Below are positions 1-64,000 of a DNA stretch of 64,000 nucleotides, one piece after another. Origin of the DNA: Agathobaculum sp. NTUH-O15-33 (lineage in GTDB: Bacteria > Bacillota > Clostridia > Oscillospirales > Butyricicoccaceae); assembly GCF_033193315.1 (NCBI RefSeq), contig NZ_CP136187.1, positions 2,445,501-2,509,500 of the forward strand, given 5' to 3'. Under the pieces are notes generated by a model, which was given only the letters and a program-made list of their open reading frames with translations, was not told where the DNA came from and did not search any database. Each line of letters starts with the position of its first letter. Position 1 is the stretch's first letter. The translations under genes were made by a program, and so were the position numbers.

Positions 1-366
<366 letters not shown>

Positions 367-411
367 TTATGGGTGATATCTAAGGATTTGAAAGGAAGCA
401 AATACCACCGA

Positions 412-440
412 ATTATATTATACTACAAATTAATTGGTAA
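412..440 (-). promoter_or_regulatory. Sigma-A promoter of groEL
   Basis: On the minus strand TTACCA (435-440) and TATAAT (412-417) are separated by 17 bp. Transcription would start about 405, giving a leader of roughly 65 nt before the groEL start at 339. A second overlapping TATAAT sits five bases upstream. No CIRCE inverted repeat is seen, so HrcA control is not apparent. Confidence 0.6.
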
Positions 441-535
441 TTCCAGTAAAACAGCGCAAAGCCTTGGACCGCACAAGTCTGCTGAAGCCTTTTTTAGATT
501 CTTCTCCGAAAGAACCGCGCCGCGTGGGAATATCC

Positions 536-575
536 GAAAAAAGCCAAGGAGACTCGCTTTCACGAGGCTCCTTGG
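536..575 (-). terminator. Rho-independent terminator of the BCCT operon
   Basis: An imperfect hairpin with outer arms CCAAGGAG (544-551) and CTCCTTGG (568-575) is followed on the minus strand by a run of six T residues (536-543). It lies 45 bp after the transporter stop codon and separates that operon from groEL. Confidence 0.85.
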
Positions 576-620
576 ATGCCGCGGCTGCCTAAAACGGCCC
601 CGGCGCTTTCCGTATGGCAA

Positions 621-2270
621 TCAAACCTTGACTGCCACCTTCTCTTCTACCTTTTCTTGCGGCTTTGCTTCATCAGCCTGTTTCTCATCTTCCGCCAACG
701 CTTCCTGCCGTTCCTCCTCTTCCTGCTGCGCAATAATCTTAGCGTGCAGGCCGATTCGGTCGTCATGCTTGAGCCATCGCATCAGTCCGATTTGCGTGCC
801 CACCAGAATAACTAAAAACGGCGCTGAAAGAATGATCGCGATTTGCTTGATCGCAGTAAAGCTTGCGCCAACCAAAATGATCGCCATTGGGATCACCGCG
901 AGCAAAACGCAGAAGAACAGACGCAAGGCCATTTTAGGCGTTCCCCGTTTTGTCACAGTCTCAGCCAGCGCCAACGAGGCCGAGTCCATGGACGGCGCCA
1001 CGAAGCCAACGATCAGCAATAGTATAATAAATGGAAGCAGTGTTTTTCCTAGCGGCAGTACCTCTAAAATCCGGTAGATCGCCGCATCGCCCACGCCGCT
1101 GGTAACCAGACCGATTACATCGACCGTACCCTGCAGATGCGTAAAGATGGAAAAGCTGCCGTTGATGCCGAAAATCGCGATACCGCCGCCCGTCATGATA
1201 AACATCGTGTAGATGGCTACTTCCCGAATCGTTCTTCCCTTGGATACCTTGGCAATGAAAATACCCATCATCGCCACATAGTTGAGATAGAACGCCACGA
1301 AGTAGATCGTCCACGCTTCGGGGAAACCGGTATTGGAGACCGGATCGGTGAACAGCGCCATTCTGGGAAGCTTTACGATCATATGGCCCAGCGAGTTGAC
1401 GATGTTCTTGAGAATAAAAGTGGTCGGCCCCATAAACAACACGAACAGGAGGAACAGTACACAAAGGATCGAAGCGGCATTGCTGATGACTTTCATACCC
1501 TTCTGTGTGCCAAGATAGGCCGTGATCGAGTAAACGACCGCGATGAACGCAATGACACCGATCTGCACCACCGGAGTTGCCTCCCAGCCGAACAGCTGCT
1601 TGAGACCGCCGGTTGCCAGCGGCACCGCCAACCCCAAAGAAGAGCTCAGCGCGCCTAAAATGCCGAAAATAACCAGAAAATCAATGACCTTGCCAATAGC
1701 GTTCTTTCCCTTTACCTTTTCGCCCAGCATTGCGCAGCAGACCGCGCTCGTTTGGAAGGACTTCAACTTTCTGACATACACGCCGTAGGCGATTGCCACA
1801 CCCATGATGGTGTACATGGATTGGTTGACAACGCCCCAGTGGAAGAACTGATAACCAAGAGACGACTCGATGACCTCCACGCTGCCGGGCACCATGCCGA
1901 GACCGGGCGTTTGATAATAACTCGCCCACTCGGTAAAGGACCAATATAGTGCGGCCGACGCGAGCGACGCCAACAGCATCATTGAAAAATAGCTGAAATT
2001 AGAGTATTCCGGCTTACAGTTTCCGAGCCGGACCTTGCCATACTTACCGAAACAGAGATAGAGTCCAACGATAAAGGTCACAAACGCCACTACCTCAAAA
2101 ATCGATCCCAATCCGGAAATCATCAAATTAAAGAAGGAACTGATCGCGTTCAGCGTCGATTCCGGGTTCAAGATCATGAAGATGATGAATACAATGAGCA
2201 CCGCCACGCTTACGACGATCAAACCGACTTCAACATCTGAATTTTTGCCTTGCTTTGTGTTTTTTCCCAT
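621..2270 (-). CDS. BCCT-family betaine/carnitine-type transporter
   Basis: This 549-residue polytopic membrane protein of the betaine/carnitine/choline transporter family has about twelve hydrophobic segments. It carries a recognisable but atypical form of the BCCT signature near EAWTIYFVAFYLNYVAMMG and the downstream GRTIRE loop. The usual tryptophan-rich stretch is partly replaced by Tyr, Phe and Leu. The C-terminal tail is Glu/Lys-rich and cytoplasmic. It is the last gene of the minus-strand operon that also holds two CaiB-type CoA-transferases and an acyl-CoA dehydrogenase, so its substrate is probably a quaternary ammonium acid such as carnitine, crotonobetaine or gamma-butyrobetaine. 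That is inferred from context. A CaiT-like antiporter is one option; sodium-coupled uptake cannot be excluded. Confidence 0.9.
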   Translation of the reverse strand: MGKNTKQGKNSDVEVGLIVVSVAVLIVFIIFMILNPESTLNAISSFFNLMISGLGSIFEVVAFVTFIVGLYLCFGKYGKVRLGNCKPEYSNFSYFSMMLLASLASAALYWSFTEWASYYQTPGLGMVPGSVEVIESSLGYQFFHWGVVNQSMYTIMGVAIAYGVYVRKLKSFQTSAVCCAMLGEKVKGKNAIGKVIDFLVIFGILGALSSSLGLAVPLATGGLKQLFGWEATPVVQIGVIAFIAVVYSITAYLGTQKGMKVISNAASILCVLFLLFVLFMGPTTFILKNIVNSLGHMIVKLPRMALFTDPVSNTGFPEAWTIYFVAFYLNYVAMMGIFIAKVSKGRTIREVAIYTMFIMTGGGIAIFGINGSFSIFTHLQGTVDVIGLVTSGVGDAAIYRILEVLPLGKTLLPFIILLLIVGFVAPSMDSASLALAETVTKRGTPKMALRLFFCVLLAVIPMAIILVGASFTAIKQIAIILSAPFLVILVGTQIGLMRWLKHDDRIGLHAKIIAQQEEEERQEALAEDEKQADEAKPQEKVEEKVAVKV

Positions 2271-2303
2271 TCTTTCCTCGCCTCCGTTCTGTTTATTGTT
2301 AGG

Positions 2304-2717
2304 TCATACCGTTAATATTTTCCTCATCAAGTCAGTGATCGGACGGCTGGCGCGTTTTTCTATATCATAGCCTACATATACAGATTCGCACCACAGGATC
2401 AGATCGTCCTCTCCCTGCCGGTATATTTCAAACTCAATGGTAAAGCTCTTGCGGCCGATCTTGATCTTGCGAATGCCGACCTCGAGCATATCCCCTTCAT
2501 ATGCACTGGAAACAAATTCGTAGGTAGACTTTTTATGGCACACCTCGGAGTCGTACTTTTCCGCAAGCTCTTTATAGGAATATCCTCTTGAGCGGAGAAA
2601 TTCTTCAAAAGCCAAGTCGGTATATGCCACATAATTGCCGTTATACACAATGCCTTGGCGGTCAACCTCGCCAAAGCGAACGCGCAAGGGGCAGAAGAAA
2701 ACGCAGTCTTTTCTCAT
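2304..2717 (-). CDS. 4HBT hotdog-fold acyl-CoA thioesterase
   Basis: This 137-residue single-hotdog protein resembles the YbgC/4-hydroxybenzoyl-CoA thioesterase group. The N-terminal motif RFGEVDRQGIVYNGNY matches the family active-site helix, where an acidic residue precedes the xxGxVYxxxY segment. It would hydrolyse an acyl-CoA to free acid and CoA. The start codon overlaps the stop of the upstream ferredoxin gene by four bases (ATGA), so the two are probably translationally coupled. A GGGAG ribosome binding site sits seven bases upstream. In an operon of CoA-transferases and a dehydrogenase it could release the final product or rescue trapped CoA. The substrate is unknown. Confidence 0.85.
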   Translation of the reverse strand: MRKDCVFFCPLRVRFGEVDRQGIVYNGNYVAYTDLAFEEFLRSRGYSYKELAEKYDSEVCHKKSTYEFVSSAYEGDMLEVGIRKIKIGRKSFTIEFEIYRQGEDDLILWCESVYVGYDIEKRASRPITDLMRKILTV

Positions 2718-3010
2718 TTTGATTCTCCCTGTTTCTTCCGGTATTCGCGAGATCTATTCAGGCGCTTTTGCGCCGCGCGCAATGCAGCGGCCGCGTTGGC
2801 CGAGCGTTTACGCACTTTGTGCCGGAGCGCGCCAAAGGCGCATACGTCTACGCAGTACCCGCAGTTGATACAGGTCAGAAAGGCTGTGGTAATCCCCCGC
2901 GGATAGCCCTCCTCGTCGACCTCGATCACGCGCATGGGGCAAATGTCGACACAGGCATTGCACTTAACGCATTTTTCCTTATCCGGCGAAATCAGTTCAA
3001 CGGTTCTCAC
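2714..3010 (-). CDS. 2[4Fe-4S] ferredoxin-type protein
   Basis: This small iron-sulfur protein has two four-cysteine motifs, CVKCNACVDICP and CINCGYCVDVCA, the pattern of a two-cluster bacterial ferredoxin, followed by a basic Arg/Lys-rich tail of about 35 residues. I place the start at the GTG at 3010. It has AAAGGA at good spacing and gives a 98-residue protein beginning MRTVELISPDK. A longer ATG start at 3061 would lie inside a terminator hairpin and has no ribosome binding site. The gene sits between a CoA-transferase and the thioesterase and may carry electrons to or from the acyl-CoA dehydrogenase. No electron-transfer flavoprotein genes are in the window. The basic tail is unusual for a simple ferredoxin. 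Confidence 0.88.
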   Translation of the reverse strand: MRTVELISPDKEKCVKCNACVDICPMRVIEVDEEGYPRGITTAFLTCINCGYCVDVCAFGALRHKVRKRSANAAAALRAAQKRLNRSREYRKKQGESK

Positions 3011-3025
3011 AACTATGTCCTTTCC

Positions 3026-3083
3026 AAAAAATCCACCCAATGCGCCGCCTTGCATTTTCATGCAGGCTGTGCATTGGGTGGAT
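3026..3083 (-). terminator. Intra-operonic terminator or attenuator before the ferredoxin gene
   Basis: A perfect 13-bp stem (ATCCACCCAATGC at 3031-3043 pairs with 3071-3083), with a smaller hairpin in its loop, is followed on the minus strand by a run of T residues. It lies after the CoA-transferase stop at 3108 and before the ferredoxin GTG at 3010. It should reduce read-through into the ferredoxin, thioesterase and transporter genes. Confidence 0.75.
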
Positions 3084-3107
3084 CGTTTGTTGCACCCATA
3101 ACATTTT

Positions 3108-4310
3108 TCAACCTGCTTGGTGCACAGCTCCTTCTGCGATCAGGCTATCGATCTTCTGCTGGCTGTACCCCAGCCCGCTGAGTATCTCTTTGCTGTTTGC
3201 ACCCGGGGAACCGGCCGCCGACGCGTTCGGGTCGACCGGCGTCTTGCTGAATAGGATGGGCGTATTGGTAACGGTGTACTCGCCTACGCCAAGCTGATCG
3301 ATCTTGGTTATCACATTGAGTGATTTTGTTTGCGGGTTGTTATCAAACTCCTGCAGCGACTGTACCGCAGCTGCTGGTACGCCGGCCTTGCCGAGTTTAT
3401 TCTCCAAATCATAGCGGCCCATGGATTTTGTCGCTTTTTCCAGCTCCGCGATCAATGCTTCCCTGTTCTGAACCCGCTGCTCGTTGCCGGCGAAGCGCGG
3501 ATCCGATACAAGAGCGTCCAGCCCCAGCGTATTGCACAACGCCCGCCACTCTTCCTCCTTGGTCACAGCCACAACGACGTTGCCGTCCTTGGCCGCAAAT
3601 TCACCGTAAGGCGCATACCATACATAATGGTTGCCCGTGCGCTCGGTGAACTCGCCCGTGATGGAGTGCTCCAGCACCGGCGACTCGCACATATAAAATG
3701 CGCAGTCAAGCATCGCAATGTCCACGCGCAGTCCCTTGCCGGTTCGCTGCTTGTGCAGAAGCGCCATGGACAGGCCGCGCAGCAGCTGCAAGCCGGCCCA
3801 AGTATCGCACAGAGAGAAACCGGGCTTGATCGGCGCGTCTCCCGCCATACCGGTCTGCCCTACCAGACCGCTGCGGGCCGCGGCGATAATATCCATGCAC
3901 GGAAGGTGGGACAGCGGTCCATATGTACCAAAACCGGAGATCGAGCCATAGATCAAGCCGGGATTGACTTCGAGCATCTTATCGTAACCGATGCCGAGCT
4001 TTTCCAGCGTGCCTGCCTTGAAGTTCTCGATAACGATGTCCACCTGCGCGACCAGATCAAGGACGACGCGCTTGCCTTCTTCGGAGCGCATATCGATCGC
4101 AATGCCCTTCTTGCCTCGGTTGTATTGGCAAAAATACAAGCTGATATCATTGACGTACGGTCCGTATTCGCGCGAGATATCGCCCGCGCCGGGCCGCTCG
4201 ATCTTAATTACCTCCGCGCCCATATCCGCCAGCATCATCCCGCAGAACGGAGCAGATAGAACCTGAGAAAAATCAAGAACTTTGATCCCGTTAAGAGGTC
4301 CTTTCTTCAT
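3108..4310 (-). CDS. CaiB/BaiF family (class III) CoA-transferase, catalytic Asp present
   Basis: This 400-residue class III CoA-transferase moves CoA between carboxylic acids through an aspartyl-CoA anhydride/thioester. It begins MKKGPLNGIKVLDFSQVLS and contains the typical GAEVIKIERPG, NRGKKGIAIDM, DIVIENFKAGTLEKLGIGYD and GSISGFGTYGP segments. Asp169 in GFSLCDTWAG aligns with the catalytic aspartate of the family. The ATG at 4310 is chosen because GAGGAG lies seven bases upstream; a GTG at 4325 would overlap that site. A second family member lies directly upstream, 37 bp away. Context suggests activation of a carnitine-like acid, with CaiB, Frc and BaiF as the closest functional models. 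Substrate specificity is inferred, not seen. Confidence 0.92.
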   Translation of the reverse strand: MKKGPLNGIKVLDFSQVLSAPFCGMMLADMGAEVIKIERPGAGDISREYGPYVNDISLYFCQYNRGKKGIAIDMRSEEGKRVVLDLVAQVDIVIENFKAGTLEKLGIGYDKMLEVNPGLIYGSISGFGTYGPLSHLPCMDIIAAARSGLVGQTGMAGDAPIKPGFSLCDTWAGLQLLRGLSMALLHKQRTGKGLRVDIAMLDCAFYMCESPVLEHSITGEFTERTGNHYVWYAPYGEFAAKDGNVVVAVTKEEEWRALCNTLGLDALVSDPRFAGNEQRVQNREALIAELEKATKSMGRYDLENKLGKAGVPAAAVQSLQEFDNNPQTKSLNVITKIDQLGVGEYTVTNTPILFSKTPVDPNASAAGSPGANSKEILSGLGYSQQKIDSLIAEGAVHQAG

Positions 4311-4347
4311 TTTCACTCTCCTCACTTATCTTATCCACACACGCCGC

Positions 4348-5526
4348 TCAAACGACGCCTTGCTGCTGCAGCTTTGCAAGCGCCGCTGCATCGATCCCCA
4401 AGGCGGAGTAGAGCTGCGCGTTCTGCTCTCCGATCGCCGGCGCGGCGCGCAGAGGCTCCTCTTGCTCTTCGGCGAACTTGACCGGCTTGCCCGGCATTTC
4501 CAGTTCGCCCAGATCATTATCCTTCACGGAAACGATCATATTTCTTACCTTTAATTGCGGCTGCTGGAGCGCTTCCTTGGTCGTCGAACACATCGTGCCC
4601 GGAATCAGCGTTTTATCGCAAATATCCGCGATTTCCTGCATGGAGTAGGTCGAGAACAGCGTTTCCAGCTTCACGCGCAGATCGCCGAAATAATGGTAGC
4701 CGCGCACCAGATTGGAACAGTACAACTCGTCTTCCTTCCACTCCGGCCGTTCAAATGCATCGCAGAACTTGGCCCACTGTGCATCCGACGAAATGCCCAT
4801 GGCGACGTAGCCGTCTTTGCATTTAAGAATATCATAGGGGTTGATCAGCGGATGGGCATTGCCTGTGCGCATCGGGTCCTCATGTTCCGCGCCGTAGGTG
4901 ATGACCTTATCCTCTGAAATAGCGATGGCCGAACCGCAAAGCGTCGTTTCCACCAGCTGACCTTCGCCGGTTTCCTTGGCGTGATAGACCGCCAGACATA
5001 CCGCGGAGGATAGGAAACTCGCCGCGTAGCGCTCCGAGATTGAGAAGCCGATCCGCGCGGGCGGATTTTCCGGGAAGCCGGTAAAGTGCATCACGCCGCT
5101 TTTGGCCTGCGCGATCAGATCGTACTGCGGTGTGTTCGCCCCTTCGCCGGTCGAACCGTATGCCGAAATGCGTCCATATACGAGGGATGGTTTGATAGCT
5201 GATAATTCTTCATATCCCAGACCAAGCGCCTGCATCGTGCCGGCAGGAAAGTTCTCCAAAACAACATCGGCCGTGGCCGCCAGCTTTTTGAATATCTCTT
5301 TGCCCTCGGGATGATTCAGATCGAGCGTAATGCTCTTCTTGCCGCGATCACGGAAGCTATGATGAATACTGGCGCCATTTTTTAATGGCGCCAGCATTCT
5401 CAGCGGATCCCCGGTCTCCGGAGCTTCAACTTTTATAACTTCCGCTCCGTAATCAGCCAGTTCCATCCCGCAGTAACCGGAAAGTGTCATCAAATCGAGT
5501 ACTTTGATTCCTTCTAAAGGATACAT
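4348..5526 (-). CDS. CaiB/BaiF family CoA-transferase paralogue with Glu at the catalytic Asp position
   Basis: This 392-residue class III CoA-transferase is homologous to its downstream neighbour across its length: GIKVLDLMTLSGYCGMELA, GAEVIKVEAPETGDPLRML, RGKKSITLDL and VVLENFPAGTMQALGLGYE. At the position of the catalytic aspartate it has Glu165 (GFSISERYAAS, against GFSLCDTWAG in the partner). A perfect AGGAGG site precedes the ATG. Two adjacent non-identical CaiB-type genes could encode a heteromeric enzyme in which one subunit lacks the standard nucleophile, as is known for some two-subunit members such as benzylsuccinate CoA-transferase. Alternatively it is an active Glu variant. It follows the acyl-CoA dehydrogenase by 49 bp in the same operon. 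Confidence 0.9.
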   Translation of the reverse strand: MYPLEGIKVLDLMTLSGYCGMELADYGAEVIKVEAPETGDPLRMLAPLKNGASIHHSFRDRGKKSITLDLNHPEGKEIFKKLAATADVVLENFPAGTMQALGLGYEELSAIKPSLVYGRISAYGSTGEGANTPQYDLIAQAKSGVMHFTGFPENPPARIGFSISERYAASFLSSAVCLAVYHAKETGEGQLVETTLCGSAIAISEDKVITYGAEHEDPMRTGNAHPLINPYDILKCKDGYVAMGISSDAQWAKFCDAFERPEWKEDELYCSNLVRGYHYFGDLRVKLETLFSTYSMQEIADICDKTLIPGTMCSTTKEALQQPQLKVRNMIVSVKDNDLGELEMPGKPVKFAEEQEEPLRAAPAIGEQNAQLYSALGIDAAALAKLQQQGVV

Positions 5527-5575
5527 AGTGACCTCCTATTACTGTGAGAAGAAAGCCTCACGGGTTTGTTTTTAA

Positions 5576-6754
5576 TTACTCCTCGTAAGCCCAGCCAGTG
5601 TACAGCTCTACGCCGCGCTTCTTGATCTGGCCGCCGATGACGTTGCGCTGGATCTCGGAGGTACCCTCCCAGATGCGGTCAACGCGCTGGTCGCGCCACA
5701 GACGCTCGACAGCGTTCTCACGCATGTAGCCGCGGCCGCCAAGGATCTGAACAGCCTTATCGGTTACGTGGTTAACCATTTCAGAGCACCACAGCTTGAT
5801 GGCGGATGCACGGGCATGCTTCAGCTTGCGGTCCATATCGCCGGAAATCTCCCAGCATACGCGGTACAGCAGGCTCTTAGCGGCCATGATCTCCATGGTC
5901 ATGTCAACCAGCATGTGCTCGATTACCTGATAGTCGCGGATCACGCGATCGCCCTGAACGCGGTTGGCCGCAAAGTCGTTGGCTTCCTTCAGCACGCGCT
6001 CCGCGCCGCCTACACAGCGAGCCGCAATGCCCAGACGAGCTTCTACGAACCAGTCCTTGGTCATGTTGAAGCCTTCGCCGATGCCCTTCAGGATCTTGGA
6101 TTCGTCAACAACGACGTCCTCAAACAGGAATTCGGGGTGTTTGAACGCGAAGTGATGCGTGAACTCGGGGGTGCGCTTAACGCTTACGCCCGGCGCGTCC
6201 TTCTCAACGAAGAATACGGTGGCCTTGTTTGCATCGCCGTCGATGTGGGTATGTACCAGCAAGAAGTCGGCAATGTTACCAACGGTTACGTACCACTTTT
6301 CGCCGTTGATCTTGTAGCCGCCGTCGCACTTAACAGCAGTGGTCTGGCACATGGTCGGGTCGGAACCGGCGTCAGCTTCCGTGATGGCGTATGCATCGCG
6401 GCGCTTGCACTGGTTACTGGGAATCAGGTACTCGTCGATCTGCTCCTTGGTGCCGAACTTCATCGGGAAGGACGGCTGCGGAACCGCATCCCAGATCGCG
6501 CCGGTGGACATGCCGAACTGCTCGCTGCAGAGCATCTGCTCGAACAACGTCATGCCCTGACCGCCGTGCTCCTTGGAATGGTTGGTGGCGTTGAAGCCCC
6601 ACTCCATAACCTGCTCCGTGATATATTTGTGCGTTTCGGGAGAGATGCCGTTATTCTCCTCGCACTCCATCTCGTACGGGAACAGTACCTGCTCGGTAAA
6701 TTCTCTTGCCTTCTCCTGAAGTGCGCGATGCTCCTTGCTCAGTTTGAAATCCAT
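5576..6754 (-). CDS. Acyl-CoA dehydrogenase family flavoprotein
   Basis: This 392-residue acyl-CoA dehydrogenase has the flavin-binding AYAITEADAGSD segment (about 121-132) and the GEKWYVTVGN motif. Near the C-terminus IWEGTSEIQRNVIGGQI places the catalytic base at Glu363. QILGGRGYMRENAVERLWRD is also typical. It begins at the ATG at 6754, with AAAGGA upstream; the ATG at 6772 lacks a site. It is the first gene of the operon, behind a strong promoter and a leader of about 100 nt. With CoA-transferases and a BCCT transporter, a role on carnitine, crotonobetaine or gamma-butyrobetaine-CoA (CaiA-like, or the anaerobic gamma-butyrobetaine route) is plausible. The reaction itself is not proven by sequence. 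Confidence 0.93.
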   Translation of the reverse strand: MDFKLSKEHRALQEKAREFTEQVLFPYEMECEENNGISPETHKYITEQVMEWGFNATNHSKEHGGQGMTLFEQMLCSEQFGMSTGAIWDAVPQPSFPMKFGTKEQIDEYLIPSNQCKRRDAYAITEADAGSDPTMCQTTAVKCDGGYKINGEKWYVTVGNIADFLLVHTHIDGDANKATVFFVEKDAPGVSVKRTPEFTHHFAFKHPEFLFEDVVVDESKILKGIGEGFNMTKDWFVEARLGIAARCVGGAERVLKEANDFAANRVQGDRVIRDYQVIEHMLVDMTMEIMAAKSLLYRVCWEISGDMDRKLKHARASAIKLWCSEMVNHVTDKAVQILGGRGYMRENAVERLWRDQRVDRIWEGTSEIQRNVIGGQIKKRGVELYTGWAYEE

Positions 6755-6790
6755 ACTAACGCTTCCTTTCATAAAAAGAGATTTTAGTTA

Positions 6791-6850
6791 GACCGATGTC
6801 GGTTTGTCTGTTATTTGTTTGTCTGTTCTCGGTTTGTCCGGCATCGGATA
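6791..6850 (-). promoter_or_regulatory. Leader of the CoA-transferase operon with inverted and direct repeats
   Basis: The transcribed leader contains CCGATGTCGG (6793-6802) and its imperfect inverse CCGGCATCGG (6838-6847). Between and beside them GTTTGTC occurs three times. These elements could form a stem in the mRNA or bind a regulator. No known riboswitch was recognised. Confidence 0.35.
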
Positions 6851-6862
6851 ATTTATGGTTTT

Positions 6863-6890
6863 ATTATATGTCATCTGCCCAAAAAGTCAA
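6863..6890 (-). promoter_or_regulatory. Strong sigma-A promoter of the CoA-transferase/BCCT operon
   Basis: On the minus strand TTGACT (6885-6890) and TATAAT (6863-6868) are separated by 16 bp. It reads into the acyl-CoA dehydrogenase and the five genes behind it, with a leader of about 100 nt. It is divergent from the marR promoter about 200 bp away, the usual arrangement for a MarR-controlled operon. Confidence 0.75.
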
Positions 6891-7041
6891 TAGCATTCTC
6901 TTCATTTTTGTTCGATTTGTATGTTTCCACAGAAAAGCCCGTCCAACTTTGTGCAGTACGAGGAATCCGAACTGCTGTGGGCATAATTGACGGACCGCCG
7001 TCATACCGGGCGTGTGCTACGTCCCCTTTTGTTTCTTAAAG

Positions 7042-7054
7042 CACAATGATTGTG
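7042..7054. promoter_or_regulatory. Candidate MarR operator
   Basis: CACAATGATTGTG is a perfect inverted repeat between the two divergent promoters. The repeat TGGCATATAA also occurs at 7070 and at 7104, and AATTATAATT (7121-7130) is a perfect palindrome just downstream of the marR -10. Any of these may be the binding site; none matches a characterised operator that I can name. Confidence 0.35.
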
Positions 7055-7084
7055 TGATTTTATGTCGTTTGGCATATAAAACCA

Positions 7085-7114
7085 TTGACGCGCAGGCTGT
7101 ATATGGCATATAAT
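7085..7114 (+). promoter_or_regulatory. Promoter of the marR gene
   Basis: TTGACG (7085-7090) and TATAAT (7109-7114) are 18 bp apart. Transcription would begin close to 7121, at or next to the AATTATAATT palindrome, so binding there would give simple autorepression. The start codon follows within about 35 bases. Confidence 0.6.
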
Positions 7115-7154
7115 ATATAGAATTATAATTGTATGGACTAAGGGGGAAATGACC

Positions 7155-7598
7155 ATGCAACATCAGTTCAATGAACTATTTGACCGTTATTATAAAAGTT
7201 GGCGCGGGATAGAGTCTGCGTATGATAAAATCGCAGCCAACCATGGCGTCACCTCAAATATCATGAATATTCTCACGCTGCTCTATAAGCAGCGCTCGCC
7301 CATGACACAGAATGAACTGAGCAAGGAACTTAACCTATCCAGACAGACCGTGACAAGCGTGGTAGACAGTCTGGAGGCGCGCGGTCTGGTCACGCGCAGC
7401 ATAGCCGAGGGCGACCGGCGCAGCCGTGTGATCAGCTTAACCGAGCAGGGACGGGCGTCCGGCCGCGAGATGGGCCGTGCGATGCGCCGCATCGAGTTAT
7501 CCGCGTTTGAAGCGCTTTCCGGTGAGGACCAAATCGCCTTTGTGGACAATATGGAAAAGCTGTGGCACGGCTTGGCTCACGCCTTGGGGGAAGAATAA
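7155..7598 (+). CDS. MarR-family transcriptional regulator
   Basis: This winged-helix regulator of about 147 residues has the helix-turn-helix MTQNELSKELNLSRQTVTSVVDSLEARGLVTR, followed by the wing EGDRRSRVISLTEQG. It probably acts as a ligand-responsive dimeric repressor. I start it at the second ATG (7155) because AGGGGG then has normal spacing; the ATG at 7149 is too close to that site. It is divergent from the CoA-transferase/BCCT operon and convergent with the MaoC-like gene, with a terminator between. Control of the operon by an acyl-CoA or carnitine-type ligand is an inference from position. Confidence 0.92.
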   Translation: MQHQFNELFDRYYKSWRGIESAYDKIAANHGVTSNIMNILTLLYKQRSPMTQNELSKELNLSRQTVTSVVDSLEARGLVTRSIAEGDRRSRVISLTEQGRASGREMGRAMRRIELSAFEALSGEDQIAFVDNMEKLWHGLAHALGEE

Positions 7599-7633
7599 AA
7601 AAGTAGGGATTATAACCCCCTGAAAAGCAAAAG

Positions 7634-7666
7634 AATCGGCGGCTCGTTTTATACGGGCCGCCGATT
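7634..7666. terminator. Bidirectional terminator between marR and the hydratase gene
   Basis: AATCGGCGGC (7634-7643) pairs with GCCGCCGATT (7657-7666) around a 13-base loop. T-rich sequence follows on both sides, so it can serve both convergent genes. Confidence 0.8.
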
Positions 7667-7718
7667 TCTGTTTCTGCGTTCCATATTTGTTTTTATCCCA
7701 AGCGGGACCGCCTCTCTC

Positions 7719-8561
7719 CTATTCGATCCGCGCGGTGCAGAAGTTGAGGACCGCGTCGCCGGTCGTCAGGTCGATCAGCCGGAACACGATTTGCCGGTCA
7801 TCCATCTTCCAGATCTGCGTCTGCACCGGACAGTTAGGCTCCAGCGCCGAGGTAAAGCGAACGGACAGAGAACGGATCGCCTCCGGCCGCCCCGGGCAGA
7901 CCGCCTTGATCAGCGCGCGGCAGGCATAGCCTGCCGTACACATCCCCATGAGGATAGGCCGGTCGAAACCGCCAAGAGCGGCAAAGTCCGGATCGATATG
8001 CAGGATATTCGGATCGTTATCAATGCGGTAAAGCGCCGCCTGATTTGGGCCGATATGGTCGTCCACCACGAAGTCGGGCGCGCGTTTGGGATACTCCACC
8101 GTCACATTGGGCGGCTTTTTGCCGCCAAAACCACCGGTGGACATATCGATATCCTTGGTCAGCAATGTGAACGCCTTGTCTCCCTGTTCGTCAAACGCTT
8201 CGGCTTGAATGAACGCCAAGCTGCCGCGCCCTAAGCCACGGTCATAAATATCGAGCAGCTCGACAGAATAAGTGATTTTCCCTTCCACGCTGGTGATCGG
8301 CTTGTGATATTCGATCTCAAAACCGTAGTGTAGCGTATCGGGCAGGCTCTGTCCGTATTCGTAGGCATCGGTAAACGTCTTAAAACCGAGGATCGCCGCC
8401 CAATAGGTGGGAATGATCTTCATATTTTTCTCGTATACATATTCCAGCTCGCCATCGACATTCGCACCGACACTGAGCGCGTAAAGCGCCAGCTTGCGCC
8501 AATCGTACCGCAGCTCCATCGGCGCGCTTTTCCGGCCGATTACTTCAAATTTCAGCGCCAC
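7719..8561 (-). CDS. MaoC-like (R)-specific enoyl-CoA hydratase, double hotdog
   Basis: This protein of about 280 residues has two hotdog repeats. The C-terminal half carries the hydratase-2 motif as YRIDNDPNILHIDPDFA, with the catalytic Asp, Asn and His in place, followed by GFDRPILMGMCTAGYA. It would hydrate a trans-2-enoyl-CoA. An ATG at 8600 overlaps the -10 element of a good promoter (TATAAT at 8599-8604, TTGCAA at 8623-8628, 18-bp spacing). I therefore place the start at the GTG at 8561, where the conserved domain begins and AGGGG lies upstream at slightly long spacing. It lies outside the BCCT operon but next to its regulator and may hydrate the same operon's enoyl-CoA intermediate. 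The exact start is uncertain. Confidence 0.85.
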   Translation of the reverse strand: MALKFEVIGRKSAPMELRYDWRKLALYALSVGANVDGELEYVYEKNMKIIPTYWAAILGFKTFTDAYEYGQSLPDTLHYGFEIEYHKPITSVEGKITYSVELLDIYDRGLGRGSLAFIQAEAFDEQGDKAFTLLTKDIDMSTGGFGGKKPPNVTVEYPKRAPDFVVDDHIGPNQAALYRIDNDPNILHIDPDFAALGGFDRPILMGMCTAGYACRALIKAVCPGRPEAIRSLSVRFTSALEPNCPVQTQIWKMDDRQIVFRLIDLTTGDAVLNFCTARIE

Positions 8562-8598
8562 CCTGACCGTTCGCCCCTTTCGTTTGCATCGTTTTTCC

Positions 8599-8628
8599 AT
8601 TATATCACAGACGCCGGACTGATTGCAA
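8599..8628 (-). promoter_or_regulatory. Promoter of the MaoC-like gene
   Basis: TTGCAA (8623-8628) and TATAAT (8599-8604) are 18 bp apart on the minus strand. The predicted start near 8592 leaves about 30 nt before the GTG at 8561 and rules out the upstream ATG at 8600. Confidence 0.55.
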
Positions 8629-8701
8629 GCAGCAGCGGTTTTGCTTTCATGCACTTCATTACTGCACGTGAAACCGCCAGCCGCCCCCTGATCTTTCACG
8701 G

Positions 8702-8857
8702 TTACCATTGCATGGCGTATTGCGCATAGGTATCCGCGTTAATGTCTTCCAACGCCACGCAGTCCATCTGTTTAAAAAGCGTACTGATTACTTTGCTGAC
8801 GCTCCACGGCGGTTTTACTTTTTGCATTACCAAGCCGTTCTGCGTATAGAGTATCAC
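8702..8857 (-). CDS. Small coupled ORF of 51 codons after the MPE-NTPase-HD gene
   Basis: A GTG at 8857 overlaps the TGA of the 1207-residue gene by four bases and opens a 51-codon frame ending TAQYAMQW-type sequence at a TAA at 8702. The overlap is the usual arrangement for translational coupling. The predicted product has mixed composition with no transmembrane segment or recognised motif; an internal ATG at 8827 gives a 41-residue version. It may be a small partner or antitoxin-like protein of the large gene, a decayed C-terminal extension, or chance. Confidence 0.4.
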   Translation of the reverse strand: MILYTQNGLVMQKVKPPWSVSKVISTLFKQMDCVALEDINADTYAQYAMQW

Positions 8858-11800
8858 TCTAACTCAAACTTTTGCAGCGGTACATCATACTCTTGCGCGG
8901 TTTCTGTAAACGCCCTATTGTTCGCGATGATAACGTTAAATATTTTCTTTCCCTCATCGGTACGGATCGTGTTGACCGCCTTCCAAAAGTCTAAAAAGCG
9001 TGCCCGGGTCAAATGCAATTCTCTTTTATACAAAAGCGTGAGCAGCTTATAAAGCATTTGCAGTTTATCGATATCTTTTGCTATTTTTATATTATAATCC
9101 GTGATCGTTTGATCGTCCCAGCTAAACCATAGCTTCAGATATTCCGTCAAATCTGCTACATCGCGGTGCGTGCCAGATAAGAACACCTTCTCGCAGTAAT
9201 TGCTTTCCAGCTCCTTCATCCCCTCATATTGCACGCAGCATGGCGGGTAATCGCCCGTATAGGCCTCGCCCATATCATGTATCAGCAGCATATTGAGAAT
9301 TTTTTGCTTATCATAATCACTATGGGTATAGCTTTTGCTTGGCAGGAACAGCAATCCGATCAAATACGCTTCAAACACATGCTCGAGCGTGGTTTCATGC
9401 TGCTCGCCGTTCTGAACGATTCGTAAATAATCCGCTTTGCTTAAGCTGTCTTGTTTATCCGGGATGCACCAGCCAGTCTTTTTTACCCGTTCCAACTGAG
9501 ACAATTCTTCCAAAAGCGCACCGGGATCAAAAAGATCGTCCGGACGCAGAGCATCCCCCGAACGCATTCTTTCTTTACACGTTTCAAAAGCAGTCTTTTG
9601 ATGAATAAGATACTGGATAAAAAGTTCCTTCCTGTTCGTTTTTTGAAACCGTCTGACATAGATATCGATTATTTCAATCAGTGATGATAAAATATTAATT
9701 GCCATAGGGTCGTCATATGTATTATATTTACTGTTGTAAAAAAAGGAACGGATTTTCTTTTCGCTGTTTTTTCTCAGTGCAAGGGGCGAATCAATACGAA
9801 CTTGCACCAGATCGCAAAGTGTGAAAAGTTCCAGCCGCAGCAAGGGATAGTGCTTATTTGCACCGATCCGCGTTTTCAAACGGCTCGCTAAAAGATGATA
9901 CGTATTGTAAATATCAAACCCTTCGTATACGACATCCTCTCTGATCGAAATGTCTTCCGCCTTCCGATCGCCGTAAAATTGCAGGTAAAAATCGCGATTG
10001 ACCTTTCTCTCCCATTTATCGGACAGCAACCGGTCGATGTACGCGTCAATCATTTCATCTTGGTTGTTAGAATTTGCAATTCTGCTTAAACAGATCGACC
10101 GCTTCGCAACAGAAAACTCATAAAAATCCGCACTTGCAATCGTTCCTGCTTGCGCCAGCTGATCCAAGCTTTGTTCCTGCTCTGCCAGAAGTTGAAGAAT
10201 TGTATCGTTATCTCCCCGCGTGCGGCCCAGCAGGTGCGAAATCGTTGATTTCCCAGTATACGATAGCTTGTCATATTGTAACTGCGCAAACGAGATCATT
10301 TCCGCATGCAGATTCAATTTGTCTACAAAGCCCCGGATATAAGAACAAATTTCGTGTCCATATAGCTGATCCAGACCTGAATGTGGCGATATTTCCGTGA
10401 TGGCTTTCACGTTTTGCGCGCTAAGTACATAGTTCGCTGCAAGCAAATACCTTGCAATCAGCTTTTGGGTTCGGATCACTTCAAAATCCTGATTGCTGAT
10501 CTGCTTGACATGCTCACGGATCCAAGTATAATTCTTTTGCGGTTTCCCCATGTACAGGTGATAGCTCATTTCTGCCGCTTTTGCTATATTGGCGTTCCCC
10601 AGTTTAGATCTAACAAAGTCATCTAACATATCAAAGAAGGTGTGTGTATTTCGCTTGCACAGGTATTCTCCAAAAACAACCAGTATGTTCAGGTCGATCT
10701 CTAGAATCTGCATTCTATTGATATTTTCCATGATACAGTCATACGCATCGTCTTCATAGCTGTTCAAATCGCAAAACGCCCTGATAAAGTTTTCATATTT
10801 GATCGTAGAATTGACCTTATGTGTTCGGATCCGGTTGAAATAAATTAAATATTCGGCATCGCGCGCGATTTGCTGCGGCGTAAATTCAAGATTGAGATCC
10901 TCATCCGTATCGATCCCATAAATAAAGTGTGCATATGGCTGAAACTCTTTGCTATTGATCGTTTGGTCGATCATTTTCTCAATGCGTGCGTTATGATAAA
11001 ATACATGCTGGCTCAGTCCATCTATCATGCAGCACGGCCGGCAGTTGTATTTCTTCGACAGATCTAGTCCCTGTCTGAGTATATCCTCTACCTTCCGTTT
11101 TATTTTATTGACATAGGCTGCCGAATCCTTATTCTCATTCTGTCGGGAATGCGTATGAATAATCTCTTCCAGATTGATATAGATCGGCAAAAAATCAAAG
11201 GTACCGCTGCCAAACTTATAAAGTAAATTTAAATAGGTGATTGACATAAAAAGGCTTTTCCCTAGTCTGGCTTCGCCCCTTAATGTTACGCTTACCCGTT
11301 TTTCAGATTTCTGGATCAACTGTGATAGTGTATTGATCAAACCATCCTTCGCACTGATTACGTTGCCTGCCATGCCCGCTTGCGGCTGCTGCAGGGTTGC
11401 AAAGGAACGGAAAAGAATGTCGATCAATCTCCATTCTGGTCCGGAACGAACCGCCTCAAAGCTCTTGACCCGTTCCGCCAGATTGTGCACCTCTTTAGTA
11501 CCGAACAAATACCGTAACGCTTGCCGTTTGAGCGACGATTCACTCAGCTCCAAAATCCGCTCGATGTCATTGAGAGAACCGACAATTTGCCATTTCTCGT
11601 CCTTGTACACGATCGTACGGTGATAATACTGATTGGTATCGCTGAATTGGTGCAAGCCGCATGTGATATGGTCGCTATCCAAGGGCGCGCCGACAATATA
11701 GTCATAATTATGCGCGCTATCCGTATGCTTATCGCCATATAGCTGCAAACCGAACAGTGTTTCTATTTGGTCAAGAACAGCGGTGTATTCGTTTTCCGGG

Positions 11801-12477
11801 TAGGTCAACAAGGCGTGCTCACAATAATCCGTTCTCGGCGCATGAGCCACCAATACATTGTGCTGCTTGCTTAAATTGTTTTTCGTTTTAATCAACGCAT
11901 CTTTGTTTTTCTCTATGTTTTTTTCAATCGAATCGCAATCCACGCAAAGCTTCTGCGTACCTTTATCAATCCAATGGCTGTTTAGAACCAGAAAATTAAT
12001 TCCTTCAATTTTCCTGAAATGTGTTTCATAGGTGTTTTTCTTCATGATCATTTTATCAATGAACCGGCTGATCAAGGAAAATCTCCTATCGCCATATTCC
12101 ACATTATGCAATTCGCAAACCACCTTGTTATTTCCGGCAGCGAACATATTGACATCATGATTACCGCAGCATATGATCATTCTGTTATTCGCAATATCAA
12201 GTTCCCGCATCAGATAGGCAAAGTACTTTTCGGCCAATGCAAAGGCTGTGCTAGCTTCCTTTTCCCATAGCGCCGCCTTTTCTTCCGCCGAAGAGGATTC
12301 TGGAATACGCCGGCCGATACATTTGCTATCAATTACATCCCCGTTATATACCAAAATAATATTCGATAGGTTGAGCCCCTTGATAAAATCCACCATTGTG
12401 CAAAAAACAACATTGTCCTCCGGCTCCCCCATTGTCGCTTTGATATGAAAATCTGACAGCTGAAGGATCGTTTTCAT
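8854..12477 (-). CDS. Metallophosphoesterase - P-loop NTPase - HD phosphohydrolase fusion (putative defence protein)
   Basis: This 1207-residue multidomain protein starts with a calcineurin-like phosphoesterase: DFH (Asp9, His11), NGD (Asp47), GNHD (106-108), AHAPR (His212) and GDKH (248-251). A P-loop ATPase of STAND/NACHT type follows, with Walker A GEARLGKS (401-408) and a Walker B-like CCMIDG (Asp486), then about 500 residues of helix-rich sequence with no recognised repeat. The C-terminus is an HD domain with His1033, His1067-Asp1068, GEAYTGD and a late KDIDKL, resembling YfbR-type nucleotidases. The start has AGGTG upstream. Two potential nucleotide or nucleic-acid hydrolases flanking a STAND-like switch suggests a conflict or anti-phage role; this is inference. 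It stands alone, without toxin-antitoxin or restriction genes beside it. Confidence 0.85.
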   Translation of the reverse strand: MKTILQLSDFHIKATMGEPEDNVVFCTMVDFIKGLNLSNIILVYNGDVIDSKCIGRRIPESSSAEEKAALWEKEASTAFALAEKYFAYLMRELDIANNRMIICCGNHDVNMFAAGNNKVVCELHNVEYGDRRFSLISRFIDKMIMKKNTYETHFRKIEGINFLVLNSHWIDKGTQKLCVDCDSIEKNIEKNKDALIKTKNNLSKQHNVLVAHAPRTDYCEHALLTYPENEYTAVLDQIETLFGLQLYGDKHTDSAHNYDYIVGAPLDSDHITCGLHQFSDTNQYYHRTIVYKDEKWQIVGSLNDIERILELSESSLKRQALRYLFGTKEVHNLAERVKSFEAVRSGPEWRLIDILFRSFATLQQPQAGMAGNVISAKDGLINTLSQLIQKSEKRVSVTLRGEARLGKSLFMSITYLNLLYKFGSGTFDFLPIYINLEEIIHTHSRQNENKDSAAYVNKIKRKVEDILRQGLDLSKKYNCRPCCMIDGLSQHVFYHNARIEKMIDQTINSKEFQPYAHFIYGIDTDEDLNLEFTPQQIARDAEYLIYFNRIRTHKVNSTIKYENFIRAFCDLNSYEDDAYDCIMENINRMQILEIDLNILVVFGEYLCKRNTHTFFDMLDDFVRSKLGNANIAKAAEMSYHLYMGKPQKNYTWIREHVKQISNQDFEVIRTQKLIARYLLAANYVLSAQNVKAITEISPHSGLDQLYGHEICSYIRGFVDKLNLHAEMISFAQLQYDKLSYTGKSTISHLLGRTRGDNDTILQLLAEQEQSLDQLAQAGTIASADFYEFSVAKRSICLSRIANSNNQDEMIDAYIDRLLSDKWERKVNRDFYLQFYGDRKAEDISIREDVVYEGFDIYNTYHLLASRLKTRIGANKHYPLLRLELFTLCDLVQVRIDSPLALRKNSEKKIRSFFYNSKYNTYDDPMAINILSSLIEIIDIYVRRFQKTNRKELFIQYLIHQKTAFETCKERMRSGDALRPDDLFDPGALLEELSQLERVKKTGWCIPDKQDSLSKADYLRIVQNGEQHETTLEHVFEAYLIGLLFLPSKSYTHSDYDKQKILNMLLIHDMGEAYTGDYPPCCVQYEGMKELESNYCEKVFLSGTHRDVADLTEYLKLWFSWDDQTITDYNIKIAKDIDKLQMLYKLLTLLYKRELHLTRARFLDFWKAVNTIRTDEGKKIFNVIIANNRAFTETAQEYDVPLQKFELE

Positions 12478-13034
12478 AGTATCACCTTTTACCTATTCCG
12501 TTCATTTGTAGCTTCAGTCAGTACAGTACTCAGTAACAGCAGGCGGCAGGCTGCTGTTCGTTGCTCGCAGAGTATTGCATAGGAGTTTACGGCAAATTGG
12601 ATTCGTCATAACGACCACACTCCCCTTGCCGCCGCCCACTTGTTTTGTATATATTATATCATACTATTTCAGAATTTCCACCTTATCCTTGGTCATTTTG
12701 GGACATTTTAGAAGTTTTGTTTGTTTTGAATATCAAAGCAAAAAACGCGGAACAGTCTATACGAGTGTAGTCGAAGACGGTACATAAGAGAGGCCACTTA
12801 TATCGTCGCATCTAAAAAGTTTATAAAAATCGCAAAAAGACCGCCCAACACATCATTTCTAACGTGTTGGGCGGTCTGAAAACATGGTCGGAGTGGAATT
12901 ACAGAACTTGCAAAAATCCAGTAAAATCAATGATTTACAGGCAATCGACAAGCTGTATTTACAAAATACTTTCTGCATCCTTTGCATCAACATAATGTAA
13001 CAACTAATAAGCTACTGTAATTCTCTTGTCCGTG
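12478..13034. other. AT-rich intergenic region with promoter and terminator elements
   Basis: There is no convincing gene in these 557 bp. A TATAAT at 12653-12658 on the minus strand lies about 175 bp before the fusion gene but has only a weak -35. The terminator at 12834-12877 is described separately. The sequence at 12887-12898 resembles the 3' end of a minus-strand tRNA for about a dozen bases, then diverges. Base composition is much more AT-rich than in most of the window. Confidence 0.5.
12834..12877 (-). terminator. Rho-independent terminator after the DUF2971 gene
   Basis: AGACCGCCCAACAC (12838-12851) pairs perfectly with 12864-12877, and five T residues follow on the minus strand. 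It lies about 160 bp after the DUF2971 stop codon. Confidence 0.85.
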
Positions 13035-13889
13035 TTATCTATATGATATGCTGGAGTAAGAAATCTTTTTTTCACGCCGTATTTTAGGCGCATATTGATT
13101 TAGGAATAGTGTAAGTTGATTAAAATCGACTTCTGATTTAGGCCCGAGCACTATTTCACATATACTATCTTCCGGTAGCGGATATTCAAAGTATGAAATG
13201 AGTTTTGAATTTTTACTCCGAAAATGAATTGGAAGACCATTAATTTGAGGTAATTTTATTTGAGATAAATTAGCTAACAATTCTCGATAGCATGGATAAT
13301 ATACCATCCTAATTTCTTCTTCTTCAGAAAAACCTTCTCCTTTTAAATAAACAGACAATTCTTCTAGACCGCACATTAACATACTTAATATTTTCTCTTC
13401 ACTACTACAATTATGCTTTTCTTTTAAAATAGTAGAAACTGATAAAAACTTTTCGATTAATTCATCGTCATTGTCATGATAGCATACCTCATCTATTTGC
13501 ACTAATGGCTGTTCGTGTCCGTATTTGACATGCATTAAATCGAAGCAGGAAAATTTTGATAAATCAAATCCAATGCAAACTCCTTTACCATCATCCCCAT
13601 ATGCACGCCATTGACTTAATAAATTCTTGTTGCGTGTAAAACAAGCAATGTAGGGGAAATCAACTTTTTGTGCATAAGTTAAGGCCATCTTTTCTAATAA
13701 ATTGTTGTTAAAAAGCTCATCGCCTTTATGCTTTTTTACTACTCGCTCCAATGATGACAAAAACATTCTGTCATCAAGTGCATCATTCGTAGTCTGTACA
13801 TGGGATAGCCAAATTCTATTAGTTACCAAGACTTTCATAAAAGTTTCTAAGGAACAATAATGATACATGATATCAATTTCGTTAATCAT
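13035..13889 (-). CDS. DUF2971 family protein
   Basis: This protein of about 284 residues matches the DUF2971 family. It has an N-terminal YHYCSLETFMKVLVTNRIWLS segment, the hallmark CFTRNKNLLSQWRAYGDDGKG motif, then CIGFDLS, EEEEIRMVYYP and FRSKNSKLISYFEYPL. The biochemical role of the family is not established; members are common in accessory and defence-rich regions. GAGGAG lies eight bases before the ATG at 13889. The gene is strikingly AT-rich compared with the GC-rich genes on both sides, which suggests recent transfer. It sits between the NTPase fusion and the EAL protein and ends at a strong terminator, so it seems transcribed separately. Confidence 0.88.
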   Translation of the reverse strand: MINEIDIMYHYCSLETFMKVLVTNRIWLSHVQTTNDALDDRMFLSSLERVVKKHKGDELFNNNLLEKMALTYAQKVDFPYIACFTRNKNLLSQWRAYGDDGKGVCIGFDLSKFSCFDLMHVKYGHEQPLVQIDEVCYHDNDDELIEKFLSVSTILKEKHNCSSEEKILSMLMCGLEELSVYLKGEGFSEEEEIRMVYYPCYRELLANLSQIKLPQINGLPIHFRSKNSKLISYFEYPLPEDSICEIVLGPKSEVDFNQLTLFLNQYAPKIRREKKISYSSISYR

Positions 13890-13985
13890 CACTTTTACTC
13901 CTCTTGGAATTGTTTATTTTTATGAATTATACCATCTATAAAACTTTACAATACTTTTCTATGCAATTATTTTTGCAATAATCTT

Positions 13986-15752
13986 TCAAACGCTTTCACC
14001 GGGATGGGTTTGGAGAAAAAAGAAGCCTTGCCCGATATCGCAGCCAATGCTTTTGACGTAGTCCAGCTGGGCTTTGGTCTCTATGCCTTCGCACACGGTT
14101 TGCATTTGAGTTTCGTGCGCCATCTCCACCACCTTTTTCAGCACCACGCGGCTGCGGGCGTTCGTCTCAAAATCCTGCAACAGGCTTCTATCCAGCTTGA
14201 GCACGTCCGCGGACAGCATGCTCAATACGTTCAGCGAGGCGTAGCCTGTTCCAAAGTCGTCTATGGCGAGCCGCACGCCGCGTTCATGCAGCCGGCGCGA
14301 AAGCGCGTACATCTCCGTATCGTTCTCTACAAACGCGCTTTCTGTTAATTCCACTACGATTCGACCGTGCGGCACCTGCCACTTGTCCAGCACCGCGCAG
14401 AATTTTTCCACGTAGTGCGCTTCACACAGATGCCGACGGGATTGGTTGGAGCATATCTCCACCGGCGGGAGACCCTGCTTGGCCCAGCCGTGCATCTCTT
14501 TGCAAAGCTGCTCCAAGAGATAAAAGTCCAGATCCCGGATGAACCGGTTTTCCTCAAACAGCGGAATGAACTCGTCCGGCCCAATGATTTCTTCCTCCGC
14601 CGTCACCCAACGAACCAGCGCCTCCCCGGCCGTCACCTGTCCGGTCTTTAAGTCCACCTGCGGCTGGATGTATAGCTTGAATTCTCCGTTTTTCAGCGCG
14701 TCCGAGGCGCGCTCCATCAGATCGTTCCTTCGGAACAGCTGCGTTTCCAGTGCATCGTTATAATACGCATACCTGCTCGCGCCCTCCTCGCGCGGAGCGC
14801 TTTGCAGCGCGATCAGCGCCTTGTCCAGCATCTGCCGCACACCGCGCCGGCTTTTGGCTGGTATCGGATACACCCCCGCCGCAAAGGTCACATGGATGCG
14901 AAGCTCCTGCTGCATCGCTTCATCCAGCAGGCAATCGCGTATCTCTTCTATGCGCTGCTCCAGATCTTTTGTGGCCGAGTAGGTCAGCAGCATGGCAAAG
15001 TGATCCTTTTCCAGACGCGCGCACAGCTCGCCTTCCACGCATTTGTCCTGTATGTTCTGCGCAACGCTCCGCAAAACATTATCCCCCACATCAAAACCGT
15101 GCAGTTGGTTGATATAGCGGAAATGGTTCACCCCGAACGTCAGCACCGCAAACCGTTTTTCACTCGGCTTTGCCAGCGCCTCCCGACACCTGCTTTCAAA
15201 GCCCGGGCGGTTCAGCAGGCCCGTCAGGCCGTCCTGCTCCTGCAACTTTCGGCCTTGCTGCTCCAGCATCTGACGCAGGGACCGCTCTATCTCCATATAG
15301 TCCCGCCGCGCCTTTTCCACGTTGAACCCGGTTTCCCCGGCCTGCTCTTCAAACGGCATAGAATGATGGAACTGTACCACCTTCCAGCCGTCACGCTCCC
15401 GCCGGAACACGCCGGAAAAGCGCACCGGCTTACGGAACGCCACTCCACCGGTAAGATCGGACTGCACGGTAAGGGTAATGATACCGCCCGCGATATCCGG
15501 CCCCAGCTGTTCGATATGATACTGCTCGTCCGATATCACCCAGCCGCCCTGATACGTTTGTCGCTCCCGCGCAAAAAGCTCTATCAGCGACCGGCGGTCG
15601 TAGCCGATTTCCACACGCCCGGCGCCTACCCAGCTGATCCGTTCGGAAATTAAAGAAAGCAAGCTAGTATAGTCGCGCTCTACAAAATATGCCTTTATCA
15701 GCCGCTTTGCCAGACCTTCTATTTCGTCCCGGCTATCCTGCATCGTTTTCAT
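13986..15752 (-). CDS. NTF2-like - degenerate GGDEF - EAL protein (c-di-GMP phosphodiesterase)
   Basis: This 588-residue cytoplasmic protein has three parts. Residues 1-135 look like a SnoaL/NTF2-type ligand domain (SERISWVGAG, GVFRRERDGWKVVQFHHS). Residues 170-330 form a GGDEF domain whose active loop is degenerate (RLEKDHFAML in place of GGDEF), so cyclase activity is unlikely. Residues 345-588 form an EAL domain with EAL (377-379), ELTESAF, DDFGTGYASL (498-507), KLDRSLL, CEGIE and QGFFF, all consistent with an active c-di-GMP phosphodiesterase. It follows the small HTH gene by 18 bp and lies in the direction of the giant SLH operon, so it may be its distal gene. Adhesion linked to c-di-GMP turnover is a reasonable but unproven reading. 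Confidence 0.9.
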   Translation of the reverse strand: MKTMQDSRDEIEGLAKRLIKAYFVERDYTSLLSLISERISWVGAGRVEIGYDRRSLIELFARERQTYQGGWVISDEQYHIEQLGPDIAGGIITLTVQSDLTGGVAFRKPVRFSGVFRRERDGWKVVQFHHSMPFEEQAGETGFNVEKARRDYMEIERSLRQMLEQQGRKLQEQDGLTGLLNRPGFESRCREALAKPSEKRFAVLTFGVNHFRYINQLHGFDVGDNVLRSVAQNIQDKCVEGELCARLEKDHFAMLLTYSATKDLEQRIEEIRDCLLDEAMQQELRIHVTFAAGVYPIPAKSRRGVRQMLDKALIALQSAPREEGASRYAYYNDALETQLFRRNDLMERASDALKNGEFKLYIQPQVDLKTGQVTAGEALVRWVTAEEEIIGPDEFIPLFEENRFIRDLDFYLLEQLCKEMHGWAKQGLPPVEICSNQSRRHLCEAHYVEKFCAVLDKWQVPHGRIVVELTESAFVENDTEMYALSRRLHERGVRLAIDDFGTGYASLNVLSMLSADVLKLDRSLLQDFETNARSRVVLKKVVEMAHETQMQTVCEGIETKAQLDYVKSIGCDIGQGFFFLQTHPGESV

Positions 15753-15770
15753 GTCATTTCAGCCCTTTTC

Positions 15771-16157
15771 CTATGCGCTCTTTCCCTCTTTGCTCCTCGC
15801 CCGTCTCAGTTCCTTTTGCAGCTTGCGAATCTGCGCCTGCTGTTCACGGATCACATTCAGCAGCAGCTTGCGGGGCGTGCGGTCGTTATTGATCTCCTTC
15901 CATTTCCCCAGCTGGCCCGCCTCATACGCCCGCCGCCAGTGATAGGAAGCCCGTTCCACGCGCTTATACCCCAGCATTTCCACGGAGAAGCCCGCGTCTG
16001 TAAAGATCTTCGTCGGTCCTTCTCCCGCCATGTACCGCTCGATAAAATGCTCTTTAAACGCGTTGGTATACTGTATCTCACGCGGCGATACCGAAAAAAC
16101 GTTTGGGTTTTGCTCCAATGTTTCCACTTCGTCCTGTGTAAATAACCGTTTACCCAT
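15771..16157 (-). CDS. Small HTH-domain protein
   Basis: This 128-residue protein begins MGKRLFTQDEVETLEQNPNV and contains GEGPTKIFTDAGFSVEMLGYKRVERASYHWRR, similar to the HTH proteins often found in Clostridia that resemble the first ORF of IS3-type transposases. A basic coiled-coil-like tail (REQQAQIRKLQKELRRARSK) follows. No transposase ORF or terminal repeats accompany it, so it is not called an insertion sequence. The ATG at 16157 has an AGGTGG site; a GTG nine bases upstream is an alternative. It lies after the last giant gene and 18 bp before the EAL gene. A regulatory or nucleic-acid-binding role is a guess. Confidence 0.75.
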   Translation of the reverse strand: MGKRLFTQDEVETLEQNPNVFSVSPREIQYTNAFKEHFIERYMAGEGPTKIFTDAGFSVEMLGYKRVERASYHWRRAYEAGQLGKWKEINNDRTPRKLLLNVIREQQAQIRKLQKELRRARSKEGKSA

Positions 16158-16195
16158 ACTGCCCACCTCTCTATCCAGAGAATTATATTTTTAAT

Positions 16196-16261
16196 CTCCC
16201 GCTCCAAACCCACCTTATAAACAGATGGGCTTGGAGCGGGAGGGGACGAAAGTCCCCTCCC
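16196..16261 (-). repeat. Double-hairpin spacer after giant protein A
   Basis: Two adjoining stems occur: CTCCCGCTCCAA (16196-16207) with 16231-16242, and GGGAGGGGAC (16238-16247) with 16252-16261 around a GAAA loop. The stems share a few bases, so they may be alternative structures. The same two-stem architecture follows giants B and C. No long T run follows. Confidence 0.6.
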
Positions 16262-16277
16262 CCAATGCCTTTGGGTT

Positions 16278-19200
16278 TTATAGGCTGACGTAACGCATCA
16301 GCATGGCCGCCACTTCGGCGCGGGTGGCGTTGCCCTTGGGATCGAGCAGCCCGCCGCCCTTGCCGGTAATGATGCCCTTACCGGATGCCCAGCGCAGCGC
16401 ATCCGCCGCGTACGCAGATACCTGATCCGCGTCGCTGAACGCCAGCTCGCCGCCATCCACCGCAGGCGAGCCCGCAAAACGGTACAGCATGGCCGCGAGC
16501 TGTTCCCGGGTGATGCTGCCATCCGGGTTGGTGCCGTCCGAAATGCCGGTCTGCACCGCCCACGCCATGGCCTTGGAATACCACTGCTCTCCGCCAGCCG
16601 TGTCCTGCCCGTCCAAACGGGCCAGCACGGTCATCAGCATGGCGCGGCTCATCTGCGCGTCCGGCGCAAAGGTTCTGTCGCCCATGCCGCTGAACAGGCC
16701 GCGCGAGGTGACGAAGCTGACAGCGTCCGCGTACCACTTTTCCGCGGGCACGTCGTCGAACTGCTTGGCGTTATCCACCACCTTGAGCGTGGCCGACTCA
16801 TCCAGCCATACGCGCAGGCCGGTCTCGGTGACTGCGCACTTGTTGACCAGCTCTTCGCTGCCGTCCGGCTTGACGATAACGGCTGTCATGCCCGGTGTGG
16901 GATTTCCCACCGGGATATCTACCACAACGTTGTTCATCCCGTTCGGTATGGTCACATTTGCGGTGATATCGCCATTCTTTCCGATGGTCGTCTCCACCTT
17001 CACACCGTCCTTGCGTGTTTCGGTGACGGTGACGCCGCCGTCCTTATCGGTTACCTTGATGATTACGGAACCATCCGGGTAAGTGGTGGTTTCGGTGGTC
17101 GTGCCTGTTTTTTCATCGGTCACGGTCTCGGTCTTGGAGCCGTCCGGATTGGTCACCGTATCATTCGTGCCGGTATCCGGTGCGGCGGCTCCGCCGCCAC
17201 CTCCACCGCCTCCACCGCCGCCGGAGCTGCCGCCGCTGCCGGAATCATCCGGCTTGGTGCCGTCGCCGCCGGAGGGTTCGGAATCGCCGAACTGCGCGTA
17301 GAGTGTTGTGTCTTCCATCAGCTTGACCACGGTATCCGCCGTGATCTTCGTGCCGCCGCTTGCCGCGGTGAACCAGCCCTGAAATACCTTGCCGGACAGG
17401 CTGGCGCGGGGCAGCTTGCCGTATTTCGCGTCGTATGTCACGGTAAGTTTATTGCCGTCCGTCAGCTCTACGCCGTTGGAGCTGATGGAACCGCCTTCAC
17501 CGGGAACAAAGGTCACCACATGCGTACCTGCTTTCCAGCCTGCCGTGGCGGTAAGGTCCGCCGCCGGCATATGGGCCGGAATCTCCGTGACTGCCGCATC
17601 GGCCGGTGTGAGCGCGACCGTCCAGCCGTTAAAGCTATAGCCGGTACGCGTCAGTTCCGCACCGTCCGCGTCCGTTTTCGGCGCGGTGATGACCGTGCCC
17701 CAGCGATAGGTTCCGTTCGGCGTATAGTTTCCGGTCGCCGTCATCGTACCGCCGTTCGCGTTCCAGTTCAGCGCAAACTGATCGCGCGCGTAGTATATCT
17801 TCACAACGACGGGATTTACCGTCGTACCGTTTTGGTTATTGCCGTCCGGATCGACGCCGAGAATCTCGACGTTCCGCACGCCCTTCCCCTCTGCGGTATC
17901 CAGATGATAATTTGTGTAGGCGTACTCGTTTCCGGTAAGCGCTGTTTGCCGGCCGGTAACGCCCTGATACGTGACCGCGTCCGCGTCGCTGAATTTGTGC
18001 GCCGCGTCATATGTGTGATCCGGCTCGGCCTTGTAGGTTCCGTCCACCTGCTCCAGATAGACCGCCACCTGATACGGGGTGTCGCTGTTCGGCTGATACG
18101 TGACCGTATACGGCGCATCCTCCGCGGTCATGACCCCCTTGATCTGTGGTTTCACCGAGCTGAAATATAAGTTTTCCGGCGAAACCGTTTTGGGCGTAAA
18201 GCCCGGCACGGCGGGCGCCGTTACATCATATTTGCCGCCTACGATCAGCGATTGTTTATACGTCTCCGGTGTGACTGCGGAACCCGGATTTTCAAGCACA
18301 TATTCTACCGAGAGCTCATACTTACGCTCGGTATGATCCCACGTCGCGTCAAACGTTTTATCGCTATCGGGCATTGCCATACCTGCGACAAACTGCGACC
18401 ATTCCTTGAACTGATAGTCGCTCTGATTGTCGCTCTCGCGCACCGGCGAAATGGACGGCGGGGTAATCGTCGCGCCGTAACGATATTCCGCTGTTTGTGT
18501 TTTTACCGGATTCTCGGTCGCCGGGTTTTGTGCAAAATACCCCTCCTTCGCGTCCCAAGTCACTGTGTGTACGTTGCGGTCATAATAAACCTCTACCACG
18601 GTCGTACCGTCCGCCGCGATATTCTGCTGCGTTAGCTTTTTGCCTTCCTGCTTCGAAAGATGGAAGCCGTTCGCGCCGCCCGGCGTTACAGCGGTCAGCG
18701 TGTTCGTCGTACCATTTCCTGTTCCGTTTTGGCTTTCTGCATGGTCGTACTCATCACCTGTGGTCTGTTGGTAGTAATACTTCACAGTGTACGCGGTGTC
18801 ATGGTTCGGTTTATAGGTTACCGTGATCGTGTGATCCGCCGCCGGCATTGTCCCGCTGACCGTCGCACGATCAGGCGTGTAGCCGGTTACTGTGGGCGAG
18901 ACCTGCGAGTATGCAGCCTCGAAATGCAGTTCTGCCGTATACTGCGTTGGCGCCAGCTCAGTATGTCCGTCCTCCATCACATAATTGATGGTCAGTTTAT
19001 ACGGGTGCGGGCTCGACTTCCACGCAGCGTGGTAATACACGGTTCTTGCAGGCATTGCAATCGCCGTAAACTCCTGATTGTCCGCGTCCAGCCATTTGTC
19101 GAAGGCGTACTGATTGTGCGCGTCTTCGTCGCGGGTAAAGCCTGCGTTGTTCAGCGCTTCATCCGTCGGCGCTGCGATATGCTCCCCGTACTCTGCCTGC

Positions 19201-22200
19201 GTCTTGATGGTCTTAGCGCCACCCGTGTAATGTCCTTCCACGGCGTCCCACACCACATCGTAAAGGTTGCGGGTATAGTACACTCTCACTTCTGCGTTTC
19301 CGTCCGCATCAATGTTGCTCTGTTCAAAAGATTCCGGCGTAAAACCCTCATAATGCAGTGCGGATGCTTTGGTCATTGTGTTGGTCGTGCCGGAAAGCTC
19401 CTGCGTGTCCTCCGTTGCCTCCGTATAAGCGTCCTGCCTGATATTCTTTTTAAAGTGGCGAACCGTATACTTCGTAGCCGTATTCGGGCTGTAAATGACG
19501 GTAACCGTCACATCGCCCGTTGGCATGGTGCCTGCTATTTCGGACTGGTTCGGCGTATAGCCCTGCACGTAGTAGGCAGAGGTGTTGTCCGTGGGGTTCA
19601 GCTCCAGCTTGTATGCCGCGCCTTTTGCCAATGTTTGCGTATACGTTTCAGGGAACTTCGGTACGCTCTCCACACGGTCCGCATCCGAGCGCTTAAACAG
19701 AACGGTCAGCGTATATTCCTGTTCGGTCTGCGACCACTGCGCCAGATATGTTTTGTTCTCCGCTGGCATCACATCGCCTTCCGACCAGTTCTGCCATGCG
19801 TCAAATGTATAGGTATAGTCGTTGTCCGGGTCGCGGGCCGGGGGCGTCTCCGGCGGGGCGATCTTCCCCCCGTAATATACCTGCGTAGTAAAGGTGCGAT
19901 TAAGAGAATCAAACAGGCCGTATACCGCATTCCACGTCACATCGAACTTCTGGCGGTCGTAGTATATCTTGACCACCGCTTCGCCGTTCGCGGTGATGTT
20001 GGTCTGCGTAATGGTTTGCGCCTTAAAACCGGGCAGGTCCTTGGCTATGGCCGCTGTCTCTGTATCCGTCATGCCGTAATAGGTTTCATAATCGGTATCC
20101 GCTCCGATCTTGTACAGCGTATAGCTTTCGTTACCCGTGAGCACTCCTGTCTTATCGCTGTTCAGCGGCTGAATATAATGATATACCTTGTACGCCGTTG
20201 CCGCGCTGGCAAAGTACTCTACCGTGACGTTTACATCCTGCGCGGGCATCACACCGCTCACCGCCGACTGACTGGGGGTGTAGCCCGATACATCCGTCGG
20301 AGATGCAACAGTATAGGAATCGCCAACCTTATAATCATGCTCGTATTTCGGAGGCGCGGTCGCCGTGCTGCCTTCCGGCATTTTATACGTAACCGTCAGC
20401 TTGTACTCGACCGCTGTCTCGTTCCAATTGGCATAGTAGGTCTTGCCCGCCACCGTATCCATGGTGGGCTTGTTGGCTGCGTCGTAGCCCTCCCATGTAT
20501 CCGCGAAGGTATATGCGTGCTGCGCGTCCGAATCGCGCGACAGAGAGGTATAATCCGCCGCCGTCGGCATTTCGATTACGCCGCCGTACTTGACCTGCTG
20601 GGTATAGGTCTTTTTATCGGCGGTTTTCTCCCCGAAATAACCGCCGTTCGCGTTCCATATCACGGGGTAGCTGTTGCGGTTATACTTGATGGTAATCACC
20701 GTGTCGCCATTCGGACTGATTTTTTCCGCTTGCACGCTTTGCGCGGTAAAGCCGGTATAGGTGCGCGGCGCCGGGGTCACTTCCGAATCCGTTACGCCGG
20801 AATAGGTCTGCTCGTCGCCTGCTTGTTCCTCATAGCCGTTGTCATCCGTCACGCTTTGCAGCGCATGCTTTACCACGTATTTTGTATTGGTGTTTGGGTA
20901 ATAGGTTACCGTGATCGTGAGCGACTCGGCGGGCATTTTGCCCGTCAAGGGGTGATCCGCCACCCAGTGGTAGCCCGGTTTTTCCTCCGGCTTATTCGCG
21001 TCCGCCGTAAAATCATAGGCGGCGTTATACGCCAGTTGCTTGCTTGTGCCCGCGGGCAAGTCCAGTGACAGGCCTGTATCTGACTTTTCATAGGCCAGCG
21101 TCAGCGTATATTGAAGCTCTGTGGAATTATACGCCGCCTGATAGCTCTTTCCGCTGGCGGTCATTATGTCGTCGGCGGTCCAGCCTGTCCATTCCTTAAA
21201 TTGGTACGAATACTGGCTGTCCTGATTCTTTCTCGGTACATCTTCCAGCTTCGGTATCTTCGCGCCGAACTTCACCTTCGTTTTTTTAATCGGTTCACTT
21301 CCGGCAAACGTGCCGGTGCCCGCATCCCACGTAACATCGTATTCTACGCGGTCATAGTAGACGTCAACCACTGTACTGCCATCCGCCGCAATTGTTTTGT
21401 TCTGGATGCCACCCCCTCGCAGCACAAAACCCTCAAAACTTTTCGCAGTAGCGGCGGTTTGCTGACCCGTTACACCGCCCCTCGTTTCCCGCGCCTTTTC
21501 TTCCTCTGTATACGTGCCGCCCTCCAGATCGGCCAAATGGTGCTTGACGGTATATTTCACCGAAGTATCAGGATAATACGGCACCTCTACCGTTAGATTT
21601 TCCGCCGGCATTGTGCCAGTCAGTATAGCTTGCGCCGGGAAGTAGCCGTCTCGCGGCGGCATGGAAACGCTGTATTTAACGCCATAGCTACAAGCCTGAT
21701 CATCTACCGTAGGCGTATCGCCGCCAAAACCGTCCGGCATCTTGCATACCACGTGCAGCGTATAGGTCTGCTTCTCTGTCGTCCACTGGGCCTGAAATGT
21801 TTTGTTCTGCGGCTGGGACAGCGTCGTATCGTCTGAATAGTCCTTCCATGTATACGTGGTATACTTGGAGTTCGGGTCACTGGTCTTGCCAGTGGCGCTG
21901 CTGCTGTCCGGCGGCACAATTTTCTGTCCGAAAGTTACTTCCGTGGTCGTCTGAGTGGAGCCATTCGTCCAAGTGCCGTCAATCAGGTCCCATGTCATGG
22001 TGTATTTTTTCCGGTCATAATACACCTTGATGGCCGTCGATCCGTCCGCCTTGATCTTCTCCTGCACGATCGAGCCCTTGAGCGCAAAGCCGTCGTAGGA
22101 TTTTGCCGCGGCTGCGGTGTCACTATCGGTCGTGCCGGTCATGTTGTCCGTGTCAGCCGGACTTTCCTCATAACCGCTTCCATCCGCCTTTTGCAGGTAG

Positions 22201-25200
22201 TGCTCTACCTTGTACGCCGTATCGGTGTCCGGGAAGTAGTTTACGGTAACCGTAACATCCTGCGCGGGCATGGTAACCGTTACGGGACTCTGCGAGGGGG
22301 TGTAGCCAGTTACCACTGGCACGTTCTCAAAGACAACCTTCTCCCCTGCTTTTTTTCCCGCAATAACAGTCGGATCGGGATTCTTAATATCACCCTGTGT
22401 CCCGCTTGGCAATATGTAGTTGATCGTCAGTGTATACGTCAACGGGATTGCCGTCCACTCCGCACGGACGGTGATATTCTGCGCGGGCATCGTGCTGTCA
22501 TGATCCGCCCATTTACTAAACGTATAGCTATTTGCATTATCTGCTTTCCGGGTAGGCGCGTCATAATCTAAAACAGTCGAGCCGTACATCACGTTTTTTT
22601 GCAAGGCAAAGCTGCTGCCGTCTCCAAAGGCGCCCTGTCCCGCATCCCATGTGATGGTGTACGTCTGGCGGTCATAGTACACCTTCACAACGGTGTTGCC
22701 CTCAGCGTTAATCGTTTGTTGGGTCACGGTTTGCGCCTTAAAGCCATCCACCGGCTTGGCAACGACGTTGGTTTTGACGCCCGTCGTGCCGGACAGCGTT
22801 TCATCCGGCGCAAGCGTTGTATTTTTTTCAAACTGATTCAAATCCGTACTGCCCGACGCAGGCTGAAAGTAGTATTCCGCCTTATAGGTTGTGGCCGTAT
22901 TCGGGAAATACTTTACCGTAACGGTTGCGCCGCCCGCAGGCATCTTGCCCGCAACCACAGCCTGTGCCGGGGTATAGCCGGTAACCGCGGGCGAGGCAAT
23001 ACTATACGCCTCTCCCACTTTCTTTGTGACGGTTCCATCCGCGGCGGCCTGTGTGCTATCCGAAGCAAGTACATACTTTACCGTAACGGCGTATTCACGC
23101 GCCGTGGGCGTCCACTCCGCTAAAAAGGTCATGTCCTTGGCTGGCATGGTCATATCCGCCGTGTAACCGGTCCATTCCTTAAAAGCGTAGCGATTGTTCT
23201 CATCTTCGCTCCGCGTAGGGCTATTCGGCACGGTGATCTTGTCGCCATAAGCGACTTGGCGCGTCAGGATCGCTACATCGTTAGAAGAGTCATTCTTGAG
23301 CGAGCCGCCGTTTGCGTCCCATGTTACGGTATACTTGTGCGGGGTGTAGATCAGTGCAATCACGGTCGAACCGTCCGCGTCGATCTTTGTGCCGGTAATG
23401 CTTGTTGGTGCATCATAGCCGTCCATCACGATCGTGGAGGGGGTAACTGTGGAGTCCGTTGTGCCCTTCAGGTTGTCCGTCCGCACCAGATTTCCCGCCG
23501 ATATACTCCCTTTATAGTGTTTTACTTGATAGGCCGTATCTGTTTTAGCGTAAAAAGTAATCACGATCGTCATGTTCGTGGCGGGCATAGTGCCCGTCAA
23601 CGGATGATCCGAACGCCAGCTATAGCCTGCAACAGCAGTTGGGTTGGTTACCGTATAGCTCGCGCCGGCTGCAAACTGCTGCGTCGTCGTCACATAGCTG
23701 TCCATATTCAGCCGCAGATCCTCTTCTTTTTCATATTGCACGGTGAGGGTAAAGGTTCTTGCGGCGGCTTCAAATTCGGCAATATAGGTTACCGCTCCGG
23801 TAACGGCAGGGAATGCATTTCCCTTTCCATACAGAGTGCCGTCGCCGCCCGCCATTGTCCAGCCCTTAAACGTATACGTGTTTTGGCTGTCCTGCGCTTT
23901 GGTTGGTTCCGCTCCGCTAAACGCAGGAACATCACCATAGGTCACTTGGGTCGTACTGACCTGTCCGTCTACGATCCAGGTCACCATATAGGTCTGCTTT
24001 TCCGCGCTGTACACCGCGTAATAATCCCGCGCCTCTATGGCGGCGGGTAACGGCGCATCCTTACCGACCAACGACGCGCCGCCGGTCGATGAGCCGTTCT
24101 TATAATCCGCCGCGTCCGTGCTGGGGGTACCAGTACCGCCGTAGGCCCAGCCAACAAAAGTATAGTCCATTCCCCCGCTGGATACCTTTGCGGTCGAGCC
24201 ACTGAATTTAGGTATGTCACCGTGGGCACAGGTTGTTTTTGTTTCTCTGCCATCTACATGCCATGTGATAGCATATGTTTTGCCGGCTGCGTTTTCCACT
24301 TCCAGCTTCACATTTGTCTTGACTTCTAAAGTAAAATTCAGTAGGTATGGATTGTCCGCCTCTGGTGTTCCTGTCAGCGTCTCCATATCCGCTATCACCA
24401 CAATATTATCTGGATCTACACTTTCATCCAGTTCCAGTTGAAAGGAAAGCTTTGTTCCAGCGGACACCGTGATAGAGTTTCCAATCGCACCAGGAACCTT
24501 AAATTTATACGTAGTTTGATCGAGCCAATTCACCGTGCATTTGCTCGGCGAGATACCCGTTACTTCAATCGTCATATCGCCGTTTACGCCGGAGATAGAA
24601 TACAAGTGCGTATTACTCGTATGGTCGGCGTTCTTTGTAGTTTGTCCTGCATCGGTAGTAATAATGCCCCGCACGATCGGCGTTCCTGTATAGCCGTCCG
24701 CCACATGCACATAAAATTGATAGGTGCCGTTATGATCTACCATCATGGTGCCATCCACGCTGGCAACAGTAAAACCGGTTTGATCTGTTGGAAATGTTAC
24801 TGTATGCCGGTTTGCCGCCGCATCTGTGATAGACACAGATATCTCACTGGTAACGGCATCAATCGTATAGGTAACTGTGCTATTGCCTGTGTTCTTCACA
24901 CCTGTCAGCTTTTTGCCGCCGTATGAGGCTTGTGGCGTTGCCTCTGTGTAGCCCGTTTCCAGCGCAATCGTAAATATTATCTTATTGCCATGTGTCGCTT
25001 TGGCAATATAGCTGCCGGAGGTATCGATAACCGATGTAGAAGCGCTGCCTACGGTCACCTGCGTCAGACGATAGCCTTTTCCGGATTTGGGGATCGTCAC
25101 ATTATAGGTGTTTTTTGTCCATATCGAACCGTTTCCCGGTTGTATCTCCACCACTGTATTACTTTGTACACCTGAAATGGTATAAGTCTTTATGTCCGGC

Positions 25201-25514
25201 GCGGTTCCAAAAATTTCACTTCCGCCAGCTAAAACCTTCATGTTCGTTTGCGTATAGGCATCCTGCAATTTTACGTTGAATGTAAAGTGTTCCCCTTTTG
25301 TAATGGAATACTTCTGCTGATTCCCCGAAACCGCTGGGCTGCCGTATCCATCGGCGGTGATCGTAAACACTTCGTCGTTTTTCGGCAAAGTGACCGTCAC
25401 CTTATCCGCAATGGGCATTATCGCATTGCCGGCCGGACGGATGGGTTCTATCGTCACCTCGGTGTCTTCCGTCACGCCGGAGAGCGTATAGGTCCCCTCT
25501 TCCGAGGGGGGCAC
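16278..25514 (-). CDS. Giant SLH surface protein A, main body (frame-broken from its signal peptide)
   Basis: This frame encodes 3078 residues of a secreted, wall-associated protein. After an Ig-like N-terminal part come about nine copies of a composite unit of roughly 215 residues. Each has a Listeria-Bacteroides/InlB B-repeat-like segment (YTVTWDANGG to FxEWT), a MucBP-like segment (LTVxY to GYTPxQ to GTMPAxDVTVTVxY) and a third segment ending VKVYYDR. A poly-Gly/Ser linker precedes a TTT-rich domain and three SLH domains (nt 16278-16790), which bind secondary cell-wall polymer. The frame has no ribosome binding site or signal peptide of its own; these lie in the overlapping frame at 25472-25804. 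A -1 shift at a run of six C joins them. Function is probably adhesion or S-layer decoration. Confidence 0.85.
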   Translation of the reverse strand: MPPSEEGTYTLSGVTEDTEVTIEPIRPAGNAIMPIADKVTVTLPKNDEVFTITADGYGSPAVSGNQQKYSITKGEHFTFNVKLQDAYTQTNMKVLAGGSEIFGTAPDIKTYTISGVQSNTVVEIQPGNGSIWTKNTYNVTIPKSGKGYRLTQVTVGSASTSVIDTSGSYIAKATHGNKIIFTIALETGYTEATPQASYGGKKLTGVKNTGNSTVTYTIDAVTSEISVSITDAAANRHTVTFPTDQTGFTVASVDGTMMVDHNGTYQFYVHVADGYTGTPIVRGIITTDAGQTTKNADHTSNTHLYSISGVNGDMTIEVTGISPSKCTVNWLDQTTYKFKVPGAIGNSITVSAGTKLSFQLELDESVDPDNIVVIADMETLTGTPEADNPYLLNFTLEVKTNVKLEVENAAGKTYAITWHVDGRETKTTCAHGDIPKFSGSTAKVSSGGMDYTFVGWAYGGTGTPSTDAADYKNGSSTGGASLVGKDAPLPAAIEARDYYAVYSAEKQTYMVTWIVDGQVSTTQVTYGDVPAFSGAEPTKAQDSQNTYTFKGWTMAGGDGTLYGKGNAFPAVTGAVTYIAEFEAAARTFTLTVQYEKEEDLRLNMDSYVTTTQQFAAGASYTVTNPTAVAGYSWRSDHPLTGTMPATNMTIVITFYAKTDTAYQVKHYKGSISAGNLVRTDNLKGTTDSTVTPSTIVMDGYDAPTSITGTKIDADGSTVIALIYTPHKYTVTWDANGGSLKNDSSNDVAILTRQVAYGDKITVPNSPTRSEDENNRYAFKEWTGYTADMTMPAKDMTFLAEWTPTAREYAVTVKYVLASDSTQAAADGTVTKKVGEAYSIASPAVTGYTPAQAVVAGKMPAGGATVTVKYFPNTATTYKAEYYFQPASGSTDLNQFEKNTTLAPDETLSGTTGVKTNVVAKPVDGFKAQTVTQQTINAEGNTVVKVYYDRQTYTITWDAGQGAFGDGSSFALQKNVMYGSTVLDYDAPTRKADNANSYTFSKWADHDSTMPAQNITVRAEWTAIPLTYTLTINYILPSGTQGDIKNPDPTVIAGKKAGEKVVFENVPVVTGYTPSQSPVTVTMPAQDVTVTVNYFPDTDTAYKVEHYLQKADGSGYEESPADTDNMTGTTDSDTAAAAKSYDGFALKGSIVQEKIKADGSTAIKVYYDRKKYTMTWDLIDGTWTNGSTQTTTEVTFGQKIVPPDSSSATGKTSDPNSKYTTYTWKDYSDDTTLSQPQNKTFQAQWTTEKQTYTLHVVCKMPDGFGGDTPTVDDQACSYGVKYSVSMPPRDGYFPAQAILTGTMPAENLTVEVPYYPDTSVKYTVKHHLADLEGGTYTEEEKARETRGGVTGQQTAATAKSFEGFVLRGGGIQNKTIAADGSTVVDVYYDRVEYDVTWDAGTGTFAGSEPIKKTKVKFGAKIPKLEDVPRKNQDSQYSYQFKEWTGWTADDIMTASGKSYQAAYNSTELQYTLTLAYEKSDTGLSLDLPAGTSKQLAYNAAYDFTADANKPEEKPGYHWVADHPLTGKMPAESLTITVTYYPNTNTKYVVKHALQSVTDDNGYEEQAGDEQTYSGVTDSEVTPAPRTYTGFTAQSVQAEKISPNGDTVITIKYNRNSYPVIWNANGGYFGEKTADKKTYTQQVKYGGVIEMPTAADYTSLSRDSDAQHAYTFADTWEGYDAANKPTMDTVAGKTYYANWNETAVEYKLTVTYKMPEGSTATAPPKYEHDYKVGDSYTVASPTDVSGYTPSQSAVSGVMPAQDVNVTVEYFASAATAYKVYHYIQPLNSDKTGVLTGNESYTLYKIGADTDYETYYGMTDTETAAIAKDLPGFKAQTITQTNITANGEAVVKIYYDRQKFDVTWNAVYGLFDSLNRTFTTQVYYGGKIAPPETPPARDPDNDYTYTFDAWQNWSEGDVMPAENKTYLAQWSQTEQEYTLTVLFKRSDADRVESVPKFPETYTQTLAKGAAYKLELNPTDNTSAYYVQGYTPNQSEIAGTMPTGDVTVTVIYSPNTATKYTVRHFKKNIRQDAYTEATEDTQELSGTTNTMTKASALHYEGFTPESFEQSNIDADGNAEVRVYYTRNLYDVVWDAVEGHYTGGAKTIKTQAEYGEHIAAPTDEALNNAGFTRDEDAHNQYAFDKWLDADNQEFTAIAMPARTVYYHAAWKSSPHPYKLTINYVMEDGHTELAPTQYTAELHFEAAYSQVSPTVTGYTPDRATVSGTMPAADHTITVTYKPNHDTAYTVKYYYQQTTGDEYDHAESQNGTGNGTTNTLTAVTPGGANGFHLSKQEGKKLTQQNIAADGTTVVEVYYDRNVHTVTWDAKEGYFAQNPATENPVKTQTAEYRYGATITPPSISPVRESDNQSDYQFKEWSQFVAGMAMPDSDKTFDATWDHTERKYELSVEYVLENPGSAVTPETYKQSLIVGGKYDVTAPAVPGFTPKTVSPENLYFSSVKPQIKGVMTAEDAPYTVTYQPNSDTPYQVAVYLEQVDGTYKAEPDHTYDAAHKFSDADAVTYQGVTGRQTALTGNEYAYTNYHLDTAEGKGVRNVEILGVDPDGNNQNGTTVNPVVVKIYYARDQFALNWNANGGTMTATGNYTPNGTYRWGTVITAPKTDADGAELTRTGYSFNGWTVALTPADAAVTEIPAHMPAADLTATAGWKAGTHVVTFVPGEGGSISSNGVELTDGNKLTVTYDAKYGKLPRASLSGKVFQGWFTAASGGTKITADTVVKLMEDTTLYAQFGDSEPSGGDGTKPDDSGSGGSSGGGGGGGGGGGAAAPDTGTNDTVTNPDGSKTETVTDEKTGTTTETTTYPDGSVIIKVTDKDGGVTVTETRKDGVKVETTIGKNGDITANVTIPNGMNNVVVDIPVGNPTPGMTAVIVKPDGSEELVNKCAVTETGLRVWLDESATLKVVDNAKQFDDVPAEKWYADAVSFVTSRGLFSGMGDRTFAPDAQMSRAMLMTVLARLDGQDTAGGEQWYSKAMAWAVQTGISDGTNPDGSITREQLAAMLYRFAGSPAVDGGELAFSDADQVSAYAADALRWASGKGIITGKGGGLLDPKGNATRAEVAAMLMRYVSL

Positions 25515-25804
25515 GCCTTACCGTTCGCCGCTACCAGCACCTGCGTGCCGGCATGATCTTCCGCCATTTTTACACGGAAGGTAAAATCGCTGTCCTTATT
25601 GATCCGGTATATTTGCGCCGTATCCGTTTCTTCATACGGTTCCACCGTGCTTTCTACTGCAACGGTAAACGTATCGCCGCCCTTCGGCAGGGTCACCGTC
25701 GCCTTGTCGGCGGCCAGCGCGGCGGTTGGCAGCATCGTCAGCAGCATTACTGCCGCCAGCAAGCTGCTGACACAGCGTTTTAACCTGCTTTTATTTCTGC
25801 TCAT
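25472..25804 (-). CDS. Giant SLH surface protein A, signal peptide and first domain (5' fragment)
   Basis: This 110-codon frame starts MSRNKSRLKRCVSSLLAAV with a classical Sec signal peptide ending near AALAADK, preceded by GGAGGAG at good spacing. The mature part (ATVTLPKGGDTFTVAVES onward) is the same fold as the first repeats of the frame at 16278-25514. Homology stops at ANGKACPP, where the minus strand has GCGTGCCCCCCTCGG. Stepping back one base, or adding one C, continues straight into PPSEEGTYTLSGVTEDTEV. In-frame CCCCCCT is a possible -1 slippery heptamer, but a one-base deletion, homopolymer phase variation or a sequencing error explains it equally well. Confidence 0.85.
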   Translation of the reverse strand: MSRNKSRLKRCVSSLLAAVMLLTMLPTAALAADKATVTLPKGGDTFTVAVESTVEPYEETDTAQIYRINKDSDFTFRVKMAEDHAGTQVLVAANGKACPPRKRGPIRSPA

Positions 25805-25847
25805 GCCTTCTCCTCCATTTCATTATTGCAAAGTCGCTGCGGATTCC

Positions 25848-25907
25848 CTCCCGCAAGCCCTTAAAATTAAGGGCTTGCGGGAGAGGGGGAGCGGAAAGTT
25901 CCCCCTC
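25848..25907 (-). repeat. Double-hairpin spacer between giants B and A
   Basis: A perfect 17-bp stem CTCCCGCAAGCCCTTAA (25848-25864) pairs with 25867-25883. A second stem (AGGGGGA at 25884-25890 with 25900-25906) adjoins it. The element occupies most of the 128-bp gap between the stop of giant B and the start of giant A and matches those at 16196 and 37890 in design and partly in sequence. Confidence 0.65.
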
Positions 25908-25932
25908 CGCCCGTGCGTTGCTTATCCCTGTT

Positions 25933-28900
25933 TCATTTGGCCACCTGTCCGCAGTAGCGGGACAGGATCGCCGCTATTTCCGCTCTCGTTGCCGTTCCGG
26001 CGGGCGCGAGCTCCTGCTCTGTTCTGCCTGTGATCAGGCTCTTTTGCACACACCACTGCATGGCTTCCCGCGCCCACGCGGATACTTCGTTCGCATCCGT
26101 AAAGCCCGAGAGCTCCGCCCTGCCGTCGGTGTCAAAGCCCTTCAGCACCGCGTAGCGGTACAGGATCGCCGCGGTCTGTTCGCGGGTGATCGGATCGTCC
26201 GGACCAAAGCGGTCGTTGCCGTAGCCGCCCGCCACATCGGTCTGCGTGGCCCAGAGGATAGCGTCCGTATACCACTTGCCTTCCGCCACATCGGCGAAGG
26301 GCGACGCGCCGCTCACCGCTGGCGAACCCGCCATGCGGTACAGGATGGTCACCAGCATGCCGCGCGTGAGCGTTTCATCCGGCGCGAACCGGTCGCTTGA
26401 CACGCCCTTCATCAGCCCGTTTGCAAATACATAGTCCACATAATCGTGGTACCAGCTGCCGTAGGGGTTGTCGAGGAACGTGCCCTTGGTCGGGCAGCTC
26501 TCGCCGCCGTCGCAGGGGGTAAACCCGGCGTCGTCCGTGCCGGGCTTGTCCGGTTCGGCGGGCCCAGTGGCTCCGCCACCGCCGCCTCCGGCTCCGCCGC
26601 CACCGGAATCTCCGCCGCCGGTTCCGCCGCCGCTGTTGGTTTTCCATTGCGCCTGATATGTGGCGTCTGCCTGCGGGATTGTTCCGCTAAACGCCGGGAG
26701 CCAGCCCTCGAACGTGTAGCCTTCGCGCGTGGCTGTCGGCGCGGTTACGGCCGCGCCCCATTTGCCTCGCACGCTTGCGGCGCCTTCCAAAGTGCCGCCG
26801 TTCCCGTCGAACGTTACCGTATACGCCTTACGCTCGTAATAAATCTTTACCACCGTTTCGCCGCTGCCGAGGATCTTTTGCTGCTCCACCGGTCTCGCCG
26901 TGTAGTGCGCGAGCTCCTCCGCTGTTTCCGCGGTCATCTGGCCGGCGATGCCAATGCGTTCCTCCGTCTTTTCCGCCTTGTAGCTGCCGTCCGCCTGCTC
27001 CATGTACTGCTCCACCTTGTACGGAACGCCCATGGCGCTGGGGTAATACGTCACCGTAAGGGTAAGGTCGCTCGCCGGCATAATACCGGTTAGGCTGTTC
27101 GGAATCGCCACATAGCCGTCCAGCGCGGGGAAATCGGTGAACGTATACGCGCTGCCCGCCGCGAGCGTGCCGGTGATCGGCTCCGGCGCGGTCGCTCCGT
27201 CCTCGCAGACGAACTTCACGGTATACGTGTAATCCCGTGCCGCTGTGCTCCAACGCGCCACATAGGTCAGGTTTTCCGCGGGCATGGTCTCCGGCAGCTT
27301 CGCGCCCCAGCTCAGGAACGTGTAGCCGCTGTTCGCGTCCGCTTCCCGCGTCGGTTCTTCCGGTTCCGCGATGCGCTGGCCGTACAGCAGCGTGGTGGTC
27401 TGCGTTTCGTCCTCTCCCCACTTGCCGCCGTTGCCGTCCCAGACGACGTCATACTCGTTGCGCTTGTACCGGATCGTTACCACCGTATCGCCGCCTATGG
27501 TCTCCTGCGTATACGTTTCCGCCGTAAAGCCGGGGATCGGCATGGGCCTTGCCTGTGTTTCTTCGTCTACCGTGCCGCCCATGGTCTCTTCCACATAGAC
27601 GATACCATCCGTGTCGTCCATGGCCAGAAGCATCGGCATATCCGGCAGCGGTTCCAGCACGTGCTTTACGATGTACTTCGCGTCCGTGTTCGGGAAATAG
27701 GTCACGGTAAACGCGAGGTCGTTCGCCGGCATTGTGCCCGTTACCGTTTCAAGGCTCGGGAAGTATCCTTCCTTCTCCGGCGTGTAGATCGCGTAGTCCT
27801 TGCCAATGGCGTACACGTCCGAGATATCCTCAAAGGCTTCGCTGCCGTCCTTGTTTTGGTACGAGACCGTTACCTCATAGCTCCGTTCATCCGTGTCCCA
27901 CTGGGCGATAAAGTACAGGTCCTTCGCCGGCATCTCCGACGGAATGGCCTTATCCCATTTGCTGAACCTATAGCTGTAGTTTACGTCCTCATCCTTGGCA
28001 AGTCTTGTGGGCGAAGTGATACTGCCGCCGTATTTCACGCTCTGTATCGTTTCGTCCTCCCCATTCACCTTGCCGCCCGCGCCGTTCCACGTTACCTTGT
28101 AGCTGTTGCGGGTGTACAGAATTTCCACCACGGTGCCGCCGTCCGCGTTCACCGTCTGCTGCTCTATCGCTTGCGGTGTAAAGCCTGTGTAAACTCGCGG
28201 TTCGGCCCGCGTCTGCGTACCCGTCTGGCCGTACAGCAGATCAAAGTCCGCTTGCTCATAGGCCGTGCCGTTTAGGTTTTGCAGCTTATGCACCACCTTG
28301 TACTGTACCCCTTGGTTCGAGTAGTACGTCACCAGCACCTCGGTATCGTGCGACGGCATCGTGCCGGTCACGATCGCGATGGACGGCGTGTACCCTTCCA
28401 CCTTGGGCGATACCACACGGTAGCTCCGGCCCGCCGTTACCGTTTCTTGATGCGCTTCCGGCGCCGCCGTTCCGTCACCCATTTTGTAGGTCACGGTAAG
28501 CTGGTAGCTTTGCGCCGCGCGGCCATACTGCGCGGTATACGTCACGTTCTGCGGCGGCATGGTCTCCGGTACTTCCGGCGTCCAACCGGTGAATACATAG
28601 TCAAAGTTCGCGTCCGCCGGTCTCGTCAGGTTGGTGGGCCGGTCTATTGCCGCTCCATAACGATAGGTCGCGGTTTTGCTCTTTTCACCGCCTGAGAACG
28701 CGCCTTCTCCCGCGTTCCACGTCACCGTGTATTCATTGCGCGTGTAGCGCACTTCTACCAAGGTACTGCCATCTGCCGCGATTGGTTTCTGCACGACGCG
28801 CTGCGCCGTAAAGCCCGGATAGCTACGCGCCGCGGCCTTGCTCTCCTTGCCCGTCTCGCCCCGCAGGGTTTCGGTATCCGCAAGCTCATAGGCTTCGCCG

Positions 28901-31900
28901 CTTACCGGCTGGAGCAGATGTTTTACCGTGTACTGCGTGCCGGTCTCCGGATAATACAGAACCGTTACCACCGTGTTCTGCGCGGGCATCGTGCCCTTCA
29001 CGCTCGTCACGTTCGGGCGGTAGCCTTCTACCGCCGGGATGTCCTTGATCTCATAGCTTTCGCCGACGATAAACTGGTAGTCCTGCGACGCGTGGGCTTC
29101 CGTGCCATTTTCGTACTGATACCGCACGGTAAGCCGGTAGGTCTGGCGGTTGGTGTTCCACTTGGCGGTAAAGGACAAATCCCCCGCGGGCATCGTTTCC
29201 GGTATCTCCGCGTCCCAGCCGCCGAAGGTGTAGGCGTAACCCGCGTCGCTTGTGCGGGTCGGGTCCGCGGGCTTGGTGATTGACGCGCCGTACTTCACGG
29301 TCTGCGTCCATCTGTCCTCCCCGTTTACCTTGCCGCCCGCCGCGTTCCACGTCACCTGATACCCGTTCCGCGCGTACTTAATCTGCACTGTGGTATTGCC
29401 GTTCGCCAGAATCGTCTGCTGCTCCGGCGTTCCGGCGGTGTAGCCTTCGTAGATTTTGGGCACCGCCGCCGTCTGCGCGCCCGGCTGGCCGCGCTGTACC
29501 TGCTCGTCCTTGATCGGGCCGTAGGTCCCGTCCTCCTGTTCCAGAAGGTGCTGCACCTTGTAGGTCACGCCCTTGGTGGATACATAGGTAACAAGTATCT
29601 CCGTATCCTTCGCGGGCATGGTGCCGGTTACCACACTTTGGTTGGGCGCATAGCCCTCGATGCTCGGGCTTTCCACGTTGTAGCTGCCGCCGGTGCTCAC
29701 CTGTTCCCTATGCGGTTCGTGCGCCGTTGTGCCGTCCGCGAAGCGGTACAGCACGGTGAGCGTATACGGCTTGGCCGTGCGCTCGTACTGCGCCGTGTAG
29801 GCCACATCCCACGCGGGCATGGTATCCGCCACCGAAGGCGACCAGCCGGTGAACCGGTACGTGAACAGATCGTCCGCCGCCTTCGTTGGGGTGGGCGCTC
29901 CGGTGATTGCCGCGCCGTACTTTACGGTGCTGATTTTCGTCGCGGCGTTGCCGTCGAACTGGCCGTCCCCCGCGTTCCATGTCACCGTGTAGCTTTCGCG
30001 CTCGTACTGGATCTCCACCACGGTTTCCGTCTCGCTGGAAATGGTCTGCTGCGTCACGGAAGAGGGTTTCTTGAAGCCCGCGTACGTCTTGGCCGCGGCC
30101 TTGGTCTGCTCGCCCGCCGTACCGCGTAAGTATTCCGTCTCCGCAAGGGTGTAGCCTTCGCCTGCCGCGTCTTTTTGCAGGTGCTTCACTGTGTACCGCG
30201 TGGCGTTGTTCGGGTAGTACGTCACCGTGATCTCCGTATCCGCCGCGGGCATGATACCTGTAACGGTTTCCAGATTCGGCGTCATGCCCTCCACGGCTGG
30301 CGAACTCACGGTATAGTTTTGTCCCACGGTATAGACTTCGCTCTTGCTCGGCGCGGCTTCGCCGCCGTCCGCTTTTTTGTAGTGCACCGTTAGGGTGTAT
30401 TGGTTCTGCACCGCGGACCACGTTGCAAAGAACGTCTGGTCCCCCGCGGGCATCGTCTGCGGTACCGACGGCTCCCATCCGGCAAACGCATACCCGAACT
30501 GCGCGTCTCCGTTCTTTACCGGCGTGGACGGCGGCGTAAGCGTTTCGCCGTACTTAACGGTCCGCGTTACGGTCTTTTGTCCACCGATCGTGCCCCCGTT
30601 GCCGTTCCACACAACCTGATAGCTGTTTCGCGTGTAACGGATTTCCACCGCTGCCGTACCGTCCGCGCGAATGGTGGTCTGCTGTACCTTCTGCGCCGTG
30701 TAGCCGTCATAGCTGCGCGGCAGGGCCGACGTTTGCGCGCCCGTTGTTCCGCGCAGCACCTCGGTCTCCTCGATGTCGCCGCCCACGGCCTCCCGCACAT
30801 GCTTTACCGTATACTCCACGCCGCTCGTGGAGACATAGGTGACCGTCTCCGTCGTATCCGACGCGGGCATAACGCCCGTTACCACCGTGCGGTTTGCCGC
30901 GTACCCGCTTACCTCGGGCGACGCGATCCGGTAGCTTTCACCCACCGACATGTTTTCCTTTACCACGGCTTGCTTCGCCTGCGTGCCGTCCGCGTACAGG
31001 TATTGCACTGTTAGCGTATACGTGCGCGGCGTTCTTATGTACTGCGCCGTGTAGGTCACATCGTACGACGGCATTTCACCGGCAACCGACGGATACCAGC
31101 CGCTGAATGTATAGGTATAGTTCGCATCCGCCGCTTTGGTGGGCGCTGTGGGCGCGCTCACCGCCGCACCATACCGCACGCTGGTAAGCTCATTCGCCGC
31201 GCCGCCCGGGAAGGTTCCGCCGCCCGCGTCCCATGTGACGGTGTAATACCGCCGCGCATAGTACGCCTTGACGACCGCCTTGCCGTCCGCTGTGACTGTG
31301 GCTTGCTCCACATGGTCCACCGTGTAACCGTCGTAATTCTTGCCGGTCTCGCTTGTCTGACGGTCCGCAAAGCCGGTCCGCGTTTCGGTTTCATATGCCG
31401 CGCCGTAGGTTCCGTCCGTCCCCGCGAGATAATGCTCCACCGTATAGGTTGCAGCGGTCGACTCATCATAATAAACCACCGTGACGTTTACATTGGATGC
31501 GGGCATCACGCCCGAAACGCTTGTTTGGCTCGCGGTTTTACCGCTCACCGCCGGGAAGCCGGACAAGTAATAGTCTGATCCCACCGCAAACTTTCCGCTT
31601 ACCGGTTCGGCGCCGCCGATCGCCTTTCCGTCCTGATCTACAAAGCTCACCTTCACCGTGTATACCCGCGCCGACGGCGTCCAGTACGCCGTATAGCTCT
31701 GGCTTCCTGCCGGCATCGTTTGCGGCACCGCAGCATTCCATCCCGCAAAGGTAAAGCTGTTTGCCGCTTCCGACGCGTGCCTTACCTCCGGCTCATTGAT
31801 CGTTTCGCCATACTGGTAGGTTTCGCTTTTTACTGCCGTCGTCAGTCCGGCATCGTTAAAGTACCCGCCGTTCGGATCCCACTTCACCTCATAGCTGTTG

Positions 31901-34900
31901 CGATTATATTTGATCTCGATCTCCGTCATGCCATCTCTATTGATGGCGGTCTGTGAAAATCCTTGTGCCGTAAAGCCCTCATAGGCCTTTGCCACAGCCT
32001 CGGTCTGTTCTCCCGGCGTACCGCGCAGTTGTTCGGTTTCCGCCATGACATATCCGGCCCCGGACAGCTCTTGCTTTTTGTGAACCACCTTGTATGGCGT
32101 ACCGCTATCACTGTAATACACAACGGTAAGGTTCAGATCGGTGCTAGGCATGGTTCCTGTAAGAGTCTGCTGGGTCGGCGTGTAGCCCGAGATATTCGGA
32201 GAATCCGCCGAATAGGTCTCCCCTGCCGCGACCGGCATTCTTTTCTCCGGCGCCGCCGTACTTCCGTTTGCGTACTGGTATTGCACCGTAAGTTCATACT
32301 CCCGCGCGGCTATTTCGTACTGGGCAGTATAGGTCACGGGGCCGCTGACCAGCGGCAGGGCCGCGCCCGGCGCATAGGTCTTTTTCCCATCGCTCCAACC
32401 GGTAAACGTATACCGGTATTGGCTGTCCTCCGGCCGTTCCGTTTCTCCGGTAAATTCAGGCGCTGCTCCGTATAGATAGGATTCCGATGTCACCGCACCG
32501 TTTACCGACCACAGCACCTGATATTTGCGCTCGGTTTGGCCAAAGACGGCGGTGTAAGTCGCATCCGCTGAAACCGGCGGCAGCTGCCCGGTGTATATCT
32601 TACCCGATGCGTCCTTCCAGCCTTGGAATACGAAATCCGCACTTCCCGTGGACTCTTTTTGCGGCACTGAGCCAAATAACGGTATTTCACCCTCTTCAAC
32701 GTTTTCGGTTGTCGTTTTACCGTCTACCACCCAACTAATCGCAAACGTCTTTTTGTCTGGCAGTTCCACCGTCACCTTGGTATCGGTTATGACATTTCCA
32801 ACGCTGTATACATAGATGGGTTGGTCGTCCAACTTGATTTTGGGACTTACCGGATCATTGTTCGCACGTACATCCGGATCGCCCTCCGCATAATCTCCGT
32901 TTAGCTGCAACGCGAACATATACGTACCGCCATAGCCGACTACATTGCCCGTTGTCAACGGTTCCACTGTGTACCCATAGCCTTCTACTACGTTGACTTT
33001 ACAGGTTTTTGTGGTCATGTTTTCAAATGTCAGCTTCGTATCCTCAGTAATATCCCACAGGTAATAGGTACTGCCATGCGATGTCAGCTTTTCCGTTTTT
33101 CCAGAGCTGCCAGTGGCAATGACTATGGGCGACGCATTCTGATACGCTGCGCTAAAATCAAATGTAAATGCGAACATCCCGCCATGTGCCACCGGATTTG
33201 ACATACCGTCGATCGGGACGATGCGGTAATCGGCGCTGTCCTCATAGGAAACGGTGTGGGTATGCGCAGCCAGCGCGTCCACCGTAATATGCTGGTCCTC
33301 CCGAATCGCTTCCAGTTTATAGGTGTATGTTGTACCGCTGATTCGGATCGGATCAAGCGCCTTTCCACCATTCGCGCGGACCACCGGCGCCGCGCCGGCG
33401 CAATCATACGCGACCGTCACAGTAAAGCTATGGCTGCCGTTATATGGCACTGTAGTAGCGTCCACCTTGGCGATTGTATAGCCGCTGCCGGTGCCGTAGG
33501 TAACCTGATAGCGGTTCAGCGTCAGACCGGTAACCGATACCGTATGATCCGCCTTGACGGATGGAATGGTATATACACCATCCCGCGCGGTAAGCTCCTG
33601 CGAACTGCCGCCCTCCGGTGTGGTGGTCACCTTAATCGACGACTGACTGTACTGAGGGTCTAGCTTGACGGTGAAGGAATAATCGTTGCCATGCGCCACG
33701 AACTCTGTATTTTCCGGCACCGCAACGATACGGTAACCAGTCTCTCCTTCCTTGGCGCGCACATGATAGATCTGTTCTACGCCGATCACAACGCTTTTCG
33801 GGCCATCCATGCTGATTTTATAAATACCATCCGCGGCCGGCTTCACCTCTGTACCGTTAACCTGTACGATAAACGGCGTATCGGTGGCGTTACCCGCTGC
33901 GTCCTTGACCCGAAACGCCAGCGTACCGCCCCGGCGTATGTCAAATGCATTGTCCTGATTGCCGGAATCCGTCCGTCCGATGGTTTGGCCCGTTACGACC
34001 TCTACCTGATAGCCCTGTGGTACTTCCATGACCGCCGAATAAATATCCAGATCGTAATAGAGCTTCAACGTGAGCGTCTTTCCAGCTTCCACTGTGCCGG
34101 ATGCTACGGTATTCGCCGCACGATAGTTAATTTGATAGCCGGGATAGGTTTTTGCCTGCGCACTTACCAAGGTACCGGCATCCCGCTCCAGCGGGCTTTC
34201 GGTTTCGCGCACTGTATAGTCGCCGTTCGGCTGCTGCTGATAATGCTGTACCTGATAGTAGCCCTGATTTACCTTCCACACGGCGTATAAAACAATCGTT
34301 TCCGTACTGGTGGGCTTGTAGCTGCCCGGTGTAAGGCCGCTATCCGGTGTGCTCGCTGTTTGGTTTTGGCTCCATCCAAGGAAGGTATACCCTGTCCGGC
34401 TGACCTTATCCGCGCCCGGCAGTGTAAGCGACGAATTAAGCGCCCGCACATTGACCGCCTGCACACTGCTGTCCAACACGCCGCCGTTCTCGTTCAGAAT
34501 AATGGTCGCCTGATTATTTCTCCAGCCCGCCGTGATCGTATGACCTTCCAAGCTGCTGATTTTGGTATCATTTTCGATTTTCCAGCCCATATCGGTAAAC
34601 CAACCGGTAAAGGTATAGGCGCCGCCCGTACCATTGTTCGGAGCTGGAATCGTGCCGCCAAACAGTGAACCGTAGGTCTGATCGTATTTTGCGTCAGCAA
34701 ACTGCTGCGTCATAGTACTGCCGCTAATCGAAGTATTCGCCAGCGTGGTCTTAAAGGTGACCGGCACGGTGATCGGCGTCCACTTCGCATAAAGCGTTAG
34801 CGTTCCATTGCCCGTATTGGAGGCTTTATCCGTCGCTGTTGCGGCAGTTCCCGTACCCGCCGCATTCTGATACCAGCCCTTAAAAGCATAGCCCTTGCGT

Positions 34901-37836
34901 GTTGGCACGGGCAGATCGCCGAACGCATGGTCAAATTCGATCGTTCGACCCACACACGCTGAGCCGCCCTGCGGATCAAACGCAATGACCAGTTGACCGC
35001 GTACCCACTTGGCATACAGCGTATGTGCTTCCGCTTCGCTTACCACTGTATCCGCCGTTACCTGTGTGCGGTAGTCCTTTTCCAAATACCAGCCCGCAAA
35101 GGTATTGTTGCCAGCGGGATCTGTCAATGTCGGCAGCGTTCCGTATTTTTCTCCGACGGTAGCGGATTGTTTTTTCGGATTTGACACCCCGCTTAAAGCT
35201 GCACTAAAGGAAATATCATACGTCTTACCGGTATAGACAGGATATAACCGGTGGTCGTATTCCACATCCACGGTATCTGTTTTCTTTTTCTGGGTAGCTG
35301 CATCTTCGGGATCTACATACCACCCCTTCAGTACCTGCCCATCACTCGACAAATTCGGCTGTTCACCATATGGCTGTCCGTAATCTATAATCTTTTCCCA
35401 CAGGAAATCCTCCGCCAGCACATAGGTGACGCGGATTTGCAGCGGCTCCCAGCCGGCATATAAGGTTTGGTTCTCCGCTTTGGTCACCTTGGTAAATCCG
35501 CCGCGCACCAAATCCTTGGGACCGCATACTGCATTGCTATACCAGCCGGTAAATACATAGCCCTTGCGCGTCGGGCTGGGCAAGGACGGGTACAGTTCGC
35601 CATAATAAATATCATGTGTCGCTGCGCCGCCATGCCAATCTATTGCTTCTGTTGTATTCTTGTCCAGCGTAAGCTTGTATTTTATCGGATTCCATTTTGC
35701 AAAAAGATTTAAATCACTTGGATAATTCCATATGCTTTGCACGGGACGGGCACTGGCGTCATATACCTTTTCACCCCACGCTCCATCCTCTGTCTTCGTA
35801 AAATACCCTTCAAAAACGCTTCCCGTTTTTTCCGGTTTTGCAAACGACGGCATGGCCGTATCGTATGTGACCGTCTGCGCAATGGCACTGCTTTCGTTTT
35901 GCGGATCGACCACCAGATTATAAGTGTTGGCCTTCCACTGCGCGTTTAGCGTATATGTGGCGTCGATTTTATCCCACGGTCTCAGACCGTTGCCATTCGG
36001 CCCAATATAAGTATTGGAGCTTTGGTCGTTATATCCCAAAAACGTATAGCCCTGCCGGATGGGCGGCGTAATAGCTGCAATAGGCTCATTGTAGGTGGCA
36101 TGAATCGTCGGCCCGGACTGCTGCCCGCCCTGCGGATCCAGCGTCACTGTCGTTTTTGCGGCTTCCCATTTTGCATATAGTGTGGTGCCTGCCCGAGTCG
36201 ACCACTTTTTTGTACTGCTGCCATCCGCGTTATATATTTTCTCTCCGCCGCCATCTGTTTTCGTATAGTATCCGCCAAACGAGTAGCCTTCTTTTATTGG
36301 CAATCCATCCTGCGGTATGGCTGGCAAAATTTCATTGTATTCCGCGGTCACCTCCGTTACTGGTTGCACCTTCGCGCCCTGTCCGTTTAGCACAATGGGG
36401 TATTCATCCCCTCTCCACTGTGCATACAGCGTTTTCGTGCCGCCGTCCGCTTCCCTGTCCGGTGTTAAGTCGATCGTCCAGTGGCGCACTGAGTTACCTA
36501 TGTCATTAAAATAGACATCGCCGCCATTTGGTGCTGTATAATAGCCTTTAAAAAACTTATCCTTCTTTTCCGGCAGTGTTTCACCGATCGCAATGCCGAC
36601 CGGCTCCGGCTGTTGGTCAAATTTGACCTTCGTCGAAGTGATCGAACCATCTTTATCGCCGCCATTCCGGTCGAACTGAACGGTATATGCTTCGGGCTCC
36701 CATTGTGCATATAGCTTACAGTTGCTCACACTCATATTGCGATCCTTATTGCCTACAATTTGACCGCTTTCGTCTGCCCAGCCGATAAACTTATAGCCCT
36801 CGCGCGTCGGATGGGGCAAATCGATATCGCTCGATTCAGGTTTCCAACCGCTTTCATCATCGCCCTCCCAGTACGGCCATTCTCCATTTGCCAAGTCATT
36901 TGCATTGGTATCGCCATACTTTTGATAATACTGCATGGTAAAGCTATTTCCATATTTCGCTTCATAATCGCTGGGGAGCGAAGCTTTGGTAGTGCCATTG
37001 CCGCTGGCCGAATCATTTAAATCAAGGGTAAGCGTAAAGGGAGCGATCGTTTTGTATTTCGGATACAGTGTAATATCATGATCAAGGAATGTGGTTTCAA
37101 ATTGAAATTCCTCTCCCGAACCATCCGCATGCTCAGTCCATGCCACAACCTTTTTGCCAATGCTGTCCGTATAGCTTGCAGGCAGCCTCGGCACATTATG
37201 AAAGCTGGAATTTAGTTCTACGATATTGATACTATCTTCGCCGTCTCCGTCTACCCATTTTGCCGGACAATATACATCATAATTCTGATCGCCAAAGCCG
37301 GCGTATCTCACCGTCGCGCACCACAGTTGCGCACACTGCGTACTGGTATGGGTGAGGGCGCCGGTATGATAATCCAGATTCATCGTATCGCCGTTCACCC
37401 GGTCAACATACAGTCCTTGAAAAGTCGCCAATAGAACCGTACCGCCCTGACAGTCCAAATTGCCAATATGCTGTCCATTCCATCGCGTACTGATAATACT
37501 GCCCTGATACGCGCCCACTGAATAATTCGGGGTTGCTTTAAAATATAATGGTTGTGCCGCGCCGGTTCTTTGGCCCGGATAGTCTTTGCGCCCTGTATTG
37601 GTTACCTCGTTCGATGTAAAGCCCGCAAATGACAAGGAGAATTCAGGGATCACGTCACGAACCATATCTCTGGCTCTATATTCCTCATGCACAGTTCCAC
37701 GCACCGGCTTAATTTCCACTTGCCACGTCCATGCGTTCCAGTCCGCCAACGCCTGAATCGGCATTACGCCGATTAGAATACAGCAGAGCAGTCCCATACT
37801 CATGACGCATTTTAATAATCGTTTTCCAATCTTCAT
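25933..37836 (-). CDS. Giant SLH surface protein B
   Basis: This is an intact 3967-residue secreted protein. A signal peptide (MKIGKRLLKCVMSMGLL to QALAD) is followed by a unique domain of about 200 residues. About ten Listeria-Bacteroides/InlB-type repeats (FDRNGG, GYYTAPNGG, LYAQW) come next, then several Ig-like units shared with proteins A and C, about nine composite units of roughly 215 residues and a Gly/Ser linker. Three C-terminal SLH domains start near nt 26470 (YDYVFANGLMKGVSSDRFAP and similar). There is no LPXTG motif, so anchoring is by SLH. AAAGGAG lies nine bases before the ATG. The distal ~1,700 residues are nearly identical to those of protein C. It is likely a fibrous adhesin or S-layer-associated protein; the ligand is unknown. 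Confidence 0.93.
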   Translation of the reverse strand: MKIGKRLLKCVMSMGLLCCILIGVMPIQALADWNAWTWQVEIKPVRGTVHEEYRARDMVRDVIPEFSLSFAGFTSNEVTNTGRKDYPGQRTGAAQPLYFKATPNYSVGAYQGSIISTRWNGQHIGNLDCQGGTVLLATFQGLYVDRVNGDTMNLDYHTGALTHTSTQCAQLWCATVRYAGFGDQNYDVYCPAKWVDGDGEDSINIVELNSSFHNVPRLPASYTDSIGKKVVAWTEHADGSGEEFQFETTFLDHDITLYPKYKTIAPFTLTLDLNDSASGNGTTKASLPSDYEAKYGNSFTMQYYQKYGDTNANDLANGEWPYWEGDDESGWKPESSDIDLPHPTREGYKFIGWADESGQIVGNKDRNMSVSNCKLYAQWEPEAYTVQFDRNGGDKDGSITSTKVKFDQQPEPVGIAIGETLPEKKDKFFKGYYTAPNGGDVYFNDIGNSVRHWTIDLTPDREADGGTKTLYAQWRGDEYPIVLNGQGAKVQPVTEVTAEYNEILPAIPQDGLPIKEGYSFGGYYTKTDGGGEKIYNADGSSTKKWSTRAGTTLYAKWEAAKTTVTLDPQGGQQSGPTIHATYNEPIAAITPPIRQGYTFLGYNDQSSNTYIGPNGNGLRPWDKIDATYTLNAQWKANTYNLVVDPQNESSAIAQTVTYDTAMPSFAKPEKTGSVFEGYFTKTEDGAWGEKVYDASARPVQSIWNYPSDLNLFAKWNPIKYKLTLDKNTTEAIDWHGGAATHDIYYGELYPSLPSPTRKGYVFTGWYSNAVCGPKDLVRGGFTKVTKAENQTLYAGWEPLQIRVTYVLAEDFLWEKIIDYGQPYGEQPNLSSDGQVLKGWYVDPEDAATQKKKTDTVDVEYDHRLYPVYTGKTYDISFSAALSGVSNPKKQSATVGEKYGTLPTLTDPAGNNTFAGWYLEKDYRTQVTADTVVSEAEAHTLYAKWVRGQLVIAFDPQGGSACVGRTIEFDHAFGDLPVPTRKGYAFKGWYQNAAGTGTAATATDKASNTGNGTLTLYAKWTPITVPVTFKTTLANTSISGSTMTQQFADAKYDQTYGSLFGGTIPAPNNGTGGAYTFTGWFTDMGWKIENDTKISSLEGHTITAGWRNNQATIILNENGGVLDSSVQAVNVRALNSSLTLPGADKVSRTGYTFLGWSQNQTASTPDSGLTPGSYKPTSTETIVLYAVWKVNQGYYQVQHYQQQPNGDYTVRETESPLERDAGTLVSAQAKTYPGYQINYRAANTVASGTVEAGKTLTLKLYYDLDIYSAVMEVPQGYQVEVVTGQTIGRTDSGNQDNAFDIRRGGTLAFRVKDAAGNATDTPFIVQVNGTEVKPAADGIYKISMDGPKSVVIGVEQIYHVRAKEGETGYRIVAVPENTEFVAHGNDYSFTVKLDPQYSQSSIKVTTTPEGGSSQELTARDGVYTIPSVKADHTVSVTGLTLNRYQVTYGTGSGYTIAKVDATTVPYNGSHSFTVTVAYDCAGAAPVVRANGGKALDPIRISGTTYTYKLEAIREDQHITVDALAAHTHTVSYEDSADYRIVPIDGMSNPVAHGGMFAFTFDFSAAYQNASPIVIATGSSGKTEKLTSHGSTYYLWDITEDTKLTFENMTTKTCKVNVVEGYGYTVEPLTTGNVVGYGGTYMFALQLNGDYAEGDPDVRANNDPVSPKIKLDDQPIYVYSVGNVITDTKVTVELPDKKTFAISWVVDGKTTTENVEEGEIPLFGSVPQKESTGSADFVFQGWKDASGKIYTGQLPPVSADATYTAVFGQTERKYQVLWSVNGAVTSESYLYGAAPEFTGETERPEDSQYRYTFTGWSDGKKTYAPGAALPLVSGPVTYTAQYEIAAREYELTVQYQYANGSTAAPEKRMPVAAGETYSADSPNISGYTPTQQTLTGTMPSTDLNLTVVYYSDSGTPYKVVHKKQELSGAGYVMAETEQLRGTPGEQTEAVAKAYEGFTAQGFSQTAINRDGMTEIEIKYNRNSYEVKWDPNGGYFNDAGLTTAVKSETYQYGETINEPEVRHASEAANSFTFAGWNAAVPQTMPAGSQSYTAYWTPSARVYTVKVSFVDQDGKAIGGAEPVSGKFAVGSDYYLSGFPAVSGKTASQTSVSGVMPASNVNVTVVYYDESTAATYTVEHYLAGTDGTYGAAYETETRTGFADRQTSETGKNYDGYTVDHVEQATVTADGKAVVKAYYARRYYTVTWDAGGGTFPGGAANELTSVRYGAAVSAPTAPTKAADANYTYTFSGWYPSVAGEMPSYDVTYTAQYIRTPRTYTLTVQYLYADGTQAKQAVVKENMSVGESYRIASPEVSGYAANRTVVTGVMPASDTTETVTYVSTSGVEYTVKHVREAVGGDIEETEVLRGTTGAQTSALPRSYDGYTAQKVQQTTIRADGTAAVEIRYTRNSYQVVWNGNGGTIGGQKTVTRTVKYGETLTPPSTPVKNGDAQFGYAFAGWEPSVPQTMPAGDQTFFATWSAVQNQYTLTVHYKKADGGEAAPSKSEVYTVGQNYTVSSPAVEGMTPNLETVTGIMPAADTEITVTYYPNNATRYTVKHLQKDAAGEGYTLAETEYLRGTAGEQTKAAAKTYAGFKKPSSVTQQTISSETETVVEIQYERESYTVTWNAGDGQFDGNAATKISTVKYGAAITGAPTPTKAADDLFTYRFTGWSPSVADTMPAWDVAYTAQYERTAKPYTLTVLYRFADGTTAHEPHREQVSTGGSYNVESPSIEGYAPNQSVVTGTMPAKDTEILVTYVSTKGVTYKVQHLLEQEDGTYGPIKDEQVQRGQPGAQTAAVPKIYEGYTAGTPEQQTILANGNTTVQIKYARNGYQVTWNAAGGKVNGEDRWTQTVKYGASITKPADPTRTSDAGYAYTFGGWDAEIPETMPAGDLSFTAKWNTNRQTYRLTVRYQYENGTEAHASQDYQFIVGESYEIKDIPAVEGYRPNVTSVKGTMPAQNTVVTVLYYPETGTQYTVKHLLQPVSGEAYELADTETLRGETGKESKAAARSYPGFTAQRVVQKPIAADGSTLVEVRYTRNEYTVTWNAGEGAFSGGEKSKTATYRYGAAIDRPTNLTRPADANFDYVFTGWTPEVPETMPPQNVTYTAQYGRAAQSYQLTVTYKMGDGTAAPEAHQETVTAGRSYRVVSPKVEGYTPSIAIVTGTMPSHDTEVLVTYYSNQGVQYKVVHKLQNLNGTAYEQADFDLLYGQTGTQTRAEPRVYTGFTPQAIEQQTVNADGGTVVEILYTRNSYKVTWNGAGGKVNGEDETIQSVKYGGSITSPTRLAKDEDVNYSYRFSKWDKAIPSEMPAKDLYFIAQWDTDERSYEVTVSYQNKDGSEAFEDISDVYAIGKDYAIYTPEKEGYFPSLETVTGTMPANDLAFTVTYFPNTDAKYIVKHVLEPLPDMPMLLAMDDTDGIVYVEETMGGTVDEETQARPMPIPGFTAETYTQETIGGDTVVTIRYKRNEYDVVWDGNGGKWGEDETQTTTLLYGQRIAEPEEPTREADANSGYTFLSWGAKLPETMPAENLTYVARWSTAARDYTYTVKFVCEDGATAPEPITGTLAAGSAYTFTDFPALDGYVAIPNSLTGIMPASDLTLTVTYYPSAMGVPYKVEQYMEQADGSYKAEKTEERIGIAGQMTAETAEELAHYTARPVEQQKILGSGETVVKIYYERKAYTVTFDGNGGTLEGAASVRGKWGAAVTAPTATREGYTFEGWLPAFSGTIPQADATYQAQWKTNSGGGTGGGDSGGGGAGGGGGGATGPAEPDKPGTDDAGFTPCDGGESCPTKGTFLDNPYGSWYHDYVDYVFANGLMKGVSSDRFAPDETLTRGMLVTILYRMAGSPAVSGASPFADVAEGKWYTDAILWATQTDVAGGYGNDRFGPDDPITREQTAAILYRYAVLKGFDTDGRAELSGFTDANEVSAWAREAMQWCVQKSLITGRTEQELAPAGTATRAEIAAILSRYCGQVAK
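26241..31330 (-). repeat. Long near-identical repeat, copy 1 (3' part of giant B)
   Basis: This stretch matches 38290-43382 in direct orientation almost base for base. The offset is 12,049 near the SLH end and 12,052 further in, so only about 3 bp of net indel occurs outside the linker. Scattered substitutions are mostly silent. It covers the first two SLH domains and most of the composite units. Confidence 0.85.
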
Positions 37837-37889
37837 ATCCCTCTACTCCTTTTGGCTATGGTTTCGGCCGAAGGGCCGTTATGTGATTT

Positions 37890-37954
37890 CTTTCCCGCAA
37901 GCCCTCTTGCAACATCAAGAGGGCTTGCGGGAAAGGGGGAAGCGCTTGTTCCCC
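37890..37954 (-). repeat. Double-hairpin spacer between giants C and B
   Basis: A perfect 20-bp stem (37890-37909 with 37916-37935; core CCCGCAAGCCCTC) is followed by a GGGGGA/TTCCCC stem (37935-37954). The core shares CCCGCAAGCCCT with the spacer after giant B. A palindrome TTCGGCCGAA lies at 37863-37872. Confidence 0.65.
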
Positions 37955-37972
37955 ACTTTCCTGCTTGGCCTG

Positions 37973-40900
37973 TCAGGCCTTGCTTTGGTTCACATAGGTA
38001 CAGAAACGGGATAGGATGGCCGCCACCTGCGCGCGGGTCGCGCTGCCCGCGGGTTCCAGCGTATCCGCGCCCGTGCCCGTGATCAGGCCGCAGTTCACCG
38101 CCCAAGAGACGGCTTCCACCGCCCATGGGGATACCGCGCCGCCATCCGCAAAGGCGGAAAGGTCGGCCGCGCCCTGCGTCGGTACCCCGGTGCTCTTAGC
38201 AAACCGCTGTAGGATCGCCGCCATCTGCTCACGGGTAATCGCATCCTCCACGCCGAATTGGTTATTGCCGTAGCCGTTTACCACGCTGGTCTGCGTGGCC
38301 CAGAGGATAGCGTCCGTATACCACTTGCCTTCCGCCACATCGGCGAAGGGCGACGCGCCGCTCACCGCCGGTGAACCCGCCATGCGGTACAGGATGGTCA
38401 CCAGCATGCCGCGCGTGAGCGTTTCATCCGGCGCGAACCGGTCGCTTGACACGCCCTTCATCAGCCCGTTTGCAAATACATAGTCCACATAATCGTGGTA
38501 CCAGCTGCCGTAGGGGTTGTCGAGGAACGTGCCCTTGGTCGGGCAGCTCTCGCCGCCGTCGCAGGGGGTAACCCCGGCGTCGTCCGTGCCGGGCTTGTCC
38601 GGTTCGGCGGGCCCGGTGGCTCCGCCACCGCCGCCTCCGCCGCCGGAACCGCCTCCACCGGAACCTCCGCCGCCATCGTCCGTGGTTTCGGCCTTCCATT
38701 GCGCTGTGTAAGTGGCGTCTGCCTGCGGGATTGTTCCGCTAAACGCAGGCTGCCAGCCCTCGAACGTATACCCTTCGCGCGTGGCTGTCGGCGCGGTTAC
38801 GGCCGCGCCCCATTTGCCCCGCACGCTTGCGGCGCCTTCCATAGCGCCGCCGTTCCCATCGAACGTTATCGTATACCCCTTACGCTCGTAATAAATCTTT
38901 ACCACCGTTTCGCCGCTGCCGAGGATCTTTTGCTGCTCCACCGGTCTCGCCGTGTAGTGCGCGAGCTCCTCCGCTGTTTCGGCGGTCATCTGGCCGGCGA
39001 TGCCAATGCGTTCCTCCGTCTTTTCCGCCTTGTAGCTGCCGTCCGCCTGCTCCATGTACTGCTCCACCTTGTACGGAACGCCCATGGCGCTGGGGTAATA
39101 CGTCACCGTAAGGGTAAGGTCGCTCGCCGGCATAATACCGGTTAAGCTGTTCGGAATCGCCACGTAGCCGTCCAGCGCGGGGAAATCGGTGAACGTATAC
39201 GCGCTGCCCGCCGCGAGCGTGCCGGTGATCGGCTCCGGCGCGGTCGCTCCGTCCTCGCAGACGAACTTCACGGTATACGTGTAATCCCGCGCCGCTGTGC
39301 TCCAACGCGCCACATAGGTCAGGTTTTCCGCGGGCATGGTCTCCGGCAGCTTCGCGCCCCAGCTCAGGAACGTGTAGCCGCTGGTCGCGTCCGCTTCCCG
39401 CGTCGGTTCTTCCGGTTCCGCGATGCGCTGGCCGTACAGCAGTGTGGTGGTCTGCGTTTCGTCCTCTCCCCACTTGCCGCCGTTGCCGTCCCAGACGACG
39501 TCATACTCGTTGCGCTTGTACCGGATCGTTACCACCGTATCGCCGCCTATGGTCTCCTGCGTATACGTTTCCGCCGTAAAGCCGGGGATCGGCATGGGCC
39601 TTGCCTGTGTTTCTTCGTCTACCGTGCCGCCCATGGTCTCTTCCACATAGACGATACCGTCCGTGTCGTCCACGACCAGAAGCATCGGCATATCCGGCAG
39701 CGGTTCCAGCACGTGCTTTACAATGTACTTCGCGTCCGTGTTCGGGAAATAGGTCACGGTAAACGCGAGGTCGTTCGCCGGCATTGTGCCGGTTACCGTT
39801 TCAAGGCTCGGGAAGTATCCTTCCTTCTCCGGCGTATAAATCGCGTAGTCCTTGCCGATGGCGTACACGTCCGAGATATCCTCAAAGGCTTCGCTGCCGT
39901 CCTTGTTTCGGTACGAGACCGTTACCTCATAGCTCCGTTCATCCGTGTCCCACTGGGCGATAAAGTACAGGTCGTTCGCCGGCATCTCCGACGGAATCGC
40001 CTTATCCCATTTGCTGAACGTATAGTCATAATTGACGTCGCTTAGCTTAGTAGGCCGGTTAGGCGCGGAGAGCGCAGCGCCGTATTTCACGCTCTGTATC
40101 GTTTCGTCTTCTCCGTTCACCGTACCGCCCGCGCCGTTCCACGTTACCTTGTAGCTGTTGCGGGTGTACAGAATTTCCACCACGGTGCCGCCGTCCGCGT
40201 TCACCGTCTGCTGCTCTATCGCTTGCGGTGTAAAGCCTGTGTAAACACGCGGTTCGGCCCGCGTCTGCGTACCCGTTTGGCCGTACAGCAGTTCAAAGTC
40301 CGCTTGCTCATACGCCGTGCCGTTCAGGTTTTGCAGCTTATGCACCACCTTGTACTGCACCCCTTGGTTCGAGTAGTACGTCACCAGCACCTCGGTATCG
40401 TGCGACGGCATCGTGCCGGTCACGATCGCGATGGACGGCGTGTACCCTTCCACCTTGGGCGATACCACACGGTAGGTCCGGCCCGCCGTTACCGTTTCTT
40501 GATGCGCTTCCGGCGCCGCCGTTCCGTCACCCATTTTGTAGGTCACGGTAAGCTGGTAGCTTTGCGCCGCGCGGCCATACTGCGCGGTATACGTCACGTT
40601 CTGCGGCGGCATGGTCTCCGGCACTCTCGGCGTCCAGCCGGTGAATACATAGTCAAAGTTCGCGTCCGCCGGTCTCGTCAGGTTGGCCGGCCGGTCTATT
40701 GCCGCTCCATAACGATAGGTCGCGGTTTTGCTCTTTTCACCGCCTGAGAACGCGCCTTCCCCCGCGTTCCACGTCACCGTGTATTCATTGCGCGTGTAGC
40801 GCACTTCTACCAAGGTGCTGCCATCTGCCGCGATTGGTTTCTGCACGACGCGCTGCGCCGTAAAGCCCGGATAGCTGCGCGCCGCGGCCTTGCTCTCCTT

Positions 40901-43900
40901 GCCCGTCTCGCCCCGCAGGGTTTCGGTATCCGCAAGCTCATAGGCTTCGCCGCTTACCGGCTGGAGCAGGTGTTTTACCGTGTACTGCGTGCCGGTCTCC
41001 GGGTAGTAAACCACAGTCACCGTCTCGTCCTTCGCGGGCATCGTGCCCTTCACGCTCGTCACGTTCGGGCGGTAGCCTTCTACCGCCGGGATGTCCTTGA
41101 TCTCATAGCCCTCGCCGACGATAAACTGGTAGTCCTGCGACGCGTGGGCTTCCGTGCCGTTTTCGTACTGATACCGCACGGTAAGCCGGTAGGTCTGGCG
41201 GTTGGTGTTCCACTTGGCGGTAAAGGACAGATCGCCCGCGGGCATCGTTTCCGGTATCTCCGCGTCCCAGCCGCCGAAGGTGTAGGCGTAACCCGCGTCG
41301 CTTGTGCGGGTCGGGTCCGCGGGCTTGGTGATTGACGCGCCGTACTTCACGGTCTGCGTCCATCGGTCCTCCCCGTTTACCTTGCCGCCCGCCGCGTTCC
41401 ACGTCACCTGATACCCGTTCCGCGCGTACTTAATCTGCACTGTGGTATTGCCGTTCGCCAGAAGCGTCTGCTGCTCCGGCGTTCCGGCGGTGTAGCCCTC
41501 ATAGATTTTGGGCACCGCCGCCGTCTGCGCGCCCGGCTGGCCGCGCTGTACCTGCTCGTCCTTGATCGGGCCGTAGGTCCCGTCCTCCTGTTCCAGAAGG
41601 TGCTGCACCTTGTAGGTCACGCCCTTGGTGGATACGTAGGTAACGAGTATCTCCGTATCCTTCGCGGGCATGGTGCCGGTTACCACGCTTTGGTTAGGCG
41701 CATAGCCCTCGATACTCGGACTTTCCACGTTGTAGCTGCCGCCCGTGCTCACCTGTTCCGTATGCGGTTCGTGCGCCGTTGTGCCGTCCGCGAAGCGGTA
41801 CAGCACGGTGAGCGTATACGGCTTGGCCGTGCGCTCGTACTGCGCCGTGTAGGCCACATCCCACGCGGGCATGGTATCCGCCACCGAAGGCGACCAGCCG
41901 GTGAACCGGTACGTGAACAGATCGTCCGCCGCCTTCGTTGGGGTGGGCGCTCCGGTGATTGCCGCGCCGTACTTTACGGTGCTGATTTTCGTCGCGGCGT
42001 TGCCGTCGAACTGGCCGTCCCCCGCGTTCCATGTCACCGTGTAGCTTTCGCGCTCGTACTGAATCTCCACCACGGTTTCCGTCTCGCTGGAAATGGTCTG
42101 CTGCGTCACGGAAGACGGTTTCTTGAAGCCCGCGTACGTCTTGGCCGCGGCCTTGGTCTGCTCGCCCGCCGTACCGCGTAAGTATTCCGTCTCCGCAAGG
42201 GTGTAGCCTTCGCCTGCCGCGTCTTTTTGCAGGTGCTTCACTGTGTACCGTGTGGCGTTGTTCGGGTAGTACGTCACCGTGATCTCCGTATCCGCCGCGG
42301 GCATGATACCTGTAACGGTTTCCAGATTCGGCGTCATGCCCTCCACGGCTGGCGAACTCACGGTATAGTTTTGTCCCACGGTATAGACTTCGCTCTTGCT
42401 CGGCGCGGCTTCGCCGCCGTCCGCTTTTTTGTAGTGCACCGTTAGGGTGTATTGGTTCTGCACCGCGGACCACGTTGCAAAGAACGTCTGGTCCCCCGCG
42501 GGCATCGTCTGCGGTACCGACGGCTCCCATCCGGCAAACGCATACCCGAACTGCGCGTCTCCGTTCTTTACCGGCGTGGACGGCGGCGTAAGCGTTTCGC
42601 CGTACTTAACGGTCCGCGTTACGGTCTTTTGGCCGCCGATCGTGCCGCCGTTGCCGTTCCATACCACCTGATAGCTGTTTCTCGTGTAACGGATCTCCAC
42701 CGCTGCCTTTCCGTCCGCGCGAATGGTGGTCTGCTGTACCTTCTGCGCCGTATAGCCGTCATAGCTGCGCGGCAGGGCCGACGTCTGCGCGCCCGTTGTT
42801 CCGCGCAGCACCTCGGTCTCCTCGATGTCGCCGCCCACGGCCTCCCGCACATGCTTTACCGTATACTCCACGCCGCTTGTGGAGACATAGGTGACCGTCT
42901 CCGTCGTATCCGACGCGGGCATAACGCCCGTTACCACCGTGCGGTTTGCCACGTACCCGCTTACCTCAGGCGACGCGATCCGGTAGCTTTCGCCTACCGA
43001 CATGTTTTCCTTTACCACGGCTTCCTTCGCCTGCGTGCCGTCCGCGTACAGGTATTGCACCGTTAGCGTATACGTGCGCGGCGTTCTTATGTACTGCGCC
43101 GTGTAGGTCACATCGTACGACGGCATTTCACCGGCAACCGACGGATACCAGCCGCTGAAGGTATAGGTATAGTTCGCGTCCGCCGCTTTGGTGGGCGAAG
43201 AGGGCGCGCTCACCGCCGCCCCATACCGCACGCTCATGAGCTGGTTTGCCGCGCCGCCCGGGAAGGTTCCGCCGCCCGCGTCCCATGTGACGGTGTAATA
43301 CCGCCGCGCGTAGTACGCCTTGACGACCGCCTTCCCATCCGCTGTGACTGTGGCCTGATCTACATGGTCCGGTGCATAGCCATCGTAGTTCTTGCCGGTC
43401 TCGCTCGTAACCTGTCCGGTGTAGCCGGTACGCTGCTCTGTTTCGTACGGCGCGGCGCTATACGCGCCCGTTGCGTCCGCAAGGTAATGCTCCACCGTGT
43501 AGCCCGAGGCATCCGCCGCGTCGTAATACGCTACTGTAACAGCTACGTTCGCCGCGGGCATCACGCCGGAAGCGCTCGTTTGGCTTGGCTGCTTGCCGTC
43601 TACCGTCGGGAACCCGGACAGATAATAATCCGACCCCGCGGCAAACTTACCGCTTACCGGCTGCACACCCGCTATGGCCGCGCCCGACTTGTCCACAAAG
43701 TTCACTGTTACCGTGTACATCCGCGCCGACGGCGTCCAATACGCCGTGAAACCCGTGTTGAATGCCGGCATGGTTTCAGGCACCGTACCGTCCCAGCCCG
43801 CGAAGGTGTAGCTGTTCGCCGCTTCCGACGTATGCTTTACCTTCGGCACTGTGATTGTTTCGCCGTATTGGTAAATTTCGATCTTTGCCGTTGTGGATAG

Positions 43901-45712
43901 ATCCGTATCGTCAAAGTAGCCGCCGTTGGGGTCCCATCTCAGTTCATACCGGCTGCGTTCATACCGAATCGTCAAAGCCGTGCTGCCGTCCTCCGCGATT
44001 TTTTCCACCGGCACGCTGCCACGCGTGAAACCATCGTAGCTTCGCGCGAAGGCTCGCGTATTTTGTCCCGCGACGCCGCGCAGCGTTTCGGTATCCACCG
44101 CTTTGTAGACTCCGTCCAATCCCTGTTGTTCATGCACGACCGTATACGGCGTATCCGTTGACTTGTAATAATAAATTGTGAGCGATAGATCGTGCGCGGG
44201 CATTATACCGCTCGCCACGGTCTGCGACGGGCTAAGCCCTTCATACGAAGGCGCGGAAATTACATAGCGCGTGTTATACGCTATTGTATCCCTCGTTTCG
44301 GAAAGCTTTTTCCCATCATTCGCGTTTACAAAGCGTACATGCAGCGCAAAGGTGCGTTGTGACGGCGTAAACTGCGCGGTATAGGTAGCCGGTCCGGTGA
44401 CAAGCGGCAGCGCCGTGCCCGGCGCGTATGTTTTCTTGCCATCGCTCCAACCGCTGAAGACATATTCGCTGTAGTGGTCATATTCCCGCGTGGTGTACTC
44501 GTCTATCCCGTCAAAAGTAGCGGCGGCGCCGTAGGGCAACGCTTCGCGGTGTACCGCGCCCGCCGAGGTCCATACGATCTCATACGTGCGCTTCGTCGTT
44601 TCAAATACCGCGGTATAGGTGGCTTCGCCAGTCACCTTGGGCAGCCCGCCGGTATACACCGTTCCGCCTTCGTCCCGCCAGCCCTTGAACGCATAGCCGT
44701 ACTCCAGTGTGGGGCTTTTTTCCGGAATTGTGCTAAACTTTGGTGTTACGCCGTGCTCAATCATCTCCGAAGTCTCTTTGCCCTCAACCACCCACTTAAT
44801 CAGGTATTGCTGCTTGGACAGACCCGAAACGTTAATATCCGTATTGTCCGTTACCGGCGACAGCGTGTAGGAATATACGAAATCATGCTTCGCTGTCGGT
44901 TCCAAAACCTGCGTATAATTTGCCCTTACAACCGGCTCTGCCCCTCGATAGGTCTCATCCAGCGTGATGGTGAAATCAAACGAACCGCCGTACTGCACGT
45001 TTCCGCTTTGCGGGGCGGCGGTAAAGCCAACGCCCTCGATCACATTCACCTGATAGCTGGGCTTACGCAGCCCCGTAACAAGCACGATCTGATCTTCCGT
45101 AATATTCTCTATGGTATAGGTAGTGCCGATTCCCGTGAGTATTTTTCTGCTTCCGGAATCCCCCAGCGCCGTTACCACCATGGCGGATGCGTCGATATCG
45201 CTTGACAAGCTTACGGTAAAGCTAAAGCTGCCGCCCCGACGCACGGTAGTACTGCCGACCGGCACCAGCGAATACCCCTCGCCCGATGGCAGCGCAACAC
45301 TGTAATGCTCCACCACCAACGGTTCCACCATGATGGATTGATTTTCCATTACGTTGGAGATCGTATAGGTATACTCCCTCCCGTTGATCTGCCCCGCGGT
45401 CAGCACCGAACCCCTGTTGCTTCGTACAACGGGAACCGCGCCCTCGTATTCCGGGGTCAGTGTCAGCACAAAGGTATGGCTGCCGTTGTATATCACGGTC
45501 TTGCTATCCTTCGGCGAGATCGTATAGCCCACGCCATCGTCGTACGATACCTCGTACCGGTTAAGCTGCAAGCCTGATACGGTTATACTCACATTCTTCG
45601 ATACCGACGCAACGGTATATGTACCGGCGACCGGATCCAGCACCTCGCCGTTTGCCTCTACCGTAAGCGTGGACTGGCTGTATTGCGGGTCGACCGCGAT
45701 GGTAAAGCTCAA
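37973..45712 (-). CDS. Giant SLH surface protein C, C-terminal part (continues protein D in the -1 frame)
   Basis: This frame of 2579 codons begins only with a TTG (LSFTIAVDPQYSQS) that overlaps the stop of the upstream frame by four bases. In protein B the equivalent segment reads without a break (GNDYSFTVKLDPQYSQS), so C is the C-terminal two-thirds of one D-C protein of about 3,890 residues. It holds Ig-like units, about nine composite InlB/MucBP-like units, a poly-Gly linker and three SLH domains. From the DPNGGYF unit to the linker it is nearly identical to protein B; the last SLH domain differs. There is no signal peptide and no clear ribosome binding site for the TTG. Termination-reinitiation, frameshifting or pseudogenisation are the alternatives. 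Confidence 0.85.
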   Translation of the reverse strand: MSFTIAVDPQYSQSTLTVEANGEVLDPVAGTYTVASVSKNVSITVSGLQLNRYEVSYDDGVGYTISPKDSKTVIYNGSHTFVLTLTPEYEGAVPVVRSNRGSVLTAGQINGREYTYTISNVMENQSIMVEPLVVEHYSVALPSGEGYSLVPVGSTTVRRGGSFSFTVSLSSDIDASAMVVTALGDSGSRKILTGIGTTYTIENITEDQIVLVTGLRKPSYQVNVIEGVGFTAAPQSGNVQYGGSFDFTITLDETYRGAEPVVRANYTQVLEPTAKHDFVYSYTLSPVTDNTDINVSGLSKQQYLIKWVVEGKETSEMIEHGVTPKFSTIPEKSPTLEYGYAFKGWRDEGGTVYTGGLPKVTGEATYTAVFETTKRTYEIVWTSAGAVHREALPYGAAATFDGIDEYTTREYDHYSEYVFSGWSDGKKTYAPGTALPLVTGPATYTAQFTPSQRTFALHVRFVNANDGKKLSETRDTIAYNTRYVISAPSYEGLSPSQTVASGIMPAHDLSLTIYYYKSTDTPYTVVHEQQGLDGVYKAVDTETLRGVAGQNTRAFARSYDGFTRGSVPVEKIAEDGSTALTIRYERSRYELRWDPNGGYFDDTDLSTTAKIEIYQYGETITVPKVKHTSEAANSYTFAGWDGTVPETMPAFNTGFTAYWTPSARMYTVTVNFVDKSGAAIAGVQPVSGKFAAGSDYYLSGFPTVDGKQPSQTSASGVMPAANVAVTVAYYDAADASGYTVEHYLADATGAYSAAPYETEQRTGYTGQVTSETGKNYDGYAPDHVDQATVTADGKAVVKAYYARRYYTVTWDAGGGTFPGGAANQLMSVRYGAAVSAPSSPTKAADANYTYTFSGWYPSVAGEMPSYDVTYTAQYIRTPRTYTLTVQYLYADGTQAKEAVVKENMSVGESYRIASPEVSGYVANRTVVTGVMPASDTTETVTYVSTSGVEYTVKHVREAVGGDIEETEVLRGTTGAQTSALPRSYDGYTAQKVQQTTIRADGKAAVEIRYTRNSYQVVWNGNGGTIGGQKTVTRTVKYGETLTPPSTPVKNGDAQFGYAFAGWEPSVPQTMPAGDQTFFATWSAVQNQYTLTVHYKKADGGEAAPSKSEVYTVGQNYTVSSPAVEGMTPNLETVTGIMPAADTEITVTYYPNNATRYTVKHLQKDAAGEGYTLAETEYLRGTAGEQTKAAAKTYAGFKKPSSVTQQTISSETETVVEIQYERESYTVTWNAGDGQFDGNAATKISTVKYGAAITGAPTPTKAADDLFTYRFTGWSPSVADTMPAWDVAYTAQYERTAKPYTLTVLYRFADGTTAHEPHTEQVSTGGSYNVESPSIEGYAPNQSVVTGTMPAKDTEILVTYVSTKGVTYKVQHLLEQEDGTYGPIKDEQVQRGQPGAQTAAVPKIYEGYTAGTPEQQTLLANGNTTVQIKYARNGYQVTWNAAGGKVNGEDRWTQTVKYGASITKPADPTRTSDAGYAYTFGGWDAEIPETMPAGDLSFTAKWNTNRQTYRLTVRYQYENGTEAHASQDYQFIVGEGYEIKDIPAVEGYRPNVTSVKGTMPAKDETVTVVYYPETGTQYTVKHLLQPVSGEAYELADTETLRGETGKESKAAARSYPGFTAQRVVQKPIAADGSTLVEVRYTRNEYTVTWNAGEGAFSGGEKSKTATYRYGAAIDRPANLTRPADANFDYVFTGWTPRVPETMPPQNVTYTAQYGRAAQSYQLTVTYKMGDGTAAPEAHQETVTAGRTYRVVSPKVEGYTPSIAIVTGTMPSHDTEVLVTYYSNQGVQYKVVHKLQNLNGTAYEQADFELLYGQTGTQTRAEPRVYTGFTPQAIEQQTVNADGGTVVEILYTRNSYKVTWNGAGGTVNGEDETIQSVKYGAALSAPNRPTKLSDVNYDYTFSKWDKAIPSEMPANDLYFIAQWDTDERSYEVTVSYRNKDGSEAFEDISDVYAIGKDYAIYTPEKEGYFPSLETVTGTMPANDLAFTVTYFPNTDAKYIVKHVLEPLPDMPMLLVVDDTDGIVYVEETMGGTVDEETQARPMPIPGFTAETYTQETIGGDTVVTIRYKRNEYDVVWDGNGGKWGEDETQTTTLLYGQRIAEPEEPTREADATSGYTFLSWGAKLPETMPAENLTYVARWSTAARDYTYTVKFVCEDGATAPEPITGTLAAGSAYTFTDFPALDGYVAIPNSLTGIMPASDLTLTVTYYPSAMGVPYKVEQYMEQADGSYKAEKTEERIGIAGQMTAETAEELAHYTARPVEQQKILGSGETVVKIYYERKGYTITFDGNGGAMEGAASVRGKWGAAVTAPTATREGYTFEGWQPAFSGTIPQADATYTAQWKAETTDDGGGGSGGGGSGGGGGGGGATGPAEPDKPGTDDAGVTPCDGGESCPTKGTFLDNPYGSWYHDYVDYVFANGLMKGVSSDRFAPDETLTRGMLVTILYRMAGSPAVSGASPFADVAEGKWYTDAILWATQTSVVNGYGNNQFGVEDAITREQMAAILQRFAKSTGVPTQGAADLSAFADGGAVSPWAVEAVSWAVNCGLITGTGADTLEPAGSATRAQVAAILSRFCTYVNQSKA
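38290..43382 (-). repeat. Long near-identical repeat, copy 2 (3' part of giant C)
   Basis: This is the direct-repeat partner of 26241-31330. Near-identity starts inside the second SLH domain and fades around the unit beginning WDAGGGTFPGG. Beyond it both proteins remain homologous but diverged, so the similarity was refreshed recently by duplication or gene conversion. Confidence 0.85.
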
Positions 45713-48700
45713 TCCTTGCCGTATTCCGCGGTGAATACTCCGCTGACCGGCTTAATCTGGTAGCCGTTCTGCACGGCGGGCGGCGTAATCGCAGCCACCT
45801 TGCGGGATGCGGTTACAAGCAACTGCGTGCCTTCCGTCACATTCAAGCGAAGCTCTTGCCCTACCTTGCCGGTAAAGCCGGTGTTTGTCACACCATTCAC
45901 CTGTACCTGCATAGTCGCCGGGTCAAAATTCGGATCGAGCGTTACCTTGAACCGCAGCGTGCCGCCATGCCGGACAGCGGTTTTATCCGCCTGCGTTATC
46001 AAGCCTTCCGCTTCCGTGCTGAGCAGCTCCGCCGTGCAGCCCTCCCCCGATACGATGGATACCGGGTACTGCGCGCGGTCGTAATACAGCTTTAGGGTAA
46101 TACCCTTATCCTCCGGCACTACGCCAGAAATTATGCTGGGCGCTTCGTAACGGGGCGCGAAGCCCGTGTAGGTTTTCGCGGTGGCATAAAGAATAGAAGT
46201 CGCCTGCGCTTGCACATCCTCGATCTCAAACGGCGTATCCGGATATGTGCCGTCCACCTTCTGCTGGTAATGCTGTACCGTGTTTTTTATCTTGAGCGGC
46301 TCCCATACCGCATACAGCACCACCGCCGTGTTGTCGTCATGGCTAAAGCTCGTTGTATATTCCGGCGCGGCGGCTCCCTGTGTCTTGCTCCAGCCGAGCA
46401 GCTTATAGCCCTTTCGGCTCATATTCGCCGCGCCGGGCAGCGCTACCTCCGTGCCGACGTTGATCGACACGCTGCTCTCCATACCCGTGAGCGCGCCGCC
46501 GTTGGCGTGGTATACCAGCGTATAGACGTTTTGCGACCATGCCGCCGTCAAACTGATCGGTTCGGTCGACTCGATCTGGCTGCCGTCGTATACCGGCTGG
46601 TCGCCGTTGTACCAGTTGACAAACGTCCAGTCCGTTTTGACCGGTACAGGCAGCTTGCCGCCGGAGAACGCCGCGCCGTAGGCCGATCCAAAATCACCGG
46701 TTGCGGTTGCCGTTGCCGCGCCGTTTACCGTTGCGCCGTCGCCGGGTTTTAGCGTAATCTGTACCCGGTCGGGCTTCCACTGCGCGTAAGCGATAATGGG
46801 GTCGCGGCTGGAGCATAGCGTGTCGCCCGTGAGCGTTTCGCCCGAACCGTCTTTCTTGGTGTTCCACGAAAGGAAGGTATACCCATAACGCTGTGCGCTT
46901 GAAGGCCACTGACCATTGACATTATAGGAATAGTTCAGATCAACGGTGATCGAAGCGATCGCCTCGCCGTCGTCCACGTCAAAGCTGATGTTTTGCTGTC
47001 CAAGCACCCACTTGGCATACAGCGTATGGTTCTTGTCCGTTTTTACAGTGCTGTCCTTCTCGATACGGGTCATAAAGGTGGTCTGTTCCAGATACCAACC
47101 GCCAAAGATCCAATCCTGCCCGCTGGGCGGCTGCGGTTTGGGCAGTTCGCCATACGCGCTGCCATAGCTCACTTGCAGCGTGTTTGATGCGCCGGCGGGC
47201 AAGCTGCTTCCCTCGCCCGGGTCCAGCGTGACCATCCATTTATGCGGATCGTATTTTGCATAAACCGTGTGCCGGGCCGGATTCGTCACCTTTGTTTGCT
47301 CGCCGCTCTCTTCGTAAACAATCTTCGTTCCCCAGCTGCCGCCCGTGCTGCCGTTTTTCGTCCACCAGCCGTTAAAGTCGTAACCGGTACGCTCCATTTC
47401 GTAGCCCTTGCCGTATGGCTCCAGATAGCGTACCTGCCGCGGCAGCTGCAGTCCCGCGGATAACTGGTAATCCACTGTAAACTGCAGGTGCTCCCAACCA
47501 GCGTATAACGTTTGCGGCTGCTTGTTCTGTTCGGTCACCATGGTATAGCCGCTGCGCACCAGATCCTCTGTTTTGCAATCCCTATTGGAATACCACCCTG
47601 TAAACGTATAACCGGTACGCGTCAAAACCGGCAGTTCCGGATAGGTAATTTCATAGTATCCGGTCGTCGAGTAGGTGTTTTCCGTTGGCGACAGGCCGGA
47701 AACATTGGCGCTCCACGGGTCGCCCGTGTTCCCATCCGCCATCAGGTTGGGATCAAAGGATATCTTGCTTGGGTTGGGATTCCATTTGGCGTACAGCACC
47801 GTTCCGTTTGATACGATATCCCAAGTCGTGCAGGTAGGTTTGCCCGCTTTGTCAAAGTATTGCTTATCCAGCGTGGAACCGCTCTTGCTCCAATAGCCGT
47901 CGAATTCGTAACCGATGCGGGTCGGCATGCTGCCGGTCAGCGAGGGCAGAGAGGCCGTCGGTGTGGCATATGCCGCGCTGTAGCTGGCGGCGTGCGTCCC
48001 TTCCACGGTAGCGCCGTTTCCGTTAAACGTCGCCGTATAAGTATTCGCCTTCCAGTGCGCATAGAGCGTAGTGTTTTCGGCGATTGTCCACGCGCGCTGC
48101 GCCACGCCGCTTGCGTTAAAATATTGGGTGCCGCCGCCGTTTTTCGCGGTGTAGTAGCCCTGAAACGTGTAATAGGACCGGCTGGGCACACTGATATTGC
48201 TTGGCGTGCTGTCATAAGTAGCGGTAAAGCTGCTTGTTCCGCCGGTGCCGGACTGCCGATCCAGTGTAGCGGTATAGGTGTTCGCTGTCCAGCGGGCATA
48301 TATGGTTGCATTCCCCACCTTATCCCAGTCCCTCTGCGCGGTGCCGCTTCCGTTAAAATACTGCGTGCCGCCGCTAGTGGAATCTGTATCGTAGTAACCG
48401 CTCAAGGAATAGCCCGTGCGCGAGGCCACTGAAATATTGCTCGGCTTATAGCCTAAATAACAGGTCTGGCTAGCGGTTCCTCCCGTGCCGCTCTTGTGGT
48501 TGAAGGTCGCCGTATATTCGATTTCCGATTTAGTGCCTGTAGAGCCTACTGATTGTTGGCTGTTACCATTAATGCTCGCGGTACTGGCCTTCCAAATGCC
48601 GCCGCAGCCGCCATGGCTGCCCGTACTGCCGCCCGCACCGCCCGCAGAACGTGAATAGCCGCTCAAACTTATCAAAGGAGCATCTCCACCGTTTCCTGCT

Positions 48701-49641
48701 CCGTTGCTGCCTTTGCCGCCGCCGCCGCCCCAATGTCTATACTCAGCGCCCTGCCAAGTGCCTCCGCCGCCTCCGCCGCCTCCGCCGCCTCCGCCTGCCG
48801 CGCCGCCGCCAATGGCATAAACCGGCCCCGCAATCATACTGCCGCCGCCGCCACCGCCGCCGCCGCCGGCGGTATAATGCTCGTCTTTACCATTGTTGCC
48901 ATGCTCAACACCGTTACTCGCGCTGCCACCCGACCCATTTGTTGAAGTATAGCTGCCGGCGCTTGCCGTAACAGAGACACTTCCCAATACATACAGTTTC
49001 CCCATCGAAGTACCGCTGCCGCCGGTTCCACCATTGCTGCCACCGCTGCCCGACGCAGCAATACTATGCTGTCTAGGGGATTTTTTGCCGGCACCGCCAG
49101 CACCGGCGGCGCCGGCGGCGCCGCCGGTGCCGCCTATACCGGCGCCGGGTGCTGCCGCGCCTTTTCCGCCGTTGCCGCCATCGGCGCCGTTAATACCGCT
49201 TGCCCCCGCGCTCGCAGCACCTGCGGCCGCACCATTTCCTGCGGCTACTCCATTGCCGCCCGTAGCCTTCAAAGCCCCTCCGCCGGTAACCAGCAATGTG
49301 GAATTGCTGGGAATCAGCAAACCTGCGCCGCCGCCGGTGTCACTTTTCCCGTCGCCTCCGCGCAAGGTCAACGTTTTTCCTGAAGGAATATACAGCACTG
49401 CGGTAGCGCCGTCGGCCACCCGCAACGCGGGCTGTCCGGCCGATGCGGTTATCGTTACGTTGCCATCCAGCCTGTAGACCGTCTTATCATAAAGCATACC
49501 GGTGCTGCTGTCCATTTGTACGACCGAGGTATATCCCGCAGCGGCGGACGGTACGAATAATCCCAGCAGCTCGGGCGCCGATCCGGCCAGCAGTATAAAC
49601 GCCAATAAAAGGCTGGCCACCCGTTTTAATCTGTTTTTCAT
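45709..49641 (-). CDS. Giant SLH surface protein D, N-terminal part with Gly-rich domain
   Basis: This 1310-residue frame begins with a signal peptide (MKNRLKRVASLLLAFILLAGS to SAAAG). A short beta-helix-like segment (VYRLDGNVTITASAGQPALRV) follows, then an extraordinary Gly/Ala-rich region at about residues 85-350 with many GG and GGGG runs, encoded by GCC/CCG-rich DNA on the plus strand. Several Listeria-Bacteroides/InlB-type repeats (GYYTAKNGGGTQYF, LYAHWKANTYTATF) follow. It ends abruptly at VFTAEYGKD with TGA, in the middle of an Ig-like unit that continues in protein C in the -1 frame. The ATG overlaps the stop of a 33-codon leader ORF, and AAAGGGGG lies about ten bases upstream. It is the promoter-proximal gene of the giant cluster. 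Confidence 0.88.
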   Translation of the reverse strand: MKNRLKRVASLLLAFILLAGSAPELLGLFVPSAAAGYTSVVQMDSSTGMLYDKTVYRLDGNVTITASAGQPALRVADGATAVLYIPSGKTLTLRGGDGKSDTGGGAGLLIPSNSTLLVTGGGALKATGGNGVAAGNGAAAGAASAGASGINGADGGNGGKGAAAPGAGIGGTGGAAGAAGAGGAGKKSPRQHSIAASGSGGSNGGTGGSGTSMGKLYVLGSVSVTASAGSYTSTNGSGGSASNGVEHGNNGKDEHYTAGGGGGGGGGSMIAGPVYAIGGGAAGGGGGGGGGGGGTWQGAEYRHWGGGGGKGSNGAGNGGDAPLISLSGYSRSAGGAGGSTGSHGGCGGIWKASTASINGNSQQSVGSTGTKSEIEYTATFNHKSGTGGTASQTCYLGYKPSNISVASRTGYSLSGYYDTDSTSGGTQYFNGSGTAQRDWDKVGNATIYARWTANTYTATLDRQSGTGGTSSFTATYDSTPSNISVPSRSYYTFQGYYTAKNGGGTQYFNASGVAQRAWTIAENTTLYAHWKANTYTATFNGNGATVEGTHAASYSAAYATPTASLPSLTGSMPTRIGYEFDGYWSKSGSTLDKQYFDKAGKPTCTTWDIVSNGTVLYAKWNPNPSKISFDPNLMADGNTGDPWSANVSGLSPTENTYSTTGYYEITYPELPVLTRTGYTFTGWYSNRDCKTEDLVRSGYTMVTEQNKQPQTLYAGWEHLQFTVDYQLSAGLQLPRQVRYLEPYGKGYEMERTGYDFNGWWTKNGSTGGSWGTKIVYEESGEQTKVTNPARHTVYAKYDPHKWMVTLDPGEGSSLPAGASNTLQVSYGSAYGELPKPQPPSGQDWIFGGWYLEQTTFMTRIEKDSTVKTDKNHTLYAKWVLGQQNISFDVDDGEAIASITVDLNYSYNVNGQWPSSAQRYGYTFLSWNTKKDGSGETLTGDTLCSSRDPIIAYAQWKPDRVQITLKPGDGATVNGAATATATGDFGSAYGAAFSGGKLPVPVKTDWTFVNWYNGDQPVYDGSQIESTEPISLTAAWSQNVYTLVYHANGGALTGMESSVSINVGTEVALPGAANMSRKGYKLLGWSKTQGAAAPEYTTSFSHDDNTAVVLYAVWEPLKIKNTVQHYQQKVDGTYPDTPFEIEDVQAQATSILYATAKTYTGFAPRYEAPSIISGVVPEDKGITLKLYYDRAQYPVSIVSGEGCTAELLSTEAEGLITQADKTAVRHGGTLRFKVTLDPNFDPATMQVQVNGVTNTGFTGKVGQELRLNVTEGTQLLVTASRKVAAITPPAVQNGYQIKPVSGVFTAEYGKD

Positions 49642-49739
49642 TTGGCGCGTCCCCCTTTACCGCAGCGATACGCCGCGTTATAGATTTCCTGCCCGTTTTG
49701 CGGACTTTGGGTCAAAAGCAAAAATTCTTGCCGCATCAT
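49638..49739 (-). CDS. 33-codon leader ORF coupled to giant protein D
   Basis: A start ATG at 49739 (a second one follows directly) has AGAGGAG at good spacing and opens a 33-codon frame beginning MMRQEFLLLTQSP. Its TGA overlaps the ATG of giant D (ATGA), so translation of D can depend on it. The peptide has no signal sequence and no recognised motif. It may be a coupling device that raises initiation on D or a regulatory leader peptide. It lies between the left inversion site and D, so it would be transcribed only in the ON orientation. Confidence 0.55.
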   Translation of the reverse strand: MMRQEFLLLTQSPQNGQEIYNAAYRCGKGGRAK

Positions 49740-49855
49740 TTGCTTCGCTCCTCTTTTCTTAATCTGAAAACACGTCAAAGCAAGGGGCCGTTTCTAGTCC
49801 CTCGCTTCTGATTCGATTTTGCAGCCTGCCGCCGCTTTGGTCTAAATGTGCTACT

Positions 49856-49873
49856 ACATAATACGAATTATGT
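49856..49873 (+). repeat. Left inversion site
   Basis: ACATAATACGAATTATGT occurs here. It is built from two 7-bp inverted arms (ACATAAT and ATTATGT) around an asymmetric 4-bp centre ACGA, the layout expected of a tyrosine-recombinase core site. Its exact reverse complement lies at 50139-50156. Confidence 0.8.
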
Positions 49874-49908
49874 GATAGTCTCAATTTGATTAATGGATGC
49901 CAAATATG

Positions 49909-49959
49909 AAAAAACCAAGCCTGCGCGCAAAAGTCGAGCGCGTGCAGGCTTGGTTTTTA
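49909..49959. terminator. Bidirectional terminator inside the invertible segment
   Basis: AACCAAGCCTGC (from 49913) pairs with GCAGGCTTGGTT (ending 49955), with GCGC extensions closing the loop. T5 follows on the plus strand and T6 on the minus strand. In the present orientation it blocks any leftward transcription from the segment into giant D. Confidence 0.88.
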
Positions 49960-50053
49960 TGCATGTGAATAGGAGGATTTTGATTAATTCGTCAAATCCC
50001 CTAAAAATATATATTTGTTAGCAAAATATCTTTGTTTATTTCACCCCACCCCC

Positions 50054-50082
50054 TTGACTTTTATGTCGTTTTGTCTCATAAT
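50054..50082 (+). promoter_or_regulatory. Outward sigma-A promoter inside the invertible segment
   Basis: TTGACT (50054-50059) and CATAAT (50077-50082) are separated by exactly 17 bp. In the current orientation no plus-strand gene lies downstream until 52069, and the right inversion site acts as a terminator at once. Only the inverted orientation gives this promoter a sensible target. Confidence 0.75.
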
Positions 50083-50134
50083 AATGATATTATTTAAGAA
50101 AACAAACATATATGTAACCGACGGGAGCCATACA

Positions 50135-50172
50135 CACTACATAATTCGTATTATGTGGTGTTTTCTTTTTTT
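50135..50172 (+). terminator. Right inversion site doubling as a terminator
   Basis: The site ACATAATTCGTATTATGT (50139-50156) extends to a CAC/GTG-closed hairpin and is followed by TTTTCTTTTTTT (50161-50172). Besides being the recombination site, it should stop transcripts from the promoter at 50054 and so limit antisense RNA across the recombinase gene. Confidence 0.6.
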
Positions 50173-51025
50173 ATCCACACTCTATCAGCCCCAAACGGGA
50201 CAGCAGTTTTTTCTGCTCCGCGCCGCTGGTGGCCGTATAAATGCGGGTGGTCTCCACACTGGAATGGCCGAGAATGTCCGCCAAACGGATGATATCCTTT
50301 TCCAGTTGGTAATACGTGATTGCAAACAGGTGCCGCAGGTTATGCGGAAAAATCTTCTCCGCAGGTACGTTTGCTTTTTGGCTCAGGCGCTTCATATCCG
50401 CCCAAATATTGCTGCGGTCCAGCGGGCGGCCCGAACGGGATACAAATACCGATCCTTGCTCCACGCCGTGCGCCCGGCAAAAGCGGAGGAGCGGCCCTTT
50501 TAGTTCCGCGGGAATAAAAACAACGCGCTCCTTCCCCTTGTTGACAATCCGCGCATAGCCGGTCTTGATCGCCGCCACCGTGATGAAACGGTGTTCGCTT
50601 ACTCGAATGCCGGTGGCGCAGATCGTCTGCATCAGCAAATACAATCGCTCGTTCTGCTTATTTTTTGCGGCGTGCAGCAGACGCTGGTATTCGTCCTTGG
50701 TCAGTTCACGGTCGGCCTGTCGGAAATTTTGCCGCTGCATACGCAGCAGCTTAACCCGGCATTCGCCCCAGCCCAAGAAAGCCAGCAGGCAATTCACCGC
50801 CACCAGCATGGAATTGGCGCTGCTGCCCTTATAGCGCTCCGCCAAGTGCTTTTTATAAGCCATAACGGCTTCCTTATCCACAATTTTACATGGCTGCAAA
50901 AAGGCGCAGAACGTCCGTACATCCCGCAGATATTTGGCAATCGTATCCCGGCTGCGTTCATCAGCAATCAACTGCTTTCGGAAGCTGTCCAGCACCGTGG
51001 CTGTTAAAACATGTGTTTCGTTCAT
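50171..51025 (-). CDS. Tyrosine recombinase (putative promoter invertase)
   Basis: This 284-residue site-specific recombinase of the phage-integrase/Xer family has an N-terminal SAM-like core-binding domain (about 8-95) and a C-terminal catalytic domain. All catalytic positions are seen: Arg141 in TGIRVSE, Lys165 in NKGKERVV, His228 and Arg231 in HNLRHLF, His254 in LGHSSVETT and the nucleophile Tyr263 in RIYT. AAGGAGG lies seven bases before the ATG. It ends within 15 bp of the right inversion site and is transcribed towards it. No phage genes, excisionase or tRNA junction are adjacent, which favours a dedicated DNA invertase over an element integrase. Its promoter carries repeats that may bind the neighbouring LytTR regulator. 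Confidence 0.92.
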   Translation of the reverse strand: MNETHVLTATVLDSFRKQLIADERSRDTIAKYLRDVRTFCAFLQPCKIVDKEAVMAYKKHLAERYKGSSANSMLVAVNCLLAFLGWGECRVKLLRMQRQNFRQADRELTKDEYQRLLHAAKNKQNERLYLLMQTICATGIRVSEHRFITVAAIKTGYARIVNKGKERVVFIPAELKGPLLRFCRAHGVEQGSVFVSRSGRPLDRSNIWADMKRLSQKANVPAEKIFPHNLRHLFAITYYQLEKDIIRLADILGHSSVETTRIYTATSGAEQKKLLSRLGLIECG

Positions 51026-51173
51026 CGAGGTTCCTCCTTCTCATGTGCGATTAGTATGGCCATATGGACCAACAACCTATCCGCACCAGAAAGATACTAT
51101 ATGCAAAAATAAGTATCCGTGCAATTCTCTTTATTCAATCCGCTTGTATTAAGCTTTTTTGTTCACATGCATC

Positions 51174-51240
51174 ATTATAGATCGAACAATGGTTGCGAAA
51201 AACCCTTTTGTCGAAAACAACCGGTTTTTGTCGAAAATAA
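51174..51240 (-). promoter_or_regulatory. Recombinase promoter with LytTR-type direct repeats
   Basis: On the minus strand a consensus TATAAT (51174-51179) lacks a good -35; TTTTTC is at 17-bp spacing. TTGTCGAAAA occurs at 51208-51217 and 51228-51237 (plus-strand reading), 20 bp apart, with a variant TTGCGAAAAA at 51193. Two direct repeats about two helical turns apart next to a weak -35 are typical of activation by LytTR regulators, and a LytTR gene lies alongside. The leader to the recombinase ATG is about 140 nt. Confidence 0.5.
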
Positions 51241-51282
51241 CGGTCTGAGAACTTGTATGTCCAGTTCTCAGACCGTTATTTT
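51234..51282. terminator. Bidirectional terminator overlapping the response-regulator stop
   Basis: AAAATAACGGTCTGAGAACT (51234-51253) pairs with its full complement at 51263-51282, around a 9-base loop. The last codons and TGA of the response regulator lie inside the right arm. It insulates the regulator from the recombinase promoter. Confidence 0.88.
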
Positions 51283-51978
51283 ATAATCCAGATATGCTTT
51301 TTTAAACGGTTCCTTATAGGTGCGGCTCATCGGCAATTTTTTACCGCCGCTCAATTCCACACAGTCGTACCGTATGGCCCGCACCCGCGCCAAATTGACC
51401 AGATAGCTTCTGTGGCACTGCGCCGCCGCGATACCCGACAAACGCTGCTCAAAATCCTCCAGCTTGCCTCTGCATTTAATCTCCTTACATCCCTCCGCAT
51501 GCACCAATACATCATGGTTGATACTTTCGAGGTAAAAAATCCTCTGCTGTTCCAGTACCTGAACGCTGCCACTGGCTTGCAGCGTTATTTTCTCATCCGG
51601 TCTAGGGCCGTGCAGCAGGGCGTAACGAATCGCGCTTTGCAGCTTATTGCGATCCGGCGGTTTGACGATATAATGAATCGCGTGGATATCGTAGCCTGCC
51701 AGCAGATAATCGGTGCTGCTGCTGACCAGAATCACCGAGCAATCGTAGCCCCGCCGCTGCACCTCCTTTGCCCAAACCAGCCCTTCCGGCCCCTCAAATA
51801 GGATATCCAGCAGGATTAATTGATATGGTGCGCTGTCAAATGCCTCTAACAACTGCTGTATGGATAAAAACCGATCCACTTCGTAAGCGAGGTCAAATGT
51901 CGGCATGATCTGCCTCACCAGCTCATTCATTTGTTCCAAATCTTCTATTTTATCGTCACAAATTGCGATACGATACAT
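51268..51978 (-). CDS. LytTR-family response regulator
   Basis: This 236-residue two-component regulator has an N-terminal receiver domain with the acidic pair Asp8-Asp9, phospho-acceptor Asp58 (LILLDILFEG) and Lys106 (YIVKPPD). The C-terminal part (about 130-236) is a LytTR DNA-binding domain with FYLESINHDVLVHAE, FEQRLSGI and CHRSYLVNLARVRAI. LytTR proteins bind pairs of short direct repeats and usually activate transcription. It is divergent from, and surely paired with, the histidine kinase at 52069. Likely targets are the recombinase promoter just downstream and perhaps the giant operon; this is inferred from location. Confidence 0.93.
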   Translation of the reverse strand: MYRIAICDDKIEDLEQMNELVRQIMPTFDLAYEVDRFLSIQQLLEAFDSAPYQLILLDILFEGPEGLVWAKEVQRRGYDCSVILVSSSTDYLLAGYDIHAIHYIVKPPDRNKLQSAIRYALLHGPRPDEKITLQASGSVQVLEQQRIFYLESINHDVLVHAEGCKEIKCRGKLEDFEQRLSGIAAAQCHRSYLVNLARVRAIRYDCVELSGGKKLPMSRTYKEPFKKAYLDYKITV

Positions 51979-52010
51979 GCCGGTATTCCTTCCCTCCTAT
52001 ATTGGCTGTA

Positions 52011-52039
52011 TTTACCTGCGCACATATGTGGTATATCAT
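52011..52039 (+). promoter_or_regulatory. Candidate promoter of the histidine kinase gene
   Basis: TTTACC (52011-52016) and TATCAT (52034-52039) are 17 bp apart in the 90-bp gap between the divergent regulator and kinase genes. A perfect palindrome CACATATGTG (52021-52030) lies in the spacer and may be an operator. Confidence 0.5.
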
Positions 52040-52068
52040 GTTACACTCTTGGAAGGAGATGTTATCAT

Positions 52069-55000
52069 ATGCAGGTTAAATACAAACTTATGGTTGGTTT
52101 ATGGGCCGTTTTATTCACCTATTTTTATACGCTGCCGGCGCGGGCCATGGACATGGATCCGGCACAGAATTACAATATCGCGCCGGATGTAACTCCACAG
52201 CCCCCCGCCGAGCCGCCAAGCGACCCCAACACCGTAAAAACCGCCGATGAGCTGGCGCAATGGTTTGTGTATAACCAAGAAGCGGGAGGTACGGTAAGCC
52301 TCGCTGCTGATCTCATATGGGACCGTTCGCACCGCATCACACGCCCGCTTTCACAGGTAACGATCCTCACAGGGGAACATACCATCCGCATCCAGCCGGG
52401 CGCGCAATGGGATGTGCGCGCCCCTCTCGTTTTCCGGGGCGGCGGTACAATCTTTTACATAGAAGAGGGCGGTACGCTATCGCTTTACGCGGAAAATGAG
52501 ATCCACGCGACAGGCGACGGCGCAACGGCTATTCTAACCGAAGGCCCGCATGGCGTCGTTTCCGATCACGGGCAAGTGTTTGCATATGGAACGGGCGCAA
52601 CGGCCATTCGTTCACAAAGTGATCTTACCCTTTCCATTCTGTCCGCTATGGCCACCGGTATCGACGCCATAGCCGTAGCGTGCGAAGGCGACGCCGACCT
52701 GACCTACTGCCGTCTTATTGCCGAGGGCGAAGGGGCGCGGACGGTCGCCGCAACAGGCGGCGTTACGCTGGACGCCTGTTACGCTATGCCCGAAATAACG
52801 GGCGCGGCAAGTTTTTCCCGCTCGGCAGTGGTTTCGCTCTCTCCGCTTTATACGGAAACCGGAGGGAAACCCTATGAGCCAAGCCTGCGTTTTACCATTT
52901 GCCGGCTTCTTTCAGACAGTCGGCCGCCGCTTTCCGTCAGAATCCCGTTGACGTTGGATGTGAACGGAATTGGCACAGAAGTGGAAGTGCAATACGCACT
53001 GCCCGTACACTTTGCGCCCCGCTTTCCAGAGATCGATATCGGGCTGCCGAAAGCGTATACGGTTCCTCTCTATGTGCTCGATCCCGAACGCCCCCGCCTA
53101 ATCTCTGCCGATGTACAGAACGGTGAACTGCGGCTCAGCCTTTACCGGCCCATACCCAAGGAAACAGTAACAACGGTATACGTTTCCACCGATGACGGCG
53201 CAACATGGGTGTTGCAGCTGACTAAGGAGGGTTCGGTTTCTTCCTATGTGCCAACGGGTTTCCGGTTGGAGCCCGGAAACAAGGCGCTTTTCTATTTGGA
53301 GCTGTCGCGCGATGGCAAAACACAGCGTTCCAATCTGCTTACGGTGTCCTACACCGAAACAGGGGAGCTTCTGTGCCCGCCGGATAACGGCGATTACGAC
53401 GGCGGCGACATGGAGGATGACAGCTCACCGACACCTCCTCTCGATCGGCCGGGCAAACAGACCTCCGAAAGCTCGCGCTATCCTTCACACGGCGCGGAGC
53501 CGTCTGCGGGCAAATCACTTCCGGCGCTCCCGCTGTTTCCTTCTATCTCCATAACAGACACAGAAGCAGAGGAAACCGCTCCCCGTTCCCCGCCCCAAAA
53601 TGCCGCCCCGCCCCAAAATGCCGCCCCGCCCCAAAATGCCGCCCCGCCGCTTAAACCTGCGGAGCCATTTGGGGCTCCGGTAATTACGCCCGCTTTCCTT
53701 CCCGGTGTGGAAACGCAATTCCCTATTCGATCCGCGGAGACGTTGCCCACGCTGGAACAAACCGATGAGCTGTCGCCGTCCACTGGTGCGAACGCTCCGC
53801 GCGGCGAACCGGAACTCTCTCCAGTAGAAATGCCCCCTTCACATGCCGCAGGGTCACACAGCGCTGTATTCTATGCCGCCGCTATCTGCGTACTGTTGTT
53901 TGGTATCAGCATCGTCATTGGTCGCCTAATCTATAAGCGACGTTTTCTCGGCATAGGCAAGGCGCTTCTCGTATTCTTTTGTGTTTCCACCGTGCTGAGC
54001 GGCGTTCTCTTCTTCTTAGTCAAATTCGGGCTGGACAGCAAATACGCTTCCCAGCCGCAAGCCAGCCAAGGCGTGCTGAACGCCGCCTTGATTCCTCAGG
54101 AACAGTCACTGACTTTTCTGTGGGATGGGTGGGAGTTCTACGAGGACAATCTCACCCCGGAGGCGCTCCATACCGGCGAACACATCCCGTCCTATATCTA
54201 TATCGGACAGTTTGGGGAGTACTATTGGAGTGGTTCCTTTCCCGGCGGTGGCGCCACGTATCGCCTGACCATTGAAACACCGGACGACGGTCAAACCTAC
54301 GCGCTGGAAATCCCTCATGTTTTCGGTACCTACCGACTTTGGATCAACGGCGCGCTCTACAGCAGTGATACGGACAAGCGCCCTTACCTGCTGGTGGAAC
54401 CGAAAAACGACCGCATTGAGCTCGTAATAGCCGTAGAGTCACACGATCAGTTATACAACGGCCTTGTCTATCCCCCTACCCTCGGCACGCCTGAAGCGGT
54501 TTGGACGCTGCTGCAGCTCCGCTCCGTTCTTACGGTTTTGGCTTGTGGATGTGCTGTTTTTCTGGCTTTGCTGTATTTGTTGATCGGTCTTAAAGCACGC
54601 AAGGCCCGGCGGGCTTTCTTCTTTGCGCTGCTCTGCATTTGTTATGTGGGCACCGTAATGAGGGTTCCCCTACTCACCCTCGGCGTGCCCGCTGAAAGCT
54701 TGCTGGTTTTTTGCAGGGTATGCTACTACGGTATTTTTCTATCTACCATGCTAATTTTAAACGATTTATATGCGGTAAAGCAAGAGGTAATGTGCGCCAC
54801 GTTCTTTTTAGGTGCATCCATGTGCCTATTTGTGCTTTGGTTCCAGCTTTGGGGCGTACGCGGGAATATGGAACTTTTCCAGCTCTTCAGCCAAACCGTA
54901 ACTTGGTATAAGTTTGCTGTCGCCGCTTTTTTGGTCGGGCTGTCCGTGCTTGCCGTGGTGCGAAACCGTCCGTACAGCATACGGCTGCTATTTGGCGTTT

Positions 55001-55800
55001 TGTTTTTCGCCGCCGCGCTTCTGGCCGACCGCATCTATCCCAAGTATGAACCCGCGCTGTCACACTGGCCGGTGGAGACTGCCGCACTGCTCCAAATCGG
55101 TATCATCGCCGGGGTCTTGATCTCCGACACCGTACGGGTCTATGGAGACAATATTCTGCTGCATGAAAGAGACCGAATCACGCAAGCCCTAATCAACGCG
55201 CAAACCGTGCAGTATACCACGCTTTCCCGCCATTTGGAGGATTTCGCCCGCGTGCGCCACGATATGCGCAGCCTACTGATCGCTCTGCAAAACCGGTGCC
55301 AGAACGGTGACTATGCGGGAATAGATGACCTGATCCAAGGCAGCCTTGGCGCGACGGCCGCGCCCGCCCTCACTGGCAACAGCCTGATCAACGCGATTTT
55401 ATCCGTGTTGCTTGGCGAAGCCGAAAGCGAGCGCATTTGCGTGCATACCGACTTGGGTCCCCTGCCGCCCAAGCTCCATATCGCGGATACCGACCTGTGC
55501 GTCCTGCTTTCCAATTTGATCCGCAACGCGATTGAAGCGACCAGCGCGCTGCCCGCAGATCAGCCGCGTACCATTGACCTGTATCTGCGATATAGTTGGG
55601 GCGATCATATGCTGAATTTCTCCTGCAAAAACCCTTGCCGCAAAAAGCTGCGTTTTACCAAAGGATTACCGCTTAGCTCAAAACAGAGTTGGGGACACGG
55701 TCTTGGTCTAAAGGCCGTGGAAGAACTGATACAAAAATACGGCGGCGTTCTTTCTCTGGAGCAGCAGAACCATGTCTTCATCGCTAGATTCTCAATATAA
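52069..55800 (+). CDS. Histidine kinase with large surface ectodomain and 7TM-DISM sensor
   Basis: This 1243-residue membrane kinase starts at the ATG at 52069, with GGAAGGAG upstream, and has a signal peptide ending near LPARA. The first ~440 residues outside the membrane look like a beta-helix/pectate-lyase type surface domain (TVSLAADLIWDRSHRI, GGTLSLYAENEIHATGDGA). A long Pro/Ser/Thr-rich linker with three exact PPQNAA repeats follows. Two membrane segments (about 597-618 and 633-656) enclose a short loop, then comes a jelly-roll-like domain of the 7TMR-DISM class (WEFYEDNLTPE, YRLWINGALY) and seven membrane helices (about 815-1030). The cytoplasmic kinase has His1064 (RVRHDMRSLL), an N box (NLIRNAIEA) and GHGLGLKAVEE, as in AgrC-type partners of LytTR regulators. 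The ligand is unknown. Confidence 0.9.
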   Translation: MQVKYKLMVGLWAVLFTYFYTLPARAMDMDPAQNYNIAPDVTPQPPAEPPSDPNTVKTADELAQWFVYNQEAGGTVSLAADLIWDRSHRITRPLSQVTILTGEHTIRIQPGAQWDVRAPLVFRGGGTIFYIEEGGTLSLYAENEIHATGDGATAILTEGPHGVVSDHGQVFAYGTGATAIRSQSDLTLSILSAMATGIDAIAVACEGDADLTYCRLIAEGEGARTVAATGGVTLDACYAMPEITGAASFSRSAVVSLSPLYTETGGKPYEPSLRFTICRLLSDSRPPLSVRIPLTLDVNGIGTEVEVQYALPVHFAPRFPEIDIGLPKAYTVPLYVLDPERPRLISADVQNGELRLSLYRPIPKETVTTVYVSTDDGATWVLQLTKEGSVSSYVPTGFRLEPGNKALFYLELSRDGKTQRSNLLTVSYTETGELLCPPDNGDYDGGDMEDDSSPTPPLDRPGKQTSESSRYPSHGAEPSAGKSLPALPLFPSISITDTEAEETAPRSPPQNAAPPQNAAPPQNAAPPLKPAEPFGAPVITPAFLPGVETQFPIRSAETLPTLEQTDELSPSTGANAPRGEPELSPVEMPPSHAAGSHSAVFYAAAICVLLFGISIVIGRLIYKRRFLGIGKALLVFFCVSTVLSGVLFFLVKFGLDSKYASQPQASQGVLNAALIPQEQSLTFLWDGWEFYEDNLTPEALHTGEHIPSYIYIGQFGEYYWSGSFPGGGATYRLTIETPDDGQTYALEIPHVFGTYRLWINGALYSSDTDKRPYLLVEPKNDRIELVIAVESHDQLYNGLVYPPTLGTPEAVWTLLQLRSVLTVLACGCAVFLALLYLLIGLKARKARRAFFFALLCICYVGTVMRVPLLTLGVPAESLLVFCRVCYYGIFLSTMLILNDLYAVKQEVMCATFFLGASMCLFVLWFQLWGVRGNMELFQLFSQTVTWYKFAVAAFLVGLSVLAVVRNRPYSIRLLFGVLFFAAALLADRIYPKYEPALSHWPVETAALLQIGIIAGVLISDTVRVYGDNILLHERDRITQALINAQTVQYTTLSRHLEDFARVRHDMRSLLIALQNRCQNGDYAGIDDLIQGSLGATAAPALTGNSLINAILSVLLGEAESERICVHTDLGPLPPKLHIADTDLCVLLSNLIRNAIEATSALPADQPRTIDLYLRYSWGDHMLNFSCKNPCRKKLRFTKGLPLSSKQSWGHGLGLKAVEELIQKYGGVLSLEQQNHVFIARFSI
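53590..53643 (+). repeat. Three exact 18-bp tandem repeats in the kinase linker
   Basis: The unit CCGCCCCAAAATGCCGCC is repeated three times without a mismatch and encodes PPQNAA. It lies in the Pro-rich extracellular linker. Because the unit is a multiple of three, slippage would change linker length without breaking the frame. Confidence 0.9.
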
Positions 55801-56035
55801 TTTTTTGTGCGCCGACTGGGAAAAAAGCCCGTAGTATCAAGGTTTTTCAGCTTTGTATAACTTGATTTTTTAAGGTAAAGTTGTTTTTAATTTTGGTCAA
55901 AATCAAGTTAAAAAAATTGAGAGGAAACAGTTCTTTGCATTGCAAAAAATAAAGCGGAAGCGGAACAATTCTGTAAGAAAATGTTCCGCTTCCGCTTTAT
56001 TTTTTAGCTGGATAAAAGATATCAGAGACATATGC
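55801..56035. other. AT-rich intergenic region after the kinase
   Basis: Apart from the terminator at 55944-56005, the region has an inverted repeat AACTTGATTTT / AAAATCAAGTT (55858 and about 55904) followed by an A-rich run. I see no gene in it. Confidence 0.5.
55944..56005. terminator. Strong bidirectional terminator
   Basis: A perfect 24-bp inverted repeat with core GCGGAAGCGGAACA runs 55944-55967 and 55982-56005, with T6 ends on both strands. It serves the kinase gene and the opposing small ORF at 56036. Confidence 0.9.
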
Positions 56036-56284
56036 CTATTGATGTCTTAGCTTAACTTGCTCTTGATAGTATGCTTCAAGCCTAACAAGAAAGGCTGCTT
56101 TATTTACTGTCATACCCTCTGGAGTTTCCCTTGTCTCCAACTCTAACTGTTTCGTCGCTTTAATTGCCGTTCCTTTGGCTACGTCTAATATCTCCGACAA
56201 GTCTTTTAGCAGAAACGTATCCGGGAATTTATTCAGCCTGTGCATAACTTCTTGCAAGTTGATAACTTTAGACCAATGCTTCAT
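56036..56284 (-). CDS. Small HTH-like protein of unknown function
   Basis: This 82-codon frame begins MKHWSKVINLQEVMHRL and includes FLLKDLSEILDVAKGTAIKATKQL, which has the shape of a winged-helix recognition segment. No good ribosome binding site precedes it. It may be a complete small regulator or the C-terminal remnant of a larger gene, since many multi-domain proteins end in such a helix-turn-helix. It lies on AT-rich DNA between the kinase and a tRNA gene, a favoured spot for mobile-element scars. Confidence 0.5.
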   Translation of the reverse strand: MKHWSKVINLQEVMHRLNKFPDTFLLKDLSEILDVAKGTAIKATKQLELETRETPEGMTVNKAAFLVRLEAYYQEQVKLRHQ

Positions 56285-56435
56285 GCACTAAGACTTTTTT
56301 CGCTTTAAATTGTTTCGCTCACGGATGCGCGGTAGTATTCATAGCACCTCATATTTTTTCAGAAAATGTGGGCGCATATGTGGGCATTTAAAGAATTCAC
56401 TTAACTAAAGCACCTTGAAAAGTGTTTATAATACA
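56285..56435. other. Intergenic DNA next to tRNA-Pro
   Basis: No gene is seen. The minus strand contains two near copies of GCCCACATATGCGCCCACAT-like sequence reading towards a stop, which could be a relic of an integrase 3' end, but this is too short to support a call. Confidence 0.3.
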
Positions 56436-56468
56436 GAAAAAGGGCGAAAAACAATGTTTTTCGCCCTT
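56436..56468 (-). terminator. Terminator of the tRNA-Pro gene
   Basis: AAGGGCGAAAAA (56440-56451) pairs with TTTTTCGCCCTT (56457-56468), and T5 follows on the minus strand. Confidence 0.85.
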
Positions 56469-56474
56469 CCAAAG

Positions 56475-56551
56475 TGGTCGAGGTGACAGGATTTGAACCT
56501 GCGGCCTCTTCGTCCCGAACGAAGCGCTCTACCAAGCTGAGCCACACCTCG
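56475..56551 (-). tRNA. tRNA-Pro (anticodon CGG)
   Basis: The minus strand folds as a full cloverleaf of 77 nt. The acceptor stem is CGAGGTG/CACCTCG, with an encoded CCA end. The anticodon stem CTTCG/CGAAG has loop TTCGGGA, giving anticodon CGG for proline codon CCG. The T arm contains GGTTCAAATCC. It has its own consensus promoter and terminator. Confidence 0.95.
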
Positions 56552-56584
56552 ATTATGCTGTCTTTTTCCTGTGACAGCTTTATT

Positions 56585-56613
56585 ATTATATCGAATTTAT
56601 GAGGTGTTGTCAA
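56585..56613 (-). promoter_or_regulatory. Consensus promoter of tRNA-Pro
   Basis: TTGACA (56608-56613) and TATAAT (56585-56590) are both perfect and separated by 17 bp. The tRNA 5' end lies about 35 bases downstream. Confidence 0.85.
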
Positions 56614-56638
56614 CTATTTCTTCACTCAATTTTTAATT

Positions 56639-57454
56639 TTATATATGGAAGATCAGCGCGCGGATGAACGAACGGAACACGGGGCCGCGCGCGGCGGCGA
56701 TTTCGTTTACCTCCGCGCCGGATAACGGCTGCATCAGAACGCCGGAAGCCATATTGGTGATCATCGCCACGGCGGCAACCGGCAGGCCGCAATGCGCGGC
56801 GGCGATCGCCTCGTACACGGTCGACATTCCGACGGCATCCGCGCCGAGCGCGCGGAACGCGCGAATTTCGGCAGGCGTTTCAAACTGTGGGCCGTTCACA
56901 CCGCAGTAAACGCCGTGGCGTAGCGCAATACCGCAATCCGCGGCAGCCTGATTGGCCAGTTCACGCAGAGTGGGCGCATAGGCAAACGTCATATCCGGAA
57001 AGCGCGTACCCAGCGCCGCATCGTTTGAACCGGTGAGCGGGCTCTTGCCGGTCATATTGATATGATCCTCGATCAGCATCAGGTCGCCGACCGAAAAGTC
57101 CGTATTGATACCGCCCGACGCATTGGTCAGCACCAGCGCACGCACGCCGAGCGCCTGCATGACATAAACCGGAAAAGCGATGTCCGCGGGCTCGTAACCC
57201 TCATAGCCGTGCAGGCGCCCCTGCATGCACAAAACGGTTTTGCCCGCCAGCTTGCCGCAAACGAACCGGCCTATGTGGTCGGGCGCGGTAGAGGTTTTAA
57301 AGTGTGGAATCTCCCCATAGGGCACAAAGACCGCGTCCCCAATCTCATCGGCGATCGGGCCCAGCCCGGAGCCGAGCACTAGACCGATTTCCGGCTTTTG
57401 CGATAGCCGCTTCGCGACGGCTTCCGCCGCCTGCCGTACCTGCTGATGATCCAT
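56639..57454 (-). CDS. punA: Purine nucleoside phosphorylase (trimeric type)
   Basis: This 271-residue enzyme cleaves purine (deoxy)ribonucleosides with phosphate to base and (deoxy)ribose-1-phosphate. Family motifs are all present: VLGSGLG (phosphate loop, about 26-32), GRLHGYEGY, LTNASGGIN, DHINMTGKSPL, YCGVNGPQFETPAEI and GADAVGMSTVYEAIAA. It starts at the ATG at 57454 behind AAGGAG, 18 bp after the mtaD stop, so the two form an operon. MtaD makes an inosine-type nucleoside from adenosine-type substrates, which this enzyme can phosphorolyse, forming a purine salvage branch. Confidence 0.96.
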   Translation of the reverse strand: MDHQQVRQAAEAVAKRLSQKPEIGLVLGSGLGPIADEIGDAVFVPYGEIPHFKTSTAPDHIGRFVCGKLAGKTVLCMQGRLHGYEGYEPADIAFPVYVMQALGVRALVLTNASGGINTDFSVGDLMLIEDHINMTGKSPLTGSNDAALGTRFPDMTFAYAPTLRELANQAAADCGIALRHGVYCGVNGPQFETPAEIRAFRALGADAVGMSTVYEAIAAAHCGLPVAAVAMITNMASGVLMQPLSGAEVNEIAAARGPVFRSFIRALIFHI

Positions 57455-57472
57455 GAGCGTCTCCTTCCCTTT

Positions 57473-58759
57473 TTACAGGCCCGCCAGAATGCGGTCTGTT
57501 CTGCGTTGCGCTTGCGCCTTGACCCGCTCGATGTCGAGCGTCAGGAACGAGCCGTCGCGATAAAGCACCTTACCGTCCACCATGGTTAGTCTGACATCGC
57601 TGCCGCCGGCGGCGTAGACCACATTGCAGGCGGCGTTCGTCATCGGGGTAAACTGCGGCGAATCGGTATCAATCACACACAGATCGGCCCGGCCGCCCAC
57701 CTTGATTGCGCCGCTGTCCTCCCGGCCTTGGCTGTGCGCGCCCGCGCGCGTCAGCGCGTACAGCGCTTCCTTAGGCGTAATGAGCGTGGAATCATGGTAG
57801 TAACCCTTGTAGGCTGTGGCGAACAGATACAGATCCTGCAAGATATTCAGGTTGTTGTTGGAAGCCGCGCCGTCCGTGCCGATCGCCACGGAGATACCGC
57901 GCCGCATCAGCTCCGGCACGTTGGCATAGCCCGAAGCCAGCTTCAGGTTGCTGGCCGGACAACAGGCCACGGTAACGCCGTGAGAACGAAGAATTTCAAA
58001 ATCCTCCCCTTCCAGCCAGACGCAGTGCGCCGCCGTTGTGGGCACATCAAAAATGCCGTGCGCCTGCATATAAGCGGCGGGCGTCATGCCGTGCCGCAGC
58101 TTGCAGCCCTTGTGTTCGGACTCGGTCTCGGACAGGTGGATGTGCATGCGCGTGCCCCGCTCTTTCGCCTGCGCGGCCACGGCTTCCACCACCGCCGGAG
58201 AGGAGGTATATTCCCCATGAATGCACAGGTCGATCGTAAGCCGCCCATCGCCCGCGCCCTGATAATCGCGCAGCAGCTCCTCATTGTCGCGGTACGCCTG
58301 AATCTGCTCGTAAGCGCTGCCGTCGAATACGGTCAGGCCCCGGCTGAGATTGCACTTGATGCCGCTTTCCAAAACGGCCTTCGCCATCGCTTGGCATTCA
58401 AAATACATATCGGTAAAGGATACCGTACCGCACTGCACCATTTCGGCAATGGCCAGCTGCGTGGCCCAGTACACATCCTCATCCGTCAGGCAGTCCTCAA
58501 ACGGGAACACCTTTTCATTCAGCCACCTGTCCAGCGGCAGGTTTTCCGCATAGCCGCGCAGCAGCACCATGGGCGCGTGGCTGTGCACATTGTAAAAGCC
58601 GGGCAGCAGCAGGCGGCGGCGGCCGTCATAGCGTCCGCCGTAATCCTCCTGCGGCGCGGTTTCGCCGATATAGGCGATACGGCCGTTTTTTACGCCGACA
58701 TACCGGTCCCGTTCCAGTTCCAGTTGTTCGTTTAACAGATCAATATTACAAAATAACAT
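57473..58759 (-). CDS. mtaD: MtaD-like 5'-methylthioadenosine/S-adenosylhomocysteine deaminase
   Basis: This amidohydrolase of about 428 residues is in the MtaD/SsnA/TrzN group. Metal ligands are visible as HSH (His59, His61), HIHLSETESE, AAHCVW and GTDGAASNNNLN. It would deaminate the adenine ring of methylthioadenosine, S-adenosylhomocysteine or adenosine to the inosine form. The ATG at 58759 has AGGTG at good spacing; a GTG three codons upstream is possible. Only 42 bp separate it from the truncated sigG, with no obvious promoter or terminator between, so it may be co-transcribed from the sigG promoter. Other guanine/adenine deaminase-like functions cannot be excluded. Confidence 0.88.
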   Translation of the reverse strand: MLFCNIDLLNEQLELERDRYVGVKNGRIAYIGETAPQEDYGGRYDGRRRLLLPGFYNVHSHAPMVLLRGYAENLPLDRWLNEKVFPFEDCLTDEDVYWATQLAIAEMVQCGTVSFTDMYFECQAMAKAVLESGIKCNLSRGLTVFDGSAYEQIQAYRDNEELLRDYQGAGDGRLTIDLCIHGEYTSSPAVVEAVAAQAKERGTRMHIHLSETESEHKGCKLRHGMTPAAYMQAHGIFDVPTTAAHCVWLEGEDFEILRSHGVTVACCPASNLKLASGYANVPELMRRGISVAIGTDGAASNNNLNILQDLYLFATAYKGYYHDSTLITPKEALYALTRAGAHSQGREDSGAIKVGGRADLCVIDTDSPQFTPMTNAACNVVYAAGGSDVRLTMVDGKVLYRDGSFLTLDIERVKAQAQRRTDRILAGL

Positions 58760-58801
58760 GATTTTCACCTGTCCTTTGGGTGTAAGTATGGGTTTGGCGG
58801 C

Positions 58802-59131
58802 TTAACTACAAATATTGTGGAGGCGTTTTCCCCAAATAACGTTCATCGGCACGGCATAGGTAGAAAAACGCACGCCCAGATCGATATTAAAATGATCGAT
58901 CGATTTCATCAGTCCAATGCAGCCGACCTGAAACAGATCGTCCGGCGATTCGCCGCGCCCGTGAAACCGCTGGATGACCGAAAGCACCAGCCGCAGATTG
59001 CCGCGGATTAGCTCGTCCCGCGCCTGTTTATCCCCATCCTTAACGCGACGCAGCAGCGCGTCGGTCTCCTTCGCGGTCAATACGGTGAGCCCGGCCGTAT
59101 TGACCCCGCATATCTCTACCTTTGTTTGCAC
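58802..59131 (-). pseudogene. sigG: Truncated sporulation sigma factor G
   Basis: The frame encodes about 109 residues that match the N-terminal part of SigG: KVEICGVNTAGLTVLT, NLRLVLSVIQRFHGRGE, DDLFQVGCIGLMKSIDHF and RFSTYAVPM. After that point the SigG sequence is lost and the frame ends NVIWGKRLHNICS. The rest of region 2, region 3 and the -35-reading region 4 (about 150 residues in a normal 260-residue SigG) are missing, and mtaD begins 42 bp later. The GTG start at 59131 keeps a perfect AGGAGG site. The order spoIIGA-sigE-sigG is the standard one, apart from an eamA gene between sigE and sigG. A full sigG may exist elsewhere; otherwise late forespore development should fail. Confidence 0.85.
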
Positions 59132-59178
59132 GAAAAAACCTCCTGTCCCTGATCCAAAGAGCAAGTGTTCAACATGAG

Positions 59179-59208
59179 GATTTTCCCCTGCGCACCAAAT
59201 GAATATAC
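59179..59208 (-). promoter_or_regulatory. Forespore-type (sigma-F/sigma-G) promoter before truncated sigG
   Basis: On the minus strand GTATA (59204-59208) is followed after 15 bp by GGGGAAAATC (59179-59188). These fit the sigma-F/G patterns GYATA and GGNNANANT. The position, about 50 bp before the sigG start codon, is as expected. This promoter appears intact although the gene is not. Confidence 0.5.
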
Positions 59209-59281
59209 TGCCGAAATTTTTTGCCAGCCGACTTTTTTCGACTGGATTTTGCCCGGGTTTGTGCTTATACCGGCAAACGCC

Positions 59282-60193
59282 TTACAGACTGTCGCCCGCG
59301 CTTTCCATTTTGTTCTTTTTTAATTTTGCGGGCAGGTTCAGCAGCACGATCGCGCTGAGGACGAGCAGAATGCCGCAAAGCTTATCCCACGATACCGCTT
59401 CGTGTAGCAGCGTTACGCCGAGAACAGTGGCGACGACCGGCTCCGCCGTGGAAAGGATGGCGGCTTGCCCGGCGGGCACCTTAGCCAGTCCCGCTGTGTA
59501 TAACAGATACGCCACGACCGTGCACACCAGCGCGCAGCCAAGCGCGTTTCGCAAAACCGCAGGACTGCGGCACAGCCCCAAAAGCCGTACCGGCTGCGAC
59601 AGCGGGATTGTCGCCAATGCGGCAAATACCGCTGTATAGGCGGTAATGGTCTCCGGCTTGTAATGAACAAGCGCAAACTTGCCGAAAATACTATATAACG
59701 CGTAGCCAAAGCCAGAGCCGAGCCCCCAGAGAAGCGCCACAGGCGTGAGCCGTACCCCGCCCGCGGTAAATACGCCCGCCACGAACACACAGCCCAATAC
59801 CGTGAGCGCCAACGCGGTCACGCTGCGCGCGGAAAGCTTTTCATGAAACAGTACGGCGGAAAGCACCATGACAAAAACCGGCGCGGTATACAGCAGCAGC
59901 GCCGCCACCGCGACGCCCGCATATTTGATGCAGGTGATATAGCAAAAATTAAAGAAGGCCAAGCTGCACACGCCCGTGCCGATAAAGTAGAGCAAATGCC
60001 GCGGCCGTTTGATGCGCAGCGCCGCCGGATCGCGCACCGCGAGATACACCACATATCCCACCGCGGCGAGTGCAAACCGCATGGTAATCGTCTGCATGCT
60101 CGTCAGACCCTCGGCAGATAACCCACTGTAAAACACCGGGATCGCGCCCCAGCACACCGCAGCCGCAACGATGAGTAAATACGCTTTTTTCAT
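59282..60193 (-). CDS. EamA/DMT-superfamily transporter
   Basis: This integral membrane protein of about 303 residues has ten hydrophobic helices arranged as two EamA repeats, with AAVCWGAIPVFYSGL at the start and KVPAGQAAILSTAEPVVATVLG in the second half, a hallmark of the family. Such proteins usually export amino acids or other metabolites; the substrate cannot be read from sequence. The ATG at 60193 has GGGGGA upstream; the longer frame from 60250 lacks a site. It lies between sigE and truncated sigG, interrupting a cluster that is normally tight, so it was probably inserted by rearrangement. Confidence 0.92.
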   Translation of the reverse strand: MKKAYLLIVAAAVCWGAIPVFYSGLSAEGLTSMQTITMRFALAAVGYVVYLAVRDPAALRIKRPRHLLYFIGTGVCSLAFFNFCYITCIKYAGVAVAALLLYTAPVFVMVLSAVLFHEKLSARSVTALALTVLGCVFVAGVFTAGGVRLTPVALLWGLGSGFGYALYSIFGKFALVHYKPETITAYTAVFAALATIPLSQPVRLLGLCRSPAVLRNALGCALVCTVVAYLLYTAGLAKVPAGQAAILSTAEPVVATVLGVTLLHEAVSWDKLCGILLVLSAIVLLNLPAKLKKNKMESAGDSL

Positions 60194-60278
60194 TTTATTG
60201 GTTTCCCCCAGACACGTTTTTATTCTACCGCATTTTTCCGCTCCATGCAAGTTTTACAGCACGGTGCAGCCGGTAAAA

Positions 60279-60549
60279 AAACGCCGCGGCAAAAGCCGCG
60301 GCGTTTCAGCGTGTCAAAGAACTCCCTCGCGCCGCAGCGCGCATAAAATAGAATTTTGCCGTTTGCGGCAAAATTCATAAAAACCGGGAGCATGTATCTC
60401 GGTTTTTATACAAACCGACTTCAAGTGTGCCTAAAAGGCGCGCGCAGAAGCCGGAATTCTCGATCGAAATGGGGCTTTGTTTCGATCGACAGACTGTCAA
60501 AACTTGTTTTTTGACAGTCTGAAACGCCGCGGCAAAAGCCGCGGCGTTT
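60279..60549. repeat. Cluster of perfect hairpins between sigE and eamA
   Basis: Five or more stems lie in 270 bp. AAACGCCGCGGC-AAAA with its complement occurs twice as identical copies (60279-60306 and 60522-60549). Between them are GAATTTTGCCG with its complement (60351-60376), ATAAAAACCG/CGGTTTTTAT (60377-60409), CGATCGAAA/TTTCGATCG (60461-60488) and CAGACTGTCAAAA with its complement (60490-60521). The first and last can serve as terminators for eamA-side and sigE transcripts. No gene is seen in this gap. Confidence 0.7.
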
Positions 60550-60565
60550 AGTGCGGGAACCACAC

Positions 60566-61264
60566 TCATACCCACTTCAGAATGTCCTTGCGCATGCGCG
60601 CGATGATGCGCTTTTCCAAACGGGAGATGTAACTTTGCGAAATGCCGAGCAGATCGGCTACCTCCTTCTGCGTCATGGCTTCGGCCATGCCGATGCCGAA
60701 GCGCAGCGAGATAATGCGCTTCTCCCGCTCGGGCAAGCGGTCTAGCGCGCGCAGCAAAAGCGCCCGATCCACATCGTCCTCCAGTGGACGCAGCACGCTG
60801 TCGGCCTCTGTACCCAATATATCGGAAAGCAGCAGCTCGTTGCCGTCCCAATCCGAGGAAAGCGGTTCGTCAAAGGAAATTTCCGTGCGCTGGTTGCCGA
60901 TCTTGCGCAGATGCATTAGGATCTCATTTTCGATACAGCGCGAGGCATAGGTGGCAAGCTTCACGTTTTTATCGCTTTTATAAGTACCCACGGCCTTGAT
61001 CAGCCCAATCGTGCCGATCGAGATCAGATCCTCCGTGCCAACGCCGCTCGATTCAAATTTACGCGCCAAAAAAACGACCAAGCGCAGGTTGTGCTCGATC
61101 AGCGTATTGCGCGCGGCTTCGCTTCCCGCCTGACAGGCGGCGACCTGCTGCGCCTCCTCCACGGCGGAAAGCGGCGGCGGCAGCACCTCGCTGCCGCCGA
61201 TATAATAGACGCGCCCGCGCCGTTTCAGCAAGTTCAGTAATTTTCCCAGCCATTTTTTCAGCAT
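60566..61264 (-). CDS. sigE: Sporulation sigma factor E precursor (pro-sigma-E)
   Basis: This 232-residue mother-cell sigma factor starts with the membrane-associating pro-sequence [19 protein letters not shown]. The conserved processing region [13 protein letters not shown] follows. Region 2 ([34 protein letters not shown]) and region 4 ([22 protein letters not shown]) are intact. The ATG at 61264 has GGGAG upstream; the longer frame is inside spoIIGA. It follows spoIIGA by 13 bp, as in other spore formers, and would be cleaved by SpoIIGA after engulfment signalling from the forespore. Confidence 0.96.
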
Positions 61265-61277
61265 GATGCTCTCCCTT

Positions 61278-62120
61278 TCACACGCCCAGCAAGCCTTCGT
61301 AACCGCCCTGATCCATTCGTTCCGTTCCAATCGCCAATACACAATCTATTTTTTTGCCGGCGGCGTCCCATACCCCGTCCGGCCTGAAAAACAGCAGCAG
61401 GCCGTTCGCCGTGCCGACCGCCTGATACGGCAGCAGCCCCGCGCGCCGCGCCAGCTCGGGCGGCAGGGCGGCAAGGCAGGCGGCGGCGTTCCCCGCCGTC
61501 AGCCCTTGCAGCGCGGCAAACCGTTCGCCCAGCAGCCGCGCGGCGGCGCTTTGCCCCAGAATAAGCGCCGGTTTTCCGGAAGCGGGCTCGGTCAGCTCAT
61601 TGCCTGTGTCGCGCAGCACATTCACCTGTATGCGCCTATCAAACAACGAGACCGTGACCGTGCCGATCTGCCGCCGTACCGCGCCGTGAGCCGCGTCGCC
61701 CCGGAGCAGCACGCCGCTTACCGCGTATCCCACGGCGGCGGCCAGCAGCAGCAAGCGCAGCGGCACCGCGAGGTAATAGCCCGCGCCGAACAGCAGCCGT
61801 TTCCCGGTCGCCGCGCCGAGCGCCAGCGCCACACCCGCGAACGCGGCCGATACCAGCAGATAAAGCGCGCAGACACGCACGAACGGCCCTTTGCCATAGT
61901 ACGCCGCGGCACAAATCCCCACGCCCGCTGCAAGCCGCAGCGGCAGGGCTCCCAGTACCGGCATTACGGCGCCCAGCACCGCATAAGCGCCGCCCAGCAG
62001 CGCCGCGAGGGCGATGCGCCCTCTTCCGCTATGTATACCGCCCAGCCGGGCCGCGGCCAGCAGGGTCGCGTAATCCATCAGTGCGTTCACCGCGAACAGC
62101 ACATCCACATAGACCGTCAT
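61278..62120 (-). CDS. spoIIGA: Sigma-E processing peptidase SpoIIGA
   Basis: This 280-residue protein has five hydrophobic helices in the first half ([17 protein letters not shown] onward) and a C-terminal aspartic-protease domain with the active-site motif DTGNEL (Asp171). It sits in the septal membrane and cleaves pro-sigma-E in the mother cell. The ATG at 62120 has GGAGGGAGG upstream; the frame opens earlier but without a site. It is very Ala/Leu/Gly-rich, like much of this GC-rich end of the window. It is directly upstream of sigE, which makes the call secure. Confidence 0.93.
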
Positions 62121-62203
62121 ACGCGCCCTCCCTCCGCCGATTGCTATCATATCACTTTGCGGCCGAGCTTTTTGACGAAAGGACACAAGCAAAAAAATAG
62201 GAG

Positions 62204-62334
62204 ATAGGAAGTAATGAGAAATTAGGAATTAGTAGTTAGGAATTGTGGTATCGCGCAAAGCGCGATGATTGAATATCCGGCTTTGCCGGAACTCCACCAT
62301 TACTAATTACTAATTTCTAATTACTACTTCCTAA
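62204..62334. repeat. MITE-like palindromic element
   Basis: Imperfect terminal inverted repeats of about 40 bp, built from TAGGAAGTAAT and several AATTAG motifs, lie at 62204-62249 and 62294-62334. Between them are two small hairpins, ATCGCGC-AAA-GCGCGAT and TCCGGCTTTGCCGGA. No ORF is enclosed. It could be a non-autonomous transposable element or a structured RNA element. No target-site duplication is evident. Confidence 0.6.
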
Positions 62335-62349
62335 CCCCTACTTTAAAAC

Positions 62350-63345
62350 TTAAAACGTATGGCAAACGGCGTGTGCGAGCAGCGCGGCCGCGGCGGCGAC
62401 GTCGCTTTCGGCGCACATTTCGCTTGGGGAGTGGATATACCGCGTCGGGATGGACACCGCGCCGGACAAAACGCCCGTGCGCGTCTTTTGCAGGGCGGCC
62501 GTATCCGTGCCGCCAAACTGCAATATCTCGCGCTGGAGCGGCAGGCCGAGCGCTTCGCCCGCCTGCGTCAATCCCGCGACGACCTGCGGCGCGCAAATGA
62601 CCGAGCGATCCATGACCTTGATCGCGGGGCCGCCGCCGAGCGATACCGCCATGGGGCTTTTGCGCTCGGGCAGGTCGCCGGTATCGGTCACATCGACCGC
62701 GAGCGCCAGATCGGGCTCAACCGCGAACGCGGCGGCGCCCGCGCCCCGCAGGCCGACCTCCTCCTGCGAGGTAAACACAAAGTATAGGTCGTTATCCGTT
62801 TCGGCGAGCTGCTCCATCGCAAGCAGCAGCGTCACGCAGCCGATGCGGTTATCCAGATAGGGGCCGCACAGCACGCCGTTCTGTGAAAAGCTCGGCGCGG
62901 CAAACACGGCGAAATCACCCACCTGAACCTGCCGCTCCGCCTCCGCGCGGTCTTTCGCGCCGATGTCGATAAACAGGTTGTCGAGCGTCAGCTCCTTAAA
63001 GGGCGTTTTTTCCTCATAGGAGATCACGCCGCGCGTGCCGTTTGCAAACCGCACCTGAATATTGATCAGATCGCCCTTAAATAGGCCGCCGACCGGTGAA
63101 AAGCGCAGAAAGCCGTTATCGTCGATATACGTGGCGACCACACCGATCGAATCCATGTGCGCGGCCAGCAATATCTTTTTGCCGCCGCCTTTTTTCCGGC
63201 AGATCAGGCTGCCGAGCGCGTCCGTCGTCATATCGTCCACATAGTCTGCGGCGAGGGCGGCAATGGTCTCGCGCACCTCCTGCTCGCGGCCGGACGGCCC
63301 GAACGCGCCGCCCACCTTCTGGTAAAGGTCAAATATTTTACTCAT
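62350..63345 (-). CDS. M42 family metallo-aminopeptidase
   Basis: This 331-residue dinuclear metallopeptidase of family M42 has the metal ligands and catalytic acids in AAHMDSIGVV (His63, Asp65), GPYLDNRIG, SQEEVGLRG, VDVTDTGD and YIHSPSE near the C-terminus. Members are cytoplasmic, usually dodecameric aminopeptidases acting on peptides. The ATG at 63345 overlaps the end of the upstream M42 gene by eight bases, so the two paralogues form a coupled pair. A YsdC/FrvX-type role is likely; older annotations of this family as endoglucanases are unlikely to apply. Confidence 0.93.
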   Translation of the reverse strand: MSKIFDLYQKVGGAFGPSGREQEVRETIAALAADYVDDMTTDALGSLICRKKGGGKKILLAAHMDSIGVVATYIDDNGFLRFSPVGGLFKGDLINIQVRFANGTRGVISYEEKTPFKELTLDNLFIDIGAKDRAEAERQVQVGDFAVFAAPSFSQNGVLCGPYLDNRIGCVTLLLAMEQLAETDNDLYFVFTSQEEVGLRGAGAAAFAVEPDLALAVDVTDTGDLPERKSPMAVSLGGGPAIKVMDRSVICAPQVVAGLTQAGEALGLPLQREILQFGGTDTAALQKTRTGVLSGAVSIPTRYIHSPSEMCAESDVAAAAALLAHAVCHTF

Positions 63346-64000
63346 CGTCGTTCCCTCCGAGTTCCTCTAAAAATGCGCGGCAGAGCGCCAAAACAGCCTC
63401 ACAGTCCGCCGTGGCCGCGACGCTTGCGGGCGAGTGGATATAGCGCACCGGCGCGGCGACCGCGCACACGCGCACGCCCGCGCGGCTCTTGTGGATGCGG
63501 CCCGCGTCCGTGCCGCCGGAAACGCGGCTTTTGGTCTGCCACGGAATATGGCGCGCCGCTGCGGCGTCCCGCAGCAGCTCGAACAGCGCGGCGTCGTAGA
63601 TCGTCGAACCGTCCATGAACGGAATGACCGCGCCGCCGCGCAGGCGGCAAACAGCCTTGCCATCCTTTACATCGTACAGGTCCGCCGCGGTCGTGCCCTC
63701 AATCACCAGACAAAAGCCGGGGTCGAGCGCATACGCCATGGTCGCGGAGCCGCGCAGGCCGGTTTCCTCCTGCACGGTGAAGCAAAACCACGTATCAACC
63801 GGCGGCTTGTCCTTCAGTATCGTCAAAAGCACGGCGCAGCCGATCCGGTCGTCGATCGCGCGGGCCTTCAAAAAGCCGTCGCCAAACAAAACGGGCGGGG
63901 AATCAAACACGCCGTAATCGCCGGGCGCGACAAGCGCCTCCACCGCAGCACGGTTCTCCGCGCCGATATCGATATACAGGTCGCGCGTCTTTGGCATGTG
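63338..64000 (-). CDS. Second M42 family metallo-aminopeptidase (N-terminus beyond right edge)
   Basis: At least 220 C-terminal residues of another M42 peptidase are present. Seen motifs are RAIDDRIGC, TVQEETGLRGSA, VIEGTTAADL (Glu where the neighbour has Asp) and VRYIHSP. The frame is open to base 64000, and the N-terminal metal motif lies outside the window. The frame shown starts at an internal Met. It is paralogous to the next gene and overlaps it by eight bases; adjacent non-identical M42 subunits can form mixed complexes in other organisms, which is possible here. Confidence 0.9.
   Translation of the reverse strand, partial: HMPKTRDLYIDIGAENRAAVEALVAPGDYGVFDSPPVLFGDGFLKARAIDDRIGCAVLLTILKDKPPVDTWFCFTVQEETGLRGSATMAYALDPGFCLVIEGTTAADLYDVKDGKAVCRLRGGAVIPFMDGSTIYDAALFELLRDAAAARHIPWQTKSRVSGGTDAGRIHKSRAGVRVCAVAAPVRYIHSPASVAATADCEAVLALCRAFLEELGGNDDE

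Follow-up and report, generated by a model that had tools for sequence, protein, structure and literature searches.

Several switches of C. difficile are flipped from a distance by RecV and carry unlike repeats, and the switch Cdi7 of the same species has its recombinase adjoining, according to the sections of PMC5903667 that deal with them. In cwpV, the promoter lies outside the invertible segment, as set out in the account of this gene in PMC2784873. A 2025 hCom2 gut survey (PMC11892184) describes, in the parts concerned, an inverton group 139 of 33 invertons, 32 of them from the class Clostridia, which is linked to invertase group 35. Nearly all of its members have a nearby tyrosine-type recombinase of one group. 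Flipping of members is reported from read data, among them two printed examples with segments of 205 and 227 bp, as calculated from their coordinates. The cassette family analyzed here is probably this inverton group 139 with its invertase group 35.

The window, i.e. the whole stretch of DNA that we analyzed, comprises 64,000 nucleotides (positions 2445501-2509500 of a single-contig genome of 4,005,854 bp). An initial annotation had proposed that two mirror-image 18-bp sites with 7-bp arms bound an invertible promoter, which would control a surface-protein operon of more than 33 kb and is shown in the OFF orientation. The sites are indeed exact: the left one reads ACATAATACGAATTATGT, and its exact reverse complement follows 265 bp further on (Table 1). 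Each is made of two complementary 7-bp arms around an asymmetric center of 4 bp, ACGA. At up to three mismatches, the 64-kb window contained no further copy, the chance expectation under the same limit being a mean of 0.04 matches (100 dinucleotide shuffles), and these two are the only exact copies in the whole 4.0-Mb genome. The site pair is exact and not due to chance. As in invertons, short inverted repeats surround an intergenic segment. The corresponding segment of a paralogous cassette, whose recombinase is 85% identical, shares 79% identity with it over 226 bp, in the same orientation.

Table 1 Features of the window and of the other switches of the genome. Positions are those of the window unless a genome position or a locus is named.
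Feature	Position	Strand	Remark
Left recombination site ACATAAT-ACGA-ATTATGT	49856..49873	+	Exact; anatomy common to the family
Right recombination site	50139..50156	-	Exact inverted copy of the left site
Predicted invertible segment, 265 bp	49874..50138		Between the two sites
Predicted promoter TTGACT-17-CATAAT	50054..50082	+	Best promoter-like site of the segment; directed away from the giant genes (OFF)
Bidirectional terminator-like hairpin	49910..49958		19-nt arms, 95% complementary; T runs on both strands
Terminator-like hairpin of right site with T tract	50134..50161	+	12-pair hairpin; would stop the OFF transcript
Tyrosine recombinase, 284 aa	50171..51025	-	Phage_integrase and SAM-like domains; predicted to flip the segment
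Leader ORF, 33 codons	49638..49739	-	Overlaps the start of giant D
Giant D, 1310 aa	45709..49641	-	Flg_new repeats; first gene of the predicted target operon
Giant C, 2579 aa	37973..45712	-	SLH, Flg_new, MucBP
Giant B, 3967 aa	25933..37836	-	SLH, Flg_new, MucBP
Giant A, 3078 aa	16278..25514	-	SLH, Flg_new, MucBP
GGDEF/EAL protein	13986..15752	-	Domain match
L013/L160 switch			Predicted target, 3910-aa SLH giant; called OFF
L014 switch			Predicted target, GGDEF protein; called OFF
L016 switch			Called OFF
L017 switch			Predicted target, 1373-aa SLH protein; called ON
Recombinase-less pair	genome 2397994; L156:7995-8193		Upstream of SLH-protein gene
Recombinase-less pair	genome 2903315; L157:7316-7526		Upstream of SLH-protein gene
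Recombinase-less pair	genome 3745340; L158:7341-7518		Upstream of SLH-protein gene

Both signals that had been placed inside the segment, a rightward promoter with 17-bp spacing and a bidirectional terminator at its left, were found. The promoter is a consensus match, as expected inside an inverton. Its score is unexceptional, being equalled in 6 of 60 segments with shuffled letters; its hexamers and their spacing are both found again in the paralogous cassette. The left-hand hairpin has a folding energy of -31.1 kcal/mol on the minus strand and is absent from the output of the consensus scanner because its 11-nt loop exceeds the limit of that tool. On the flipped map, nothing comparable to the T tract of the right site follows the left site. 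The assertion that no convincing promoter lies between the left site and giant D held in part: leftward candidates with a score of at least 7 are absent from within the stretch between the two, but the left site itself is straddled, in the present orientation, by a weaker candidate, TTGAGA-15-TATTAT (49884-49858), so that the OFF state may leak. The 85%-identical paralogous cassette has no counterpart of this candidate scoring 5 or more.

We considered the possibility of a switch of the cwpV type, in which the promoter would be situated outside the segment and inversion would make or break a terminator. The right site does form a terminator-like hairpin, and a terminator lies inside the segment. 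Yet the best promoter is also inside, and the only outside leftward candidate able to read through the segment, TGGATA-16-CATAAT at the right site (score 8.7), would run into the internal terminator whichever way the segment lies. We find this explanation hardly credible, and favor the inversion of a segment that itself carries the promoter.

The enzyme most directly implicated is a tyrosine recombinase said to abut the right site with its catalytic residues intact. Its gene does end 14 bp from that site, and R141, K165, H228, R231, H254 and Y263, which we take to be the catalytic residues, are invariant across 9 aligned relatives. The Phage_integrase (tyrosine) domain, at 93.9 bits, sets the protein outside the serine invertase class (Hin, Mpi). 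The recombinase misses the curated cut-offs for XerD (112.5 versus 329.6 bits) and XerC (105.4 versus 335.15 bits), and is far from reaching those of the NCBIfam invertases (34.5 versus 221 bits); its best matches among solved structures are XerC-like, XerA and XerD recombinases. Its neighbors are a LytTR response regulator gene (51268-51978, minus strand) and a 1289-aa open reading frame with a GHKL domain (51931-55800, plus strand), and a perfect 20-bp hairpin lies between, at 51234-51282. G004, the one other genome of the same species that was compared, lacks both the DNA at 51268-55800 and a close homologue of the recombinase.

The genome encodes five paralogs of this recombinase (49-85% identity) and four remote homologues. 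Relatives were drawn from the genus, the family, the order, named genome contigs and IMG/VR. At the family level, 34 matches outside the genome itself were taken as loci; the order level gave 28 new matches, of which 26 were used and 2 left out; and the named genome contigs gave 14 loci, L036 being dropped as a duplicate of L070. From the 31 IMG/VR loci, we considered L064 and 16 others at 39% identity or more, leaving out 14 remote ones; among those 16, L103, L104, L110, L113 and L115 were then dropped for having little or no 3' sequence, and L108 as an exact copy. Site pairs were searched in one uniform run over 90 loci, using the arm consensus ACANAAT-N4-ATTNTGT with at least 10 of 12 positions matched and a distance of 150-420 bp.

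In 72 of the 90 loci, a site pair picked by its arms lay no more than about 460 bp from the 3' end of the recombinase gene. The 4-bp centers, which play no part in the picking, were identical in the inverted sense in 72/72 pairs and in the direct sense in 0/72. Control searches yielded 0/83 pairs on the 5' side, 0/83 further out, 0/90 in reversed DNA and 1/450 in letter-shuffled DNA (1/706 overall). The 18 loci lacking a pair include contigs that are cut short, as well as a site-less paralog at 216078 and its same-species copy (L015, L068). Detection of repeats from a seed (43 of 54 loci; 0 of 1080 shuffles) was abandoned in favor of arms-only picking, since it depends on an exact 8-mer and disfavors pairs with mismatches in the center. 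The repeat it had detected in L015 (23/27 bp) was also rejected: the stretch between its arms is absent from the same-species copy L019.

Mismatches between the left and right copies of 54 repeat pairs fell in columns 1, 3-6, 15, 16 and 18 only, which points to columns 7-14 as the stretch that needs homology; these 54 pairs were found with the exact 8-mer seed, the bias-free result being the arms-only one. Between cassettes the centers differ, with 38 different ones in 54. The arms track the recombinase tree, on which they require 12 changes, compared with a mean of 28.1 after shuffling; none of 200 shuffles gave so low a number. Separate large groups of this tree hold the 40 rows of the ACATAAT class and the 17 rows of the ACAAAAT class, and ACAGAAT types occur in both.

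The cassette was also observed on contigs classed as viral in IMG/VR (L064, L100-L102, L105-L107, L109, L112 and L114); in L064, a Band_7 and zinc-ribbon protein is encoded behind it. The first gene behind the segment in L042 (7122-7940) is a second tyrosine recombinase by Pfam, and open reading frames resembling it in length and look occupy that position in L091 (3110-3976) and L043 (1613-2431).

Comparison of the orientation in related genomes, which the initial annotation had suggested as a check, revealed homologous segments in both orientations among the relatives. Based on promoter score, 25 segments were called OFF, 14 ON and 3 unclear (n = 42, L015 left out), with 14 OFF, 2 ON and 4 unclear calls at the order level (n = 20). 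The promoters sit at mirrored positions: between the -10 box and the edge toward which it is directed there are, in the median, 44 bp for OFF and 43.5 bp for ON calls; some of the ON calls are weak, such as L031, with a score of 8.6 and 4 bp to the edge. Similarity calculated with the promoter masked agreed with these calls in 20 of 21 non-independent pairs when the scores differed by at least 20, and at this difference all six pairs with opposite calls preferred the reverse complement. The agreement fell to 49/67 at a difference of 14 and to 197/292 at a difference of 6, the pairs again being non-independent.

Reverse-complemented segments were found beside colinear recombinase genes, most clearly in L131 and L132 against L155. 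Compared with the L155 segment, that of L131 is identical at 192/232 positions in reverse complement and at 133/176 in the same sense, and that of L132 at 184/222 and 128/176, respectively, while the recombinase side of both matches L155 in the same sense (648/781 for L131 and 630/782 for L132). The L131 and L132 segments match each other in the same sense (202/223), both having been called OFF or unswitched with respect to each other. L107 and L114 are colinear over 5.5 kb at 73%, with a 246-bp stretch, delimited by the repeats, aligning in the opposite sense; a shorter reversed match, extending over about 100 bp in the BLAST rows, opposes L147 to L146 and L136. The identical viral contigs L107 and L108 agree in orientation. 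Some viral contigs break off at the stop codon of the recombinase gene; these were discarded as a sign of mixed orientation, as provirus trimming at gene ends may explain them. Since the left flanks and the genes found there differ among L131, L132 and L155, the cassette seems to travel from one target gene to another. By comparison with relatives, the case for an inverton at this locus is well supported.

Within the species, two recombinase cassettes can be compared with G004 (L014/L069 and L016/L090, same-species copies), and the orientation is unchanged in both. Together with the like orientation of the 85% paralog, this is what a fixed cassette would give, in which the sites are remnants, the segment no longer flips, and the operon is permanently off or driven from elsewhere. 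In such a cassette, however, the recombinase gene would hardly have kept an open frame and its conserved residues, nor the sites their perfection; moreover, left and right centers agree in every arm-picked pair and yet vary among cassettes, an agreement that decay would erase. A fixed cassette therefore seems to us very improbable, and we retain the reading of a segment that still inverts.

The same-species loci L156 and L175, which have no recombinase and received opposite promoter calls, match at 132/142 positions in reverse complement and at 121/142 in the same sense, between flanks of 298/300 and 297/300. This is only suggestive of a difference in orientation because the segment of the genome under study (G000) is itself nearly palindromic. 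At the two other recombinase-less loci, the two genomes match better in the same sense (139/152 and 96/142), so that flipping at these places finds no support. Near-perfect palindromes are found here in L156:8013-8175 (138/157) and L157:7334-7508 (148/172), unlike in the same-species genome (86/131 and 86/140); they could result from repeated conversion or be a consensus of reads in both orientations. In the same-species copies L069 (6590-7026) and L014 (7993-8343), we observed an 86-bp difference located between two direct right-hand sites. The extra piece contains an inverted copy of the ribosome-binding region and start of the target gene, and the difference fits a site-specific deletion, but also slippage.

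At least eight site pairs are present in the genome, and six of these precede SLH genes or operons. A scan for ACATAAT-N4-ATTATGT with at most one mismatch returned exactly ten sites forming five inverted pairs, including those of the window and of L013, and the reversed pattern had no match in the genome. The ACAAAAT pattern matched two cassette pairs and two unpaired single sites. Three of the pairs lie at least 79 kb from any recombinase homologue found in the genome. The same-species genome G004 also has three recombinase-less pairs, and among 25 genomes of the genus, such pairs of the ACATAAT class occur only in these two. One recombinase, the 216078 paralog (G000:C1:216078-216899, L006/L015), has no convincing site pair; it falls outside the ACAAAAT group on the recombinase tree and, among 87 genomes of the family, was found in the two same-species genomes only (E 1e-110). 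As both genomes belong to one species, its co-occurrence with the recombinase-less pairs is weak evidence. Three pairs lacking a recombinase and one recombinase lacking a convincing pair nevertheless lead us to predict action in trans, the 216078 enzyme acting on the three pairs.

This raises the question of whether trans action also accounts for most of the flipping of the window segment, the enzyme being the 85% paralog at 2188714 or the 216078 paralog, and the adjacent gene redundant or a partner. The sites of the 85% paralog have the same arms as those of the window and differ only in the 4-bp center; the three pairs devoid of a recombinase homologue within 79 kb make trans action likely somewhere; and RecV sets a precedent for work from a distance in the relevant part of PMC5903667. 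Against this, recombinase and site pair adjoin in 72 of the 90 loci, and the arms follow the recombinase tree. We judge flipping mainly in trans to be unlikely at the window, and retain the adjacent recombinase as the predicted enzyme.

A broader reading would be that of an addressed set of at least eight switches, in which the arms denote the recombinase class and the center is an address restricting exchange from one switch to another, five cassettes being served by their own recombinase and three SLH switches by the 216078 enzyme in trans. No center is repeated among the five recombinase cassettes of the genome. A GTGA center is common to two of the recombinase-less pairs, so the address rule is not strict. 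We put this set forward tentatively, as a possibility that we somewhat doubt. If true, eight switches, six of them ahead of SLH surface proteins, would allow up to 256 combinations per clone, the same logic being repeated over much of the surface of the bacterium. The rule of arms plus center would make switches findable in assembled genomes without reads and would predict which recombinase matches which site; it would also offer small, mutually insulated switches whose address is four bases.

The predicted target extends from giant D to giant A over 33.4 kb (16278-49641). Its description as an S-layer operon applies to genes A, B and C, which have SLH domains, but not to gene D, in which none was found. 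No minus-strand terminator-like or promoter-like site was detected in the three gaps scanned (25400-26050, 37750-38050 and 15700-16330), and the GGDEF/EAL gene is possibly the end of the transcript. A 34-codon counterpart of the leader open reading frame (L004:1027-1131) precedes a paralogous giant; both overlap the start of their giant and share QEFLLL. At the gathering level, Rfam recognized a single tRNA in the window and nothing else.

Taken together, we think it very likely that the adjacent tyrosine recombinase flips the 265-bp promoter segment and thereby switches the giant SLH genes, the window representing the OFF state. The original proposal of an invertible promoter over this operon thus finds support in the family comparison, through both the pairs that accompany the recombinase and the two orientations. 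Strand exchange would take place in the 4-bp center and neighboring positions, which never differ between the left and right copies. In the OFF state, the hairpin and T tract of the right site would terminate the rightward transcript, and the internal terminator would stop, ahead of giant D, any transcription running leftward out of the recombinase gene. In the ON state, the promoter would come to lie at 49930-49958, pointing left, with a transcript start about 280 nt upstream of giant D, and transcription would proceed through D, C, B and A, over more than 33 kb. As the 3' end of the recombinase gene abuts the segment throughout the family, the OFF promoter faces this gene, and the orientation of the segment may also change the recombinase gene's own mRNA. 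If this scheme is true, a single 265-bp flip decides whether giant S-layer-anchored proteins encoded by more than 33 kb are made.

In the open-licence literature, we found no paper joining Butyricicoccus with invertible phase variation, or S-layer homology with phase variation by DNA inversion. The kind of switch is nonetheless already known from fim, from C. difficile and probably from group 139. The locus resembles fim of E. coli (FimB, FimE), for which PMC2784873, where it treats this system, gives a promoter inside a segment of about 300 bp and an adjoining tyrosine recombinase; it differs by having one recombinase instead of two, and different sites. With the RecV and Cdi7 switches of C. 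difficile, as presented in the pertinent passages of PMC5903667 and PMC2784873, it shares short segments (154-230 bp in that species), inverted repeats, tyrosine recombinases, and surface and c-di-GMP targets. In contrast to the RecV switches described there, recombinase and sites here form one cassette, and the promoter is inside. As to group 139, neither 'SLH' nor 'S-layer' occurs anywhere in the main text of the survey (PMC11892184), whereas the window cassette is predicted to target SLH genes. What is unusual here is the size and the number of the targets.
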